Shown here: positions 1 through 52,888 of the stretch, one piece after another
Position numbering within the stretch: position 1 is the stretch's first letter
How the letters are laid out: the number at the start of each line of letters is the position of its first letter
Source of the DNA: Sideroxyarcus sp.
GTDB lineage: Bacteria > Pseudomonadota > Gammaproteobacteria > Burkholderiales > Gallionellaceae
Length of the DNA: 52,888 nucleotides
Direction of reading: 5' to 3'
Assembly: GCA_030652215.1 (NCBI GenBank)
Contig: JAUSBC010000095.1
Location: 1 to 52,888, forward strand
Notes under the pieces: generated by a model
The model's database searches: none
Told to the model about the DNA's origin: nothing
What the model saw: only the letters and a program-made list of their open reading frames with translations
Translations under genes and position numbers: made by a program

Positions 1-2412
1 GTCGAATACGGCGGCACCCGCCACGGATTCCTCCCCTTTAAAGAAGTCTCCCCCCAGTACTACAGTGCCGGTGCCGGCAGCCGTCCTTCCGTCAAGGAAG
101 CACTGCGCGAAGGCCAGGAACTGCTGGTGCAGGTGGAAAAAGACGAACGCGGCAACAAGGGCGCTGCGCTCACCACATATATAAGTCTGGCCGGCCGCTA
201 CATCGTGCTGATGCCGAACAACCCGAACGGCGGCGGCGTATCGCGGCGCATCGAGGGCGAAGACCGCAACGAGCTGCGCGACGTGCTGGCCCAGATGGAA
301 GTGCCCAACGGCATGAGCATCATCGCCCGCACCGCCGGCATCGGCCGCAACCTCGAAGAACTGCAGTGGGACCTGAACTACCTCAAGCAACTGTGGGACG
401 CCATTGAAGGCGCCGCCGAGTCTGAAAAGGCTCCTTCCCTGATTTATCTGGAAAGCAGCCTGGTGGTTCGCGCCATCCGCGACTACTTCAATCCCGAGAT
501 CGGCGAGATCCTGATCGACACCGACGACATCTTCCAGCAGGCGCAGGCTTTTATGAGCACGGTGATGCCGGACCATGTGGACCGCATCAAGCGCTACCAC
601 GACGATGTGCCGCTGTTCTCGCGTTTCCAGATCGAGCACCAGATCGAATCCGCGCATGCGCGCCAGGTGAACCTGCCTTCCGGCGGCGCGATTGTTATTG
701 ACCACACTGAAGCGCTGACCGCCATCGACATCAACTCCGCACGTTCGACACGCGGCGGCGACATCGAGACCACGGCCTACAACACCAATCTCGAAGCGGC
801 CGACGAGATTGCCCGCCAGTTGCGCCTGCGCGACTTGGGCGGCCTGATCGTCATCGACTTCATCGACATGGAATCGAGCAAGAACCAGCGCGACGTGGAA
901 AACCGTCTGCGCGACGCCCTGCGTTTCGACCGCGCCCGCATCCAGACCGCGAAGATCTCGCGTTTCGGCCTGCTGGAACTGTCGCGCCAACGTCTGGCAC
1001 CCAGCCTGGAAGAAGGCAACCACACCACCTGCCCGCGCTGTAACGGCATCGGCCACATCCGCGGCACCGAGTCTTCCGCTTTGAACATCCTGCGCATCAT
1101 CCAGGAAGAAGCAATGAAGGACAGCAGCGCCGCCATCCACGCGCAAGTACCGGTGGACGTCGCTACCTTCCTGCTCAACGAGAAGCGTTCCGACATCCAT
1201 CGCATCGAATTGCGTTTCAAGATCAACGTGGTGCTGATCCCCAACCCGCACATGGAAACGCCGCATTACACGGTCACCCGTCTGCGCCAGGACGACATCA
1301 CTTCAGATCATCTGCAAGCCAGCTACAAGCTGGTCGAGAAACCCGAAGAGATCAAGGCTGAAACCAAGGCGGCACAGGAAGCCAAGGCAGCGCAACGTCC
1401 GCAGGCAGCAGTGAAAGGCATCACCCCGGCACAACCCGCTCCCAAGCACGCGGCTAAGGCTGAAGAAAAGCAAACTTCCCTGCTCGGCAGTGTGCTCGGC
1501 TGGTTCAAATCGCTGACTGCTGAAAGCGAACCCGTGAAGAAGCCCGCAGCAGCCCCGGCCAAAGGCGGTCGCAACAATCCACGCCGCGAACGCGGCGAGC
1601 GCGGAGACAAGCCTGAGCGCGGGGACAAGCCTGAGCGCGGCGAACGTAGCGAAGGCAGCAGCGGCAACAAACCGCGTCGCGACCGCAACGAAGGCGGCAA
1701 CAAGCCACGCCGCGACCGTGACGATGCCGCGCGCACCGAAAGCAAAGAACCCAAGGAGCAGCAGGAAGGCCGCAGCGAGCGTCAACAGCAGCAGCCGCGC
1801 CAACCGCGTCCGGCCAACGTCGACAAGCCCGCATTGGAGACGCCGAAACCCGTCGTCGCCGGCGAGCAAGGCGAAGAAGGCAACGGCAACCGTGAAGGCC
1901 GCAAACGCGGTCGTCGCGGTGGTCGTCGCGAACGCGAGCGCCGCGAGCAACAGCCGGCAACCGCATCCGCCGAGAACATGGTGGGCAGCGAAGTTCAGGC
2001 GAACGGGCAAGTTTCGGCACCCGTGGCCGCAGAAGTCGTCGTCGCCGCTCCCGCCGCGCGCCCCCAGCCGACCGAGTACATCGCGTATCCGGATTCCATG
2101 AAGAAGGCCATGCCGACCGAAGTGGTTTCCTATCCGACTCAGTCCGCCGCACCGGCGAAAGTCGAAGTGGTGTCCCAACCGGCTCCGGCCGCGTATGTTG
2201 CCCCCGTCGCCGCTGCTCCAGCAGCGCCGGTCGATTTGAGCAGCGCCGGCCTGACCATGATCGAAACCGATCCGAACAAGGCGGCCAGCATCGCGCCCGT
2301 GGCAGCCGAAAGCCGCGAGCACGCACCGCGCCGCCGTCAGCGTCAACGCGAGGTCTATACCATCGAAAACAGCGAACCGCTGCAGCAGGTGGAAACACAG
2401 TCGCCGAACTGA
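1..2412 (+). CDS. rne: Ribonuclease E, 5' end missing
   Basis: Endoribonuclease that starts mRNA decay and processes rRNA and tRNA precursors; in relatives it scaffolds the degradosome at the inner membrane. The reading frame is open from base 1, so the gene begins before the window. Matching the zinc-link cysteines (CPRC, residues 344-347 here) to E. coli Cys404/407 implies about 60 residues are missing, so the window opens inside the S1 domain. The catalytic aspartates sit in AIDINSA (D243 here) and IDFIDM. After about residue 430 the protein is a long low-complexity basic tail with RGERGD/KPERG-type repeats, then Ala/Pro/Val-rich sequence ending in QVETQSPN, typical of the disordered RNA- and partner-binding half of betaproteobacterial RNase E. 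A strong terminator follows at once. Confidence 0.97.
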   Translation, partial: VEYGGTRHGFLPFKEVSPQYYSAGAGSRPSVKEALREGQELLVQVEKDERGNKGAALTTYISLAGRYIVLMPNNPNGGGVSRRIEGEDRNELRDVLAQMEVPNGMSIIARTAGIGRNLEELQWDLNYLKQLWDAIEGAAESEKAPSLIYLESSLVVRAIRDYFNPEIGEILIDTDDIFQQAQAFMSTVMPDHVDRIKRYHDDVPLFSRFQIEHQIESAHARQVNLPSGGAIVIDHTEALTAIDINSARSTRGGDIETTAYNTNLEAADEIARQLRLRDLGGLIVIDFIDMESSKNQRDVENRLRDALRFDRARIQTAKISRFGLLELSRQRLAPSLEEGNHTTCPRCNGIGHIRGTESSALNILRIIQEEAMKDSSAAIHAQVPVDVATFLLNEKRSDIHRIELRFKINVVLIPNPHMETPHYTVTRLRQDDITSDHLQASYKLVEKPEEIKAETKAAQEAKAAQRPQAAVKGITPAQPAPKHAAKAEEKQTSLLGSVLGWFKSLTAESEPVKKPAAAPAKGGRNNPRRERGERGDKPERGDKPERGERSEGSSGNKPRRDRNEGGNKPRRDRDDAARTESKEPKEQQEGRSERQQQQPRQPRPANVDKPALETPKPVVAGEQGEEGNGNREGRKRGRRGGRRERERREQQPATASAENMVGSEVQANGQVSAPVAAEVVVAAPAARPQPTEYIAYPDSMKKAMPTEVVSYPTQSAAPAKVEVVSQPAPAAYVAPVAAAPAAPVDLSSAGLTMIETDPNKAASIAPVAAESREHAPRRRQRQREVYTIENSEPLQQVETQSPN

Positions 2413-2430
2413 TCTGTTTGTTGGATAATG

Positions 2431-2460
2431 AAAGCGCACGGCATGCCGTGCGCTTTTTTT
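2431..2460 (+). terminator. Rho-independent terminator after rne
   Basis: Bases 2431-2456 form a perfect 26-base palindrome (AAAGCGCACGGC... and its complement) followed by a T run. It starts 18 bases after the rne stop. It also covers the upstream ATG at 2428, which argues against using that ATG as the start of the next gene. Confidence 0.93.
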
Positions 2461-2478
2461 ATTCCCGGGAGTACCTTT

Positions 2479-5280
2479 ATGCCACGCATTCTGCTCGCAC
2501 TCATCGCCCTCGCCTTTCTGACGCCCGCACACGCGGCGCTCGGCCCGGACCCGAAACGCGACTGGCAGATTGCCGACACACCCCACTTCCGAGTCAATTA
2601 CGCCGCGCCACTGCGCGCGCAGGCCGAACGCGTGGCCGACATCGCCGAGCGCGTTTATGTCCGCCTGAGCCGTGAACTGCAATGGGAGCCGAACGGCAGA
2701 ATCGAAGTTGTGGTGGTCGACGAATACGACATCGCCAACGGTTACTCCACCCCGCTGCCGTTCAACAAGACGGCCATCTTCCTCACCCCGCCGAACGAGG
2801 GCGAACTGCTGGACAACAGCGTCTGGCTGGAATTGCTGCTCACCCACGAACTGACCCACACATTCCATCTGGACAAGGTGCGCGGCGCCCCCAACGTGCT
2901 GCAGCACATTTTCGGCCGCTTTCCGCTGCTGTTCCCCAATCTCTGGCAGCCGGACTGGGCCATCGAAGGCATCGCCACCTATAACGAAAGCACGCCGGAA
3001 GCCGGACGCGGAAGGCTCAGGGGGCCGATATTCGAGGCCTGGATGCGCATCGAACACGAGCGCGGCTTTAAATCGCTGTCGGAAATGAACGCCGACGGAC
3101 GCGAACTGCCGACCTCCAAGCAGTACCTGTACGGCGTGTATTTCTACGAATTCTTGGCACGCAAGTACGGACCGGATGCTATATATAAGTACATCAACCA
3201 ATTCAGCGGCAATGTCGTGCCGCGCGTGCATACCAACCCGGTGTCGGCGACCGGCAAGCGCATGGACGAGCTGTGGGACGAATTCATCGCCGACCTGACG
3301 CAACAGATGGAACAGCGCGAAGCGCCGCTCAAGGCGATGCCGCGCGCGACCGGCGAACTCATCCTGCCAGCGAGCTTCGACGTCAACTCGCTGGCTCCCG
3401 CAAACGACGGCGTATTGGCCGTGGTGAACGACGGCCTGCTGCGCCCCGCGCTGCTGCATATAGACACGAGCGGCAAGGTGGAACAGCTTGCCAAAGTCAA
3501 CGCCGGCGCAACTCTCGACGTGCGCGCCGACGGCAAGGTGCTGATCGCGCAACCCGATATCTGCCGCAACCACAGTCTCTATTACGACCTCTACACCTGG
3601 AGCGCCGCCGACGGCATGCAGCGCAAGACCCGCTGCGGACGCTACCGCCGCGCAGTGTGGGCGGGCGAACAGGTCGCCGCGTTGCACATGGAAGGCGGTG
3701 TTTCAAGACTGAGCATACTGGAGCCGCAAGGAAAGCATTGGCGCGAATCGCGCACGCTGTACGAGACGCCGCCACAAGTCGAAGCGGTTGATCTGGCTTC
3801 CAGCCCGGATGGCAAGCGCATCGCGCTGGCGATCAAGCAGGCCGGTGCGTGGCAGGTACTTGAATTCGACAGCGCAGGCGGCACACCGCGCGTGCTATTC
3901 AACCACACCGCGCCTTTGCACGGATTGCGCTATGCGCGCACGGGCGATGCCGTTGAATTCGTCGCAGTGCAGGACGGCGTCTACAATCTCTGGCGCTACA
4001 CGCCCGGTTCGCCCGAATTGACGCGCTTGAGCCACACCTATACCGCCGTGCTGCTACACAGCGGAGTTGCGCAGGACGGTTCGGTGGTGCTGGGCGTGCT
4101 GGCCGCCGGCGGCACGGAGCTGCGCCGTATGCCGTCCACCGCCCCGCTCGCCAAGACGAAACTGGCAAGCGCTCCGGCGACTACCCTGCAGGGCGACACT
4201 ACTCCCGTCGCCACCAAACTGGGCGAACCCGGCAACTACCACGCCATTTACTCGATTTATCCGCGCACTTGGTTGCCCTCATCATTTGGCAGCCGCGGCT
4301 TGACAGCCTTCGGCGCCTACACCTTCGGCAGCGACGCGCTGGGCTGGCACAACTACGCGGCCAACGTGATGTGGGAGACATCGCAGCGCGAAGTCATCGG
4401 CAGCCTGAGCTACAACTATCTGGACCAACACTTCCTCAACGTTTCGCGCAACCTGTGGGCGCGCCAGTGGACCGGCTCGGACAACGACGAAACCACCACG
4501 GTATTCGACCGCGAGACCAGCGCCCAATGGGCTTCCATGCTGCCGCTGCTCAGACTTGAACGCCGCATCCATCTCGGCATCGGCGCGGCAATGCAGACCA
4601 CCGACCGCGTGCAAATTGCCGGAGTTACCAACAAAATTGAAAACGAACGCGTCGCCGCGACTTTCCTGCATTACGACACGCGCAACAGCAACTGGTATGC
4701 CGACGGCATCAACCGCGGCAACCTCACCACCCTGCTCTACGAGAGCTACCGCCCTTTCAGCAATTTTTACGACGGACATGTCGTACGCTTCGACACGCGC
4801 GGCTACCTGCCACTGGGTGAAACGGTACTCAGTGCCGGATGGACGGAAGCGCGCGCACACGGCAACACGGAAGCCTTCGAGCTCGGCGGCGCGTTTGACC
4901 ACACCTACACGCAGGCACCCATGCTCAACCAGCGCGAACTGCCCTTGCGCGGCTACCGGAGCGGCGAAACCGCACTGCGCGGGCAGAACGCCCGCATCGT
5001 GAACGCGGAGTGGCGCACGCCGCTGGCCGACATCGACCGCCACGCCATGGTCCCGCCCGTCGGCATCAACCGTCTCTCGGCTGCCGTATTCATGGAAGCG
5101 GGCAGCGTCTGGAACAACGGCGAAGCGCGCTCCAGATACTACCGAAGTGTGGGTGTGGAACTCATCAGCGAGCTCAAGGTGTATTACCGCGTTCCGCTGC
5201 CGGTAAAGTTGGGCATCGCGCACGGCTTGGACAATCCGGGCGATACGCGGGCGTACTTCCAGTTGGGGCAGGTGTTTTAG
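2479..5280 (+). CDS. Secreted gluzincin-type metallopeptidase with propeller and outer-membrane barrel
   Basis: Predicted outer-membrane protein of 933 residues; substrate unknown. The start at 2479 is chosen because it follows a GGGAG ribosome site and opens a clean signal peptide (MPRILLALIALAFLTPAHA). The in-frame ATG at 2428 lies inside the rne terminator. A zinc peptidase domain shows HELTH at residues 123-127 and the downstream AIEGIATY glutamate near 163, the usual third ligand of MA-clan gluzincins. The middle (about 300-600) has weak TolB/PD40-like propeller repeats. The last 300 residues alternate aromatic and polar residues, contain RGYRSGE, and end in GQVF with a terminal Phe, as in Omp85/surface-antigen barrels. 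Peptidase plus propeller plus barrel on one chain is recognisable but its role is not established. It appears to be a monocistronic unit between two terminators. Confidence 0.85.
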   Translation: MPRILLALIALAFLTPAHAALGPDPKRDWQIADTPHFRVNYAAPLRAQAERVADIAERVYVRLSRELQWEPNGRIEVVVVDEYDIANGYSTPLPFNKTAIFLTPPNEGELLDNSVWLELLLTHELTHTFHLDKVRGAPNVLQHIFGRFPLLFPNLWQPDWAIEGIATYNESTPEAGRGRLRGPIFEAWMRIEHERGFKSLSEMNADGRELPTSKQYLYGVYFYEFLARKYGPDAIYKYINQFSGNVVPRVHTNPVSATGKRMDELWDEFIADLTQQMEQREAPLKAMPRATGELILPASFDVNSLAPANDGVLAVVNDGLLRPALLHIDTSGKVEQLAKVNAGATLDVRADGKVLIAQPDICRNHSLYYDLYTWSAADGMQRKTRCGRYRRAVWAGEQVAALHMEGGVSRLSILEPQGKHWRESRTLYETPPQVEAVDLASSPDGKRIALAIKQAGAWQVLEFDSAGGTPRVLFNHTAPLHGLRYARTGDAVEFVAVQDGVYNLWRYTPGSPELTRLSHTYTAVLLHSGVAQDGSVVLGVLAAGGTELRRMPSTAPLAKTKLASAPATTLQGDTTPVATKLGEPGNYHAIYSIYPRTWLPSSFGSRGLTAFGAYTFGSDALGWHNYAANVMWETSQREVIGSLSYNYLDQHFLNVSRNLWARQWTGSDNDETTTVFDRETSAQWASMLPLLRLERRIHLGIGAAMQTTDRVQIAGVTNKIENERVAATFLHYDTRNSNWYADGINRGNLTTLLYESYRPFSNFYDGHVVRFDTRGYLPLGETVLSAGWTEARAHGNTEAFELGGAFDHTYTQAPMLNQRELPLRGYRSGETALRGQNARIVNAEWRTPLADIDRHAMVPPVGINRLSAAVFMEAGSVWNNGEARSRYYRSVGVELISELKVYYRVPLPVKLGIAHGLDNPGDTRAYFQLGQVF

Positions 5281-5300
5281 CAGTCGGTGTTGAGCAAAGA

Positions 5301-5332
5301 AAACGCCATGGAGCGATCCATGGCGTTTTTCA
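5301..5332. terminator. Bidirectional terminator
   Basis: AAACGCCATGGA (5301-5312), a GCGA loop and TCCATGGCGTTT (5317-5328) form a 12-bp stem with A-rich sequence on one side and T-rich on the other. It lies between the converging peptidase gene and the minus-strand lipoprotein gene, so it can serve both. Confidence 0.93.
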
Positions 5333-5346
5333 TTTGGATAAGTCGA

Positions 5347-6909
5347 TTACTGGTACGTGACGATAAGCTTGGGACCGCGTCCGCCGCTGTCTTCGCTGCT
5401 GTGGAACTCGAACTGGTCCAGCGAGATGTCGTACATGTTTGGAAGCAGGTAATTGTTCAGCACAAATTCGAATCCGTTGTTCTGGTAAGTTCCCGCCACC
5501 CAGTTGCGCACCGTATTCGTCTGGTCGATCTCGATTGTCTGTCCGATCAATGCGGGAGGATTGTGGACAGACTGGGAATAGACGTAGTACTGCGAGGTTC
5601 TGGAGTTATCCCAGGTGACCGAAGCTCCAGACCAGGATGATGCCAGTGCGCGCACATACCACTGCCGCGGCACGATACCGACCCCGACCGAACTGGCCTG
5701 CAATCGCAGCGTCGCGCTCACAACCGTTTTGCCTGCCAACGCAGCCAGATTGAATTTCAGCCGCGCCTCGGAACACGAGGCATCCATCTGGGCGAGCACC
5801 AGCGAGTAATACCAGGCACAGCCGACCGCAACTGCGGGAACTGGCGGAGCGTCAAACATCGCCGAGTAGCCGTAGACCATCGTCTGGCGCGCGGGCACCA
5901 GACTGCTGTACATCACAGTATTGTCCTCGACCGGGGAAGCGTTCAGCACATTTTGCACGGGAGCGCTGCCCGGCACAGTCACAGTCGTCGTTGCCGCCGC
6001 GACGGTGGGTTCCGAAGCCGGCAGGACTGCAACGGCCTGTATGACCGCTGAACCTCCCGCCACGCCGGCAACTCTTCCCTTGCTCGACGCGTTATCCACG
6101 GTGACCGCATTGGTGTTGCCCGAACTCCATTGCAACAAATTCGTGATGTCCTTCATCGACCCGTCGATATAAGTTCCCGTTGCGGTCAACTGCAGGGTGG
6201 AACCGGCTGCAACCGAAGGCGCAGCGGGAATAATCGCAATCGACTGCAGCGAAGGATCCCTGATCGTCAAGGTTCGCGCCGCAGAAGCGAGCGCGCCCGA
6301 TGTGGCTGTGATGGTGCATGTGCCTGCAGCGTTCGCCGCGATCCACCCGTTCGAATTGAGTGCAGCTGCATTGGCGGGGCTGCATGCTGATATGATCCAG
6401 CTCACATGAGTATACGGAGACACGCCCGTGCCGTTGGAATATTCTCCATTCGCCCAAGTCACAGGACTCCATGCCCGTCCGGTGTAAATCGTCGGCGCGA
6501 GCGGAACCGATATCGAAATCAGCGAAGCAACCGGATCGGTCACGGAAACAGTGCTCTTGCCTATCGCGGCGCCGACGCTCGCCTTGATCAGGAGTCCATT
6601 CTGCACGGTGCTTCCGGCTGCCACTAATCCGGTGCTGCTAACCGAAGCAACCGCAGAATCTGCCGACGCCCATGTCACGGTTGACGTGATGTTTGCCGTC
6701 GAACCGTCCGCATAAGTTCCGGTTGCCGTCAGTTGCTGCGTCGAGCCGGTATTGAGACTGACGGAAGCTGGCGCAACGGCGATGGATTGCAGCAAGTTTG
6801 CGGGTGGAACTGTTGTACCGCCGGGTGTGCCTCCACCGCCTCCACCACATCCGCCAAGGCCGGAAGAAACCACGATTGCCACCAACACCGCAAAAATACG
6901 AGCCTTCAT
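5347..6909 (-). CDS. Lipoprotein with bacterial Ig-like (Big_2) domains and a DNRLRE-type domain
   Basis: Predicted surface or periplasmic lipoprotein of 520 residues. The start at 6909 (MKARIFAVLV) is preferred over the ATG at 6930 because GGAGG lies 4 bases upstream. The signal peptide ends in a lipobox LGGC followed by a Gly-rich linker. Three Ig-like type 2 repeats follow, two of them clear (each opens LQSIA and carries the LTATGTY-DGS signature). The last 190 residues resemble the DNRLRE/CBM96-type domain: an Asn-rich opening, ATLRLQ, a Trp-rich centre, and an ending PKLIVTYQ. The family is usually structural or carbohydrate-associated; no catalytic residues are recognised. It starts 52 bases after the PD40 lipoprotein stop, so it is probably the second gene of that operon. 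Confidence 0.82.
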   Translation of the reverse strand: MKARIFAVLVAIVVSSGLGGCGGGGGGTPGGTTVPPANLLQSIAVAPASVSLNTGSTQQLTATGTYADGSTANITSTVTWASADSAVASVSSTGLVAAGSTVQNGLLIKASVGAAIGKSTVSVTDPVASLISISVPLAPTIYTGRAWSPVTWANGEYSNGTGVSPYTHVSWIISACSPANAAALNSNGWIAANAAGTCTITATSGALASAARTLTIRDPSLQSIAIIPAAPSVAAGSTLQLTATGTYIDGSMKDITNLLQWSSGNTNAVTVDNASSKGRVAGVAGGSAVIQAVAVLPASEPTVAAATTTVTVPGSAPVQNVLNASPVEDNTVMYSSLVPARQTMVYGYSAMFDAPPVPAVAVGCAWYYSLVLAQMDASCSEARLKFNLAALAGKTVVSATLRLQASSVGVGIVPRQWYVRALASSWSGASVTWDNSRTSQYYVYSQSVHNPPALIGQTIEIDQTNTVRNWVAGTYQNNGFEFVLNNYLLPNMYDISLDQFEFHSSEDSGGRGPKLIVTYQ

Positions 6910-6961
6910 ACTGCCTCCATCAATCTTCAATTGTCATTCTGGTCATACAGACCACATGCGT

Positions 6962-8662
6962 TCAGTCGAACCACCCCCATGCGCGCGACACACCGGTAAA
7001 GCGGGCAACCAGTCCGCTGGAATTGAAGCGCGAATCCAAACCTTGTGTTCCGGTCAGAAAGCTCACGTACGCCCCCGTGCGCGTCATCGACACGTAGTCC
7101 GTATAGCTGCCGCTGGTGCTGGACACAACGCGCGTTTCGCCGGTCACGAGATTGCGCATCACCACGTTGTAGCCAGTTGTACCCAGGTTGCTTGCCATCG
7201 TGTTGAACGCTATCCAGGTGGCGTCGTGAGACAGTGCCACACGCTCGCCCTGCCCGACCGGGCTATTGGCATTTCCCTGCACACCGGCGCTGCTGACACT
7301 GGCGCGCACCACGTTCAGACCCGCACCGGAGGTCTGCGTATCGACGACGAATACATCCTGGAAACCGCCTGTATCTCCTGTTACCACATTGGTCGATGTG
7401 GTCGAGTAGGCGACGTAACGGCCGTTGCCCGAGATCGTCGGCGATACGATGCGGCTGATGCTATCCCCCCCCTGATTGCGCTCACCGCCGCCGGCGGCGA
7501 GACTGACGCGCGATAGTCCGTCTGTCGTGTCGTACACAAAGATATCCCACAGCCCGTTCGCATCGCCGGCCACCAGATTGGATGCGTACGACCAGAACGC
7601 GATGCGTGTTCCGTCTTCCGAAATCGAAGGTCGCGAAGAACCGAAATTCCCCTCGCTGGACGAACCGTTCGCGTGGCTGACCAGCGTATTTGTATTGCCG
7701 GTCAGGTCGCGACGGATCACATTGGAATTAGTCGTGCCTGCTACAGTCCCTGCAAGGTTGCTGGCATATGTGCTGAAAGCCACAACCTTGCCGTCACCCG
7801 ACACGGCAGGCTCAAAGCTGGCCGCATTACCCTGTACTCCGGCCTCGTTTCTGCTTACCAGTTGCGCACCCGCACCCGGATCCTGTGCAGACCAGATATA
7901 CACATCTTTTACAGCCCCATTGGCATCGGTACCTGCCAGATTGGTGGCCTCCGACTCGAAAGCCACCTTCAAGCCGTCCGCCGAAATTGAGGGTGCCGTG
8001 CTGTTGCCATTGCCTTCGACTCCCGCTGCAGTCGCACTCACCAGTTTTGTCTCACCTGTCCACCTGTCGCGCCACAACACTTGGTAGTAACTGCCGCCGA
8101 CGCCCGTTGCAATACCCGGGGCGTAAGACACGAAAGCGACAAACCGTCCCTCGCCATACCCGTCGGCAGTACTCCCCACCGCGCCCGCAGCCCCGCCCAG
8201 CGCCGACGCCTGGTTATAGGTGCCGTAGCTCATTACGGAATCGTCGCTGCTACGACTGAGCAGGTCGTAGTTGTATTCGCAACCGATCTTGAGCGCAGTG
8301 CTGGTCACAGGCATCGTGCCCGTCGCCCCCTTGAAAACCGAGCAAGTCTGATTGGCGGGTGCCGTCAGCACACTAACCTGGTATGCGGCGCCACCAAGCA
8401 ACGTCGTTGCAAAAGTGAAGGTCTGCTCGTTGTAATCATCGCTGGTGGTGCCAAACGCAGGCACAGTTACATTCAAGTTGTCGCCACCGTTGTTCTGCAA
8501 AACCACTTGCGTGCCTACCGGACCGGCGATCGTTCCAACAAGCGAGGTTGCGACGCCGACACCAGTACTGTCTGTGGCACCCCCGCCTCCGCCGCAAGCG
8601 GAAAGCAGAACCGAGACCAGTGCGGCAGCGCCCGTTAGGCGTGCATGCATAAACTTGTTCAT
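6962..8662 (-). CDS. Lipoprotein with PD40/TolB-like beta-propeller
   Basis: Predicted exported lipoprotein of 566 residues and first gene of an operon. A GGGAG site precedes the ATG at 8662; the signal peptide ends in lipobox LSAC followed by a Gly run. Residues about 35-125 form the GTxVVLQNN...C module shared with two neighbouring lipoproteins. From about 130 there are at least six PD40-type repeats with cores such as SADGLKVAFES, SGDGKVVAFST and SEDGTRIAFWS, each followed by ASNLAGTD-like loops. This predicts a six- or seven-bladed propeller for protein or ligand binding. No enzymatic residues are evident. The palindromic operator lies 107 bases before the start codon. Function unknown. 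Confidence 0.83.
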   Translation of the reverse strand: MNKFMHARLTGAAALVSVLLSACGGGGGATDSTGVGVATSLVGTIAGPVGTQVVLQNNGGDNLNVTVPAFGTTSDDYNEQTFTFATTLLGGAAYQVSVLTAPANQTCSVFKGATGTMPVTSTALKIGCEYNYDLLSRSSDDSVMSYGTYNQASALGGAAGAVGSTADGYGEGRFVAFVSYAPGIATGVGGSYYQVLWRDRWTGETKLVSATAAGVEGNGNSTAPSISADGLKVAFESEATNLAGTDANGAVKDVYIWSAQDPGAGAQLVSRNEAGVQGNAASFEPAVSGDGKVVAFSTYASNLAGTVAGTTNSNVIRRDLTGNTNTLVSHANGSSSEGNFGSSRPSISEDGTRIAFWSYASNLVAGDANGLWDIFVYDTTDGLSRVSLAAGGGERNQGGDSISRIVSPTISGNGRYVAYSTTSTNVVTGDTGGFQDVFVVDTQTSGAGLNVVRASVSSAGVQGNANSPVGQGERVALSHDATWIAFNTMASNLGTTGYNVVMRNLVTGETRVVSSTSGSYTDYVSMTRTGAYVSFLTGTQGLDSRFNSSGLVARFTGVSRAWGWFD

Positions 8663-8764
8663 TTGTTTTCTCCCTCGTTCTCAAACATATTAATCATTGC
8701 TGCGAAAAGTGACGGTTTGTCCACGCTGCCGACGAATGGAATGTATGTGCTTTGACGCGCATTT

Positions 8765-8784
8765 CATATAGTCCATTTGGACTG
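8765..8784 (-). promoter_or_regulatory. Palindromic operator/promoter site, copy 1
   Basis: AGTCC-ATTT-GGACT (8770-8783) is an inverted repeat with 5-bp arms. On the minus strand it runs directly into TATATG, which could be a -10 element with no good -35, as expected of an activator-dependent promoter. It lies 107 bases before the start of the PD40 lipoprotein gene. Three near-identical copies lie at 15262, 18333 and 18366. The binding protein is not shown by sequence; the neighbouring LuxR-type regulator is the natural candidate. Confidence 0.7.
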
Positions 8785-8909
8785 GCGTATTGAAGTTGTT
8801 GATGGATAAAGTGATCACTGCATGGACCGGGCTCAAAAAACATACCCACCTTGCCTGGCTTTCACCTATTCCCTTCCAATCTGCCTGGTGACGAGTCGGA
8901 CAACATGAT

Positions 8910-9425
8910 TCAGGAACAAGGCGGCACAGTTTTCAGGCAGTTCTCCAGGCTATCGCTGCATTCAGCACCCAGCTTGGTCAATGTTTCGATCTCCAGTTGG
9001 CGGGCGAAGCTGACAGCATTCGCTTTGTCCTGGCGATCGCTTTCCGCTTCGCTCAATGCACCCAATAAGCCAATCACAACTACCTCAAGCACCGTTGCCG
9101 CCGCGAGCAACGCTGGAGCAAGCACCAGCCCTATGATCGGTATGGACAGTGCCGTGTACGCCGCTGCCAAGGCAATTGCCGCTGCCATAGCCGCGCTTTT
9201 TAGTTGCGTGGACAGATTGTCGACACGCGCCTGTGCGTTCCGGGCAGCGGTCTCGGCCACGCATCGGTCGGATCTTCGGTTGCGAAGCTCGACACACAAC
9301 CCACTGCAGTTTGTGTTGCCAGAGTCGGCGTTCAGAGTGATGGTGGGCGGGTTCTGACCTCGGGCAATCAATCTGCCAAAGAAAAAAACGACAATAGCAA
9401 CGACTACTCCGGCAAAAGCTTCCAT
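8910..9425 (-). CDS. Small membrane protein of unknown function
   Basis: I do not recognise a family. The product has 171 residues if it starts at 9425, where AGGAGG has normal spacing; the ATG at 9434 directly abuts that site. It has an N-terminal membrane segment (AFAGVVVAIVVFFFGRL), then a short soluble stretch with three cysteines (TNCSGLC, RC) and a coiled-coil-prone part. A long Ala/Leu/Ile-rich double membrane span follows (AAMAAAIALAAAYTAL and IPIIGLVLAPALLAA), and a C-terminal tail carries three more cysteines. The layout suggests a hairpin membrane protein with exposed cysteine-bearing domains. It is the last gene before operator copy 1 and may belong to the operon that starts at operator copy 2. 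Confidence 0.6.
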   Translation of the reverse strand: MEAFAGVVVAIVVFFFGRLIARGQNPPTITLNADSGNTNCSGLCVELRNRRSDRCVAETAARNAQARVDNLSTQLKSAAMAAAIALAAAYTALSIPIIGLVLAPALLAAATVLEVVVIGLLGALSEAESDRQDKANAVSFARQLEIETLTKLGAECSDSLENCLKTVPPCS

Positions 9426-9581
9426 GTTTTGCATCCTCCTGTTGTTAAGTGAAAATCCAACTTCGCGCCACCCCTACGTGTCGCCCGCGCATCTGTCCCG
9501 GTTATAGAGCTGTTTGGCGCAATATCCGAAGGCTATTGCGTAAAATGTTTGCTTACACATCCGGTGCATTACGGCATTTGC

Positions 9582-9674
9582 CTAATGCGTCTTACGGCCC
9601 TCCGCCGCAGCCCCCGACAAGCGCCACAAAAATACCAATACGGAAACACCGGCAAACCTGAATTTTTTCTTCAT
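9582..9674 (-). pseudogene. Frameshifted mini-lipoprotein remnant
   Basis: A GGGGAG site lies 5 bases before an ATG that opens a 30-codon frame starting MKKKFRFAGVSVLVFL, a convincing signal-peptide start. The in-frame continuation (WRLSGAAAEG) has no lipobox. The frame entered by adding one base after TTTTTG reads VALVGGCGGGP then stop, which is a lipobox plus the Gly-rich linker seen in all the neighbouring lipoproteins. I infer a lipoprotein gene shortened to its leader and then hit by a one-base deletion. It could instead be a real short peptide. It sits 58 bases after the YVTN lipoprotein stop, in the same direction. Confidence 0.35.
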
Positions 9675-9732
9675 GGAATTCTCCCCTGCAATTTTGCCGT
9701 TCGCTGCGACAACGATTTTTGTCGGTGACGGA

Positions 9733-12393
9733 TCATTGGATCGTTGCGGTGGTGGTGATAGAAATGGGGGCCTGCTCCGCAGGCACGGCCGAACCTGCAC
9801 CGCTGAGCGCACCCGAGCTGGCGTTGATGCGGTAGACCGAGATATCTTCCGAGACTAAATTGGTCACATAGGCGAACTGGCCCGAAGCATCCACGGCAAT
9901 GGAGCTGGGGTTGGTTCCCGCGCCCACATTCATACCCAAGTGGGTGAGCGCGCCGGTTGCGGCATCGATGCCCAGAACTCCCACATCATTTGATCCGCTG
10001 TTGGTCACGTAGGCGAATCGGCCATCGGGGCTGACCGCCGTAAAACTGGGCGTGTTGCCCCCCGTCCCGGATGCACTGATGCCGGTCAAGGCACCCGTGA
10101 CGGGGTGAATGTTGTAGGCCGCCAGGGTATGGTTGCCCGCAACCGTCAGGTAGGCAATCCTTCCCGTGGGATCGACCGTGATGGACTGGGGCAGAGTGCC
10201 TACTGCCAAAGCGTTACCGGCGGCAGCGCCATTCTGGTCAATCTCGGTCAATACCCCGGAGACCGGGTTTATGGTGTAGGCAGAAACGGTGTTGGAACCC
10301 AGGTTGACCAGATAAACAAAGCGGCCCGAGGGATCGACACTGACAGACCAGGGATCGCCGCCCGCATTCACGAAACCGACGCTGGTGAGCTCGCCAGTCG
10401 TGGCATCGATGGTGTACGCCGAGACATTGTTGGAGGCTTGGTTCGCCACATAAGCAAACCGGCCGGATGGATCGACCGTCACCGAGCGCGGATTACTCGC
10501 CATAAGCGCCGGATTGCCAGGATTGGTGAGTGCCCCGGTCGCAGCATCGATACGGTAGGACAATACGGTGATGATATCCGGGCTTTCAATTAGCAACTCT
10601 CTCGTTGCATAGGCGAACCTGCCGGTTGGGTCTGTCGCTACAGCGGTCAAGAGTGCCCCGCCGCTCTCGGAAGGCACGCGGGTCAGGGCACCCGTGGTGG
10701 GGTCGATACGGTAAGCAGCTGGATTGCTTTGAAGAGACGGGCCGTAATTCGCGGCGTAGGCAAACTTCGGCGTGTAGCTCACGGGTGTGGCACCCCGGGT
10801 CATGGCGATGGAAAAAGGTCCGACGCGACCGCTGACAGTACCGGCGCTGGTGAGCGCCCCGCTGCCTGCATCGATGTCGTAGACCGATACGGTGTTGGAG
10901 GTGCCGCTCGCCACATAAGCGAACTTGCCCGAGGGGTCAATGATGACGGAGCGTGGATTCATCCCCGTCGTTGTACCCGCAATGCTCGTCAGCGCGCCGC
11001 TGCTGACGTTGATGCTGTAGGCCGAGACACTGAAGGAATTGAGATTCGCCACATAAGCGAACCGGCCTGTGGGATCGACGCTGACGGACGTGGGACTGGT
11101 TCCGGTCGCCACGGCGGTGCCGACACTCGTGAGCGCGCCAGTGCTGGCGTTGATGGTGTAGGCCGAAACGGTATCGGAGCCGAGATTCGCCACATAGGCG
11201 AATTTTCCGGAGGGGTCGACGGTGACGGACTGAGGTATCGATTCAGTCGCAACCGTCGCGCCGACGCTGGTGAGCGCGCCAGTGGTTGCGTTGATGCTGT
11301 AGGCCGAGATGTTGTTGTCGTTGGCATTCGCCACGTAGGCGAACCTGCCTGAAGGATCGACGGTGACGGAGCGAGGATCCCTTCCCGCCGCCACGGCAGT
11401 GCCGGCAGCAGCGCCATTCTGGTCAACCTCGGTCAAGGCGCCGGTGCTGGCGTCGATTGTGTAGGCCGAGACGTTGAACGATGCTTCATTCGCCACGTAA
11501 GCAAACTTGCCCGAGGGATCGACCGTGACGGCATAAGGCCACGTCCCCGCTGGCACTGTGCCCACGCCGGTGAGTGCACCGGAGCTGACGTTGATGTTGT
11601 AGGCCGAGATCGTGTTGTCACCCCAGTTCGCGACGTACGCAAACCTGCCCGAGGGGTCTACGGTGACCGAGTGGGGGCTTGCGCCCGTCATCGCGTAGCC
11701 GTTGTGCCTTAACTGCCCGGTAGCGGCATTGACCGTGTAAATGGATACGGTGTTGTCGCTGCTATTCGCCACATAGGCAAAGCGCGGCGAGGGAGTAACG
11801 CAGTTCACCACAACGCCGCCGATATTTGCACCCGTCACTGTCCCGCTGCCGTTTGTGACCGTGCAGGTTTGGGAAAGCAGCGTGGGCTGGGTTTTGACGG
11901 TGACGTTGTAGTTGGCACCGCTCGCCACACTGGCGGCAAAGGTGAATGCGCCGTTGGCGCTGATAGCGAGATCGTCGCCGCTGTTGTCCTGAAGTACCAG
12001 ACCCGTACCTGCCAGTCCGCTGACGCTGCCGCTTACGGTATAAGCATTGGTCGAGCATGTGACCGCAACTCCGGTGACATTCGCCGAAGCTGTGCCGCTA
12101 CCGCTGTTTACCGTGCAGGTCTGAACCGGATTGCCGGGCTGGGTCTTGACGGTGACCGCGTATGCGATGACCGGAGTGACAAAGGTGAAGCTGCCGTCTG
12201 CGCTGGCAGCAAGGTCGTCGGCCGCATTGTTCTGCAAAACAAGACCGGTGCCGGTCAAACCGCTTAGCATGCCGCCGATGGTGTAGCCGGTTTGCGCGCC
12301 ACTTTCCCCTCCGCTGCCGCCGCCGCACGCGGCAAGAAACGAAGCCAGCAGCACTGCTGAAGCATGAATGATTCCGATATTGTCGAAACGCAT
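9733..12393 (-). CDS. Lipoprotein with two YVTN (lactonase-like) seven-bladed propellers
   Basis: Predicted exported lipoprotein of 886 residues. The start at 12393 (MRFDNIG) has GGGAGG 6 bases upstream, unlike the ATG at 12444. Lipobox LAAC is followed by two copies of the about 75-residue module opening YTIGGMLSGLTGTGLVLQ. Then come 14 repeats with the pattern FAYVAN-x-NTVSAYTI-x-TGALTSVG...VDPSG. A linker (TRGATPVSYTP) falls after repeat 7, so 14 blades make two seven-bladed propellers. YVTN repeats occur in surface-layer proteins and in 6-phosphogluconolactonase-like folds; no lactonase active site can be claimed here. The gene starts 80 bases after the 895-residue lipoprotein gene and is probably co-transcribed with it. 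Confidence 0.85.
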   Translation of the reverse strand: MRFDNIGIIHASAVLLASFLAACGGGSGGESGAQTGYTIGGMLSGLTGTGLVLQNNAADDLAASADGSFTFVTPVIAYAVTVKTQPGNPVQTCTVNSGSGTASANVTGVAVTCSTNAYTVSGSVSGLAGTGLVLQDNSGDDLAISANGAFTFAASVASGANYNVTVKTQPTLLSQTCTVTNGSGTVTGANIGGVVVNCVTPSPRFAYVANSSDNTVSIYTVNAATGQLRHNGYAMTGASPHSVTVDPSGRFAYVANWGDNTISAYNINVSSGALTGVGTVPAGTWPYAVTVDPSGKFAYVANEASFNVSAYTIDASTGALTEVDQNGAAAGTAVAAGRDPRSVTVDPSGRFAYVANANDNNISAYSINATTGALTSVGATVATESIPQSVTVDPSGKFAYVANLGSDTVSAYTINASTGALTSVGTAVATGTSPTSVSVDPTGRFAYVANLNSFSVSAYSINVSSGALTSIAGTTTGMNPRSVIIDPSGKFAYVASGTSNTVSVYDIDAGSGALTSAGTVSGRVGPFSIAMTRGATPVSYTPKFAYAANYGPSLQSNPAAYRIDPTTGALTRVPSESGGALLTAVATDPTGRFAYATRELLIESPDIITVLSYRIDAATGALTNPGNPALMASNPRSVTVDPSGRFAYVANQASNNVSAYTIDATTGELTSVGFVNAGGDPWSVSVDPSGRFVYLVNLGSNTVSAYTINPVSGVLTEIDQNGAAAGNALAVGTLPQSITVDPTGRIAYLTVAGNHTLAAYNIHPVTGALTGISASGTGGNTPSFTAVSPDGRFAYVTNSGSNDVGVLGIDAATGALTHLGMNVGAGTNPSSIAVDASGQFAYVTNLVSEDISVYRINASSGALSGAGSAVPAEQAPISITTTATIQ

Positions 12394-12473
12394 GATTGTC
12401 CTCCCTTGATCTGCTGTTCGCGATTTCTCATGCCCCGCGCGCATTCGGCATCGCGCTGTTCAACCCGGGACAC

Positions 12474-15161
12474 TCATTCGAATATCTTGCCCAGACCGTT
12501 GCCTGCCCCCGGACTCAGATCGGACACCCGCACCGTTCCAGCGGTCGTTCCGTCGCTCTTCCACAGTTCGTTGCCGTCGGTACCGTCGTTTGCGATGAAG
12601 CAAAGCGTGCCTGCAACTGCGGTCAGGTAGACGGGATCGCTGTAACCGGCGCCCGGATTGATATCCTTTACCGGCACCGTACCTGCCGCAGTACCGTCGC
12701 TTTTCCATAGCTCGCGTCCGTTGCCGTCTATGGCCGAAAAGAAAAGCGTGCCGCCGACTGCGGTGAAATTGGACGCAAAGCTATGACCGGCCCCCGCGAC
12801 AATATCCTTGACCTGCACCGTGCCTGCTGCCGTGCCGTCGCTCTTCCACAATTCCCTTCCGCTGGCTCCATCATCTGCCGAAAAGTAGAACGCGCTGCCT
12901 ATGCCGGTGAAACCGGATGGATAACTGTCGCCCGCACCTGCATTGATATCGGCAACCTGCACCGTGCCCGCTTCCGTGCCGTCGCTCTTCCACAACTCAC
13001 GCCCGCTTGAGCCGTCCGTAGCTACAAAATAGAGCGTGCCGCCGACAACGGTCAGCGAGTCCGGATAGCTGTAGCCCGCACCCGCATCGATGATCTTGAC
13101 CAGCACAGTGCCCGCCTCGGTGCCGTCGCTTTTCCACAGCTCGTAGCCGTTGGTGACATCATTGGCATTGAAGTAGAGCGTGTCGCCGACGGCGGCGAGA
13201 AAGTCCGGGTCGCTGCCGCCCGCGCCGACATTGATGTCCTTGATCGGCAGCGTGCCCGCCTCCGTGCCGTCGCTCTTCCAAAGTTCGTTGCCGCTGCTTC
13301 CATCGCTGGCGGTGAAATAGAGTGTGCTGCCGACGGCGGTCAGTTTGCCGAGGGAACTGGCTCCATTGCCCGGATAGATGTCCTTGACCAGCACCGTGCC
13401 CGCCACCGTACCGTCGCTCTTCCACAGTTCGCGTCCGTGGGTGTCATCGTAGGCTTCGAAAAAGAACACGGTGCCGACGACGGTGAGTTGCGAAACCATG
13501 CTGCCGCCTGCCGGGTTGGTTTCCTTGAGGACATAGGTACCGGCCGCGGTTCCGTCGCTGCGCCACAATTTCTCGACACCGCTCGACCCGTCGTTGGCGC
13601 TGAAATAGCTGACCCCATTGAGTGTAACCAGTGAGTTCACGTTCGAACCGATGCTGACCGTCCCGATATCGGCAACCATTCCGGAACCCGCCTCGGTACC
13701 GTCGCTCTTCCACAACTCGCGGCCATGAACGCCATCGTAGGCGGCAAAGTACGCATAACCGCCGACGGCGAGCATGCTCGCCGGCCCGCTGTCGCCGGAA
13801 CCGGGATTGATGTCGCGCACCCGGGTGGTACCCGCCCCGGTTCCGTCGCTCTGCCACAACTCGTAGCCGTTGCTGCCTTCGCTTGCCTGAAAGAACAGCG
13901 TGCTGCCGACGGCAATCAAGTGTGAAGGATTGCCGCTGCTCGGGCCCGCGTTGATGTCCACGACCTGCACGGTGCCGACTGCCGTGCCGTCGCTCTTCCA
14001 CAACTCGGTGCCGTGGGTGGCGTCGTTGGCTTGAAAGAAGAGCGTACCACCCGCATTTGTCATATACATGGCGGAGCTGTCACCCGGACCGGCATTGATA
14101 TCCTTGACCAGCAGCGTGCCCGCCTCCGTGCCGTCGCTCTTCCACAACTCATTGCCGTTGCTGCCGTCGTTGGCGGCGAAATAGAGCGTGCCGCCGACGA
14201 CAGTTAAACCGCCCAGCCCGCTGCCGAACGTTCCAGGGTAAATATCCTTGACCAGCACCGTACCGGGCGTTGTGCCGTCGCTCTTCCACAACTCCCAGCC
14301 GTTGCTTGCATCGGTGCCGTAGAAGTAGAGCGTGCCGCCGAGTTCCGTGAGAACGCCGCTGATGTCTATACTCTTGACCAGCACCGTCCCTGCTGTCGTA
14401 CCGTCGCTCCGCCATAACCCGCCGGCACTGCCGTCCCAGGCCGTGAAGTAGAGCGTGCTGCCGATGACGGTGAAACCGAACGGGTCGCTGCTGCCGGAAA
14501 CCGTGTTGATGTCCTTGACCAGCACGGTGCCGGCCTCCGTGCCGTCGCTCTTCCACAACTCCTCGCCGCTGAGGCCGTCGCTCGCCGTGAAAAAAATCGT
14601 ACTGCCGATTGCGGTCAGTTGGGCATCGGGGCTGAAGCTCCCTCTGTCGGCATCGTTCTTGATATCCTTGACCATCACGGTGCCCGCACCGGTGCCGTCG
14701 CTCTTCCACAACTCCAGTCCGTGAACGCCGTCCTCGGCCAGGAAGTACAGCACAGTACCGACGGCGGTCAGCGAATTGGGCATGCTGTCTCCCGTGCCCG
14801 GGTTGATGTCCTTCACCAGCGTGGTACCCGCAGCCGAGCCGTCCGTCTTCCACAGTTCCACACCCGAGACCCCGTTGCTCGCGGCAAAATAGGTTACCCC
14901 GCCCATCACGGCGAGGTTGTGCGGGTCGGCGTTGCTGTTGGTGTTGATGTCCTTCACCAGCGTGGTACCGGCAGCCGTGCCGTCGGTACGGAACAGTTCC
15001 AACCCGGTCGTGCCGTTGTCGGCGCTCAGCAGAAACGGCGGAAGGACGGGCTCAATCGTATCCGCGGTGCCTCCTCCGCCCCCGCCCCCGCCGCAAGCGG
15101 CAAGCAATAGAGCCGCCAGGAACGCTGAGCCATGCATGAGTTTGACGCGGTTGAATTTCAT
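12474..15161 (-). CDS. Giant-repeat lipoprotein with 18 'WKSDGTxAGT' repeats
   Basis: Predicted exported lipoprotein of 895 residues. The start at 15161 (MKFNRVKLMHG) has GGGGGAG upstream and opens a signal peptide with lipobox LAAC and a run of eight glycines; the longer frame to 15296 has no signal. Nearly all the mature protein is 18 repeats of about 45-50 residues with the core ELWKSDGTEAGTVLVKDI, followed by LTAVGxTLYFxAxDGxxG. The 'ELWKSDGT' repeat is known from large bacterial secreted proteins and probably builds beta-propellers or a beta-solenoid; its ligand is unknown. Repeats differ enough at DNA level to be old. It is the first gene of an operon and has the palindromic operator 105 bases before its start. 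Confidence 0.85.
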   Translation of the reverse strand: MKFNRVKLMHGSAFLAALLLAACGGGGGGGGTADTIEPVLPPFLLSADNGTTGLELFRTDGTAAGTTLVKDINTNSNADPHNLAVMGGVTYFAASNGVSGVELWKTDGSAAGTTLVKDINPGTGDSMPNSLTAVGTVLYFLAEDGVHGLELWKSDGTGAGTVMVKDIKNDADRGSFSPDAQLTAIGSTIFFTASDGLSGEELWKSDGTEAGTVLVKDINTVSGSSDPFGFTVIGSTLYFTAWDGSAGGLWRSDGTTAGTVLVKSIDISGVLTELGGTLYFYGTDASNGWELWKSDGTTPGTVLVKDIYPGTFGSGLGGLTVVGGTLYFAANDGSNGNELWKSDGTEAGTLLVKDINAGPGDSSAMYMTNAGGTLFFQANDATHGTELWKSDGTAVGTVQVVDINAGPSSGNPSHLIAVGSTLFFQASEGSNGYELWQSDGTGAGTTRVRDINPGSGDSGPASMLAVGGYAYFAAYDGVHGRELWKSDGTEAGSGMVADIGTVSIGSNVNSLVTLNGVSYFSANDGSSGVEKLWRSDGTAAGTYVLKETNPAGGSMVSQLTVVGTVFFFEAYDDTHGRELWKSDGTVAGTVLVKDIYPGNGASSLGKLTAVGSTLYFTASDGSSGNELWKSDGTEAGTLPIKDINVGAGGSDPDFLAAVGDTLYFNANDVTNGYELWKSDGTEAGTVLVKIIDAGAGYSYPDSLTVVGGTLYFVATDGSSGRELWKSDGTEAGTVQVADINAGAGDSYPSGFTGIGSAFYFSADDGASGRELWKSDGTAAGTVQVKDIVAGAGHSFASNFTAVGGTLFFSAIDGNGRELWKSDGTAAGTVPVKDINPGAGYSDPVYLTAVAGTLCFIANDGTDGNELWKSDGTTAGTVRVSDLSPGAGNGLGKIFE

Positions 15162-15261
15162 TTTATTTCTCCCCCAAACGGATTCTTGTTGTTCATCCGG
15201 TACCGCGACACAGTCGGGTCGCTTACCCTTGGTGCGAATGTAGGCCGCAATGCGCGTATTA

Positions 15262-15281
15262 GATATAGTCCATTTGGACTG
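15262..15281 (-). promoter_or_regulatory. Palindromic operator/promoter site, copy 2
   Basis: AGTCC-ATTT-GGACT at 15267-15280, running on the minus strand into TATATC. It lies 105 bases before the 'WKSDGT' lipoprotein start, almost the same distance as copy 1 from its gene, while the sequence around it has diverged. Confidence 0.7.
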
Positions 15282-15327
15282 ATTGAACGAAAACACCGCC
15301 TGCCTTGCTTCCTGTTTGTTTGCAGCA

Positions 15328-15714
15328 CTAATGCGCGCTCACCCTGGATCGCGAATTCAACCGGAACAGCACCCGCAGGCGCGACTCGAACTCGCTCGGA
15401 ACCACTGGCTGCACAAGGTAATCGTCCGCACCCGCCTCAAGACAGGCGATTTTTTCATCCAGCGAGTTGCGCACGGAGATCATCAGGATAGGCGTTGACT
15501 TGCATCCCGCTTGCCGCAACTGGCGGCACAACTTAAGCCCATCCGTTTGCGGCAACTTCACATCGAGCACAATCGCGTCATATTGACCGGCCAGCGCGGG
15601 ATGCCTGCTCGAAATACCGCATCCCACCGAGTCCACAACATGTCCTTTCGATTCCAGAAAAACGGGCAAGCCCGAGTCTGTATCCGGTTTGTCTTCAATG
15701 ATGAGTACATGCAT
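15328..15714 (-). CDS. Stand-alone, atypical response-regulator receiver domain
   Basis: A 128-residue receiver domain with no output domain. The phospho-acceptor is D51 in LDVKLPQTDG, the hydroxyl residue is S80 (LMIS), and the acidic pocket is E7/D8 followed by K9. The near-invariant lysine of the family is Gln (Q102, in DDYLVQP), so phosphorylation-driven switching may be altered. The chain stops where the linker to an OmpR-type DNA-binding domain would begin (VLFRLNSRSRVSAH), so it may be a truncated OmpR-family regulator. It starts 3 bases after the stop of the ZU5-like lipoprotein gene, so the two are surely co-transcribed. It could act as a phosphate sink or adaptor for the nearby hybrid kinases; that is inference. 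Confidence 0.85.
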   Translation of the reverse strand: MHVLIIEDKPDTDSGLPVFLESKGHVVDSVGCGISSRHPALAGQYDAIVLDVKLPQTDGLKLCRQLRQAGCKSTPILMISVRNSLDEKIACLEAGADDYLVQPVVPSEFESRLRVLFRLNSRSRVSAH

Positions 15715-15717
15715 AAA

Positions 15718-18249
15718 TCACTTGAACACGTTGCCCCAGATATTCGCCCCGGAAGTCCCGGTGTGGTTCCACACCGCCAAGGCATTGCCATTGCCATCGA
15801 CAGCAATTTGGGGAGTGGATGAAGAGCCTCCCGCAGCAGTGCTGTCTATCAACGTGGCACCGCTCCAGCCCGTGCCGGCCACGTAGCGGTTAGCCCAGAT
15901 GTGGTAGGACTGGTTCCATACGGCCATGGCGTTGCCGCCTGCATCGATGGCGATCTGGGCCGAGCCGCCGCTGGTGTACACGCTCAAGTCATCGATCCGC
16001 ACTGCGGTGCCCCCAACACCCGCCACATAGCTGCGGGCCCACACACTGGTGACATCGCCTGAATCGATCTCCGTCCACACCACGATAGCCTTGTCGCTGC
16101 CGTTTATGGCGATGGAACTCCGCTCCGCAAAATCAGCGCTGTTCTCAACCAATGTGGCCGAGCCCCAATTGCCGGCCGAGTAACGGTTTGAATAGATGCT
16201 GTTAGTCGTGCCGTCATGCTGCTCCCACACAGCCATCGCATTGCCGGCAGCATCGGAGGCGATTTGTGGATACCCTGCATCGCCATCAACAGCCTCAATC
16301 AGCGTCGCTGTCCCCCAGCCGGTGCCCGCCACATAACGGTTGGCCCAGATGTCGTAGTGCACGCCCCACTGCGTCCACACCACCATGGCATTGCCACCGG
16401 CATCGAAGGCGATTTGAGGCGTATCGGCAGACCCCGCATTGGTTTCAATCAATTGTGGAGATTCCCAAGTGCTGGTGCCGGCTGCATAGCGTCTGGCCTC
16501 AATATCGTAAGCACCGCCGTTCCAGCTTTGCCACACCGCCATGGCGTTGCCGCCGGTATCAATGGCAATTTGAGGATTGGCGCCATTGGCCGTGAGTTGT
16601 GTCGCGGTGCCCCAACTTGAATTTGCCGCTGTGTAGCGCGCCGCCCAGGTCTCGGACCCATCCGGGTGAAAACCTGCGAACGCAACGATGGCGTCACCGT
16701 TGGCGTCAAAGGCAATCTGGGGGACTCGATAATCGAGCGTGGTGTCAGTCGTTTGAATTTGTGCGGCATTGCCCCAGCCCGAGCCCGGTTCGTAACGGCT
16801 GGTCCATATCTTGAATTTGCCGCCGCTGACAGCGGGCTGAGACCAGACCGCAAATGCGTTGCCATTGGCATCAAAGGCGACTTGCGACTCGAAGGCATCG
16901 CCCGCATCGAGTGTTTCCAGCAGGGCCGCGCCTTGCCACGCCTTCGGCGCGCTGCCGGCAACACAACTCACCGCCACATTGGAAACATCCGCCAGCGCCG
17001 TGCCGCTTTCATTTTGCAGGGCGCAGAATTGGCCTGAAGGTTGAGTGTGTACGCTGACGCTGTAAGGCGCATTGTCTGCAATAGCCGAGGCGAAAGTGAA
17101 GGCGCCGTCGGCCGTCACGGGCAGGTTGTCGCCGCCGTTGTTCTGCAATACCAGGCCGGTGCCGGTGAGGCCGCTGACCGTGCCGCCGACGGTGTAAAAG
17201 ACAGTAGGCGCTGGAATATTGCCTTCCACAATCATGTGGTCCCCCACATAACTGCTTCGATAGTTGCTGTAGTCCCAGCCCGTCACGGTACTATAAGACC
17301 TGGTCACACCCGGGCAGTCGTAGTTGACCACCACCGAAAAGAGGTTCTTGCCGACGTAATTGATCTGATAGTAGAACAGAAAGTCGAACGTGGCTGTGCC
17401 ATTCAGATAGTGTGCATCCGTCGTTATCGTTGGACTTTTTGTCTCTATGATCTGCGGCGCGCCCCACATTCCTGCGCTGCTCCCTTGGTACGGAAAACGT
17501 CGCAGCGTGACCGATACATTGGTGCAATTCCCGGGTAATTTGAAAGTGGTCTTGAATTGCAGATTGGCGGCTTGGTCGACCCGGTAACTTCCTGCGTCAC
17601 CGCTAATCCCATAATAATCGCCCGGTGAAGTCTGCACCAATGCTTGGGGTGGGGTGGCAGTCACACGCGCATAGCTGGATGAATGCGCGCACCAATAAGG
17701 ATCGTTGTGCATGCTGACGGGCACCCCACAAGCCGTTCCTAATAGTAAATTAGAGAAACTGTTGCGCTGCCATTCTGCAAAACCGTTGACAACCTGTGCG
17801 TCCAGAAGCTTCCAGTCTTCACCAGCGCTTGCCATGAAAACCAACGGGGTCGTGGCGCCGCTTGGCAAAGGGGCACGGACAGTGACAGGGCTATTGAACG
17901 TCAGACCGTGTGGTGTAAGTTCGTAGATATACCCTGCCGCCGGATAGGCCTCCGGCACGGCAGGCGCACCCGCCGAACTACGCGCAATGGTGATCGTGGT
18001 CGGCTGATCCAGCGCACCCGCCGGTATCACCACGCGCACACCGTCCGGACCAACGAGCGTGCCGCCCTGGGTGTCAATCGTGGCACTCGCCACTCCACCG
18101 CCGGAACCGGAACTGCCGCCACACGCCGCCAGCAGCGAAACAAATACAGCTGTAACAACAATCGCGGTGCAACGATGCAACTGGCGCGGCAGGCGCTGAC
18201 GCAGCGCAGTCAGCGCAGGCGGCTTCACAAGATTGCGGGTGGTGTGCAT
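15718..18249 (-). CDS. Lipoprotein with ZU5-like domain and eight 'NAMAVW' propeller repeats
   Basis: Predicted exported lipoprotein of 843 residues. The start at 18249 (MHTTRN) has AGAGG upstream. A basic N-terminus and a hydrophobic segment end in lipobox LLAAC. Residues about 75-160 read GGTLVGPDGVRVVIPAGAL...ELTPHGLTFNSPVTV, the signature of a ZU5-like domain. A middle region of unknown fold follows, then one copy of the YTVGGTVSGLTGTGLVLQ module. The last 350 residues hold eight repeats with the core PQIAFDAGGNAMAVW-x-IWANRYVAGTGWGTATLIE, a likely propeller. Two palindromic operator copies lie 84-136 bases before the start codon. It forms a two-gene operon with the receiver-domain gene. 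Ligand unknown. Confidence 0.84.
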   Translation of the reverse strand: MHTTRNLVKPPALTALRQRLPRQLHRCTAIVVTAVFVSLLAACGGSSGSGGGVASATIDTQGGTLVGPDGVRVVIPAGALDQPTTITIARSSAGAPAVPEAYPAAGYIYELTPHGLTFNSPVTVRAPLPSGATTPLVFMASAGEDWKLLDAQVVNGFAEWQRNSFSNLLLGTACGVPVSMHNDPYWCAHSSSYARVTATPPQALVQTSPGDYYGISGDAGSYRVDQAANLQFKTTFKLPGNCTNVSVTLRRFPYQGSSAGMWGAPQIIETKSPTITTDAHYLNGTATFDFLFYYQINYVGKNLFSVVVNYDCPGVTRSYSTVTGWDYSNYRSSYVGDHMIVEGNIPAPTVFYTVGGTVSGLTGTGLVLQNNGGDNLPVTADGAFTFASAIADNAPYSVSVHTQPSGQFCALQNESGTALADVSNVAVSCVAGSAPKAWQGAALLETLDAGDAFESQVAFDANGNAFAVWSQPAVSGGKFKIWTSRYEPGSGWGNAAQIQTTDTTLDYRVPQIAFDANGDAIVAFAGFHPDGSETWAARYTAANSSWGTATQLTANGANPQIAIDTGGNAMAVWQSWNGGAYDIEARRYAAGTSTWESPQLIETNAGSADTPQIAFDAGGNAMVVWTQWGVHYDIWANRYVAGTGWGTATLIEAVDGDAGYPQIASDAAGNAMAVWEQHDGTTNSIYSNRYSAGNWGSATLVENSADFAERSSIAINGSDKAIVVWTEIDSGDVTSVWARSYVAGVGGTAVRIDDLSVYTSGGSAQIAIDAGGNAMAVWNQSYHIWANRYVAGTGWSGATLIDSTAAGGSSSTPQIAVDGNGNALAVWNHTGTSGANIWGNVFK

Positions 18250-18332
18250 GGTGTGCCTCTTTTCTCGGATAGTTGTGTTGCACGGCGAGCCGTTGGTCAG
18301 TGGGGGCAATGTAGGCGCCGGACAAACAATTT

Positions 18333-18352
18333 CATATAGTCTGTTTGGACTG
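18333..18352. promoter_or_regulatory. Palindromic operator/promoter site, copy 3
   Basis: AGTCT-GTTT-GGACT at 18338-18351, the most divergent of the four copies but with both arms recognisable. It is followed on the minus strand by TATATG, 88 bases before the ZU5-like lipoprotein start. Copy 4 lies exactly 33 bases away, about three helical turns, so two dimers could bind on the same DNA face. Confidence 0.65.
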
Positions 18353-18365
18353 ATTCGGCACTATT

Positions 18366-18385
18366 CGTATAGTCCATTTGGACTA
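18366..18385. promoter_or_regulatory. Palindromic operator/promoter site, copy 4, next to the regulator gene
   Basis: AGTCC-ATTT-GGACT at 18371-18384, running on the minus strand into TATACG. It lies 52 bases before the LuxR-type regulator start on the plus strand. A TATAAA at 18392-18397 is a possible -10 for the regulator gene, which would put the palindrome between -35 and -10 in that direction and allow autoregulation. Confidence 0.65.
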
Positions 18386-18436
18386 GTTGCGTATAAACGC
18401 TTGCGAAATGGGTGCGGTGCGGGTTAACTTCGCAGT

Positions 18437-19054
18437 ATGACAACGACAAATATTTTGCTGATCGACGACCACGCGATGTTCCGTTCCGGCCTGCGCATGG
18501 TGCTGAATGCGCGCATGGCCGATACGGAAATTATCGAGGCGGGTTCGTTAACCGAGGCTACCCAATGTGCGCCCGAGAAAATCGGCGTAATCCTGCTGGA
18601 TATCAATCTGCCCGGCCTGAACGGCCTGGACGGCATCGCGCTGCTCAAGCGCAAATGGCCCCATGTTCCGGTGGTTGTGCTCTCCTCCCAGGACGGACCG
18701 GAAACCGTGCGCGATGCGCTTGCGCGCGGTGCGGTGCGCTTTATCTCCAAGGCGGATACGGCTGACAGAATCGTCGCTTTGCTCAACCGCGTAATACGCG
18801 GCGAATACGATGCTCCGGAAAACCTGCAGGGTGTCGGTGACGAGGTTTTTCCCGTCCCGCAGCACTTGACCCCGCGTCAGTGCGAGGTGCTGGACCTCGT
18901 CTGCCAGGGCATGTCCAACAAATTGATCGCGCGGCAGTTGTCGCTTTCGGAAAACACCGTGCGCGGACATGTGCAGGCGATACTGGGGTTCCTGGAGGTG
19001 TCGAGCCGTTCGGAAGCTGCTTTTGCGGCACGGCGCAGGGGCTTGGTCGGTTAA
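18437..19054 (+). CDS. LuxR/NarL-family response regulator
   Basis: DNA-binding response regulator of 205 residues. The N-terminal receiver has the acidic pair D10/D11, phospho-acceptor D55 (LLDINLPGLNG), S83/S84 and K105 (FISKAD), so all switch residues are present. The C-terminal LuxR-type helix-turn-helix reads LTPRQCEVLDLVCQGMSNK, continuing through ENTVRGHV. It is the only protein with a DNA-binding output domain in this block. It is divergent from the lipoprotein operon, with the two palindromes 52-104 bases upstream, and is followed by three hybrid kinases in the same direction. It is the obvious cognate regulator for those kinases and the likely reader of the palindromes; both links are inference from context. 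Confidence 0.93.
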   Translation: MTTTNILLIDDHAMFRSGLRMVLNARMADTEIIEAGSLTEATQCAPEKIGVILLDINLPGLNGLDGIALLKRKWPHVPVVVLSSQDGPETVRDALARGAVRFISKADTADRIVALLNRVIRGEYDAPENLQGVGDEVFPVPQHLTPRQCEVLDLVCQGMSNKLIARQLSLSENTVRGHVQAILGFLEVSSRSEAAFAARRRGLVG

Positions 19055-19227
19055 TTCACGGCGAAAAACGCGACCGCCCGAACGGCATTCGTGCCGGGAT
19101 AGTGAGGCGGCTCCTGGCGTTGCAGAAGTGATGGCACTTGAATTTCCAAAATCCGGATCGGGGATTGCGGGAACACCTTGCTGATGTTAGCTTGCCCGGT
19201 ACAAACAACCTTGGTACATCCTGCGCC

Positions 19228-21012
19228 ATGATTACCCTCTTCTCATCCCATGGCGAAAACCTGTCTGCCGACGAAAAGCGCGTGACCGTCGAAGCCATCC
19301 ACCAGATGGCGCTCGTACTTCGTGCCGCCTGGATCGCGTTGCCCGTGCTTGCGGTGCTGGTAGTGATCGGCATGTGGTGGCTAACGGACCACGCCAAGTT
19401 GCTGGGCTGGTTGCTGTGCGCGATCACGATGCCGGCAATGCGTTATTGGCTGCTGCGCAGACATTTCCTGACCCCGCCGCCCGATTACAAGTCCGCAGTA
19501 CGCTGGGCACGTCAATTGACGCTGGTTGCGCTGCTGGACGGTTTTGTCTGGGGCGGCGCATATATTCTGTTTTTTACTCCCGATTCCGTGGCCGAACAGG
19601 TGTTGCTGCTCAGCATGCTGGTAACAATCGTAGCCGGATCGATTTTTGTGTCGTCCTTCTGGCCGCCCACGCTCATCGCGTTTTCGACACCGGCCTTTAC
19701 GCTCGCGACCATACCGTTCCTGCAGCAGGGCACAACCGCCTCGTTCGTCATGGCGGGTGCACTGATATTCATGCTCATGATTCTCTCCCAGATGCTGCGT
19801 GCCGCGCACCGTTTGTCGCGCGAAGCCATCGCTTTGCGTTTCGAGAACCTGGGCCTGGTTGAAGGCCTGCGTGAACAAAAGCAGGTGGCAGACGATGCCA
19901 ACATGGCCAAGTCCAAATTCCTCGCCGCAGCCAGCCACGATTTGCGCCAGCCCATCCATGCGCAGGGCCTGTTTCTGGAAGTTCTTTCGCGCACCGAGCA
20001 GACCCCGCACCAGCAGGAACTTGTCGCCAGTGCGCGCGCCGCTTCGGAAGCAAGTGGCGAGCTGCTTAATGCGCTGCTCGATTTCTCGCGCATCGAGGCG
20101 GGCGTGATCGAGCCGAATCTGCAACCATTCCGTCTGCAGCCCCTGCTCAACAAAATCGAAAATGAACTCGCGCCGCAAGCCGACACGAAAGACATCGTGT
20201 ATCGCTCGCGCGAAACGCAGCTGGTGGTGCGTACCGACCCCATGCTGCTGGAACGTATCCTCAGAAATCTGGTATCGAATGCAATTCGCTATACCGAACG
20301 CGGCGGTGTGCTGGTGGCATGCCGCCGGCACGGCGCAAAAGCCGTGCTGGAAGTCTGGGACACGGGCATCGGCATCGCACCGGAACACCAGGCGGAAGTG
20401 TTCCGCGAGTTCCACCAACTGGGCAATCCGGAACGCAACCGCAACAAGGGCCTCGGGCTGGGGCTGGCCATTGCGGAAGGACTGGCGCGCACACTGGGGC
20501 ATGAATTGACGCTGTATTCCGAGCCGCAGCGCGGCAGCGTGTTCCGCCTGACGCTGGATATCGACGAAACGATCCCGGCCGTGCAGGCCGCAATGTCGCA
20601 GAGCAAATCGCGCCTGCTGAATGCGCGCCTGCTGGTCATCGACGACGACGAGATCGTGCGCTCGGGCATGTTGCACTTGTTGCGCGACTGGGGTTGCGAA
20701 TGCGAGGCGGCGGAGTCCATTGAAGAGGCGCTCGCGCTGGCGCGCTTGCACAGGCCCGATGTGGTCATCAGCGATTACCGGCTGCGCGAGCAGCGCACCG
20801 GCGTGGAAGCCATCGCGGCGTTGCGCGCGATGCTGGGCCAGTCGCTGCCCGCCCTGCTCATCACCGGCGACACGGCGCCGCAGCGTTTGCGCGAAGCGCA
20901 GGCCAGCGGCATTCCGTTGCTGCACAAGCCCGTTGCGCCCGGCAAGCTGTATCGCAGGCTGGTGGAACTGCAGCAGGAAGGGGCTTGCCCCGTGCCCGTG
21001 CCCGGCATATAA
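19228..21012 (+). CDS. Membrane hybrid histidine kinase, paralogue 1 of 3
   Basis: Hybrid sensor kinase of 594 residues. The start at 19228 is preferred over the TTG at 19138 because it puts the phospho-His at residue 237, exactly as in the two following paralogues. About six membrane spans fill residues 25-190, with no large periplasmic domain. HisKA holds the H-box SHDLRQPIHAQG (H237). HATPase_c has NLVSNAIRYTERGG, DTGIGIAPEHQ and GLGLGLAI. A C-terminal receiver has VIDDDE, D516 (VVISDYRL), a TGD threonine and a KP lysine. No Hpt domain is present. The sensor part is clearly different from paralogues 2 and 3 while the catalytic part is nearly the same. The gene starts 173 bases after the LuxR-type regulator. 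Confidence 0.93.
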   Translation: MITLFSSHGENLSADEKRVTVEAIHQMALVLRAAWIALPVLAVLVVIGMWWLTDHAKLLGWLLCAITMPAMRYWLLRRHFLTPPPDYKSAVRWARQLTLVALLDGFVWGGAYILFFTPDSVAEQVLLLSMLVTIVAGSIFVSSFWPPTLIAFSTPAFTLATIPFLQQGTTASFVMAGALIFMLMILSQMLRAAHRLSREAIALRFENLGLVEGLREQKQVADDANMAKSKFLAAASHDLRQPIHAQGLFLEVLSRTEQTPHQQELVASARAASEASGELLNALLDFSRIEAGVIEPNLQPFRLQPLLNKIENELAPQADTKDIVYRSRETQLVVRTDPMLLERILRNLVSNAIRYTERGGVLVACRRHGAKAVLEVWDTGIGIAPEHQAEVFREFHQLGNPERNRNKGLGLGLAIAEGLARTLGHELTLYSEPQRGSVFRLTLDIDETIPAVQAAMSQSKSRLLNARLLVIDDDEIVRSGMLHLLRDWGCECEAAESIEEALALARLHRPDVVISDYRLREQRTGVEAIAALRAMLGQSLPALLITGDTAPQRLREAQASGIPLLHKPVAPGKLYRRLVELQQEGACPVPVPGI

Positions 21013-21065
21013 CCTGCATCGGGCACAACCGACAATATCGCGATGGAACAAGGAAATCGAAATAT

Positions 21066-22826
21066 ATGCGTGCCAATTTTCTGAGACTGGATGAAAACCG
21101 CATTCTGGTCGAACAGCTATACCTGAACCTGCGCAACGAACGCAGCACGCTCATTCCCGATGTGGCCCTGCCCGTTGCCTTGCTGTGGATCTTGTCGAAC
21201 GAAAGCAATGCGTTCGGCCTGCGGATATGGCTCGTTTCCGTAATCACGATGAAACTGGCCCTGTTTTTTGTAGCACGCCATTTTCTATCCGCAGGCATCA
21301 CGGAAGCCCGGGCGCGCAAACTGACCTGGCTGGTGGTGCTCATGCAGGCCATGTTCGGCGCGGCCTGGGGGGCTTTTGCCTGGGCGGCCCTGGACCCGGG
21401 CGATGTGATGAGTTCGCTGCTTGTGCTCGCGGTTCTCGCCGGTGTCGTGGGCAGCGTGGTCGCGCAGATATCCTCGATCCTGCCCGTTCTCATGGCTTTC
21501 TCGACCGCCATGTTGCTGGCTATGGTCTCCAGAATGTGGACGTTGAACGATCACACCTATGACGTACTGGGCATACTCTCGATTCTGTATGTCGCATACA
21601 TGTTCCTGCATGCCGTCAACAGCTATCGTACCGTGCGCTCGGTCATCGAACTGCGTTTCGAAAATTCCGAACTGATCGGACAGTTGCGAATCGAAACCGG
21701 CATTGCGGCGGCCGCCCAACTTGAAGCGGAACAGGCCAACACCGCCAAATCAAAATTTCTCGCCGCAGCCAGCCACGATCTGCGCCAGCCCATACATGCG
21801 CAGGGACTGTTTCTGGAAGTGCTCTCCCGCACCGAATTGAATGGCTATCAGCGCGAGCTGGTCAGCAGTTCGCGCGCCGCCGCCGAAGCGTCCAGCGAAT
21901 TGCTCAACGCACTGCTTGATTTCTCGCGCATCGAGGCGGGCGTGATCGAGCCCTGCCTGCAGGCGTTCCGGCTGCAGCCGCTGCTCCACAAGATCGAAAA
22001 CGAGCTCGCGCCGCAGGCCGATGCAAAAAACATCGTGTACCGCTCGCGCGAAACGCAGGCGGTGGTGCGAACCGACCCGGTTTTGCTGGAATTGATCCTG
22101 CGCAACCTGGTGACCAATGCGATCCGCTATACGGAGCGCGGCGGCGTGCTGGTGGGCTGCCGGAAACAGGGCGCCCATATCGTGCTGGGCGTGTGGGATA
22201 CCGGCATCGGCATCGCCCCCGAACATCAGAAAGAAGTTTTTCGCGAATTTCACCAACTGGGCAATCCGGAACGCGACCGCAACAAAGGCCTGGGGCTGGG
22301 GCTGGCAATTGCGGAAGGTCTGGCGCGCACGCTGGGACACGGTCTGGCGCTGGCCTCCATCCCGCAGCAAGGCAGCGCATTCCGCCTGACATTGCCCGTC
22401 GACAACAGCATACAGCTTGCCCAGATCACCATGACGCAAAGCCGGACGCGCATGCTGAATGCGCGGCTGCTGGTCGTCGACGACGACAAAATCGTGCGCG
22501 ACAGCATGCTGCACCTGCTGCGCGATTGGGGCTGCGAATGCGAAGCGGCGGAATCCATAGAAGAGGCGCTCGCGCTGGCGCGCATTACCGCGCCCGACCT
22601 GGTCATCAGCGACTACCGGCTGAGGGAACAGCGCACCGGCGTCGAGGCAATCGCAGCATTGCGCGCACTACTGGGCGAATCGCTGCCCGCCCTGCTCATC
22701 ACCGGAGACACAGCCCCGGAAAGATTGCGCGAAGCCCAGGCCAGCGGGATTCCGCTGCTGCACAAGCCGGTTTCACCCGGCAAGCTGTATCGCAGGCTGG
22801 TGGAATTGCAGCAGGAAACAGTCTAG
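21066..22826 (+). CDS. Membrane hybrid histidine kinase, paralogue 2 of 3
   Basis: Hybrid sensor kinase of 586 residues, the same length as paralogue 3. The start at 21066 (MRANFLRLDENRILVEQ) matches the opening of paralogue 3 (MLKNFLRLDEDRILVEQ) and has AAGGA upstream; the longer frame to 20985 overlaps the previous gene. About six membrane spans are followed by HisKA with H237, HATPase_c (NLVTNAIRYTERGG, DTGIGIAPEHQ) and a receiver with VVDDDK and D516. It lies 53 bases after paralogue 1, in one operon. The N-terminal region resembles paralogue 3 more than paralogue 1, so the order of duplication was probably 1 versus 2/3. The signal sensed is unknown; the compact membrane sensor suggests a membrane-associated cue. 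Confidence 0.93.
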   Translation: MRANFLRLDENRILVEQLYLNLRNERSTLIPDVALPVALLWILSNESNAFGLRIWLVSVITMKLALFFVARHFLSAGITEARARKLTWLVVLMQAMFGAAWGAFAWAALDPGDVMSSLLVLAVLAGVVGSVVAQISSILPVLMAFSTAMLLAMVSRMWTLNDHTYDVLGILSILYVAYMFLHAVNSYRTVRSVIELRFENSELIGQLRIETGIAAAAQLEAEQANTAKSKFLAAASHDLRQPIHAQGLFLEVLSRTELNGYQRELVSSSRAAAEASSELLNALLDFSRIEAGVIEPCLQAFRLQPLLHKIENELAPQADAKNIVYRSRETQAVVRTDPVLLELILRNLVTNAIRYTERGGVLVGCRKQGAHIVLGVWDTGIGIAPEHQKEVFREFHQLGNPERDRNKGLGLGLAIAEGLARTLGHGLALASIPQQGSAFRLTLPVDNSIQLAQITMTQSRTRMLNARLLVVDDDKIVRDSMLHLLRDWGCECEAAESIEEALALARITAPDLVISDYRLREQRTGVEAIAALRALLGESLPALLITGDTAPERLREAQASGIPLLHKPVSPGKLYRRLVELQQETV

Positions 22827-22880
22827 CGTGTGTACACGGCATTGGTTACCGTGACAGCAACATCCGGATAAGAGGACGCC

Positions 22881-24641
22881 ATGCTAAAAAACTTTTTACG
22901 GCTGGATGAAGATCGCATTCTGGTGGAGCAGTTGCGCCTGGTGTTGCGCAATGTGGGCAGCTCTGTCATTCCCGGCTTCCTGCTGGCGCTGCTGATGCTA
23001 TGGATCTTGTCCAACGATAGCAATGCAGCCGGTTTGGGAGCGTGGTGCGCGGCGGTCATCCTGTCCAAGCTGAACATGTACCTGCTCGCACGGCGCCACC
23101 TCGCCGCCGGCATTGCCCAGAGCCGCGCGCACCAACTGGTTTGGATGCTCATCCTCCTGAATGCGGTCGACGGTGCGCTCTGGGGAGCGCTGACCTGGGC
23201 AACGCTGGACACCAGCAGCATGACGGGAACCATACTGGTGATCTCCGTGGTTGCGGGCGTTCTGGGCAGTGCCATGTCCCTGATGGCGCCGGTATTGCCG
23301 GTGTTCATCACCTTCGTCGTCGCAGAACTTGCCGTCGTGGTTGCAAAACTGTGGACGCTGGGCGATCCCGCCTACAACGCACTGGGCCTGGCCGGCGTTC
23401 TGTATCTCGCCGCGCTGCTGGTCCAGGGACTCAACAGCGCCCGGGCTGCGCGTGCCGCCATCGAACTGCGCTTCGAAAATACCGAACTGGTGGATCAATT
23501 GCGTGTGGAAACCGGCATTGCCGAGGCCGCGCAACGCGAAGCCGAGCATGCCAACACCGCAAAATCGAAGTTCCTTGCCGCAGCCAGCCACGATCTGCGC
23601 CAGCCGATACACGCACAGGGCCTGTTTCTTGAGGTGCTTTCGCGCACCGAACAGACGCAGTACCAGAAGGAATTGCTCGCCAGTGCGCGCGCCGCGTCGG
23701 AAGCCTCCAGCGAACTGCTCAACGCGCTGCTCGATTTTTCGCGCATCGAGGCGGGCGTGGTCAAGCCGCAACTGCAGGCGTTCCGATTGCAGCCCCTGCT
23801 CAACAAGATCGAAGCCGAACTGGCTCCGCAGGCCGACGCCAGGAACATCGTATATCGCTCGCGCGAGACCCGGGCAGTGGTGCATACCGACCCCATGCTG
23901 CTGGAGTTGATCCTGCGCAACCTGGTGTCCAACGCGATCCGCTACACCGACCGCGGCGGCGTGCTGGTGGCATGCCGGCAGCGCGGCACACAGATCGTGC
24001 TGGAAGTCTGGGACACAGGTATCGGCATTGCGCCCGAGCATCAGCAGGAAGTGTTTCGCGAATTCCACCAGCTCGGCAATCCGGAACGCGACAGACGCAA
24101 AGGTTTGGGTCTGGGCCTGGCGATTGCGGATGGATTGGCCCGCATGCTGGAGCACGGACTGTCGCTGTCTTCCACCCCGCAACACGGCAGCGTGTTTCGT
24201 CTGTCCATGCCCGTCGACACCGCCGTTCCGGCCGCGCAAACCGCCATGACGCAGAGCAAATCGCGCCTGCTCAACGCTCGCCTGCTGGTGGTCGACGACG
24301 ACGAGATCGTGCGCGAGGGTATGCTGCATTTGCTGCGGGACTGGGGCTGCGAATGCGACGCGGCGGAATCCATCGAGGAAGCGCTGGCACTGGCGCGGCT
24401 CAACGCACCCGATGTGGTCATCAGCGACTACCGGCTGCGCGAACAGCGCACCGGTGTGGAAGCCATCGCGGCATTGCGCGTCTTGCTGGGCGAGTCACTG
24501 CCCGCCCTGCTGATTACTGGAGACACGGCGCCGGAGCGGTTGCGCGAGGCCCAGGCCAGCGGCATTCCGCTGCTGCACAAACCCGTGTCGCCCGCCAAGC
24601 TGTACCGCAAACTGGTCGACTTGCAGCAGTCAGCGGCCTGA
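22881..24641 (+). CDS. Membrane hybrid histidine kinase, paralogue 3 of 3
   Basis: Hybrid sensor kinase of 586 residues with the same architecture: about six membrane spans, HisKA (H237), HATPase_c (NLVSNAIRYTDRGG), and a receiver (VVDDDE, D516, ITGDTAPERLREAQASG, HKPVSPAKLYRKL). AAGAGG lies 6 bases before the ATG. H237 and D516 fall at identical positions in all three paralogues, so there is no net length change between the two phosphorylation sites. It lies 54 bases after paralogue 2 and converges on the phosphatase gene with only 11 bases between stops. Its role is likely the same as the others, with a different sensor specificity. Confidence 0.93.
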   Translation: MLKNFLRLDEDRILVEQLRLVLRNVGSSVIPGFLLALLMLWILSNDSNAAGLGAWCAAVILSKLNMYLLARRHLAAGIAQSRAHQLVWMLILLNAVDGALWGALTWATLDTSSMTGTILVISVVAGVLGSAMSLMAPVLPVFITFVVAELAVVVAKLWTLGDPAYNALGLAGVLYLAALLVQGLNSARAARAAIELRFENTELVDQLRVETGIAEAAQREAEHANTAKSKFLAAASHDLRQPIHAQGLFLEVLSRTEQTQYQKELLASARAASEASSELLNALLDFSRIEAGVVKPQLQAFRLQPLLNKIEAELAPQADARNIVYRSRETRAVVHTDPMLLELILRNLVSNAIRYTDRGGVLVACRQRGTQIVLEVWDTGIGIAPEHQQEVFREFHQLGNPERDRRKGLGLGLAIADGLARMLEHGLSLSSTPQHGSVFRLSMPVDTAVPAAQTAMTQSKSRLLNARLLVVDDDEIVREGMLHLLRDWGCECDAAESIEEALALARLNAPDVVISDYRLREQRTGVEAIAALRVLLGESLPALLITGDTAPERLREAQASGIPLLHKPVSPAKLYRKLVDLQQSAA

Positions 24642-24652
24642 AGCGTTCCGCT

Positions 24653-25198
24653 TCAACTGAAATGCCGTTCGCGGATATGCTTCAGCAAACCGTTCGCCGC
24701 GTCTTCCACCATGTCCAGCACTTGTTCGAAACCTTCCGGCCCGCCGTTATAGGGATCGGGCACTTCGTACTCCGTATGCCGCTCGGCAAAGTCCAGAAAC
24801 AATCCGAGGTGACTTTGCGCGTTGCCGGGACGCAGGCGTTCGAGCATGACCAGATTCATGTTGTCCATGGCCAGCACATAATCGAAGCGCAAGAAGTCGC
24901 CCGCCTCCACTTGTCGACCGCGCAGATTGCTCATGTCGTAACCGCGCTGTTTTGCAGCGCGCTGTGTGCGCGCATCCGGCGCATCGCCGACGTGGTAATC
25001 GTGAGTGCCTGCCGAATCGATCTGGATTCGGCCCGCCAGACCGGCCTGTTCCACGCAATGACGGAACACCGCTTCTGCAGTGGGAGATCTGCATATATTG
25101 CCCATGCACACGAACAGCACGCTGACTTTGCGCATGCTCTTCATCGCGTTTTCGGATTGCGAAGCAGACTTTTTCAATGCGGCGGCTATTTTATGCAT
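24653..25198 (-). CDS. Low-molecular-weight protein-tyrosine phosphatase
   Basis: Cytoplasmic phosphatase of 181 residues. The P-loop is CMGNICRSPT (nucleophile C31, R37) and the general acid is D148 in DPYNGG, both canonical. Family members dephosphorylate protein tyrosines, often BY-kinases of exopolysaccharide export, or arginine phosphates. The start at 25198 (MHKIAAALKK) overlaps the end of the upstream hybrid kinase gene by 8 bases, suggesting translational coupling. It gives an extension of about 20 residues before the usual family start at the MRKVSVLF methionine, so an internal start at 25135-25144 is possible. No tyrosine kinase gene is nearby; the coupled partner is a histidine kinase. 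Confidence 0.93.
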   Translation of the reverse strand: MHKIAAALKKSASQSENAMKSMRKVSVLFVCMGNICRSPTAEAVFRHCVEQAGLAGRIQIDSAGTHDYHVGDAPDARTQRAAKQRGYDMSNLRGRQVEAGDFLRFDYVLAMDNMNLVMLERLRPGNAQSHLGLFLDFAERHTEYEVPDPYNGGPEGFEQVLDMVEDAANGLLKHIRERHFS

Positions 25199-26975
25199 GC
25201 GCTTCCCGAGTCCTGGCACTACCGAACGCAGCCGAAATAGCGTCGTGCAGGGCCTCCATTTTTGCCGGCTTGTAGAGTATCGGCAATCCTGCATTTCGGG
25301 CAAGTGCATAAGTTTCTTTGCTGATATTGCCGGTGAACAGCAGCGCAGGCAGCTCGGCGCCCCAGCGTTGACGGATGGCGGCAATGGCATCGACGCCGTT
25401 CAGCGATCCTCTCAACCCGAAATCAGAGATGACCATATCGATCACTTCATTCTTCGATTCGAGCTGTTTGATCATGTTTGCGGCAGAATCGGCAACCATC
25501 ACCTTGCACCCCCAAGATTGCAGAAGGGACTGCATTCCCGCGCGAATGCTTCCCTCATTTTCAATGAATGCGATCAAGCGTCCGTTCAAATCGGGAGCTT
25601 CCTGCAGCTGCACTGAATCGGGTTGCTCCTCGACAATCGCCGCCTTCGCCAGCGGCACGGTTACCGTGAAAGTGGACCCCTTGCCTGGACTGGAAGTCAA
25701 CGTGACCGGATGTCCCAGCAATTTTGCGGCACGATCGACGATGGACAATCCCAGTCCCAATCCGTGCTGGCGGTCTCGCTCCGGATTGTTTATCTGGTAG
25801 AACTCGTCAAAAATTCTGGAAAGCTGATCCTCCGGAATACCGATGCCCGTGTCGTGCACCTCGATGGCCAGTTTGCCCTGCCGATGCCGGCATCCGACCA
25901 ACACGCGTCCGGTCGGGGTGTAGCGCAAGGCATTGGAGATCAGGTTGCGCAGAATTTGTACCGCCAGAATGATGTCGCTGTCGATGACAGCCGAGCATGG
26001 CGAAAATTTCAGCCGGATTCCTTTTTTTTCGGCGACCGGTCGAAATTCTTTTTCCAGTTCGTCGAACAGATTCTGGATGGCAAACGATTTGATTTTGAGC
26101 CTGACGCCGTGGCCGTCCAGCCTGGAAATGTCAAGCAGGCCATCCAGCAGACCGCACAGGGAACCGGTTGCCTGTTGCGCATGCTCCAGCACATCCTTTC
26201 CGCTCGGGGATAGTTGCTTCTCGAATTCCAGTTGTTCCAGAAAAATCATCAACGCTGCCAGAGGCTGGCGCAAATCGTGGCTGGCCGCCGCGAGGAAGCG
26301 CGATTTTGCCTTGCTTGCGCTTCCCAGCATCTCATGCTGCCGCGATAGTTCGGCTACCAGTGATTCATTATGGAAACGCAGGCGATGCGTTTCGACAAAA
26401 ATGCGGCTTCTTCTGCTTACCAGCACGATCGCTACGGCAATGAATATCAGCAGCATGATGGACAGCGCAACGTACGTGCTGTCGCCGACAGTCAGTAGCC
26501 ACAGGGAGGACGGACCGAGCGCGAATATAATAAACAGCCGTGCCGGCAGTGCCAGCAAAAAGCCTTCAAACATTGCAACCGCAGCCACCACCGCAGTGAC
26601 GGTCAGCACGAAGAATTGAAATGAGACGGGAAGATGCGCCATCATCGCGGCAGCTGAGATGCCCCAACAGGCCCCGGACGATCCGGCAAAGGCTGCATGG
26701 CTCAATATCCATTGCCTTGAACTCCGGGATTCGGGCGCGATACGGTATTGGCGGATAGTGTAGGCGCGAGCCAGCGTGATGAGGTAAATGCCGATCAGTG
26801 CGGGCCCCCATGTCCACCATGGCGTTGCGCCATGCACGATATAAACCTGAAGGGAATAAACCAGCGCGCCCGCAATGCTAAGGTCTTTGGCATCTGCAAA
26901 ATAGCCTTTGACCTGCTCGGCCTCGATCGCTTTATTTTCGTCCTGCAAAGTTGGTTGCTTGGGCATGTTTTGCAT
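25191..26975 (-). CDS. Membrane hybrid histidine kinase (fourth, divergent)
   Basis: Hybrid kinase of 594 residues. The N-terminal 190 residues contain about six membrane spans. HisKA has SHDLRQPLAALMIFLEQLE (H233), HATPase_c has NLISNALRYTPTGR, DTGIGIPEDQ and GLGLGLSI, and a C-terminal receiver has the acceptor in VISDFGLRG, LFTGN and YKPAK. The receiver's acidic pocket reads ENE rather than the usual Asp pair. It has the same order of parts as the three plus-strand kinases but is much less similar to them, so it is an older paralogue rather than a recent copy. Its 3' end overlaps the tyrosine-phosphatase start by 8 bases. Two ATGs (26975 and 26966) are possible starts and neither has a strong ribosome site. 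Confidence 0.92.
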   Translation of the reverse strand: MQNMPKQPTLQDENKAIEAEQVKGYFADAKDLSIAGALVYSLQVYIVHGATPWWTWGPALIGIYLITLARAYTIRQYRIAPESRSSRQWILSHAAFAGSSGACWGISAAAMMAHLPVSFQFFVLTVTAVVAAVAMFEGFLLALPARLFIIFALGPSSLWLLTVGDSTYVALSIMLLIFIAVAIVLVSRRSRIFVETHRLRFHNESLVAELSRQHEMLGSASKAKSRFLAAASHDLRQPLAALMIFLEQLEFEKQLSPSGKDVLEHAQQATGSLCGLLDGLLDISRLDGHGVRLKIKSFAIQNLFDELEKEFRPVAEKKGIRLKFSPCSAVIDSDIILAVQILRNLISNALRYTPTGRVLVGCRHRQGKLAIEVHDTGIGIPEDQLSRIFDEFYQINNPERDRQHGLGLGLSIVDRAAKLLGHPVTLTSSPGKGSTFTVTVPLAKAAIVEEQPDSVQLQEAPDLNGRLIAFIENEGSIRAGMQSLLQSWGCKVMVADSAANMIKQLESKNEVIDMVISDFGLRGSLNGVDAIAAIRQRWGAELPALLFTGNISKETYALARNAGLPILYKPAKMEALHDAISAAFGSARTREAHA

Positions 26976-27050
26976 TGTAGTTCAACATTTTTATTTCCGT
27001 GCTGCCACCTGCATGCCAAGCGTAACATCCGGGATGTTTTCCTCGACACT

Positions 27051-27086
27051 TTCCCGGATTCCGCTACGCTTCATTCGGGCTACATG
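27051..27086. repeat. REP-like dispersed repeat, copy A
   Basis: TCCCGGATTCCGCTACGCTTC followed by ATTCGGGCTACATG forms a hairpin (CCCGGAT with ATTCGGG) and matches the element at 41464-41497. It lies just downstream of the phosphoesterase gene and upstream of the fourth hybrid kinase, in non-coding DNA. Confidence 0.6.
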
Positions 27087-27119
27087 TTCATTTGGGCGCC
27101 CACCTACGTCCCGAAACCA

Positions 27120-28640
27120 TTACCAGCGATCCAGCCTGTCTCCCCAACTGGTGATATCGCGCAGCGTAAATCCGTAGCCGCAGTCTTGCGCTTCGGAATT
27201 CACGTTGCCTTGCACGATCAGGGCGCGTCCTATGCAGCGGCGACGGTAGCCCTGCTTTTCAAATTTCTGCACAATGCGGTTGCGCCATGCACCCAGATTT
27301 ATATAGGTGTAATTGCGCCGCATCGGCGGCGAGCCGTAACGGAGATCAATTTCCATCGCATCATGCGTATGGCCTTCGGCATGCAGGCGGAACCCGACGG
27401 GCCTGTAATCGGCCAAAAACGCGGGCAACCTGGCGTAATGCGTATTTCGCTGCTGGTCCGATATCCAGGCCATCAAACGCATTAATCCGGTATCCAGCCA
27501 TGTCCAGTGCAAATAACTCAGCAGCGAAACAATGGGCAGCAAGAATTTGAAAAGCAGCGGAGCCGCGCGATAAGTCTCCTTGTGGTCAAGCCACGAGTGC
27601 AGACTTTTGCGGTAGTGGTCGACCACCGTTTTGAAAAGCAACCGGGTATCTTCATCGCGGCTGTCCAGTTTCCTGGCTTCTTCCAGCAAGCGCGCAACGG
27701 CACTCGCCGCCGGACGGTACAAATCCATTTCGCCGAGCACATTGAGGATATGGTTTATCCCGTCGCCCGGCGCGCGCTTGAGTGCGCGCGGTATGACCTC
27801 CCGCCTGATGGCCTGGGTGGTATTCCAGATGTAATTGGAAAGCAGCCCGCTGGCTACCGTGTCGCCGAAGCAGGGATCGCTGAAAGCCCGGTACTGTTCC
27901 TGTTGCCAGACATGCGGCTGCCAGCCTCGGCAGATTTTCCAGCGCGGGGTGGCGCGGCAGTTGTTGTTGTCGCGCCATTGGCCGTGCGTGGCAAACAGTC
28001 GCAGGGACGGGTCGGCAAAATAGAACGGCAGCAAGGGCCAGGGCTCATCCGCATTGCCGCCCATCAGGGCGGCCACCCAACTGCGGTAGGCGGCGCTCAG
28101 ATCGTCCGGTGCAAGTCCGAGGCACTGCCGGTAATAGATCTCGCGCGCTACGGGCACGACCTGCAGTTCCTTGTCGTGGTTGCCCACAATGGGGACGAGC
28201 GTGACGCGCTGTGTCTTGCTTCTGAGATACTTCAGCGTCTTTTGCAGGTAGTGGAAAAATCCGGTCGAGTCGGGATGTTCCAACGGGTCGCGGGCATGCC
28301 GCTCCACAATGTCGTGCATGATGGACAAGATGGTCGTTTCGAAGCCAGGGTTGTCCCGTTGCCACGGATACACATCGGCTGCCGCCCATTTCCCAGAGCG
28401 CAGCAAATCGACAACGTCGCCGTTGAGTATCAGCAAGACCTCGCTGGTGTCGGTTATCGTGTCGTCCAGCATCTCGCCCAGTTCGGAGAAATACTGTTTC
28501 CAGTCCGTGTCGTTCGCCGTCTGGTTGCCCACACTGCAATCAGTGCAGTGTATGTCGCTGATCAACACCGCAATGCGCTGGCGGATGCCGCCGTCGTCCG
28601 GCCACAACACCAGTCCGGGAGGAAGTTGAGTTTCAGTCAT
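27120..28640 (-). CDS. Calcineurin-like metallophosphoesterase
   Basis: Predicted soluble enzyme of 506 residues with the full metal-binding signature: D29 and H31 in LISDIH, LNGDVVDLL, VPIVGNHDKE, FATHGQWRD and AEGHTHDAME. These are the motifs of the calcineurin-like superfamily (phosphoprotein phosphatases, nucleotidases, phosphodiesterases). It is longer than usual: about 180 extra residues lie between the FATHG and GHTH motifs, including a hydrophobic helix pair (LLFKFLLPIVSLLSYLHW) that may touch the membrane. Substrate unknown. The start at 28640 has only a weak GAGAAAG upstream. It is a lone gene and the REP-like pair lies upstream. Confidence 0.85.
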   Translation of the reverse strand: MTETQLPPGLVLWPDDGGIRQRIAVLISDIHCTDCSVGNQTANDTDWKQYFSELGEMLDDTITDTSEVLLILNGDVVDLLRSGKWAAADVYPWQRDNPGFETTILSIMHDIVERHARDPLEHPDSTGFFHYLQKTLKYLRSKTQRVTLVPIVGNHDKELQVVPVAREIYYRQCLGLAPDDLSAAYRSWVAALMGGNADEPWPLLPFYFADPSLRLFATHGQWRDNNNCRATPRWKICRGWQPHVWQQEQYRAFSDPCFGDTVASGLLSNYIWNTTQAIRREVIPRALKRAPGDGINHILNVLGEMDLYRPAASAVARLLEEARKLDSRDEDTRLLFKTVVDHYRKSLHSWLDHKETYRAAPLLFKFLLPIVSLLSYLHWTWLDTGLMRLMAWISDQQRNTHYARLPAFLADYRPVGFRLHAEGHTHDAMEIDLRYGSPPMRRNYTYINLGAWRNRIVQKFEKQGYRRRCIGRALIVQGNVNSEAQDCGYGFTLRDITSWGDRLDRW

Positions 28641-28996
28641 GGCTGCTTTCTCGCAAGTAAGCGCTCAATCGGGAGAGAAGATTGCCACGAGCACATTCTT
28701 TCCCATGAAGACATCCTGGTGCCAGCACGCTCTTTCGTCACGTTCTTTTGAAATACCGACAGAGTATGTTGATGTTAATGCGACCGAATTTGCCCCTTCA
28801 GGGAGTAAGCCTACCACATTAGAGTGACGACGAATAAACCCACCGTTCGTATTGGGAGCAACTATTCAGGGTGAGTTCTTGCAGGAGTCGCTTGCTCGCG
28901 AATATCGAGGATATCTTCGCCAGCAAGCTGGCTCCTACGACACTTCTTTGGGGAGATTTGATTTGCAAGGCCGGCACGAGAACTGTGCACTGCACT
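28641..28996. other. 356-base intergenic region with a REP pair and no convincing gene
   Basis: The gap between the phosphoesterase start and the uvrB stop contains the inverted REP-like pair described at 28879-28941. Short open frames here have no ribosome site, no recognisable product and no bias in codon use. I see nothing else. Confidence 0.7.
28879..28941. repeat. Inverted pair of REP-like elements
   Basis: GCAGGAGTCGCTTGCTCGCGA and, facing it, TCGCCAGCAAGCTGGCTCC with TACGAC. The second half matches the well-known REP core (GTAGGAGCCAGCTTGCTGGCGA) common in Pseudomonas and other proteobacteria. The two halves are inverted around a short AT-rich spacer, as in a BIME. The arms have diverged from each other (GAGTCG against GAGCCA). 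Confidence 0.75.
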
Positions 28997-31021
28997 TTAC
29001 AACGGCGAAATGAAAACGCTCTCGCGCAGTTTCTTCAACTGGTCACGCAACTGCGCGGCCTTTTCGAACTCCAGATTCTTGGCCGCCTGCAGCATCTCTT
29101 TTTCCAGACGCGCGATCTCTCTCGAGACTTCCTTCTCGCTCATGGCCAGATACTTCGCCTGCGTCTGCGCCGCCTTCAGCGACGAACGTTCGTCTTCCAC
29201 GTCGTAGGCGCTGTCGATGATGTCCTTGATGCGCTTGACGACGGATTGCGGCGTGATGCCGTGCTCTTCGTTGTAAGCCACCTGCTTGGCGCGACGGCGG
29301 TCGGTTTCGGAAATCGCCTTGCGCATGGATTCGGTGATGCGGTCGGCATACAAAATGGCGGTGCCGTGCAGGTGGCGCGCGGCACGGCCAATGGTCTGGA
29401 TGAGTGAGCGCTCGGAACGCAGAAAACCTTCCTTGTCCGCATCCAGAATGGCCACCAGCGACACCTCGGGAATATCCAGCCCTTCGCGCAGCAGGTTGAT
29501 GCCCACCAGCACGTCGAACATGCCGAGGCGGAGATCGCGGATGATCTCCACGCGCTCCACCGTCTCGATATCCGAGTGCAGATAGCGCACCTTGATGCCG
29601 TGCTCGGAAAAATAGTCGGTGAGGTCTTCCGCCATGCGCTTGGTCAGCGTGGTGACCAGCACCCGTTCGCCGACGTTCGTTCGCAAAGTCACTTCCGACA
29701 TCAGGTCGTCCACCTGATTAGTGGCGGGACGGACGTCGATGGTCGGGTCGATCAGGCCGGTCGGACGCACCACCTGCTCCACCACCTGCCCTGTGTGCTC
29801 GGCTTCGTAGGTGGATGGCGTGGCAGACACAAAGATGGTCTGGCGCATAATCTTTTCGAACTCGTCGAAGCGCAGCGGGCGGTTGTCCAGCGCTGACGGC
29901 AGACGGAAACCGTAATTGACCAGATTCTCTTTTCTCGCGCGGTCGCCCTTGTACATGCCGCCGATCTGCGGGATGGTGACATGGCTCTCGTCGATGACCA
30001 TCAGCGCATTGGGCGGCAGGTAATCCATCAGTGTGGGCGGTGCTTCATTTGCGCCGCGCTGTGACAGATGCCGCGAATAGTTCTCGATGCCCTTGGTGAA
30101 GCCAATCTCGGCCAGCATCTCCAGATCGTGGCGCGTGCGCTGCTCGATGCGCTGCGCTTCCACCAGCTTGTTCTCCTTAATGAAGAAAGCAATGCGCTCG
30201 GCCAGCTCCACCTTGATGGTTTCGATGGCGTGCAGGGTTGTCTCGCGCGGCGTCACGTAATGGCTGGAGGGGTACACGGTGTAACGCGGCACGCGGGTCT
30301 GGATATGCCCGGTGAGCGGATCAAACAGCGCCAGTGATTCCACCTCGTCGTCGAACAGGGTCACTCGAATGGCGTTCTCGCTGCTTTCCGCCGGGTAGAT
30401 GTCGATCACATCGCCGCGCACGCGGAAGTTGCCGCGCGCAAAATCCACATCGTTACGATCATATTGCATCGCCACCAAGCGCTGAATCACATCGCGCTGC
30501 GCCATCTTCTCGTGCTCGCGCAAATGCAAAATCATGCCGTGGTAATCCACCGGGTCGCCGATACCGTAAATGGCCGAGACGGTGGCGACGATGATGCAGT
30601 CCTGCCGCTCCAGCATCGACTTGGTATCGGACAAGAGCATCTGCTCGATCTGCTCGTTGATGCTGGAATCCTTCTCGATATACACATCGCGCGAGGGCAC
30701 ATAGGCCTCGGGCTGGTAATAGTCGTAATAGGAAACGAAGTATTCGACAGCGTTATCGGGAAAGAAATCGCGCAACTCGGAATACAACTGCGCCGCCAGC
30801 GTCTTGTTCGGCGCCATGACAATGGCCGGCCGCCCGGTACGCGCGATGACGTTGGCGATAGTAAAAGTCTTGCCGGAGCCGGTCACACCCAGCAGGGTCT
30901 GGTAGGCGAGACCATCCTCGATGCCCTCCACCAGCTGCGCGATAGCCGTGGGCTGGTCGCCTGCCGGGTCAAAGGGCAGGTGCAGGAGGTAGGGGCTGTC
31001 GGGGAAGGTGATGGTTTTCAT
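28997..31021 (-). CDS. uvrB: Excinuclease ABC subunit B
   Basis: Helicase-like damage-verification subunit of UvrABC nucleotide-excision repair, 674 residues, full length. It shows Walker A GVTGSGKT (K51), the beta-hairpin region around [15 protein letters not shown], and SATPSTYE. The helicase motif region contains [15 protein letters not shown] and [11 protein letters not shown]-terminal UVR domain ([20 protein letters not shown]) binds UvrC. It begins [11 protein letters not shown], as in other proteobacteria. It is monocistronic, divergent from the HEPN-like gene. No complete LexA box is visible upstream. Confidence 0.98.
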
Positions 31022-31195
31022 GGTTAGCTGGGTATTGTACGGGGAAAGGGTGGATTGCTAAACCATGCATACAGAATGCTGACATGCAAAGTGCGATAAC
31101 CACTTGAGCATCCTTGACAATACTCACTTCAATGGGCGACATTGTTGCACTATGAATTTATTTTCTAAATTATGTTGGCCCCCAAGGAGACTTGC

Positions 31196-32086
31196 GTGAC
31201 CGAATTCGCAACCTTACTTCAGGCAATCGCGGCCCTCTTGTGGCCGATATTTGCCTTCACAGCACTTTTCGTTTTTCGCTCCCAGATCGCAGACATTGCG
31301 CGCAGGCTCAAGAAAGGTAAGTTGCTCGGTCAGGAGATTGAACTGAACGAGTCGTTAAACCGTCTGGATGAATCAGCGATATCAATTGAGAAATCTGTTG
31401 CTGCACTACCCGCGCAAGTAACTGAATCCCAAAACCAAGAGGAGCTGGCGCGCGAAGAGGGTGTAATTGAAGTAATCGTTTCAGAGGCTGCACGCTCGCC
31501 TAAGGTTGCATTGATTCACCTAGCCAGTGAACTTGAAAAGCTATCGCGACAACTATTGGCAAGTACCGGTCACCTTAACGGGCGAAGGTACATTTCAATT
31601 TCACAGGCCATAGCTGAACTTGACGCGAAGTTCGGCCTGCCACGGCATGTGCCAAGCTCGCTAAAGTTTTTTTGGGAAGCACGAAATCGACTGATTCACG
31701 GGGGCGAAGGGACAGATGAGGATATCTTGCGCGCTATCGACTCAGGCCTGACGATTCTAAGAGCTCTACAGATATTTCCACGTGAGATTAACGTCGTTTA
31801 TCACCCGGGCGTTGACCTATTCTCAGACGCCGAATTGACCGCTCTCATCCCAAACGTTAAGGGTGTAATTCTTGAAACGGCTGCCGCCCCAGGAGAGGCA
31901 ACAAAGACTTTCCGTATTTTCCCAACAACACGAACTCACTTCCAGAAAGGCCAACAGGTTGCTTGGGAATGGAATATGCAAAACGTTTGGGGGCAAGCGT
32001 GGTACAAAGATCCGGATACAGGAGAAATTAAGTCCGCTTTTATCAGTTCCGCCGAGTTTATCGGTCGACATCTCGATGAACTCTAG
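31196..32086 (+). CDS. Membrane-anchored protein with a HEPN-type RNxxxH motif
   Basis: I do not recognise a named family. The GTG start at 31196 has AAGGAG 6 bases upstream; the ATG at 31172 has none. The product has 296 residues. A single N-terminal membrane segment (AIAALLWPIFAFTALFVF) is followed by a basic and coiled region. A helical domain (residues 105-190) contains EARNRLIHGG, that is R163-N164-x3-H168, the R-N-x3-H motif of HEPN RNases and related DUF4145-type domains. The last 80 residues are beta-rich and Trp-containing. Codon use is noticeably more AT-rich than in its neighbours, suggesting transfer. A REP-like hairpin follows the stop. It may be an anchored RNase or a defence or stress effector; this is inference from one motif. 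Confidence 0.7.
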   Translation: MTEFATLLQAIAALLWPIFAFTALFVFRSQIADIARRLKKGKLLGQEIELNESLNRLDESAISIEKSVAALPAQVTESQNQEELAREEGVIEVIVSEAARSPKVALIHLASELEKLSRQLLASTGHLNGRRYISISQAIAELDAKFGLPRHVPSSLKFFWEARNRLIHGGEGTDEDILRAIDSGLTILRALQIFPREINVVYHPGVDLFSDAELTALIPNVKGVILETAAAPGEATKTFRIFPTTRTHFQKGQQVAWEWNMQNVWGQAWYKDPDTGEIKSAFISSAEFIGRHLDEL

Positions 32087-32095
32087 CCCGTGTAG

Positions 32096-32122
32096 GGCGC
32101 AATAACCAACGGGCATTGCGCC
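32096..32122. repeat. REP-like hairpin after the HEPN-type gene
   Basis: GGCGCAAT (32096-32103) and ATTGCGCC (32115-32122) form an 8-bp stem with an 11-base loop, within TAGGGCGCAATAA...CATTGCGCCGTATG, a widely dispersed intergenic repeat type. It begins 9 bases after the stop codon and has no T run, so it is not a classical terminator. Confidence 0.6.
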
Positions 32123-32334
32123 GTATGGGTAACATCCACACATCCGGTGCAATGCGCTGCGCTGTGCGGAAGGGTGGCGGCAAAGCCGCCGGGTACCCCC
32201 GGCCTCCCCCTTGCGGGGATATTGCCCCCTACGCGGGCTGAACCGATTGGACAGTACGGCGCAAGGGAAATTGCAGACATGCGGAGCCAGTTTGGGCTGT
32301 CCATTTGCATTGCAGGCCCGACCACTGCAAGAAG

Positions 32335-33225
32335 TTACTTGTTCCTGCCTTCCATCAATGACCGCAGAATCGGGGCCAATATGATCTCCATCGCGAGGCT
32401 CATGCTGCCCCCGGGCGTCACCAGCGTATTGGCGCGTGACATGAAGGAGTTCGGGATCATTTTGAGCATGTGCTGAAAATCGACTCCCTTGGGATAACGG
32501 AAGCGGATCACCATCATGCTTTCATCCAGCGTCGGGATGTCGCGTGCGATGAACGGGTCGGAGGTATCCACCATGGCTATGCGATGGAAATTGATGTCAG
32601 TGCGGGAAAATTGCGGCGTGATGTATTTTACGTAATCTGGCAAGCGGCGCAGGATGCTGTCCACCGTTTCCTCGGCGGGATATCCGCGCTCCTGTTTGTC
32701 GCGATGAATCTTCTGTATCCATTCCAGATTGACCACCGGTACCAGGCCGATACTGAAGTCCACATGCCTGCCCGGATCGACTGCTCCGTCCTTCACCATG
32801 CCATGCAATCCCCTGTACAGCAGCAGATCGGAGTTCGGTTCCGTGTCTTCCCACGGGGAAAACTCACCCGGCTTGAGGTCGGTCAGATTGAAATGTTTGT
32901 TGCACAAGCAGGCATCTTCTTCGCTGTGCACATAGTAGCGGCGTTTGCACGTGCCGGTTTCGCCGTACGTCTTGAAAGTTTCCTCGATCTTTTCGAAGTG
33001 ATTCGCCTCCGGACCGAAGTGGCTGAATGAGTGGTTGCCTTCCTTCGCGGCATCGGTGATCGCCCGACGAAATTCCACCCGCCCGAATTTGTGCAGGCCG
33101 TCGCCCAACACCTCGGCCGCAACGATCCCTTCCCGGCGAAAGATGTTTTCAAAGGCTTGTTTGACAGGGGCAGTGTATGTGCCGGAAGAGCCGGTTACGA
33201 CGACAACAGGATGCTTACGTGACAT
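32335..33225 (-). CDS. Phosphoribulokinase homologue with a degenerate active site
   Basis: Proteobacterial-type phosphoribulokinase fold, 296 residues, starting at 33225 (MSRKHP, AGGGG upstream). Normal PRK phosphorylates ribulose 5-phosphate in the Calvin cycle. The ribulose-phosphate side is conserved with R. sphaeroides numbering: D42, H45, R49, Y98, H100 and the IQKIHRD...ERGY block. However, the nucleotide loop reads GSSGTYTAP (residues 12-20) where the family has GSSGAGTT. The catalytic metal-binding glutamate of LFYEGLHG is Arg (R138 in LLYRGLHG), and EGD is LGD. The frame is intact over full length, so it is not simply decaying by frameshift. I infer a pseudo-enzyme or a changed function. 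A working PRK may exist elsewhere in the genome. Confidence 0.88.
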   Translation of the reverse strand: MSRKHPVVVVTGSSGTYTAPVKQAFENIFRREGIVAAEVLGDGLHKFGRVEFRRAITDAAKEGNHSFSHFGPEANHFEKIEETFKTYGETGTCKRRYYVHSEEDACLCNKHFNLTDLKPGEFSPWEDTEPNSDLLLYRGLHGMVKDGAVDPGRHVDFSIGLVPVVNLEWIQKIHRDKQERGYPAEETVDSILRRLPDYVKYITPQFSRTDINFHRIAMVDTSDPFIARDIPTLDESMMVIRFRYPKGVDFQHMLKMIPNSFMSRANTLVTPGGSMSLAMEIILAPILRSLMEGRNK

Positions 33226-33395
33226 GGTGCCCCTTTCTGAATGAAATTGGGAATTATGATCCTGCGACGATTCTAGCATTCCTTCCTCACCGTCGACTTC
33301 CGCTTTGCAAGTCCAGGAGGGCCGGCAAAGTGCAGGTAATGCGGCAGTCGCAAAGGTCGATGCCAGATGAACTGACCGGGATTATCCTCCGCGCA

Positions 33396-33461
33396 TCACA
33401 ACCAAGCCGCCCCTCTCACCCCGCTGGAATCGCCGTATCTGCTCCGCAGCAGTTTCGTATC
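33396..33461 (-). pseudogene. Remnant of the 3' end of a mak-like ROK sugar kinase gene
   Basis: The minus-strand frame ending at 33396 reads [20 protein letters not shown] with a final L and a stop. The tail of the intact mak gene at 36014 reads [20 protein letters not shown] with L and stop. The last 12 residues are identical. The frame stays open for about 20 codons further upstream but similarity fades, and there is no start codon or kinase core. It lies between the degenerate phosphoribulokinase gene and the PAS-GGDEF gene. Confidence 0.75.
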
Positions 33462-33527
33462 TAACCTGATTAATGGAGTCGTGTTCGCGATAATTTTCAG
33501 CCAGCGCACCCTGCAAAATACCCCTTA

Positions 33528-34973
33528 TCAACTTCCTGAAACATGGAAGCAAATCTGGTTGCGCCCCGACTCCTTCGCTCGATACATTGCCTTATCGGCC
33601 CACCTGAGAATATTCTCAGCGCTCGCATCATTGTGGAATAACACTACACCTATGCTGGCGCCAACGTTCAGATGCGTGATCATTTTCGTTGTGCCTGCGG
33701 GATGGGGAGTCAGCAGGTACGGCGCGGTCAGGGCAACATGAATTTTCTCCGCGACGATACGCGCCTCTTTGGCGCATTCGGGTTCGTTCTTGGCCAACTC
33801 GCTGAGTACCACCACGAATTCATCTCCGCCGAAACGCGCCACGGTATCCACTTCGCGTACACAGCGGGCAAGGCGATGCGCAACCTCCACCAGAAACAAG
33901 TCGCCCGCTTTGTGCCCGTACTTGTCGTTGAGCGGCTTGAAGTTGTCCAGATCGAGAAACATCACCGCGCCATAGCGACCGCTGCGCTTGCAGGCTGCGA
34001 TGGCGTGTTCCAGACGATCATCCAGCAGCCGTCGATTGGGTAACTGCGTCAAGGTGTCATAGAAAGCGAACTCCTTGATCTTCTGCTCCGCCATTTTGCG
34101 CTCGGTAACGTCGTGGGACACGACAACCACACTCTGCGGCTCGCCCCGGCTGTTCTTGATCACTCCGCTGCTGGATTCCATGTAGCTTATGCCGCCGTTG
34201 GGCAGCAGGAAGCGGTATTCCGTCCGTTGACCGATTCCGCACTGCAATGCTTCGTTGAAAATATTCCTGACGCGTTCGCGATCATCCGGATGGATCTCGG
34301 CGAAGGAGTCCGTGCCTTTCAGGGATGCCACATCGCCAAAAAGCCTGGCATAGGAAGGACTGTTGTAGACTCGCTGGCCTTTCCGGTCCAGCACCGCGAT
34401 GAAGTCCTCGACATTCTCCGCGATGAGACGAAAGAACTCTTCCTGTTCTGCCAGATCCTTGTCCACCTGTTCGCGCCTGGCGATTTGCTGCTCCAGTTCC
34501 TCATTCAGCTTCATCACCTGCGCCTCGGACTTCTTGACTTCATCAAACTCCTTCTTGAGTTGCAGACGGTAGCGGTGCATCGCCTCAATCGAAAAGGACA
34601 CGATGATGCCGTCCAGCAGGAACACCATGTTTGACCAGAAGCTGAGACGAAGTACCTCAATCGAAATGGAGTAATAAGGCGGCGTAAAGATATAGGTGGC
34701 GAGAACCAATCCAATCACCGTGGCGAGCATGCCGGACTTGTATCCGCCAAAGATTGCGGCAAGGGTGACGGAGGGGAAAAAGGTCACGTACTGCACACCG
34801 GCAGTGACGGGAGCAATCGCCAAACGCACGAACAATGCCACCCCCATCAGGACCAGCGTCAACAGATAGGCATAGATGCCATCGCGTTTTTCTGGAACGA
34901 GCAAAGGAAACCTGAGAATAAATCCCCGTCTCAAGCTGTCCGCGAGTGCTGTCAGATTTTCATACATGGGCAA
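33528..34973 (-). CDS. Diguanylate cyclase with DUF4118 membrane domain and PAS domain
   Basis: Makes c-di-GMP from GTP at the inner membrane. In order, the 481 residues hold membrane spans of the DUF4118 (KdpD-like) type at about 30-135, a coiled coil at about 140-185, a PAS domain with a PAC end (about 185-310) and a GGDEF domain. The active site FGGDEF lies near residue 380, preceded by the inhibitory-site motif REVD five residues before it, so product inhibition is likely. No EAL domain is present. The start at 34973 gives MPMYENL and a second in-frame ATG follows at codon 3. The signal for the PAS domain is unknown. Confidence 0.92.
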   Translation of the reverse strand: MPMYENLTALADSLRRGFILRFPLLVPEKRDGIYAYLLTLVLMGVALFVRLAIAPVTAGVQYVTFFPSVTLAAIFGGYKSGMLATVIGLVLATYIFTPPYYSISIEVLRLSFWSNMVFLLDGIIVSFSIEAMHRYRLQLKKEFDEVKKSEAQVMKLNEELEQQIARREQVDKDLAEQEEFFRLIAENVEDFIAVLDRKGQRVYNSPSYARLFGDVASLKGTDSFAEIHPDDRERVRNIFNEALQCGIGQRTEYRFLLPNGGISYMESSSGVIKNSRGEPQSVVVVSHDVTERKMAEQKIKEFAFYDTLTQLPNRRLLDDRLEHAIAACKRSGRYGAVMFLDLDNFKPLNDKYGHKAGDLFLVEVAHRLARCVREVDTVARFGGDEFVVVLSELAKNEPECAKEARIVAEKIHVALTAPYLLTPHPAGTTKMITHLNVGASIGVVLFHNDASAENILRWADKAMYRAKESGRNQICFHVSGS

Positions 34974-35050
34974 CCTCGGCTGGCGCTATATGCGTGAGAT
35001 TGTCAGCCTACACCTATTGTTCCAAAACTGAATTGCGTAATAACGATTAA

Positions 35051-35076
35051 CCTGTCCTGAGTTTGTCGAAGGGCCG
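35051..35076. repeat. Dispersed 'CCTGAG-TTTGTCGAAGG' repeat, intergenic copy
   Basis: CCTGTCCTGAGTTTGTCGAAG at 35051-35071 belongs to the short repeat type also found, in reverse orientation, inside mak at 36317-36343 (CTTCGACTGGTTCAGCACGAA). It lies upstream of the PAS-GGDEF gene. Confidence 0.6.
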
Positions 35077-35191
35077 GAATATCCCGCCCTGCATCAGGGA
35101 CAGTAGAACGATTGGAGCAGCCCGAACCGCAAACGTCTCTACTGCTTACTGCCCCCTCCCCCTACAGTCGTGCCAGCGGGTTCTGCCGGTA

Positions 35192-35947
35192 TTAGCGCAC
35201 CAGTTGTTCGTACACTGCCGGATAAACCTGCTGCAGCAGGTCAGGTACCTCGAAAAAGTATTCGGTGAGAACGGCGAAGAATTCGGCCGGGCTTTCCGTG
35301 GCATACGGGTCGATCACAGTATCCTCGCCGCGATCCACGCGGCGGCAGAGGTCGTCGTAGGCACTCTGGAATTCGCGCGCCCACTCTGCCGGAGACATGC
35401 CGGAATGCAGCGGCGGTTGTCCGTTGGCGGCGCCGTTCTTCATGTCCAGCTTGTGGGCGAATTCGTGGATCACGACGTTGAATCCCTCGCCCTGCCCGGA
35501 GTGTTCCACGTCTTCCCACGACAGCACCATCGGGCCGCCCTGCATCGCTTCGCCGCTGCGCGTATCGCGCACATGATGGACGATGCCGTCTTCGTCCATG
35601 TGCTCGCCGTCGTAGATGAACTCGCCCGGATAGACCACGATTTCGCGCCAGCCTTCGTACCCCTCGTAGCCAATGTTCAACACCGGCAGCGCGGCGAAGG
35701 CGGCGATGGCAGTGGCCATGCCGTCGTCCACCTCGATCCCGCCCGCGCCGGAGAAGGCCTTGTCGGCCAGCAGACGCAGCGCCAGTTCGCGCAGGCGTGC
35801 GCGCTCGTCGGCATCCAGCCCGTCGAACAACGGCAGGTCCATGACCGCCTGCCAGATCTCCTCGTGCAGCTTGTGTTCTCCCTTGCCGCCGCCGAACAGG
35901 CTGGCAAGCAGCGCCAAAGGGATATGTTTCGCATCACGCCCGCGCAT
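35192..35947 (-). CDS. mtfA: MtfA-type zinc peptidase (DgsA/Mlc anti-repressor family), tail cut by a stop codon
   Basis: M90-family zinc aminopeptidase; in E. coli it binds and inactivates the glucose repressor Mlc. It has 251 residues. The zinc site is H161-E162-x2-H165 in HEFAHKLD, and the downstream SPAEFFAVLTEYFF block is conserved. The chain ends YEQLVR-stop at 35192. The same frame then reads YRQNPLARL and stops at 35162, which matches the FYQQDPLQRL tail of E. coli MtfA. A tyrosine codon has therefore become TAA and about 10 C-terminal residues are lost; the catalytic part is untouched and activity is likely kept. It lies 66 bases downstream of mak in the same direction, a plausible link to sugar use. 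Confidence 0.92.
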   Translation of the reverse strand: MRGRDAKHIPLALLASLFGGGKGEHKLHEEIWQAVMDLPLFDGLDADERARLRELALRLLADKAFSGAGGIEVDDGMATAIAAFAALPVLNIGYEGYEGWREIVVYPGEFIYDGEHMDEDGIVHHVRDTRSGEAMQGGPMVLSWEDVEHSGQGEGFNVVIHEFAHKLDMKNGAANGQPPLHSGMSPAEWAREFQSAYDDLCRRVDRGEDTVIDPYATESPAEFFAVLTEYFFEVPDLLQQVYPAVYEQLVR

Positions 35948-36013
35948 TGTCAGTTTCCTTTTTCAAATCGGTATTCACGGATATAGCAGGTGGCGCAAAT
36001 GCACCCTGCAAAA

Positions 36014-36931
36014 CTATAGCCACGCCGCGCCGCGCACTCCGCTGGAATCGCCGAACTGATTCTTCACCAGCCTCGTATCCACCCGGTCTGAAAACACCCA
36101 GCGGCCCCATAGCGTTGGCACGTTCGTGTACAGCCTTTCGATGTTGGACATGCCGCCGCCCAACACAATGACATCCGGGTCGAGAATGTTGATGACGTGC
36201 GCGAGGGAACGCGCGAGACGGTTCTCGTAGAGTTGCAGACTGCGCTCGCAGGCGGCATCGCCCTGCTCCGCGCGCGCCACGATCACTTCGGCGCTCAAAA
36301 CCAAATCAGAATCCGCGCCTTCGACTGGTTCAGCACGAACGGATACTTGATGCAATTGCACCATACCCGGCCCGGAGAGGAAGGTTTCGATGCAGCCTAG
36401 CTTCCCGCAATAGCATGGCGGGCCGGGAATCTCGTGCGCTTGCGGCCAGGGCAGCGGATTATGGCCCCATTCGCCCGCGATGCCGTTTGGGCCGGTGAGG
36501 ATGTGGCCGTTGACGACGATGCCCGCGCCGACGCCGGTACCGAGGATGACGCCGAACACAACGGATGCTCCTGCCGCCGCGCCGTCCGTCGCTTCGGAAA
36601 GCGCGAAGCAATTGGCGTCGTTGCTGATCTTCACAGGGCGCTGCAGCAGCGCTTCGAGGTCTTGCAGGATAGGCTGGCCGTTGAGAACGACCGAGTTGGA
36701 GTTCTTGAGGCGGCCGGTGGCGCGGGAGAGTGCGCCGGGGGTGCCGATGCCGAGGGCGCCTTGCTGGCCGAGTTCCACTTCGGTGTCACGCACCAGTGCG
36801 GCGATGACTTGCAGGGTCTCTGAGTATTTGCCCTTGGGGGTGGGGGCGCGGCGGCGCAGGAGTTCCTTGCCGCTGCCGTCGAGGGCGATGATTTCGATTT
36901 TGGTGCCGCCGAGGTCGATGCCGAGTCTCAT
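36014..36931 (-). CDS. mak: ROK-family manno(fructo)kinase
   Basis: ATP-dependent fructo/mannokinase, 305 residues. It shows the phosphate loop [10 protein letters not shown], the catalytic region [30 protein letters not shown] and the ROK zinc motif [11 protein letters not shown]. It ends [12 protein letters not shown] as in E. coli Mak. Compared with that protein there are about 10 extra residues after the zinc motif, reading [13 protein letters not shown]. They are encoded by the dispersed repeat at 36317-36343 and sit in frame in a surface loop. The start codon overlaps the dtd stop (ATGA), so dtd-mak-mtfA may be one transcript. A truncated second copy of the 3' end lies at 33396. Confidence 0.93.
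36317..36343. repeat. Dispersed repeat inserted in frame within mak
   Basis: CCTTCGACTGGTTCAGCACGA and following bases match the repeat type at 35051 in the opposite orientation. On the coding strand it encodes VRAEPVEGA, the peptide often produced when this repeat lies inside a gene. The reading frame of mak is kept. Confidence 0.65.
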
Positions 36932-37380
36932 GACTTTCCCTCTCCCACCTGCAGCCAGAACGTCACTGGACCATCGTTGACCAAGCTCACCTTCATGTCC
37001 GCTCCGAACACACCAGTCTGCACCTTGGCATGCCGCTCCCGCGCCATCTTCACGAAACTGGCAAATAGATCCGCTCCCTTCTCCGGCGCGGCAGCAGACG
37101 AGAAACTGGGACGCGTGCCTTTGTGGGTATCGGCGGCCAGCGTGAATTGCGGCACCAGCAGCAGTTCGCCGGCTATGTCGGCGAGGGAAAGGTTCATCTT
37201 GCCTTGTGCATCGGGAAAGACGCGATAAGTAAGAATGCGTTCCAGCAGGCGCTTCGCGGTCGCTTCGTCGTCGTGCCTCTCGACGCCGACCAGCACCAGC
37301 AGGCCGCGAGTTATCTGCCCGGTGATATTGCCTTCCACTTTGACGCTCGCTTCGCTGACGCGCTGTATCAATCCGATCAT
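36928..37380 (-). CDS. dtd: D-aminoacyl-tRNA deacylase
   Basis: Removes D-amino acids (and glycine mischarged on tRNA-Ala) from tRNA in the cytoplasm. 150 residues, usual length. It opens [15 protein letters not shown], and holds the catalytic-site motif [17 protein letters not shown] and the chirality-proofreading motif in [10 protein letters not shown]. The 3' end overlaps the mak start by 4 bases. Confidence 0.97.
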
Positions 37381-37513
37381 GTTCTTCCGCCGTATCTAAT
37401 TACACCAACGTACCGAATTCTACCCTGTGGACTGCAGTCGCCACCGGCCGGTTAAATGATAGGATTAAACCCATACTGCGGGCGCGGCAGCGTCTCGCAA
37501 ACCGCATCCAGTC

Positions 37514-37930
37514 ATGTCGAGCAATAACCAAACAAACATGCTCCCGTTCCTCGCCGATCTCGTCCTCCTCATCCACGCATTGTTCGTGCTGTACGTCATT
37601 GCGGGCTTCGCGGCAATCCTGCTCGGCTGGTATCTGCACTGGCGCTGGATCAGGAACTGGTGGTTCAGGACAATCCACCTTGCGGCAATCGGGTTTGTGA
37701 TGGCGGAGGCGTGGTTGGGTCTGGTCTGCCCGCTCACCGTGTTGGAGAATCTGCTGAGGACTGCGGCGGGCGACGCCCCTTATTCCCTTCCTTTTTTCCA
37801 GCACTGGGTGCACGAGTTCCTGTTCTACGATTTCCCCAACTGGGTATTCACGTTCGCTTACACGGCGTTCGCAATCATGATCCTGCTCTCCTGGCTGATG
37901 GTGCCGCCGAACCGGCGGCAAAAGGACTGA
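37514..37930 (+). CDS. DUF2784 membrane protein
   Basis: Small integral membrane protein of 138 residues with about four membrane spans (ADLVLLIHALFVLYVIAGF, a TIHLAAIGFVMAEAWLG segment, and a C-terminal pair). It carries the family pattern of Trp/His-rich loops (HWRWIRNWWFRTIH and PLTVLENLLR). Function of DUF2784 is unknown. Codons 1 and 9 are both possible starts and no strong ribosome site is visible. It converges on the barrel-protein gene with 6 bases between them. Confidence 0.88.
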   Translation: MSSNNQTNMLPFLADLVLLIHALFVLYVIAGFAAILLGWYLHWRWIRNWWFRTIHLAAIGFVMAEAWLGLVCPLTVLENLLRTAAGDAPYSLPFFQHWVHEFLFYDFPNWVFTFAYTAFAIMILLSWLMVPPNRRQKD

Positions 37931-37936
37931 AGCGAA

Positions 37937-39214
37937 TCAACCGGGGTTATCCACCGAGAACATGCTCCACGGGTAGGTGATGAATAGCTGGCTTTGCGCG
38001 CCTTCCCTGCCGTGGGCCAGATCGAAGCGGATGATCACGCCGGAGAGCACCAGCCGCGCGCCGATGCCGTAGCTCTCGCGCCCGCTCTTGAACAGTTGTC
38101 CCATCTCGTCCGCCACCATACCGCGTTCCCAGAACGCGGCGAGCTGGATGCCGGTGCGCACGCCCTTGGCCAGATAAATGTTGAACGGGGTGCGTTCGTC
38201 GGTGAGGTTCCAGCGGTATTCGACGCCGTAGAACAGCGCCTGCCCCGCGTAGTAGCGCCAGTTGTCGTAGGAACGCAGGCGCTGCGTGCCACCCAAAGGC
38301 GAGGCGGTGCCGTAAATGTTGTTCGCCAGTTTGCCGGCCAGCAGTTTGTCTTCGGTGGTCTGACAGGCATCGCGATCCGGGCCGACCGGATATTGGCTGC
38401 AGTTAAGTCCGTAGCGTTGTTGCAGCAGGGCAGTGTCGGTGAGCCCTTGACGGGTGACGTGGGCGCGCGAGTAGAACAGGTTGAAGACCAGCGTATCCCA
38501 CTGGCGCATAGGTGCGTAGCCGGTGAGGTTGTAGTCGTTGACGTAATACTCGCTCTCGTCCGCGTTGCGGCTGTTAGGCAGGCGACTGGAGAATTCGAAG
38601 CGCACGCCCTGGCGCGGGTCGAGGCGGTCGTCGGTGAGGTCGAGCGAGCCGCCCACGCTGTAATAGTTGCCGCTTTGCCAACTGGTATCCACACCCGCGA
38701 ACGCCTGGTTGTTCTTGTCCAGTACTTCGAGGAGGCGGTTGCGCCCGCGCAGCATGCGCACGAACATCTCGTAGCGGCGTTCGTCGAAAGTCAGGGTGAG
38801 CTGGCCCAGCAGGTAATTGCCTTCCACCTTGGGGCGGATGACGTCGACGGGGTCGGAGTCGATGCCACGATTGTAGGAGGTGGAAGCGACGCGATAGTCG
38901 TTATAACCCACATCGAAGATCAGGCGCTGCGGCAACACGTGGTAATCGAGCAATGCCGCGCCGGTGGCCTTGATGTCGCCGCGCACGTAGTATCCGGTGA
39001 AGTCGGAATCGCTGTCGCCGATGTTGGACACGCTGGCGCCGAATCCGGCGGCCCGGCCCATGCCGGGTATCTCGCCCGCAATCGGATAGAGGTAATAGGC
39101 GAAGTCGCGGCCGAACTGGTCTTTGCGCCGTTCGACCACTTCGGCAGAACTGATACTGCTGAACAACATCAACAGTATCGCGCAAATCAATAGCTGCCTC
39201 ACTTCGGGATGCAT
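37937..39214 (-). CDS. BamA/TamA-like outer-membrane barrel protein (surface antigen family)
   Basis: Predicted outer-membrane barrel of 425 residues. The start at 39214 (MHPEVRQLL) has AGGAG 4 bases upstream and opens a signal peptide ending near SSISSAEV; the ATG at 39244 is less likely. After a short N-terminal region with no clear POTRA repeat, alternating strands with many Tyr and Arg residues lead to late strands matching the surface-antigen (D15) family: SLDLTDDRLDPRQGVRFEF, FYGVEYRWNL, YGIGARLVL and IIRFDLAHG. It may be a POTRA-less Omp85-type protein. Function unknown. Confidence 0.82.
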   Translation of the reverse strand: MHPEVRQLLICAILLMLFSSISSAEVVERRKDQFGRDFAYYLYPIAGEIPGMGRAAGFGASVSNIGDSDSDFTGYYVRGDIKATGAALLDYHVLPQRLIFDVGYNDYRVASTSYNRGIDSDPVDVIRPKVEGNYLLGQLTLTFDERRYEMFVRMLRGRNRLLEVLDKNNQAFAGVDTSWQSGNYYSVGGSLDLTDDRLDPRQGVRFEFSSRLPNSRNADESEYYVNDYNLTGYAPMRQWDTLVFNLFYSRAHVTRQGLTDTALLQQRYGLNCSQYPVGPDRDACQTTEDKLLAGKLANNIYGTASPLGGTQRLRSYDNWRYYAGQALFYGVEYRWNLTDERTPFNIYLAKGVRTGIQLAAFWERGMVADEMGQLFKSGRESYGIGARLVLSGVIIRFDLAHGREGAQSQLFITYPWSMFSVDNPG

Positions 39215-39470
39215 GATGCTCCTGACGTTTCGACGGTCTGTCACGGCTTGCGGTGAATTCTAGTCTGCCGGTTGCCTTGAGTACAGGATACATATCCCCG
39301 CCCCCCCAAAAAAAAGCCCCGTGTCCATGCAAACGGCAGTAGCAACCACTTGTGAAAGGCCAATTGCCAAATCATGGTACTAGGCAGATACTGGGAACGG
39401 AACAACGAAAATATCGAAACGGGCGGAATGAGTTTCTTGCCGGATTAATAACTCAAAGCAAACCGCTGGT

Positions 39471-41435
39471 ATGCCCTTAAGTATTATTGACTCAATGCGT
39501 TCGATTGCCCGCAAGCTACTGATAGCAACCTGCATCGCCGGAATGCTGTGGACTTCGTTTGCCGTAGCGCAAACGGTGCATATCGGCATACTCGCCTTCC
39601 GCCCCAAGCCGGAGATGTTGAAGCAATGGCTGCCTCTCGGCAAAGCCCTGAAGCTGGCCGTTCCGCAGCATGATTTCAAGATCAGCGTCTACAACTACCC
39701 AGAACTGGAACTGGAAGTTGCCGAGAAACGTCTGGATTTCGTACTCACCAATCCCGCGCACTTTGTACTGCTCAGCCGGCGTCTGGGCGTGGCTGCGCCG
39801 CTGGCGACGCTCATCGTCGAAGATAACGGTGCGGCCTTATCCTCTTTCGGCGGGGTAATTTTCACACTTGCCGAACGCAATGACTTGCAGGAACTCACCG
39901 ACCTCAAAGGTAAACGTGTTGTGACGCCGGACCTGGGGTCGTTTGGCGGCTACCAGACGCAGGCCTACGAACTGGCAATGGCAGGCGTCAAGCTCCCGAG
40001 AGATGTGGCGGTCCAGGTCGTCGGCATGCCGCATGACAACGTGGTCAATGCCGTGTTGCAGGGAGTCGTCGATGCGGGATTCGTTCGTACCGGCTTGCTC
40101 GAGACGCTGGCACGCGAAGGCAGACTGGATTTGTCCAGGGTCAAGATTCTGAACCAACAACAGGTTGCAGATTTTCCGCTGCTTCTTTCCACGCGCCTCT
40201 ACCCCGAATGGACCTTCGCGGCGCTGCCGCATGTGGACGAAAACATTTCGCGGCGCGTCGCCGCCACCCTGTTTCAACTGGAAGATGATAAGGCCACCAC
40301 GCGTGCCATAGGCATACACGGCTTTGCCACGCCCAGCGACTATGCCAGAGTCGAAGAACTGCAGCGCGAACTGCGGCTGCCGCCGTTCGACAGTACGCCC
40401 AAGTTCACGCTGCATGACGTATGGACACGCTACTACTGGCAATCCGTTTCGGCCGTGTCCGCCGGACTGGTGATTATGCTGCTGGCAATCAGCCTGTTTT
40501 TGACCAATCGCAGCCTGAATGCCAAACGGCACATACTCGAACACGAGACCCGTCTGCGCCATGGCTTGCTCGATGCACTGGGCGAGGGCGTGTACGGCGT
40601 GGACTCCGGCGGACACTGCACTTTCATCAATCCTGCGGCATTGAGAATGCTGGGTTTCAGCGCGGACGAAGTGATCGGCATTGAGCAGCATGCGCTGTTC
40701 CACCATCACCGGCCCGATGGCTCTGTCTACCCGGGGCACGATTGTCCCATCTACCGCTCGCTGGTCGATGGCGAAACGCGCAGCGGCGAAGAATGGTACT
40801 GGCGCAAGGACGGCACCGGTTTTCCGGTCGCCCTCACGGTCTCGCCCAACAAGGTGGACGGCGGCAGCAAGGGGGCCGTGGTGGTGTTTCACGACATCAC
40901 AGAACGCAAACACAACGACGAGCGCATCCGCCACATGGCGCAGCATGACACGTTGACCGACCTGCCCAACCGCGCCATGTTGACCGACCGCCTGCAGCAG
41001 GCCCTGTCCTACGCCAAACGGGACAATCAGCGCGTGGCCCTGATGTTCATCGACCTGGACCGTTTCAAGCCCGTCAACGACACGCTGGGGCATGTGGTGG
41101 GCGACTGGCTGCTGAAACAAGTGGCGTTGCGCATGCGCGAATGCGTGCGCGACTCGGATACCGTAGCCAGGGTAGGCGGCGACGAATTTGTGGTGCTGCT
41201 GCGCACCATAGAAAGCACCGCAGATGCCGTGATGGTGGCAGAAAAAATACGCAATGCGCTCAACAAACCTTTCGACCTCGCGCAGCAGAGCTTGCACATC
41301 TCGTGCAGCATCGGCCTGGTGCTTTATCCGGAGCACGCGAAAAACGAAACCGAAATGCTGAATTTTGCCGACATCGCCATGTACCGGGCCAAGCAGGAAG
41401 GCCGGGACAAGTTGCATGTGTTCGAACTGAAGTAG
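39471..41435 (+). CDS. Periplasmic-binding-protein (PhnD-like) / PAS / GGDEF sensor
   Basis: Predicted diguanylate cyclase of 654 residues that senses a periplasmic ligand with a solute-binding-protein fold. A signal anchor (KLLIATCIAGMLWTSFAVAQ) is followed by a PhnD/SsuA-type binding domain (about 33-290: VHIGILAFRPKPEMLKQW, DLKGKRVVTPDLGSFGGYQ, VVGMPHDNVVNAVLQG). Then come a membrane segment (VSAVSAGLVIMLLAISLFL), a PAS domain (about 360-480) and GGDEF with VGGDEF near residue 569 and the inhibitory-site RDSD. No EAL. The start is either 39471 or 39495; the latter gives a neater signal sequence. It converges on a double-receiver gene. Confidence 0.92.
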   Translation: MPLSIIDSMRSIARKLLIATCIAGMLWTSFAVAQTVHIGILAFRPKPEMLKQWLPLGKALKLAVPQHDFKISVYNYPELELEVAEKRLDFVLTNPAHFVLLSRRLGVAAPLATLIVEDNGAALSSFGGVIFTLAERNDLQELTDLKGKRVVTPDLGSFGGYQTQAYELAMAGVKLPRDVAVQVVGMPHDNVVNAVLQGVVDAGFVRTGLLETLAREGRLDLSRVKILNQQQVADFPLLLSTRLYPEWTFAALPHVDENISRRVAATLFQLEDDKATTRAIGIHGFATPSDYARVEELQRELRLPPFDSTPKFTLHDVWTRYYWQSVSAVSAGLVIMLLAISLFLTNRSLNAKRHILEHETRLRHGLLDALGEGVYGVDSGGHCTFINPAALRMLGFSADEVIGIEQHALFHHHRPDGSVYPGHDCPIYRSLVDGETRSGEEWYWRKDGTGFPVALTVSPNKVDGGSKGAVVVFHDITERKHNDERIRHMAQHDTLTDLPNRAMLTDRLQQALSYAKRDNQRVALMFIDLDRFKPVNDTLGHVVGDWLLKQVALRMRECVRDSDTVARVGGDEFVVLLRTIESTADAVMVAEKIRNALNKPFDLAQQSLHISCSIGLVLYPEHAKNETEMLNFADIAMYRAKQEGRDKLHVFELK

Positions 41436-41463
41436 TGCTTACGCTGGGTTGCGGTGACGCCCT

Positions 41464-41497
41464 CCCGGATTTCGCTGCGCTGCATCCGGGCTACATC
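41464..41497. repeat. REP-like dispersed repeat, copy B
   Basis: TCCCGGATTTCGCTGCGCTG then CATCCGGGCTACAT: a hairpin (CCCGGAT with ATCCGGG) of the same type as 27051-27086. It fills the 68-base gap between two converging genes and may act as their shared stop structure. Confidence 0.65.
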
Positions 41498-41503
41498 ATC
41501 GTT

Positions 41504-42418
41504 TCAAGCCCCGATTCTGGCGCGCAACCGCCCCAGCAAGCCGATGAAATTCCCCGCCTGTATCTTTTCCTTGGGATCGCTGATCGGCGCCACCGTCTGA
41601 CGGTTTTGCAAAGCCGGTTGGCGGTGCAGTATATGAAAGCGTTCCAGCATGGATTCGAGGTTGCGTGCCAAAACACCTTTGCTGACTGGTTTGGGCAGGA
41701 AGCGCGTGATTTGCGCCTGGTTGATGAGCTCGATCAGGCGCGAGGTATCGTTGAACGAAGTCACGACGATGCATTGGGTCTGCGGGTTGATTTGCTTGAT
41801 GGTTTTGAGGATATAGCCAACATTGGTCTCGCCCAGCACGAGGTCGGACACGACCACCGACACATCCTGCTTCGCCAACTCTTCCATCGCATGCTGCGCA
41901 TCGCTGGCCCACACGATTTCGCAGCGGTCGCCCAAGGTGTCATGCACGGTCTTCGCGGTCGTCTCGTCCTGATCCATGATCAGCACGCGCGGCTTCTTGC
42001 GCTCGACCACTGACTGGGTATTGGTATGCGATTGCACGTCAAAGCTGGCCTCGGCAATCGCTGCAGCCTCGGCCACCACTTTCTTGACTTCCATCGCGTC
42101 CCACGGCTTGAGCAGGTAGCGAAACACCTCGCCCTCGTTCACGCTGGCAATGGAGGCATCCAGATCGGAATAGCCGGTGAGCAGGATGCGCATGGTGGCG
42201 GGCGAAATATCGCGCGCGATGCCCAGCAGTTCCGAGCCCTGCATCACGGGCATGCGCTGGTCGCTGACAATGACGTGCACTCGCTCCTCGCGCAGGATGC
42301 GGATGGCTTCCTGCGGGTCGGTGGTCGTGTGCACGTTGTAGCCGCTGAAAAACAGCATACGCAGGGAGCGCACGATGCGCTCTTCGTCGTCGATCAGCAA
42401 CAGGGTGGGTTTGCTCAT
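41504..42418 (-). CDS. Response regulator with two receiver domains
   Basis: 304 residues. Receiver 1 has D10/D11/E12, D53 (VSDQRMP), T81 and K104. Receiver 2 (about 143-260) has MDQDE, D192 (VSDLVLG), a VTS hydroxyl and K243. Both look competent for phosphorylation. The remaining C-terminus (about 270-304) is short, with no DNA-binding, cyclase or phosphodiesterase domain. The first receiver resembles those of HD-GYP/RpfG-type regulators (YSDLDASIASVNEGEVFRYLLKPW). It starts 14 bases after the CBS-kinase gene and is certainly its partner. A tandem receiver without output suggests a phospho-relay or phosphate-sink role. Confidence 0.9.
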   Translation of the reverse strand: MSKPTLLLIDDEERIVRSLRMLFFSGYNVHTTTDPQEAIRILREERVHVIVSDQRMPVMQGSELLGIARDISPATMRILLTGYSDLDASIASVNEGEVFRYLLKPWDAMEVKKVVAEAAAIAEASFDVQSHTNTQSVVERKKPRVLIMDQDETTAKTVHDTLGDRCEIVWASDAQHAMEELAKQDVSVVVSDLVLGETNVGYILKTIKQINPQTQCIVVTSFNDTSRLIELINQAQITRFLPKPVSKGVLARNLESMLERFHILHRQPALQNRQTVAPISDPKEKIQAGNFIGLLGRLRARIGA

Positions 42419-42432
42419 GATTTATCCTTGTG

Positions 42433-43770
42433 TCAGGCCGCAGCTTCCAGCATTGCCGGCTGACGGGGCGCTGTTGATGAAACGGGCGAAGCGCAGGGCA
42501 GCGTAATGAGGAAGCAAGTTCCTTCGCCGATTCGGGAATCGACGCGAATTTGGCCGCCGTGCTTCTGGATGATCTGATGGGTAATCGCCAGCCCCAGCCC
42601 CGTGCCCTCGCCCACCGGCTTGGTGGTGAAGAAGGGATCGAAAATGCGCCCCAGGTTTTCCGGCGGGATGCCTTTGCCGTTATCCGTCACCCGGATGTGA
42701 ACCGCATCGTCGGCTGCCCACGACTCGATGTGCAGTGTGCCCTGCTCTTGCATCGCATGCGCGGCATTGGTAAAGAGATTGAGGAACACCTGATTGAACT
42801 GCGACGGCGCACAGGTAATCGGCGGCAGTTCGCCCAATTCCTTGATGACTTCCACCTTGTGCTTGAGGATGTTGCGTCCTATGTTGAGCGCGCTCTCGAT
42901 GCAGTCGTTCAGGCTCACCGCCTCGGTCGCGGCGGCATCCATGCGCGAGAAATTCTTGAGGTTGAGAACCAGTTCGGAAATCTGGGATATCCCGTACATC
43001 GAATCGTCCATCAACCCGTGCATCTCGCCCAGCATCTCCTGCGCATTCACGTCGGCGCGCATGCCCGCAATCTGCTGCATTTGCGCCGCGATCACGACCT
43101 CGGAAGCCTGCTCGTCGAGCAGGTTGTCCACCAGCGCCTCGTACTCGGCGATCATGACGCGGATTTGCTGGAACAATTCCTGTCCCATGGTCACATTGTT
43201 TTGCACGTAACCGAGCGGCGTGTTGATCTCATGCGCAATACCGGCCACCATCTGGCCGAGCGACGCCATTTTTTCCGACTGCACGAGCGCGATCTGCGAC
43301 GATTTGAGCTGCTGGTTCGCCTGTTCCAGCGCCTCCGTGTTGGCGCGCATCTGGGTTTCCATGGCCTTGAGCAAGTCCATCACGAAACCGACCCCGAGAT
43401 AGCGGCCGCGTCGCGTCACGATGAAATCTTCGGTGAGCGGAAATTGCATGTTGGCGGTGACATGCTGCGCGGCCATAGACAGCGGCTGGTCCAGCTCGAC
43501 CAGCAATGGCGCGCCGTTGATAAATTCGCGGATCGGATGCTTGCCGTAAAGCTCGCGCGCATAGCGCTTGAGAAAGATTTCCATGAATCGATAGCGGCTG
43601 ATCACGCCGATGGGACGACCGTTCTCGACAATCGGCAGCGACAGCAGTTTGGAATACTGCGGCTTGAAAAATAATTCGTACACTTCTTCCAGTGGACATT
43701 CGGGTGAAATAGCATCGATCGGATTGATCAGTGAAAAGATATCCTTGTCCCGATGATCTGCTTGGCGCAT
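42433..43770 (-). CDS. Soluble histidine kinase with an N-terminal CBS-pair
   Basis: Cytoplasmic sensor kinase of 445 residues with no membrane span. Residues 10-130 form a CBS-type pair ([36 protein letters not shown], then a second half ending [13 protein letters not shown]), domains that usually bind adenosine nucleotides. A coiled coil leads to HisKA ([14 protein letters not shown]180), an inserted helical stretch, and HATPase_c ([39 protein letters not shown]). In this class the kinase often responds to energy or nucleotide state. It is the first gene of the pair with the double-receiver regulator. Confidence 0.92.
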
Positions 43771-43880
43771 CCAACCTCCTTTAACCGCTTATCCAATGCT
43801 GTTTTTATGCTGCTGTGCGGGGCAGGATTGTAGGTTCGGCCTGTGACAAACAAGTTACAGGGCGACTGTTTGCATTGAAT

Positions 43881-43931
43881 CGGCTTCTCCACGGCAATTG
43901 CGCTTCGGGTTCGCATGCAGCGGAGAAGCCG
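43881..43931. repeat. Inverted repeat between two kinase operons
   Basis: CGGCTTCTCC (43881-43890) and GGAGAAGCCG (43922-43931) are a perfect 10-bp inverted repeat with a 31-base loop. No T run follows on either strand. It lies downstream of the CpxA-like kinase and upstream of the CBS-kinase. It could be a weak terminator or an operator; I cannot decide. Confidence 0.45.
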
Positions 43932-44008
43932 AATGTCGCACCGAATCGCGTTGGGATTGTGCTTTTTGTCCGTATCTCTCCTTGGCGGATGTTGAGCCCG
44001 CTTGTGTT

Positions 44009-45145
44009 TCAGGAAGCGGGCAAGATGATTGTCACAACCAACCCGCCCTCGGGCCGGTTGGCTGCGGAAACCGTGCCGCCGTGTGCGTGCACGACGCGTT
44101 GCGTGATCGCCAGCCCCAATCCGTATCCCGTTTGGCTACCGGCGCTCTTGCTGCGGAAGAAGGGTTCAAAGATCGTTTCCAGTTCCGACGGCAGCACACC
44201 GCTTCCCTCGTCGAGCACGGAGATGCGCCATTCCCGGGTGAAGGCATCCGGCATGGCCGAGAGCGCGACGCGTTTGCCCGCAGGCGAGTGCAGCACGGCA
44301 TTGCGCATGACGTTTTCCAGCGCCCTGAACAACAGTTCCTGGTTGCCCTTGACGCGGATGTCCCCGGGGATATCGGTATCCACGCTGCATTGCCTGGCCT
44401 TGGCCTCGAAACGGGCGTCGTTGGCGATATGTTCGAGAAGTTCAGACACATCCACCATTTCATCCATCCTGCCGGCCATGCCGGAATCCAGACGGGCCAG
44501 CGTGAGCAGTTCACCCACCAGCGAGTCGATGCGTCCCGTGTCGCGCTCCAGACGCGAGATCAATTCCGCCGCGCGGTCGGGTTGTTGTTGCATCAGGTCG
44601 GTCGCGGCCTGCAGCCGCGCCAGCGGCGAACGCAGTTCGTGCGAAATGTCATGCAGCAGGCGACGCTGCGCGTCCATCAGTCCCTGCAAGCGGGAAGCCA
44701 TACGGTCGAAATCCTGCCCCAGATCGGCCAGTTCGTCTTTCCGTCCGCCTATGGATGAACCGATGCGCGTGTCGAACCGGCCTTTCGCCACTTCGTCGAA
44801 GGCCGCGCGCAGGGTGCGTATGGGACGCGCGAAGTACCACGCCAGCAGGGCGGCGAAGATCAGGCTCACCACGCATCCGGCAAAAACCGGCAGCAAGGGC
44901 GGGAATACCCCGCCCGGCCGTCGCGGCGGAGGCATAGCGAAGCGCGCATCGGGCGCAGGGGGCAACCTCTCAGCGCGACCATCCGGCGGAGGCATGCGCG
45001 GACGTTCCGCTAGCGGGGCCAGCATGGGCGGTACGAATACCGGCATTTCGGGTCGCAAAGCCCATACCGCAAATCCGACCCCGAACGAGGTAACGACCTG
45101 GGCCAGCCAGAAGATGAGAAAAAATTTCCAGAACAGTCTGCCCAC
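44009..45145 (-). CDS. CpxA-like sensor histidine kinase
   Basis: Inner-membrane kinase of 378 residues with a GTG start 3 bases after the regulator stop. The first membrane span (FLIFWLAQVVTSFGVGFAVW) is followed by a short, strikingly Pro/Arg-rich periplasmic loop (about 33-80, with PPRRPGG). Then come a second span, HAMP, HisKA (ISHELRSPLARLQ, H169) and HATPase_c (ENVMRNAVLHSP, DEGSGVLPSE, GYGLGLAI). The periplasmic part is much shorter than that of E. coli CpxA, so the signal may differ. Partner: the OmpR-type regulator just upstream. The two CpxR-type boxes upstream of the operon suggest autoregulation. Confidence 0.92.
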   Translation of the reverse strand: MGRLFWKFFLIFWLAQVVTSFGVGFAVWALRPEMPVFVPPMLAPLAERPRMPPPDGRAERLPPAPDARFAMPPPRRPGGVFPPLLPVFAGCVVSLIFAALLAWYFARPIRTLRAAFDEVAKGRFDTRIGSSIGGRKDELADLGQDFDRMASRLQGLMDAQRRLLHDISHELRSPLARLQAATDLMQQQPDRAAELISRLERDTGRIDSLVGELLTLARLDSGMAGRMDEMVDVSELLEHIANDARFEAKARQCSVDTDIPGDIRVKGNQELLFRALENVMRNAVLHSPAGKRVALSAMPDAFTREWRISVLDEGSGVLPSELETIFEPFFRSKSAGSQTGYGLGLAITQRVVHAHGGTVSAANRPEGGLVVTIILPAS

Positions 45146-45148
45146 GTG

Positions 45149-45835
45149 TCACTCCCTGATCAGCATGTAACCCTTGCGGATCACGGTCTGGATACGGGAA
45201 CGTCCATCCGATGCTTCACCCAGTTTCTGACGGATGTTGCACATGTGCATGTCGATGGATCGGTCAAAGCGTTGCAAGGGGCGGCCAAGGGCCTGTTCGG
45301 ACAACTCATCCTTGCTGACAACTTGTCCAGCACTGCGCACCAGTACTTCCAGCAGGCCGAATTCGGTGCTGGTCAGTTCGACCGGTTTACCGTCGCGTTC
45401 GACTTTGCGTTTTTCCGGCCATACAGCCAGCGTGCCGACCTTGATCGCCCGCGACTCGGTCTCTGCCGGATTGCCCGTGCGCTTCAGGATGGCGCGTATG
45501 CGCGCAGTCAGTTCCCGGGCAGTACAGGGTTTGGGGACATAGTCGTCCGCGCCCAGTTCCAATCCCACGATGCGGTCGGTATCGTCGCCGCGCGCGGTGA
45601 GCATGAGGATGGGCATGGCGCTTTCGCTGCGCACGCGGCGCAACACCTCGATCCCGTTGATGCCGGGCATCATCACATCGACGACGGCGATGGCATACCG
45701 GCCGCTCAGCGCTTCGCGCACGCCCGATTCCCCGTCATGCACCATGGCGACGTCGAACCCTTCCCGGGCGAGATAGTCGCGCAGCATCTCGACGAGTTCC
45801 ATGTCGTCATCGACCAGCAAAATCTTATCGCCCAT
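45149..45835 (-). CDS. CpxR-like OmpR-family response regulator
   Basis: DNA-binding regulator of 228 residues from the start at 45835 (MGDKILLVDDD); the frame to 45958 adds a stretch with no family match that would overlap a predicted operator. Its receiver has D9-D11, D53 (VVDVMMPG), T in LTARGDD, and K in YVPKP. The C-terminal winged helix reads VELTSTEFGLLEVLVRSAGQVVSKDELS and RSIDMHMCNIRQKLG, close to CpxR. It is first in an operon with the kinase gene. Two GTAAA-N5-GTAAA repeats lie upstream, the site known for CpxR. Confidence 0.93.
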   Translation of the reverse strand: MGDKILLVDDDMELVEMLRDYLAREGFDVAMVHDGESGVREALSGRYAIAVVDVMMPGINGIEVLRRVRSESAMPILMLTARGDDTDRIVGLELGADDYVPKPCTARELTARIRAILKRTGNPAETESRAIKVGTLAVWPEKRKVERDGKPVELTSTEFGLLEVLVRSAGQVVSKDELSEQALGRPLQRFDRSIDMHMCNIRQKLGEASDGRSRIQTVIRKGYMLIRE

Positions 45836-45913
45836 GTACCGCCCTGCTCGCTTCAATCCGATAGTGAGCATGTTATCTAATCGCCGCTTCCCAAGGCACC
45901 AGTATTCCGCTTC

Positions 45914-45928
45914 TTTACACAAATTTAC
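45914..45928 (-). promoter_or_regulatory. CpxR-type box 1
   Basis: TTTAC-ACAAA-TTTAC, which on the minus strand is GTAAA-N5-GTAAA, the exact published form of a CpxR site. It is 78 bases before the regulator start codon, in the gap shared with the EF-hand gene. Confidence 0.7.
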
Positions 45929-45969
45929 GCTTGCCACTTGCGTCGCGCATTCGCGCACCTTGACGCGGT

Positions 45970-45984
45970 TTTACCTGAATTTAC
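45970..45984 (-). promoter_or_regulatory. CpxR-type box 2
   Basis: TTTAC-CTGAA-TTTAC, again GTAAA-N5-GTAAA on the minus strand, 96 bases before the EF-hand start and 56 bases from box 1. Both boxes continue with GC on the plus strand (TTTACGC). A GATAAT at 46018-46023 is a possible -10 of the EF-hand gene. Confidence 0.7.
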
Positions 45985-46080
45985 GCGGTGCGATGTGCGG
46001 CAAACAAAGGTGCGGCCGATAATCGAATCATGTGCAGAACAGACTGCACAGCGCAAACCTTAACCAGCAAAGGAGCAACC

Positions 46081-46737
46081 ATGAGCAGCATTAGCGGAAT
46101 CGGCGGGAGCAGCACTTGGTCAATGATGCAGAGCATGCGCCAGAAAATGGCGGAGGACCTATTTTCAAAACTCGACACGTCCAGCCAGGGGTATATCGAC
46201 AAATCGACGTTGCAGACGGCTTTGGAGAATGTGTCTTCCTCGACATCGGACGTCGATGCATTGTTTACCAAACTCGATGTCGACGGTGACGGCAAGGTCA
46301 CCAAACAGGAGTTCACCGATATTCTGCAGCAACTCGAAAGCCAACTGCAGGCCGGCGAAAACATGCGCAGCGGCGGAATGCCGCCTCCCCCTCCGCCGCA
46401 GGACGATACGGGGTTCACCCAGAAAGAACTTACCGCCCAGCTCGATGAGATCGGCTCTTCCGACAGCAAGCGTTCCGGTCTGATTGCAAGCGTTATCGAG
46501 AATTTCGACCAGGCCGATACCGACGGGGACGGCAAAGTCAGCATGCGGGAAGCCATGGCGTTCGAGCAGTCGGGTTCGACCGCCGCAGGCGCTTCCTCGA
46601 GCACCAGCACCATGGATTCATCCGTGACCTCAGCCGACTCTGCCGAAAAGATATTTAAACAAATCATGATGTTGATGCAGGCATACAACACCGGAAACGA
46701 CCCTGGCAAAGATAGTGTTTTGTCGTTGTTGGCGTAA
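46081..46737 (+). CDS. EF-hand calcium-binding protein
   Basis: 218 residues, start chosen at 46081 (MSSISGIGG) with AAGGAG upstream. There are three EF-hand-like loops: a degenerate first one (DTSSQGYIDKST, from D32), and two canonical ones, DVDGDGKVTKQE (66-77) and DTDGDGKVSMRE (146-157). The middle holds a proline run (PPPPPP) and the C-terminus is Ser/Ala-rich. There is no signal peptide, though the Ser/Gly-rich N-terminus resembles bacterial EF-hand proteins named after the Xanthomonas effector XopAW. I take it as a calcium sensor or buffer, not as a proven effector. It is divergent from the CpxAR-like operon, with CpxR-type boxes in the shared promoter. Confidence 0.88.
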   Translation: MSSISGIGGSSTWSMMQSMRQKMAEDLFSKLDTSSQGYIDKSTLQTALENVSSSTSDVDALFTKLDVDGDGKVTKQEFTDILQQLESQLQAGENMRSGGMPPPPPPQDDTGFTQKELTAQLDEIGSSDSKRSGLIASVIENFDQADTDGDGKVSMREAMAFEQSGSTAAGASSSTSTMDSSVTSADSAEKIFKQIMMLMQAYNTGNDPGKDSVLSLLA

Positions 46738-46760
46738 TTTCCGGGGTGACGAAAATCCAT

Positions 46761-46788
46761 TGGCTTGCCGCCCGGCAAGCCATTTTTT
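46761..46788 (+). terminator. Rho-independent terminator after the EF-hand gene
   Basis: TGGCTTGCCG (46761-46770) and CGGCAAGCCA (46773-46782) form a 10-bp stem, followed by TTTTTT. Confidence 0.92.
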
Positions 46789-46882
46789 CGTCCCCGGCAT
46801 ATATCCCTCCTCTCCCGATTCACTCTTGCCGCAGGGCAGGTATAATTCGCACCCCCGTTTATCTAACTCTCAAGGAAAAATC

Positions 46883-48076
46883 GTGTCTCTCTCCAAACGC
46901 GTACAAGCCATCAAACCCTCCCCCACTCTTGCCGTCACCGCCCGTGCGGCAAAGCTGAAAGCTGAAGGCAAGGACATCATCGGACTGGGCGCTGGCGAAC
47001 CGGATTTCGATACGCCGCAACACATCAAGGACGCAGCCATCGGCGCGATCAACAAAGGCTTCACCAAGTACACCCCCGTTGGCGGCACGGCCTCGCTGAA
47101 GCAAGCCATCATCGCCAAGTTCAAACGCGACAACGGACTCGACTACACCGCGAAGCAGATTCTGGTTTCCTGCGGCGGCAAGCAGAGTTTCTTCAACCTC
47201 GCACTGGCGACCATCAATCCCGGCGACGAAGTGATCATCCCCGCCCCGTACTGGGTCTCCTACCCCGATATCGTGATCATCGCCGAAGGCAAACCCGTCA
47301 TCGTGGAAGCCGGTATCGAACAGGGTTTCAAGCTCACCCCCGCACAACTGGAAAAGGCGATCACGCCCAAGACCCGCATGCTGGTGATCAACAGCCCGAG
47401 CAACCCGTCCGGCGCCGTGTATACGCTGGAAGACCTGAAGGCACTGGGCGAAGTGTTGCGTAAGCACCCCAACATCCTGATCGCCACCGATGACATGTAC
47501 GAGCACATCGCGCTGACCGATGCCAAGTTCGTGAACATTCTGGACGCGTGCCCCGACCTGTATCCGCGCACCATGGTGTTGAACGGCGTCTCCAAGGCCT
47601 ACGCGATGACCGGTTGGCGCATCGGCTATGCAGCGGGTCCCGAAAATATCATCACCGCGATGGAAAACGTGCAGTCGCAAAGCACGTCCAACCCGACCTC
47701 GATCTCCCAGGTGGCTGCCGAAGCCGCTTTGAACGGTGACCAGGGTTGTATCACTCCGATGCTGAAGGCTTTCCGCGAGCGTCACCTGTTCGTGGTGAAC
47801 AAGCTGAACCAGATCCCCGGACTGAGCTGCATCATGGCGGGCGGCGCGTTCTACGCCTTCCCGGATGCGCGTGCCGCGATTGCCGCGTTACACAAGAAAG
47901 GCACCATCAAGGAAGCAACCGATATCGCCTTCTCCGAGTATCTGCTGGTCGAAGCCGGCGTCGCCGTGGTTCCGGGATCGGCATTCGGCAGCGAAGGTTA
48001 CATCCGCTTGTCCTTCGCCACTTCGATGGAGAATCTGGAAAAGGCGCTGGAGCGCATCGCTAAAGCTTTGGTATAA
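46883..48076 (+). CDS. aspC: Class I pyridoxal-phosphate aminotransferase (aspartate aminotransferase type)
   Basis: Cytosolic transaminase linking aspartate/oxaloacetate with glutamate/2-oxoglutarate. 397 residues from a GTG start at 46883 with AAGGA 6 bases upstream; an upstream in-frame ATG at 46715 would run through the EF-hand terminator. The subgroup signature is GLGAGEPDFDTPQHI and NSPSNPSGAVY; the PLP lysine lies in GVSKAYAMTGWRIGY, and the substrate-carboxylate arginine near IRLSFATS. This matches the I-gamma aspartate (or aspartate/prephenate) aminotransferases; prephenate activity cannot be excluded. A TATAAT at 46841-46846 is a likely -10. A strong terminator follows. Confidence 0.93.
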   Translation: MSLSKRVQAIKPSPTLAVTARAAKLKAEGKDIIGLGAGEPDFDTPQHIKDAAIGAINKGFTKYTPVGGTASLKQAIIAKFKRDNGLDYTAKQILVSCGGKQSFFNLALATINPGDEVIIPAPYWVSYPDIVIIAEGKPVIVEAGIEQGFKLTPAQLEKAITPKTRMLVINSPSNPSGAVYTLEDLKALGEVLRKHPNILIATDDMYEHIALTDAKFVNILDACPDLYPRTMVLNGVSKAYAMTGWRIGYAAGPENIITAMENVQSQSTSNPTSISQVAAEAALNGDQGCITPMLKAFRERHLFVVNKLNQIPGLSCIMAGGAFYAFPDARAAIAALHKKGTIKEATDIAFSEYLLVEAGVAVVPGSAFGSEGYIRLSFATSMENLEKALERIAKALV

Positions 48077-48097
48077 CGGCAAGCGATTTCCGGGCTC

Positions 48098-48141
48098 AAA
48101 AAAAACCGGCCGGCACATTCAATGTGCCGGCCGGTTTTTTT
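48098..48141. terminator. Bidirectional terminator
   Basis: An A run, then CCGGCCGGCACATT, one base, and AATGTGCCGGCCGG with a T run: an almost perfect hairpin with A- and T-tracts on the two sides. It serves aspC and the converging 1050-residue gene. Confidence 0.95.
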
Positions 48142-48159
48142 CGTCCAACTGAAGGGAAC

Positions 48160-51100
48160 TCAGTTCCCGGCGCGCAGCTTGGGCTCGGTAACGGTTCCGA
48201 ATAGAGTCAGCGCGTTGTTGCCCGTACGCATTTTGATCTCGGCGCCGAACTTTCCGCCGAGCTGATTGGTGGCGGACACATCGAATGTGCCGCTGGCGCT
48301 CAGCATGTTGGAGGCGACTCTCACCTGGCGGAAGCGCGTAATGTGGTTGTCGAACTGCACCAGGCCAATCAGGTCGTCAAAATGCGTACGCCCGCCCACC
48401 ATATGCTCGCGGCTCAGCAGACGCGCGGTCTCCACCATGTCGAACCCGTTGATAATTCCCTTCTTCACAGAGAACGAACCGTCCAGCGTCGGCGCCTCGA
48501 CCATCTGCGAAATCTTCTCTCCGCTAAAGGAGAAAGCGCCCTCACCGTACAGCTCGCCTTCGATTCCGTATTTCGGGAACATCTTGTTCAGTTCAAAGGT
48601 CTTCGCTTCCAGATGGCCCTGCAACTGCCATCCCTTGAGCCAATTGAGTTTGGCGCTGCCCATCAGCATGCCGTTGTAAATGTGCGCATCGAACTCGGTA
48701 AAATTGATCTCGCCGTCACCCAACACACCCTTGGCACTCAGATCGCTGAACACCACATCCGGCAGGAAGAACAGGCTGCTCTCCCTCATGTTTATCCCCA
48801 GTTGCCAGCGCCCCTGGTCGGGCTGCAAGTCGATACCGAGTTTGTCGTCGGCGCTGTGAAGTGCAACGCGGCTGATCGCCCCCTGCACGTCGATGTCGGC
48901 AATGCCGCTGAAGACGGGCAGTGCGACTTCGTCGGTGACGATCTTCAAACGCTGCACGGTCAGATGCCGCACCGGGTATTGCCTGTTGGCACCCGCCAGT
49001 TTCAGGCTGGCCGCCTGTTTGTCGAGCAGAGCGCCCTGGATGCTGACATCCTGCAGTTCGGCGTCGTCGATCACCTTGACGTCCGACAGCAAAGAGAACA
49101 CATCGAAGCTCAGCACGATGCCGGCAACCTTCACTTCCTGCGCGCTGCCCAGCGTCACGCTGTGCAGCGTCAACTTGGGCGGCAACGAACTCGCGCTCAA
49201 TTTTCCGATGCGTACCGGCTGCTTCATCTGTGCGGAAAGGCTCTTTTCCAGCGGCGCGATATATTCTTCGAGCGGGTAAACATAGGGCAGCACCACCGCG
49301 ACAATTATTGCCAGCAAGCTCAGAGCGAATGATATTTTTCCCAGCGGCAGCGGTTTGCGACGCTTTCTGACGATAGGCATTTGCTGTGCGCGGGATAGAG
49401 ATTGCGCCACCTGCGCGGCCTGTTCGACTTCCTGCAAGGATTGCGTTATAGCGCGCTGTTCGGCTTCCGCCCACGCCTTGGCCTGCTCTTCCGCCAGCGC
49501 CTCCTCCTCTTCTTTCCTGCGCGCCTCTTCTTGAAGCTTGTGCCGTGCCGCCTCGGACTCTTCCTTGAGGCGCGCCATCTCGGCCGCAATATCCGACGCT
49601 GAACGCATCTCGGATGCAGCCTTTGCCGCTGCAAGCTGTTCGGCATCGAGCTCGGCTTCGGCATCCCCCGATTGCACAACGGCAGGACGCGCGCTCGGTG
49701 CGGGCGGCGCGGCTCCCGTGAAGTCGTCCAGTTGAATTTCGTAAGCTGGTGCGACATGGGGTGCCGGCCGGTTCACTGCCTCCGCGATAGCCCGTTTGGC
49801 GCGTTCTTCCGCTTCGAGTTTGGCGACCGTCTCCTCATGTAGTTGTTTTGCGAGCGCTTCGGCAATTGCCCTGGCTTCATCCTCTGCACGCAATCTTGCA
49901 TCCGCTTCTGCACGCACCCTGGCAACGGCTTCCTGTTCCGCCCTGACCAGGGCTGCCTCGTGCTCGGCTTTCACGCGCGCGACTTCCGCTTCCCGGCGCG
50001 CATGTTCCTCTGCCTCGCGCCTGTCGCGCGCTTCCGCTTCGGCGCGCACCTTGGCGACGGCTTCTTGCTCCGCCCGCAAAAGGGCTGCCGCATGTTCGGC
50101 TTTTATTCGTGCAGCCTCGGCTTCGCGGCGCGCATTTTCTTCAGCTTCCTGTTTGGCTCGCGCTTCGGCCAGCGCTTTCGCCTCGGCCTCTTGTTTGGCG
50201 CGTGCTTCAGCGACTGCCTTTGCTTCCGCTTCGGCACGCTCCTTGGCGGCGGCCAACTCGGCCCTGATACGCGCAGCCTCCTGTTCGGCTTTCAGCAAAG
50301 CTGCCTCTGCTTCCTGCTTGGCCTTCGCGGCCGCCTCCAGCTCAGCCTTGACCCGTGCCGCTTCTTGCTCGACTTTCAAACGCGCCGCTTCCGCATCACG
50401 TTTTGCCTTGGCCTCGGCCTCTTGTTGCGCCCGTGCGGCCGCTTCTATCTCGGCGCGTGCGCGTTCCTCTGCTGCGGCTTTTGCGCGTGCGGCAACTTCC
50501 AGCGCCGCTTTGGCGCGTGCCGCCTCGTGTTGCGCCTGCAAACGCGCAGCCGCTTCTTCCTTTGCCTTGGCTTCGGCCACTTGCTGGGCGCGCGCTGCCG
50601 CCTCGATCTCTGCCCTGACTTTTGCCGCCGCTTCCAGCGCCGCCTTGTTGCGCGCAGCTTCCTGTTCCGCCTGCATCCTGGCAAGCGCCTCCTGCTTGGC
50701 TTTGGCTCCCGCCTGTGCGCGCAATTCTGCCTCGCGCTTCGCATTGGCTTCGGCGACCGCCCTGGCGCGTTCCTCAATCTCGGCGTCTTTTTTTGCTTTG
50801 GCTTCCGCCTTGGCCGCAGCCTCAGCTTCAGCCAGGGCTTTGCCGCGCGCCATAATCTCGGCTTCCTGCCGGGCTTTGGCTTCGGCCTTGGATGCGGCCT
50901 CCGCACTCGCCCTTGCCTTGGCAGCCGCTACGGCCGCTTCCAGTTGAGCGGCTTCGTCCGCCTTCTGCCTGGCAGCCAGTTCGGCAACATTCGGGGTGGA
51001 GGCGGCGCTCGGCGTATTGAAATCCAGATCCACCGAGGGTTTGGGCGTGAACATCTTCAGGGGATTGAATTTGGGAACCGTGATTTTCGGTTCGATATGC

Positions 51101-51312
51101 GGCCGGTTCTTGTCGCGGATATAACCTTCCTCTTCCAGTTCGCCAAGAATGTCCCTGCACCCTTCGCGCAGGCTGGGCGGTGCGCGCTTTGCCAATTCAT
51201 CTACAGTGGATTTGCCGTCGATAAGCGACAGGATGCGTTTGAGATCACTCGAAAGATTTGTTCCCTCGCTGTCGCCTTTGGCAGTCTTGATGAAGACGGT
51301 TTTCTTATCCAT
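48160..51312 (-). CDS. Large protein: N-terminal wHTH-like domain, long Ala/Glu/Lys coiled coil, membrane span, AsmA-like C-terminus
   Basis: 1050 residues. The N-terminal about 70 residues (MDKKTVFIKTAKGDSEG...LAKRAPPSLREGCRDILGEL) are shared with the next gene and look like a small winged-helix domain. Residues about 105-520 are an extremely Ala/Glu/Lys/Arg-rich coiled coil of irregular repeats such as EAAARAQQEAEAKAK, recalling TolA domain II. Membrane span: SFALSLLAIIVAVVLPYVYP at about 656-677. The C-terminal 370 residues resemble the AsmA/DUF748 group (VRIGKLSASSLPPKLTLHSV, FDAHIYNGMLMGSAKLNWLKGW), which acts in lipid transport or outer-membrane assembly. The orientation would put the coiled coil in the cytoplasm. 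I do not recognise a named family for the whole protein. Confidence 0.78.
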   Translation of the reverse strand: MDKKTVFIKTAKGDSEGTNLSSDLKRILSLIDGKSTVDELAKRAPPSLREGCRDILGELEEEGYIRDKNRPHIEPKITVPKFNPLKMFTPKPSVDLDFNTPSAASTPNVAELAARQKADEAAQLEAAVAAAKARASAEAASKAEAKARQEAEIMARGKALAEAEAAAKAEAKAKKDAEIEERARAVAEANAKREAELRAQAGAKAKQEALARMQAEQEAARNKAALEAAAKVRAEIEAAARAQQVAEAKAKEEAAARLQAQHEAARAKAALEVAARAKAAAEERARAEIEAAARAQQEAEAKAKRDAEAARLKVEQEAARVKAELEAAAKAKQEAEAALLKAEQEAARIRAELAAAKERAEAEAKAVAEARAKQEAEAKALAEARAKQEAEENARREAEAARIKAEHAAALLRAEQEAVAKVRAEAEARDRREAEEHARREAEVARVKAEHEAALVRAEQEAVARVRAEADARLRAEDEARAIAEALAKQLHEETVAKLEAEERAKRAIAEAVNRPAPHVAPAYEIQLDDFTGAAPPAPSARPAVVQSGDAEAELDAEQLAAAKAASEMRSASDIAAEMARLKEESEAARHKLQEEARRKEEEEALAEEQAKAWAEAEQRAITQSLQEVEQAAQVAQSLSRAQQMPIVRKRRKPLPLGKISFALSLLAIIVAVVLPYVYPLEEYIAPLEKSLSAQMKQPVRIGKLSASSLPPKLTLHSVTLGSAQEVKVAGIVLSFDVFSLLSDVKVIDDAELQDVSIQGALLDKQAASLKLAGANRQYPVRHLTVQRLKIVTDEVALPVFSGIADIDVQGAISRVALHSADDKLGIDLQPDQGRWQLGINMRESSLFFLPDVVFSDLSAKGVLGDGEINFTEFDAHIYNGMLMGSAKLNWLKGWQLQGHLEAKTFELNKMFPKYGIEGELYGEGAFSFSGEKISQMVEAPTLDGSFSVKKGIINGFDMVETARLLSREHMVGGRTHFDDLIGLVQFDNHITRFRQVRVASNMLSASGTFDVSATNQLGGKFGAEIKMRTGNNALTLFGTVTEPKLRAGN

Positions 51313-51559
51313 GTTCCGCGTTAAACATATTTATTGTTATGGCATCCATAAAAACCCGTGGTCCCGAACCATTACATAAAGCACCGGCTTGTTCTTGCCG
51401 GATTATTTGCGGTTCCAATATTAACCTGCCCCCAGCACCGCCACCACTTTTAAGTAGTACTTGCACCCACAATTTGAATCATTCCGGCAACCGGCTCAAA
51501 CCATCTCCTTGTCCCGGTAAAACCAGACAGCGCGCATTTCCAACATCTGCCGTGCGCGA

Positions 51560-52771
51560 CTAGCGTTTTACTCCGAAGGTGGTCTTGAGCGCTGCAATAT
51601 CCAGATGAGCCTCCGCCAGCAGCTTCTTTAGCTTGGCGTTCTCGTTTTCCAGTTCGCGCAAGCGGCTTGCCACGCTCGCATCCATGCCGCCATGCATGGC
51701 GCTCATGATGTAGGAACCCGCATCGCCGAGCCCTCTTTCGGAACGCGATTCCTCGCCCGCCATTTCGACGGCCTGCGCGCGAAGCTTTGCTTCCTGTTGG
51801 GTTCTGGTCTCCGCCTCGGCCTTGGCGCGGGCGGCATTTTCGGCTTGCTCGCGGATTGCGGCTTCCTGCTGAGCCTTCATCTCCAGCTCGACTCTGGCCC
51901 GCGCAAAGTTTTCGGCTTCCTGTCTGGCTTTAGCCTCGATCTCGTCCGCCCTGAGCTTGGCCGCGATGGCAGCCTCCAGCTCGGCACGGGCGCGGGACGC
52001 TTCCTCCTCTTTCTGCCTGGCCAGCTCGGCAGCAAGGCGCGCAGTTTCGGCCTGCCCAAGCATTGGTGCATCACGTTGGGCCTTCCGTTCGGCGACAGCT
52101 TTGGCGTGAACAATCTGTTCGGCATCCTGCCTGGCTTTGGCTGCGGTCTTGGTCTTTATATCGGCATCCGACCTGACCTTGGCAACGGCCACCGCCGACT
52201 CCAGTTCGGCACGGACTCGCGCCGCTGCTTCCGCTTTCTGCCTGGCTGCCAGCTCGGCCGCGTTCTTTGCAAGTGCGGCTTGTTCGTGTGTCTCTGCTTC
52301 ATGCTGCCGGGCCTTGGCCTCCGCAGCGGCACTGGCTCGCGCAGCCTTGTCGGCATCCTGTCCGGCTTTGGCTTCTGCCCGGGCGGCCTTTGCCTCGGCT
52401 TCAGACTTGACTTTGGCAGTTGCAAAGAATGCCTTCAGTTCCGCGCGCGCGCGCGCGGAATTATCCTCGTTATGATTGCTTGCCTGTACCGCTGCCGGGC
52501 TGGGAGCCGGCGTCTTCTGCGCCACAGCAGCGGACGAGGGGGTTCCGCTTTCTACTGCGGCTACGCTTTGGCCGACAATGTATTTGCCCGCCACCAACGC
52601 GCTTATCAGTTCATTCCATTTGTTTCGCAGACTGGGCGGTGCGCGCTTCGCCAATTCATCGGAAGGCGTTTTAGCGTCAACAAGCGCCAGCGTGCGCATG
52701 AGGTCGAGCGAAATTTCCGTGCCTGCGTTTTCGCCCTTGGCAGTTTTGAAATAGACAGTTTTCTTATTCAT
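51560..52771 (-). CDS. Paralogous Ala-rich coiled-coil protein with a transposase-OrfA-like tail
   Basis: 403 residues. The first 70 residues (MNKKTVYFKTAKGENAG...LAKRAPPSLRNKWNELISAL) are clearly paralogous to the start of the 1050-residue protein. Residues about 105-340 are an Ala/Glu/Lys/Arg coiled coil. Unlike its paralogue it has no membrane span and no AsmA-like part. It ends HGGMDASVASRLRELENENA followed by KLKKLLAEAHLDIAALKTTF, which closely resembles the leucine-zipper end of IS3-family OrfA. It is presumably cytoplasmic. It lies upstream of its paralogue with a 247-base gap in which I see no gene. Function unknown. Confidence 0.75.
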   Translation of the reverse strand: MNKKTVYFKTAKGENAGTEISLDLMRTLALVDAKTPSDELAKRAPPSLRNKWNELISALVAGKYIVGQSVAAVESGTPSSAAVAQKTPAPSPAAVQASNHNEDNSARARAELKAFFATAKVKSEAEAKAARAEAKAGQDADKAARASAAAEAKARQHEAETHEQAALAKNAAELAARQKAEAAARVRAELESAVAVAKVRSDADIKTKTAAKARQDAEQIVHAKAVAERKAQRDAPMLGQAETARLAAELARQKEEEASRARAELEAAIAAKLRADEIEAKARQEAENFARARVELEMKAQQEAAIREQAENAARAKAEAETRTQQEAKLRAQAVEMAGEESRSERGLGDAGSYIMSAMHGGMDASVASRLRELENENAKLKKLLAEAHLDIAALKTTFGVKR

Positions 52772-52888
52772 GTCCCATGCTCGAAATAATTATCCCGCAT
52801 TAAAAAATGACTTTCGCCGAAAAAGTACCGAAATCTTCTCAACAAACCGTTTCTCTTATTGACCAAGAGGCTCACAATCATTAGTATA

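Follow-up and report, generated by a model that had tools for sequence, protein, structure and literature searches.

A palindrome as the putative operator of an adjacent NarL/FixJ-type regulator and of three lipoprotein operons in Sideroxyarcus sp.

The regulator and its closest described systems

The heptamer recognized by NarL is TACYYMT, and the site of mycobacterial DosR is a palindrome containing GGACT and AGTCC with oppositely oriented half-sites (GGGACT-N2-AGTCCC). The DosR regulon is unrelated to the one described here. According to PMC7419079, NarL activates Escherichia coli ogt from 7-2-7 sites at -44.5 and -77.5. The DNA that we analyzed, a stretch of 52,888 nucleotides (the window), includes the following regulatory genes:

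18437..19054, plus strand: NarL/FixJ-type response regulator (receiver and GerE/LuxR HTH, Pfam above cut-offs; recognition helix TVRGHVQ, in which Gly177 is the residue called X)
19138..21012, plus strand: hybrid histidine kinase (HisKA, HATPase_c, receiver; four TM-like stretches)
20985-22826 and 22881-24641, plus strand (within 20985..24641): two further hybrid histidine kinases

The receiver domain of the regulator (PF00072, 73.8 bits, cut-off 30.2) has Asp55 within LLDIN, and the alignment of its C-terminal LuxR/GerE HTH (PF00196, 59.5 bits, cut-off 23.5) spans the recognition helix of NarL. The NarL HTH domains are the nearest solved HTH structures, and structure 3c3w of DosR/DevR, another NarL-family regulator, was matched as well. 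The equivalent of Gly177 is presumably NarL Val189. Membership in the NarL equivalog was rejected (NF007935, 108.2 bits, cut-off 250). In NCBIfam the regulator scored best against ErdR and its kinase against NahK/ErcS, and these memberships were rejected too (NF041830, 116.6 bits, cut-off 390; NF041832, 358.8 bits, cut-off 400). The locus differs from Pseudomonas ErdR with its NahK/ErcS-type hybrid kinases in that Pfam scans of 17 window proteins revealed no alcohol dehydrogenase. It differs from NarL in its heptamer (TAGTCCA), in its targets, which are exported proteins instead of nitrate-response genes, and in having a hybrid kinase rather than NarX/NarQ. The kinase at 19138..21012 is the probable partner of the regulator, which it would phosphorylate; a hybrid kinase follows the regulator gene in all eight relatives picked for this test.

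We propose, with a probability of about 85%, that a palindrome found four times in the window is the operator of this regulator, which would activate three lipoprotein operons and control its own gene, and that relatives use the same circuit with retuned specificity for exported surface proteins. Once phosphorylated, the regulator would read the NarL-like 7-2-7 site TAGTCCA-NN-TGGACTA as a dimer through its LuxR-type HTH, as the geometry of the site and the covariation described below suggest.

Palindrome copies and promoter geometry

The exact palindrome AGTCCATTTGGACT is found at 8770, 15267 and 18371 (copies 1, 2 and 3), and AGTCTGTTTGGACT, which has one mismatch, at 18338 (copy 4). These are the positions listed in an earlier note on this DNA, and its statement that the window holds no further copy is true at up to one mismatch, where the scan returned the four copies and nothing else. 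The number at two mismatches, 17 found versus 15 expected, is at chance level. For exact copies the expectation is 0.01, and three were reached in 0 of 100 shuffles. The palindromes are real and not due to chance. Identity among the copies was 20-33% in the upstream 60 bases and 20-36% from +32 to +90 downstream, compared to 26% for random 60-mers. The surroundings are, as had been claimed, otherwise different; the exceptions are a wing (+1 to +8) and the -10 region (+23 to +31), the latter in copies 1, 2 and 4. This background-level identity rules out that the window sites arose from a copied repeat. At locus L016 in a relative, a second lipoprotein gene that lies apart from the regulator is indeed preceded by a duplicate of a tandem operator module, but taken together the explanations by copying or chance have a negligible probability. 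The genes downstream of the palindromes are:

6962..8662, minus strand: PD40 beta-propeller lipoprotein, first gene of operon 1
5347..6930, minus strand: Big_2/CBM96 lipoprotein, probable second gene of operon 1
12474..15161, minus strand: lipoprotein with 18 ELWxxDGT repeats, first gene of operon 2
9733..12393, minus strand: beta-propeller (lactonase-like) lipoprotein, second gene of operon 2
15718..18249, minus strand: lipoprotein with lipobox SLLAACGG and a ZU5 domain, first gene of operon 3
15328..15714, minus strand: receiver-only response regulator (domain match), second gene of operon 3

The candidate operators and predicted promoter elements are arranged as follows:

8770..8783, minus strand: operator copy 1, reading AGTCCAAATGGACT on this strand; predicted centre -43.5 in the promoter of gene 6962-8662
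8740..8745, minus strand: -10 TACATT of operon 1, 24 bp past copy 1, with a weak -35-like ATGAAA at 8762-8767; the spacing is the same in related loci
15267..15280, minus strand: operator copy 2; predicted centre -43.5 in the promoter of gene 12474-15161
15237..15242, minus strand: -10 TACATT of operon 2, 24 bp past copy 2
18338..18351, minus strand: operator copy 4, reading AGTCCAAACAGACT on this strand; predicted centre -43.5 in the promoter of gene 15718-18249
18308..18313, minus strand: -10 TACATT of operon 3, 24 bp past copy 4, with a weak -35-like ATGAAA at 18330-18335
18371..18384, no strand assigned: operator copy 3, 33 bp from copy 4; at about -76.5 (second upstream site) for the lipoprotein promoter and about -59 (nearest site) for the regulator promoter
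18401..18429, plus strand: regulator promoter, with -35-like TTGCGA (18401-18406), a 17-bp spacer and -10-like TTAACT (18424-18429); predicted start at or beside the ATG

Copies 1 and 2 lie 107 and 105 bases from the start codons (8662 and 15161), and copies 3 and 4 are offset by 33 bases, as the earlier note had correctly stated. What it overlooked is that TACATT lies exactly 24 bp past the palindrome in all three operons. In the geometry that we read from it, the TATA beside the palindrome would be the -10 and the palindrome would overlap the -35/-10 spacer. The abutting motif itself is there, since on the minus strand every one of the four copies runs into ATAT or ATAC (as ATATG, ATATC or ATACG). 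However, in a test that left the spacing free, 21 AGTCYN4RGACTAT sites from the window and 55 regulator loci included nine with TACANT within offsets 10-37, and the offset was 24 in 9/9. In addition, ATATGAAA flanks the operator on both sides in locus L033 and therefore resembles a wing or a -35 element. The fixed spacing of TACATT rules out TATA as the -10, and the geometry built on it is highly improbable.

With TACATT 24 bp past the palindrome as the -10, the operator would be centred at -43.5 and would thus lie at an activator position and not within the core promoter. This is predicted to be the NarL-type activator position, as judged from predicted transcription starts. Compared to E. 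coli NarL and ogt, as excerpts of PMC7419079 present them, the receiver with GerE HTH, the 16-bp inverted repeat of two heptamers around a 2-bp centre, the weak -35 and the 33 bp between copies 3 and 4 are alike, the proximal -43.5 of this pair resting on a predicted start. Copies 1 and 2 are here single sites near -43.5. A dimer bound there, just upstream of the weak -35, would recruit RNA polymerase to the three lipoprotein operons, and a second dimer 33 bp upstream may strengthen the third promoter as at ogt. Repressor sites usually overlap the -10 or the start site. The regulator could instead bind the palindrome and repress, blocking RNA polymerase at the promoters of the lipoprotein operons as long as no signal releases it; NarL-type regulators can do so, for example at frdA (excerpts of PMC4549865), and the palindrome abuts the -35 region. 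We consider this unlikely, as the weak -35 (ATGAAA), the operator centred at -43.5 and the tandem pair 33 bp apart make up the layout of activated NarL promoters.

The regulator gene apparently has its own promoter and is leaderless, and copy 3, near -59, would mediate autoregulation of this promoter. Similar promoters, TTGCNN-17-TTAAMT, were recognized by eye in many regulator orthologues.

Occurrence in the genome and in relatives

The assembly from which the window comes (3.64 Mb, 89.85% complete) has five exact palindromes, three of them in the window. Promoter model R1, built from 15 rows that include the three window sites, returned the three promoters and copy 3 alone up to E = 10. The earlier note had named scatter across the genome as a reason for doubt; by this model, which is partly built on window sites, the promoter motif is confined to the target genes, and the bare palindrome occurs at two other places. 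One of them, C81:27051 (L005), was rejected as a target because on either strand there is no AT after the palindrome and no -10 at 24 bp. The other, C58:27567 (L004), lies before an outer-membrane-like gene and is a possible fourth target. This gene was present in 6/20 genomes searched, and in the five upstream regions read the palindrome was intact in L206 (the same genome) and L207, degenerate in L208 and absent in L209 and L211. A palindrome scan of the assembly with a reversed-pattern control gave 169 versus 39, a result that base composition makes uninformative.

Among 158 genomes of the family, the 44-bp promoter occurred 14 times without mismatches, in seven genomes, and the regulator (at least 57% identity) was found in 17, including all seven with the exact promoter (Fisher p ~5e-8). 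Another factor, such as an unlinked regulator, might read the palindrome and control both the lipoproteins and the response regulator: allowing up to one mismatch, the promoter was found in 17 genomes, five of which do not have the regulator. Each of these five, however, has a single 1-mismatch site, compared to nine control matches across the same 158 genomes. Together with the 7/7 exact-promoter genomes that carry the regulator and with an outer operator base that tracks both the recognition-helix residue and the genome-wide site type, this makes such a factor very unlikely.

Exported proteins are encoded downstream of 30/47 sites versus 128/500 control points; the remaining 17/47 genes do not look exported by our own rule. 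The ESPR label of target proteins comes from our own pattern, and the LEPR, TpsB and hemerythrin labels are tentative. The regulon had been described as one of lipoproteins, which fits the operons in the window; the targets in the wider regulon are exported proteins of more than one kind, namely lipoproteins, proteins resembling autotransporters and other secreted proteins. The same circuit would control these in the relatives.

In Gallionellaceae, Collimonas, Variovorax and others the palindrome precedes the regulator gene, with an exact core in 35/59 regulator upstream regions versus 12/1180 shuffled ones. Its conservation in orthologous intergenic regions extends to many relatives but not to all. 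Lack of such conservation was, beside genome-wide scatter, the other computable ground for refutation named in the earlier note, and its reading withstood both. No core at up to one mismatch was present in 23/66 regions, namely 18/59 (X = C in 6, K in 7, I in 1, V in 3 and G in 1) and 5/7 further ones (all X = Gly). The palindrome is absent upstream of K- and C-type regulators, and in one genus six regulators with X = Gly lack a fitting palindrome upstream. Autoregulation is therefore not universal.

Recognition-helix residue and outer operator base

The left outer base of the core matched residue X in 35/35 exact cores and in 41/41 when 1-mismatch cores were included: Gly, Val or Asn goes with A, Arg with G and Trp with C (locus L139 repeats L037). 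The three promoter types were found only where the regulator that was read has the matching X (A-type 26 rows, G-type 14, C-type 5; 26 regulator-bearing genomes searched, of which G829 duplicates G150). In genome G150, which has Arg- and Gly-type regulators together, a G-type site immediately precedes the Arg-type gene, and the contig that carries the Gly-type regulator holds A-type sites. In the misfit, L163 (X = Gly), the core has one mismatch and its outer base is T, which is the wrong one; 1-mismatch cores arise in 161/1180 shuffled regions. On the tree, residue class and outer base each switch only three times, and the independent-pairs tests give one pair each on well-supported branches (two at most), so the covariation cannot be called significant free of phylogeny.

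These results support the view that one regulator residue and one base pair of the palindrome changed together in relatives, and this is the strongest evidence that the regulator reads the site. The earlier idea of a dedicated, autoregulated regulon read by the neighbouring regulator gained from this covariation and from the co-occurrence with the regulator, both of which point to the adjacent regulator as the reader; binding is putative and the sign of regulation is one that we infer. The specificity would then have been retuned through coordinated changes, one in a residue of the recognition helix and the other in the operator's outer base pair. We lean slightly towards a broader reading, in which the single helix position of Gly177 determines which base stands at heptamer position 2 (A for small residues or Asn, G for Arg, C for Trp), and swaps there, matched by swaps in the operators, turned a single ancestral circuit for surface proteins into three regulons orthogonal to one another, of which two coexist in G150. 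If this is true, LuxR-type HTH domains would have a natural recognition code.

The literature searched names no code of this kind for the LuxR/NarL family and holds no description of this regulon, and the excerpts of PMC5829831 give no helix-residue information useful here. When five 14-mers and the spelled-out pattern were searched in the literature, supplements aside, the sole match was a coral mitochondrial genome with the C-type 14-mer. For cell-surface proteins of environmental Betaproteobacteria, the proposed circuit names a regulator, an operator, a promoter geometry and a list of targets in concrete terms. With three operator types, each paired with a matching helix residue, it also makes recognition of DNA in the LuxR/NarL family testable by residue and base swaps. 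Two variants were seen among the upstream regions: the L138 regulator, with X = I, has an A-type site upstream, and five X = Gly regulators have an asymmetric site with A on the left and C on the right.

Palindromes and promoters of the lipoprotein operons

The four palindromes placed by the earlier note at 8770, 15267, 18371 and 18338 (copies 1 to 4, respectively) were confirmed. Three exact copies occur in the window, compared to 0.01 expected, and three or more were seen in 0 of 100 shuffles. Scanning the whole 3.64-Mb assembly identified five exact palindromes, three of them within the lipoprotein-regulator cluster. The description of the surrounding sequence as otherwise different also held, since the flanks show background-level identity, with two exceptions: a ATATGAAA-like wing of 8 bases and, in copies 1, 2 and 4 only, the -10 region. 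A further exact palindrome (AGTCCGTTTGGACT) of the same genome, at C58:27567 (L004), is followed by TTGACG and then by a gene for an outer-membrane-like protein. This palindrome is intact in G136 (L207), is half degenerate in the G041 copy (L208) and is missing from loci L209 and L211.

The minus strand of all three operons has the order palindrome, 24 bp, TACATT. The 44-base full pattern, with up to three mismatches, matches only these three promoters in the window (0.05 expected). When TACANT was sought at offsets 10-37 from the AGTCYN4RGACTAT sites of the window and 55 regulator loci (n=21), it was found in 9 of 21 sites, at offset 24 in 9 of 9, and was absent from these offsets in 12 of 21. 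The promoter elements are the following.

after the operators of copies 1 and 4: weak -35-like ATGAAA
18401-18406, + strand: -35-like TTGCGA of the regulator promoter
18424-18429, + strand: -10-like TTAACT of the regulator promoter, after a 17-bp spacer and seven bases before the regulator ATG

If transcription starts 7 bases 3′ of the hexamer, the operators of the three operons are each predicted to be centred at -43.5. Taken with its flanks, the palindrome reads TAGTCCA-NN-TGGACTA, in agreement with the 7-2-7 form. In E. coli, according to PMC7419079, NarL activates ogt through sites at -44.5 and -77.5, separated by 33 bp, and activates yeaR through a single 7-2-7 site that immediately precedes the -35 element. 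Copies 3 and 4 have the same 33-bp spacing as the ogt sites. At locus L016, some 3.4 kb away from the start of the regulator, a lipoprotein gene is preceded by a second tandem operator pair, and thus the pair serves the lipoprotein promoter, not only the regulator. The tandem operator/promoter module of this locus is duplicated nearly unchanged (L016:2505-2551 and 5902-5948), each copy preceding a different lipoprotein gene, as though promoters travel as cassettes.

The regulator is transcribed opposite to the lipoprotein operons, and copy 3 lies near -59 relative to its promoter. The regulator messenger is probably leaderless, because inspection by eye of many orthologues revealed a similar promoter arrangement directly before the ATG. 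In the window (18424-18437) and, by eye, in many orthologue upstream regions, a TTTAAT/TTAACT -10 precedes the ATG by about 7-8 bases, and a Shine-Dalgarno is lacking. At locus L038 a second copy of the regulator's operator region lies some 800 bases farther upstream (the two are at -857 and -51 relative to the regulator start), and the -857 copy precedes a gene whose product is apparently secreted.

The regulator and its co-occurrence with the promoter

The regulator consists of a receiver and a GerE HTH domain. Among solved structures, the HTH domains of NarL are the closest, and the helix TVRGHVQ aligns with NarL TVKVHVK; the protein scores under the NCBIfam cut-offs for NarL, ErdR and MctR. 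A hybrid histidine kinase is encoded directly 3′ of it, an arrangement shared by 8 of 8 relatives selected for this comparison, and two additional hybrid kinases follow. The three kinase genes are in tandem (19138-24641), and a fourth is located nearby on the opposite strand (25191-26975).

Conservation upstream of the regulator in related genomes, which the earlier note named as a check, was partial: the A-type palindrome (outer base A), at one mismatch or fewer and within 120 bases of the regulator, was found in 16 of the 55 loci scanned out of 78. Among 158 family genomes, the full promoter has 29 matches in 17 genomes at one mismatch or fewer (9 for the reversed control) and 14 in 7 genomes at zero mismatches. 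Regulator orthologues (at least 57% identity; next group at most 43%) are present in 17 of the 158. They occur in 7 of 7 exact-promoter genomes (Fisher p ~5e-8) and in 12 of the 17 with up to one mismatch (p ~1e-10), values to be read in the knowledge that the tests treat related genomes as independent.

The operator, its spacing, the -10, the co-occurrence and the covariation described below are demonstrated at the level of sequence. In the mechanism that we propose, the adjacent hybrid kinase would phosphorylate the regulator, a dimer of which would bind the operator and activate transcription through contact with RNA polymerase; the regulator would also control its own gene. Because of the operator position, a bound regulator is predicted to be very likely an activator rather than a repressor. 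The parts are already known in kind (NarL-type regulator, 7-2-7 operator, ogt-like promoter), and neither this operator nor the regulon was found described in the literature searched, a search with most subscription journals outside it.

Covariation of a helix residue and the outer operator base

The most interesting part, and one directly testable, is the covariation between a helix residue (Gly177 in this regulator) and the outer base of the operator. Other subclades have GGTCC-N4-GGACC (G-type) or CGTCC-N4-GGACG (C-type). For each regulator, the 135 bases upstream were searched for the best GTCYNNNNRGAC core; this covered 59 distinct regions, obtained after 82 sources were read and duplicates dropped. 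Cores were exact in 35 regions, had one mismatch in 6, and were absent at that threshold from 18; 1180 shuffled regions contained 12 exact cores and 161 with one mismatch or fewer. Left outer base A accompanies Gly, Ser, Val or Asn in 27 of 27 cases (22 with T and 5 with C on the right side), G accompanies Arg in 11 of 11 (10 with C and 1 with T on the right), and C accompanies Trp in 3 of 3 (2 with G and 1 with A on the right); the weak L051 core of the Trp group may be a chance match. The outer base fits the residue in all 35 exact cores. Of seven further regulators, five with Gly have no core upstream, an A-type site precedes the one with Ile, and L163 (Gly) has a one-mismatch core with a misfitting outer base T, probably by chance. 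Both traits change three times on a quickly built tree in which the helix columns were retained, and independent-pairs tests gave one pair each on well-supported branches and two at most. Therefore, the agreement is strong in kind and is not statistically independent of descent. Seven K-type regulators lack the palindrome (L034, L035, L039, L040, L045, L046 and L049). Upstream of several K-type regulators an asymmetric TATAACGC-N4-GCACCATA, seen by eye, occupies the corresponding position (about -44.5) and may represent a fourth operator type.

Three promoter patterns of one geometry (operator, 24 bp, TANNNT, with AT demanded after the operator in A and G, and G in C) were compared in 26 genomes, all picked for carrying the regulator and typed by the regulator read. 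The A pattern gave 26 rows, confined to genomes with Gly or Asn and lacking in G128 and G152 (Gly); the G pattern gave 14, confined to Arg genomes and lacking in G835 (Arg); the C pattern gave 5, confined to the three Trp genomes. Reversed controls gave 0, 0 and 6, respectively. Genome G829 appears to be G150 over again, with the same coordinates. G150, typed by its Gly and Arg paralogues with a third left out, has both site types: the G-type site immediately before the Arg-type gene, and the A-type sites on the same contig as the Gly-type gene. Many rows are the regulator's own upstream site viewed on the opposite strand, and to that extent the matrix restates the covariation evidence; the remaining sites (e.g., L177, L186, L187, L190, L202, L203 and L205) are new evidence.

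Genes downstream of the operators

A simple signal-peptide rule was applied to the gene after each distinct site in the loci examined. Exported proteins follow 30 of 47 sites, 17 of them lipoproteins: 9 of 13 G-type, 5 of 5 C-type and 16 of 29 A-type, 5 of these 29 being from genomes outside the 26, including G120, which lacks the regulator. Random intergenic points of 39 regulator loci (L016-L054) gave 128 of 500, with 42 lipoproteins (p ~2e-7 for exported proteins and ~9e-7 for lipoproteins). By eye, the L178 membrane protein, L191 and one of the L188 pair are doubtful positives, and L116 (contig end), L179 and L194 were missed; we take the L179 target to be TpsB-like and that of L194 adhesin-like. 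Other downstream genes encode hemerythrin-like proteins, second regulators and unknowns.

The three operons of the window encode five lipoproteins with CGG lipoboxes, of the types PD40, Big_2/CBM96, lactonase-like propeller, ELWxxDGT repeats and ZU5. Several operon lipoproteins share a sequence block (GLTGTGLVLQNN...DDL; window 9733-12393 and 15718-18249, L114, L186), apparently an unnamed surface domain.
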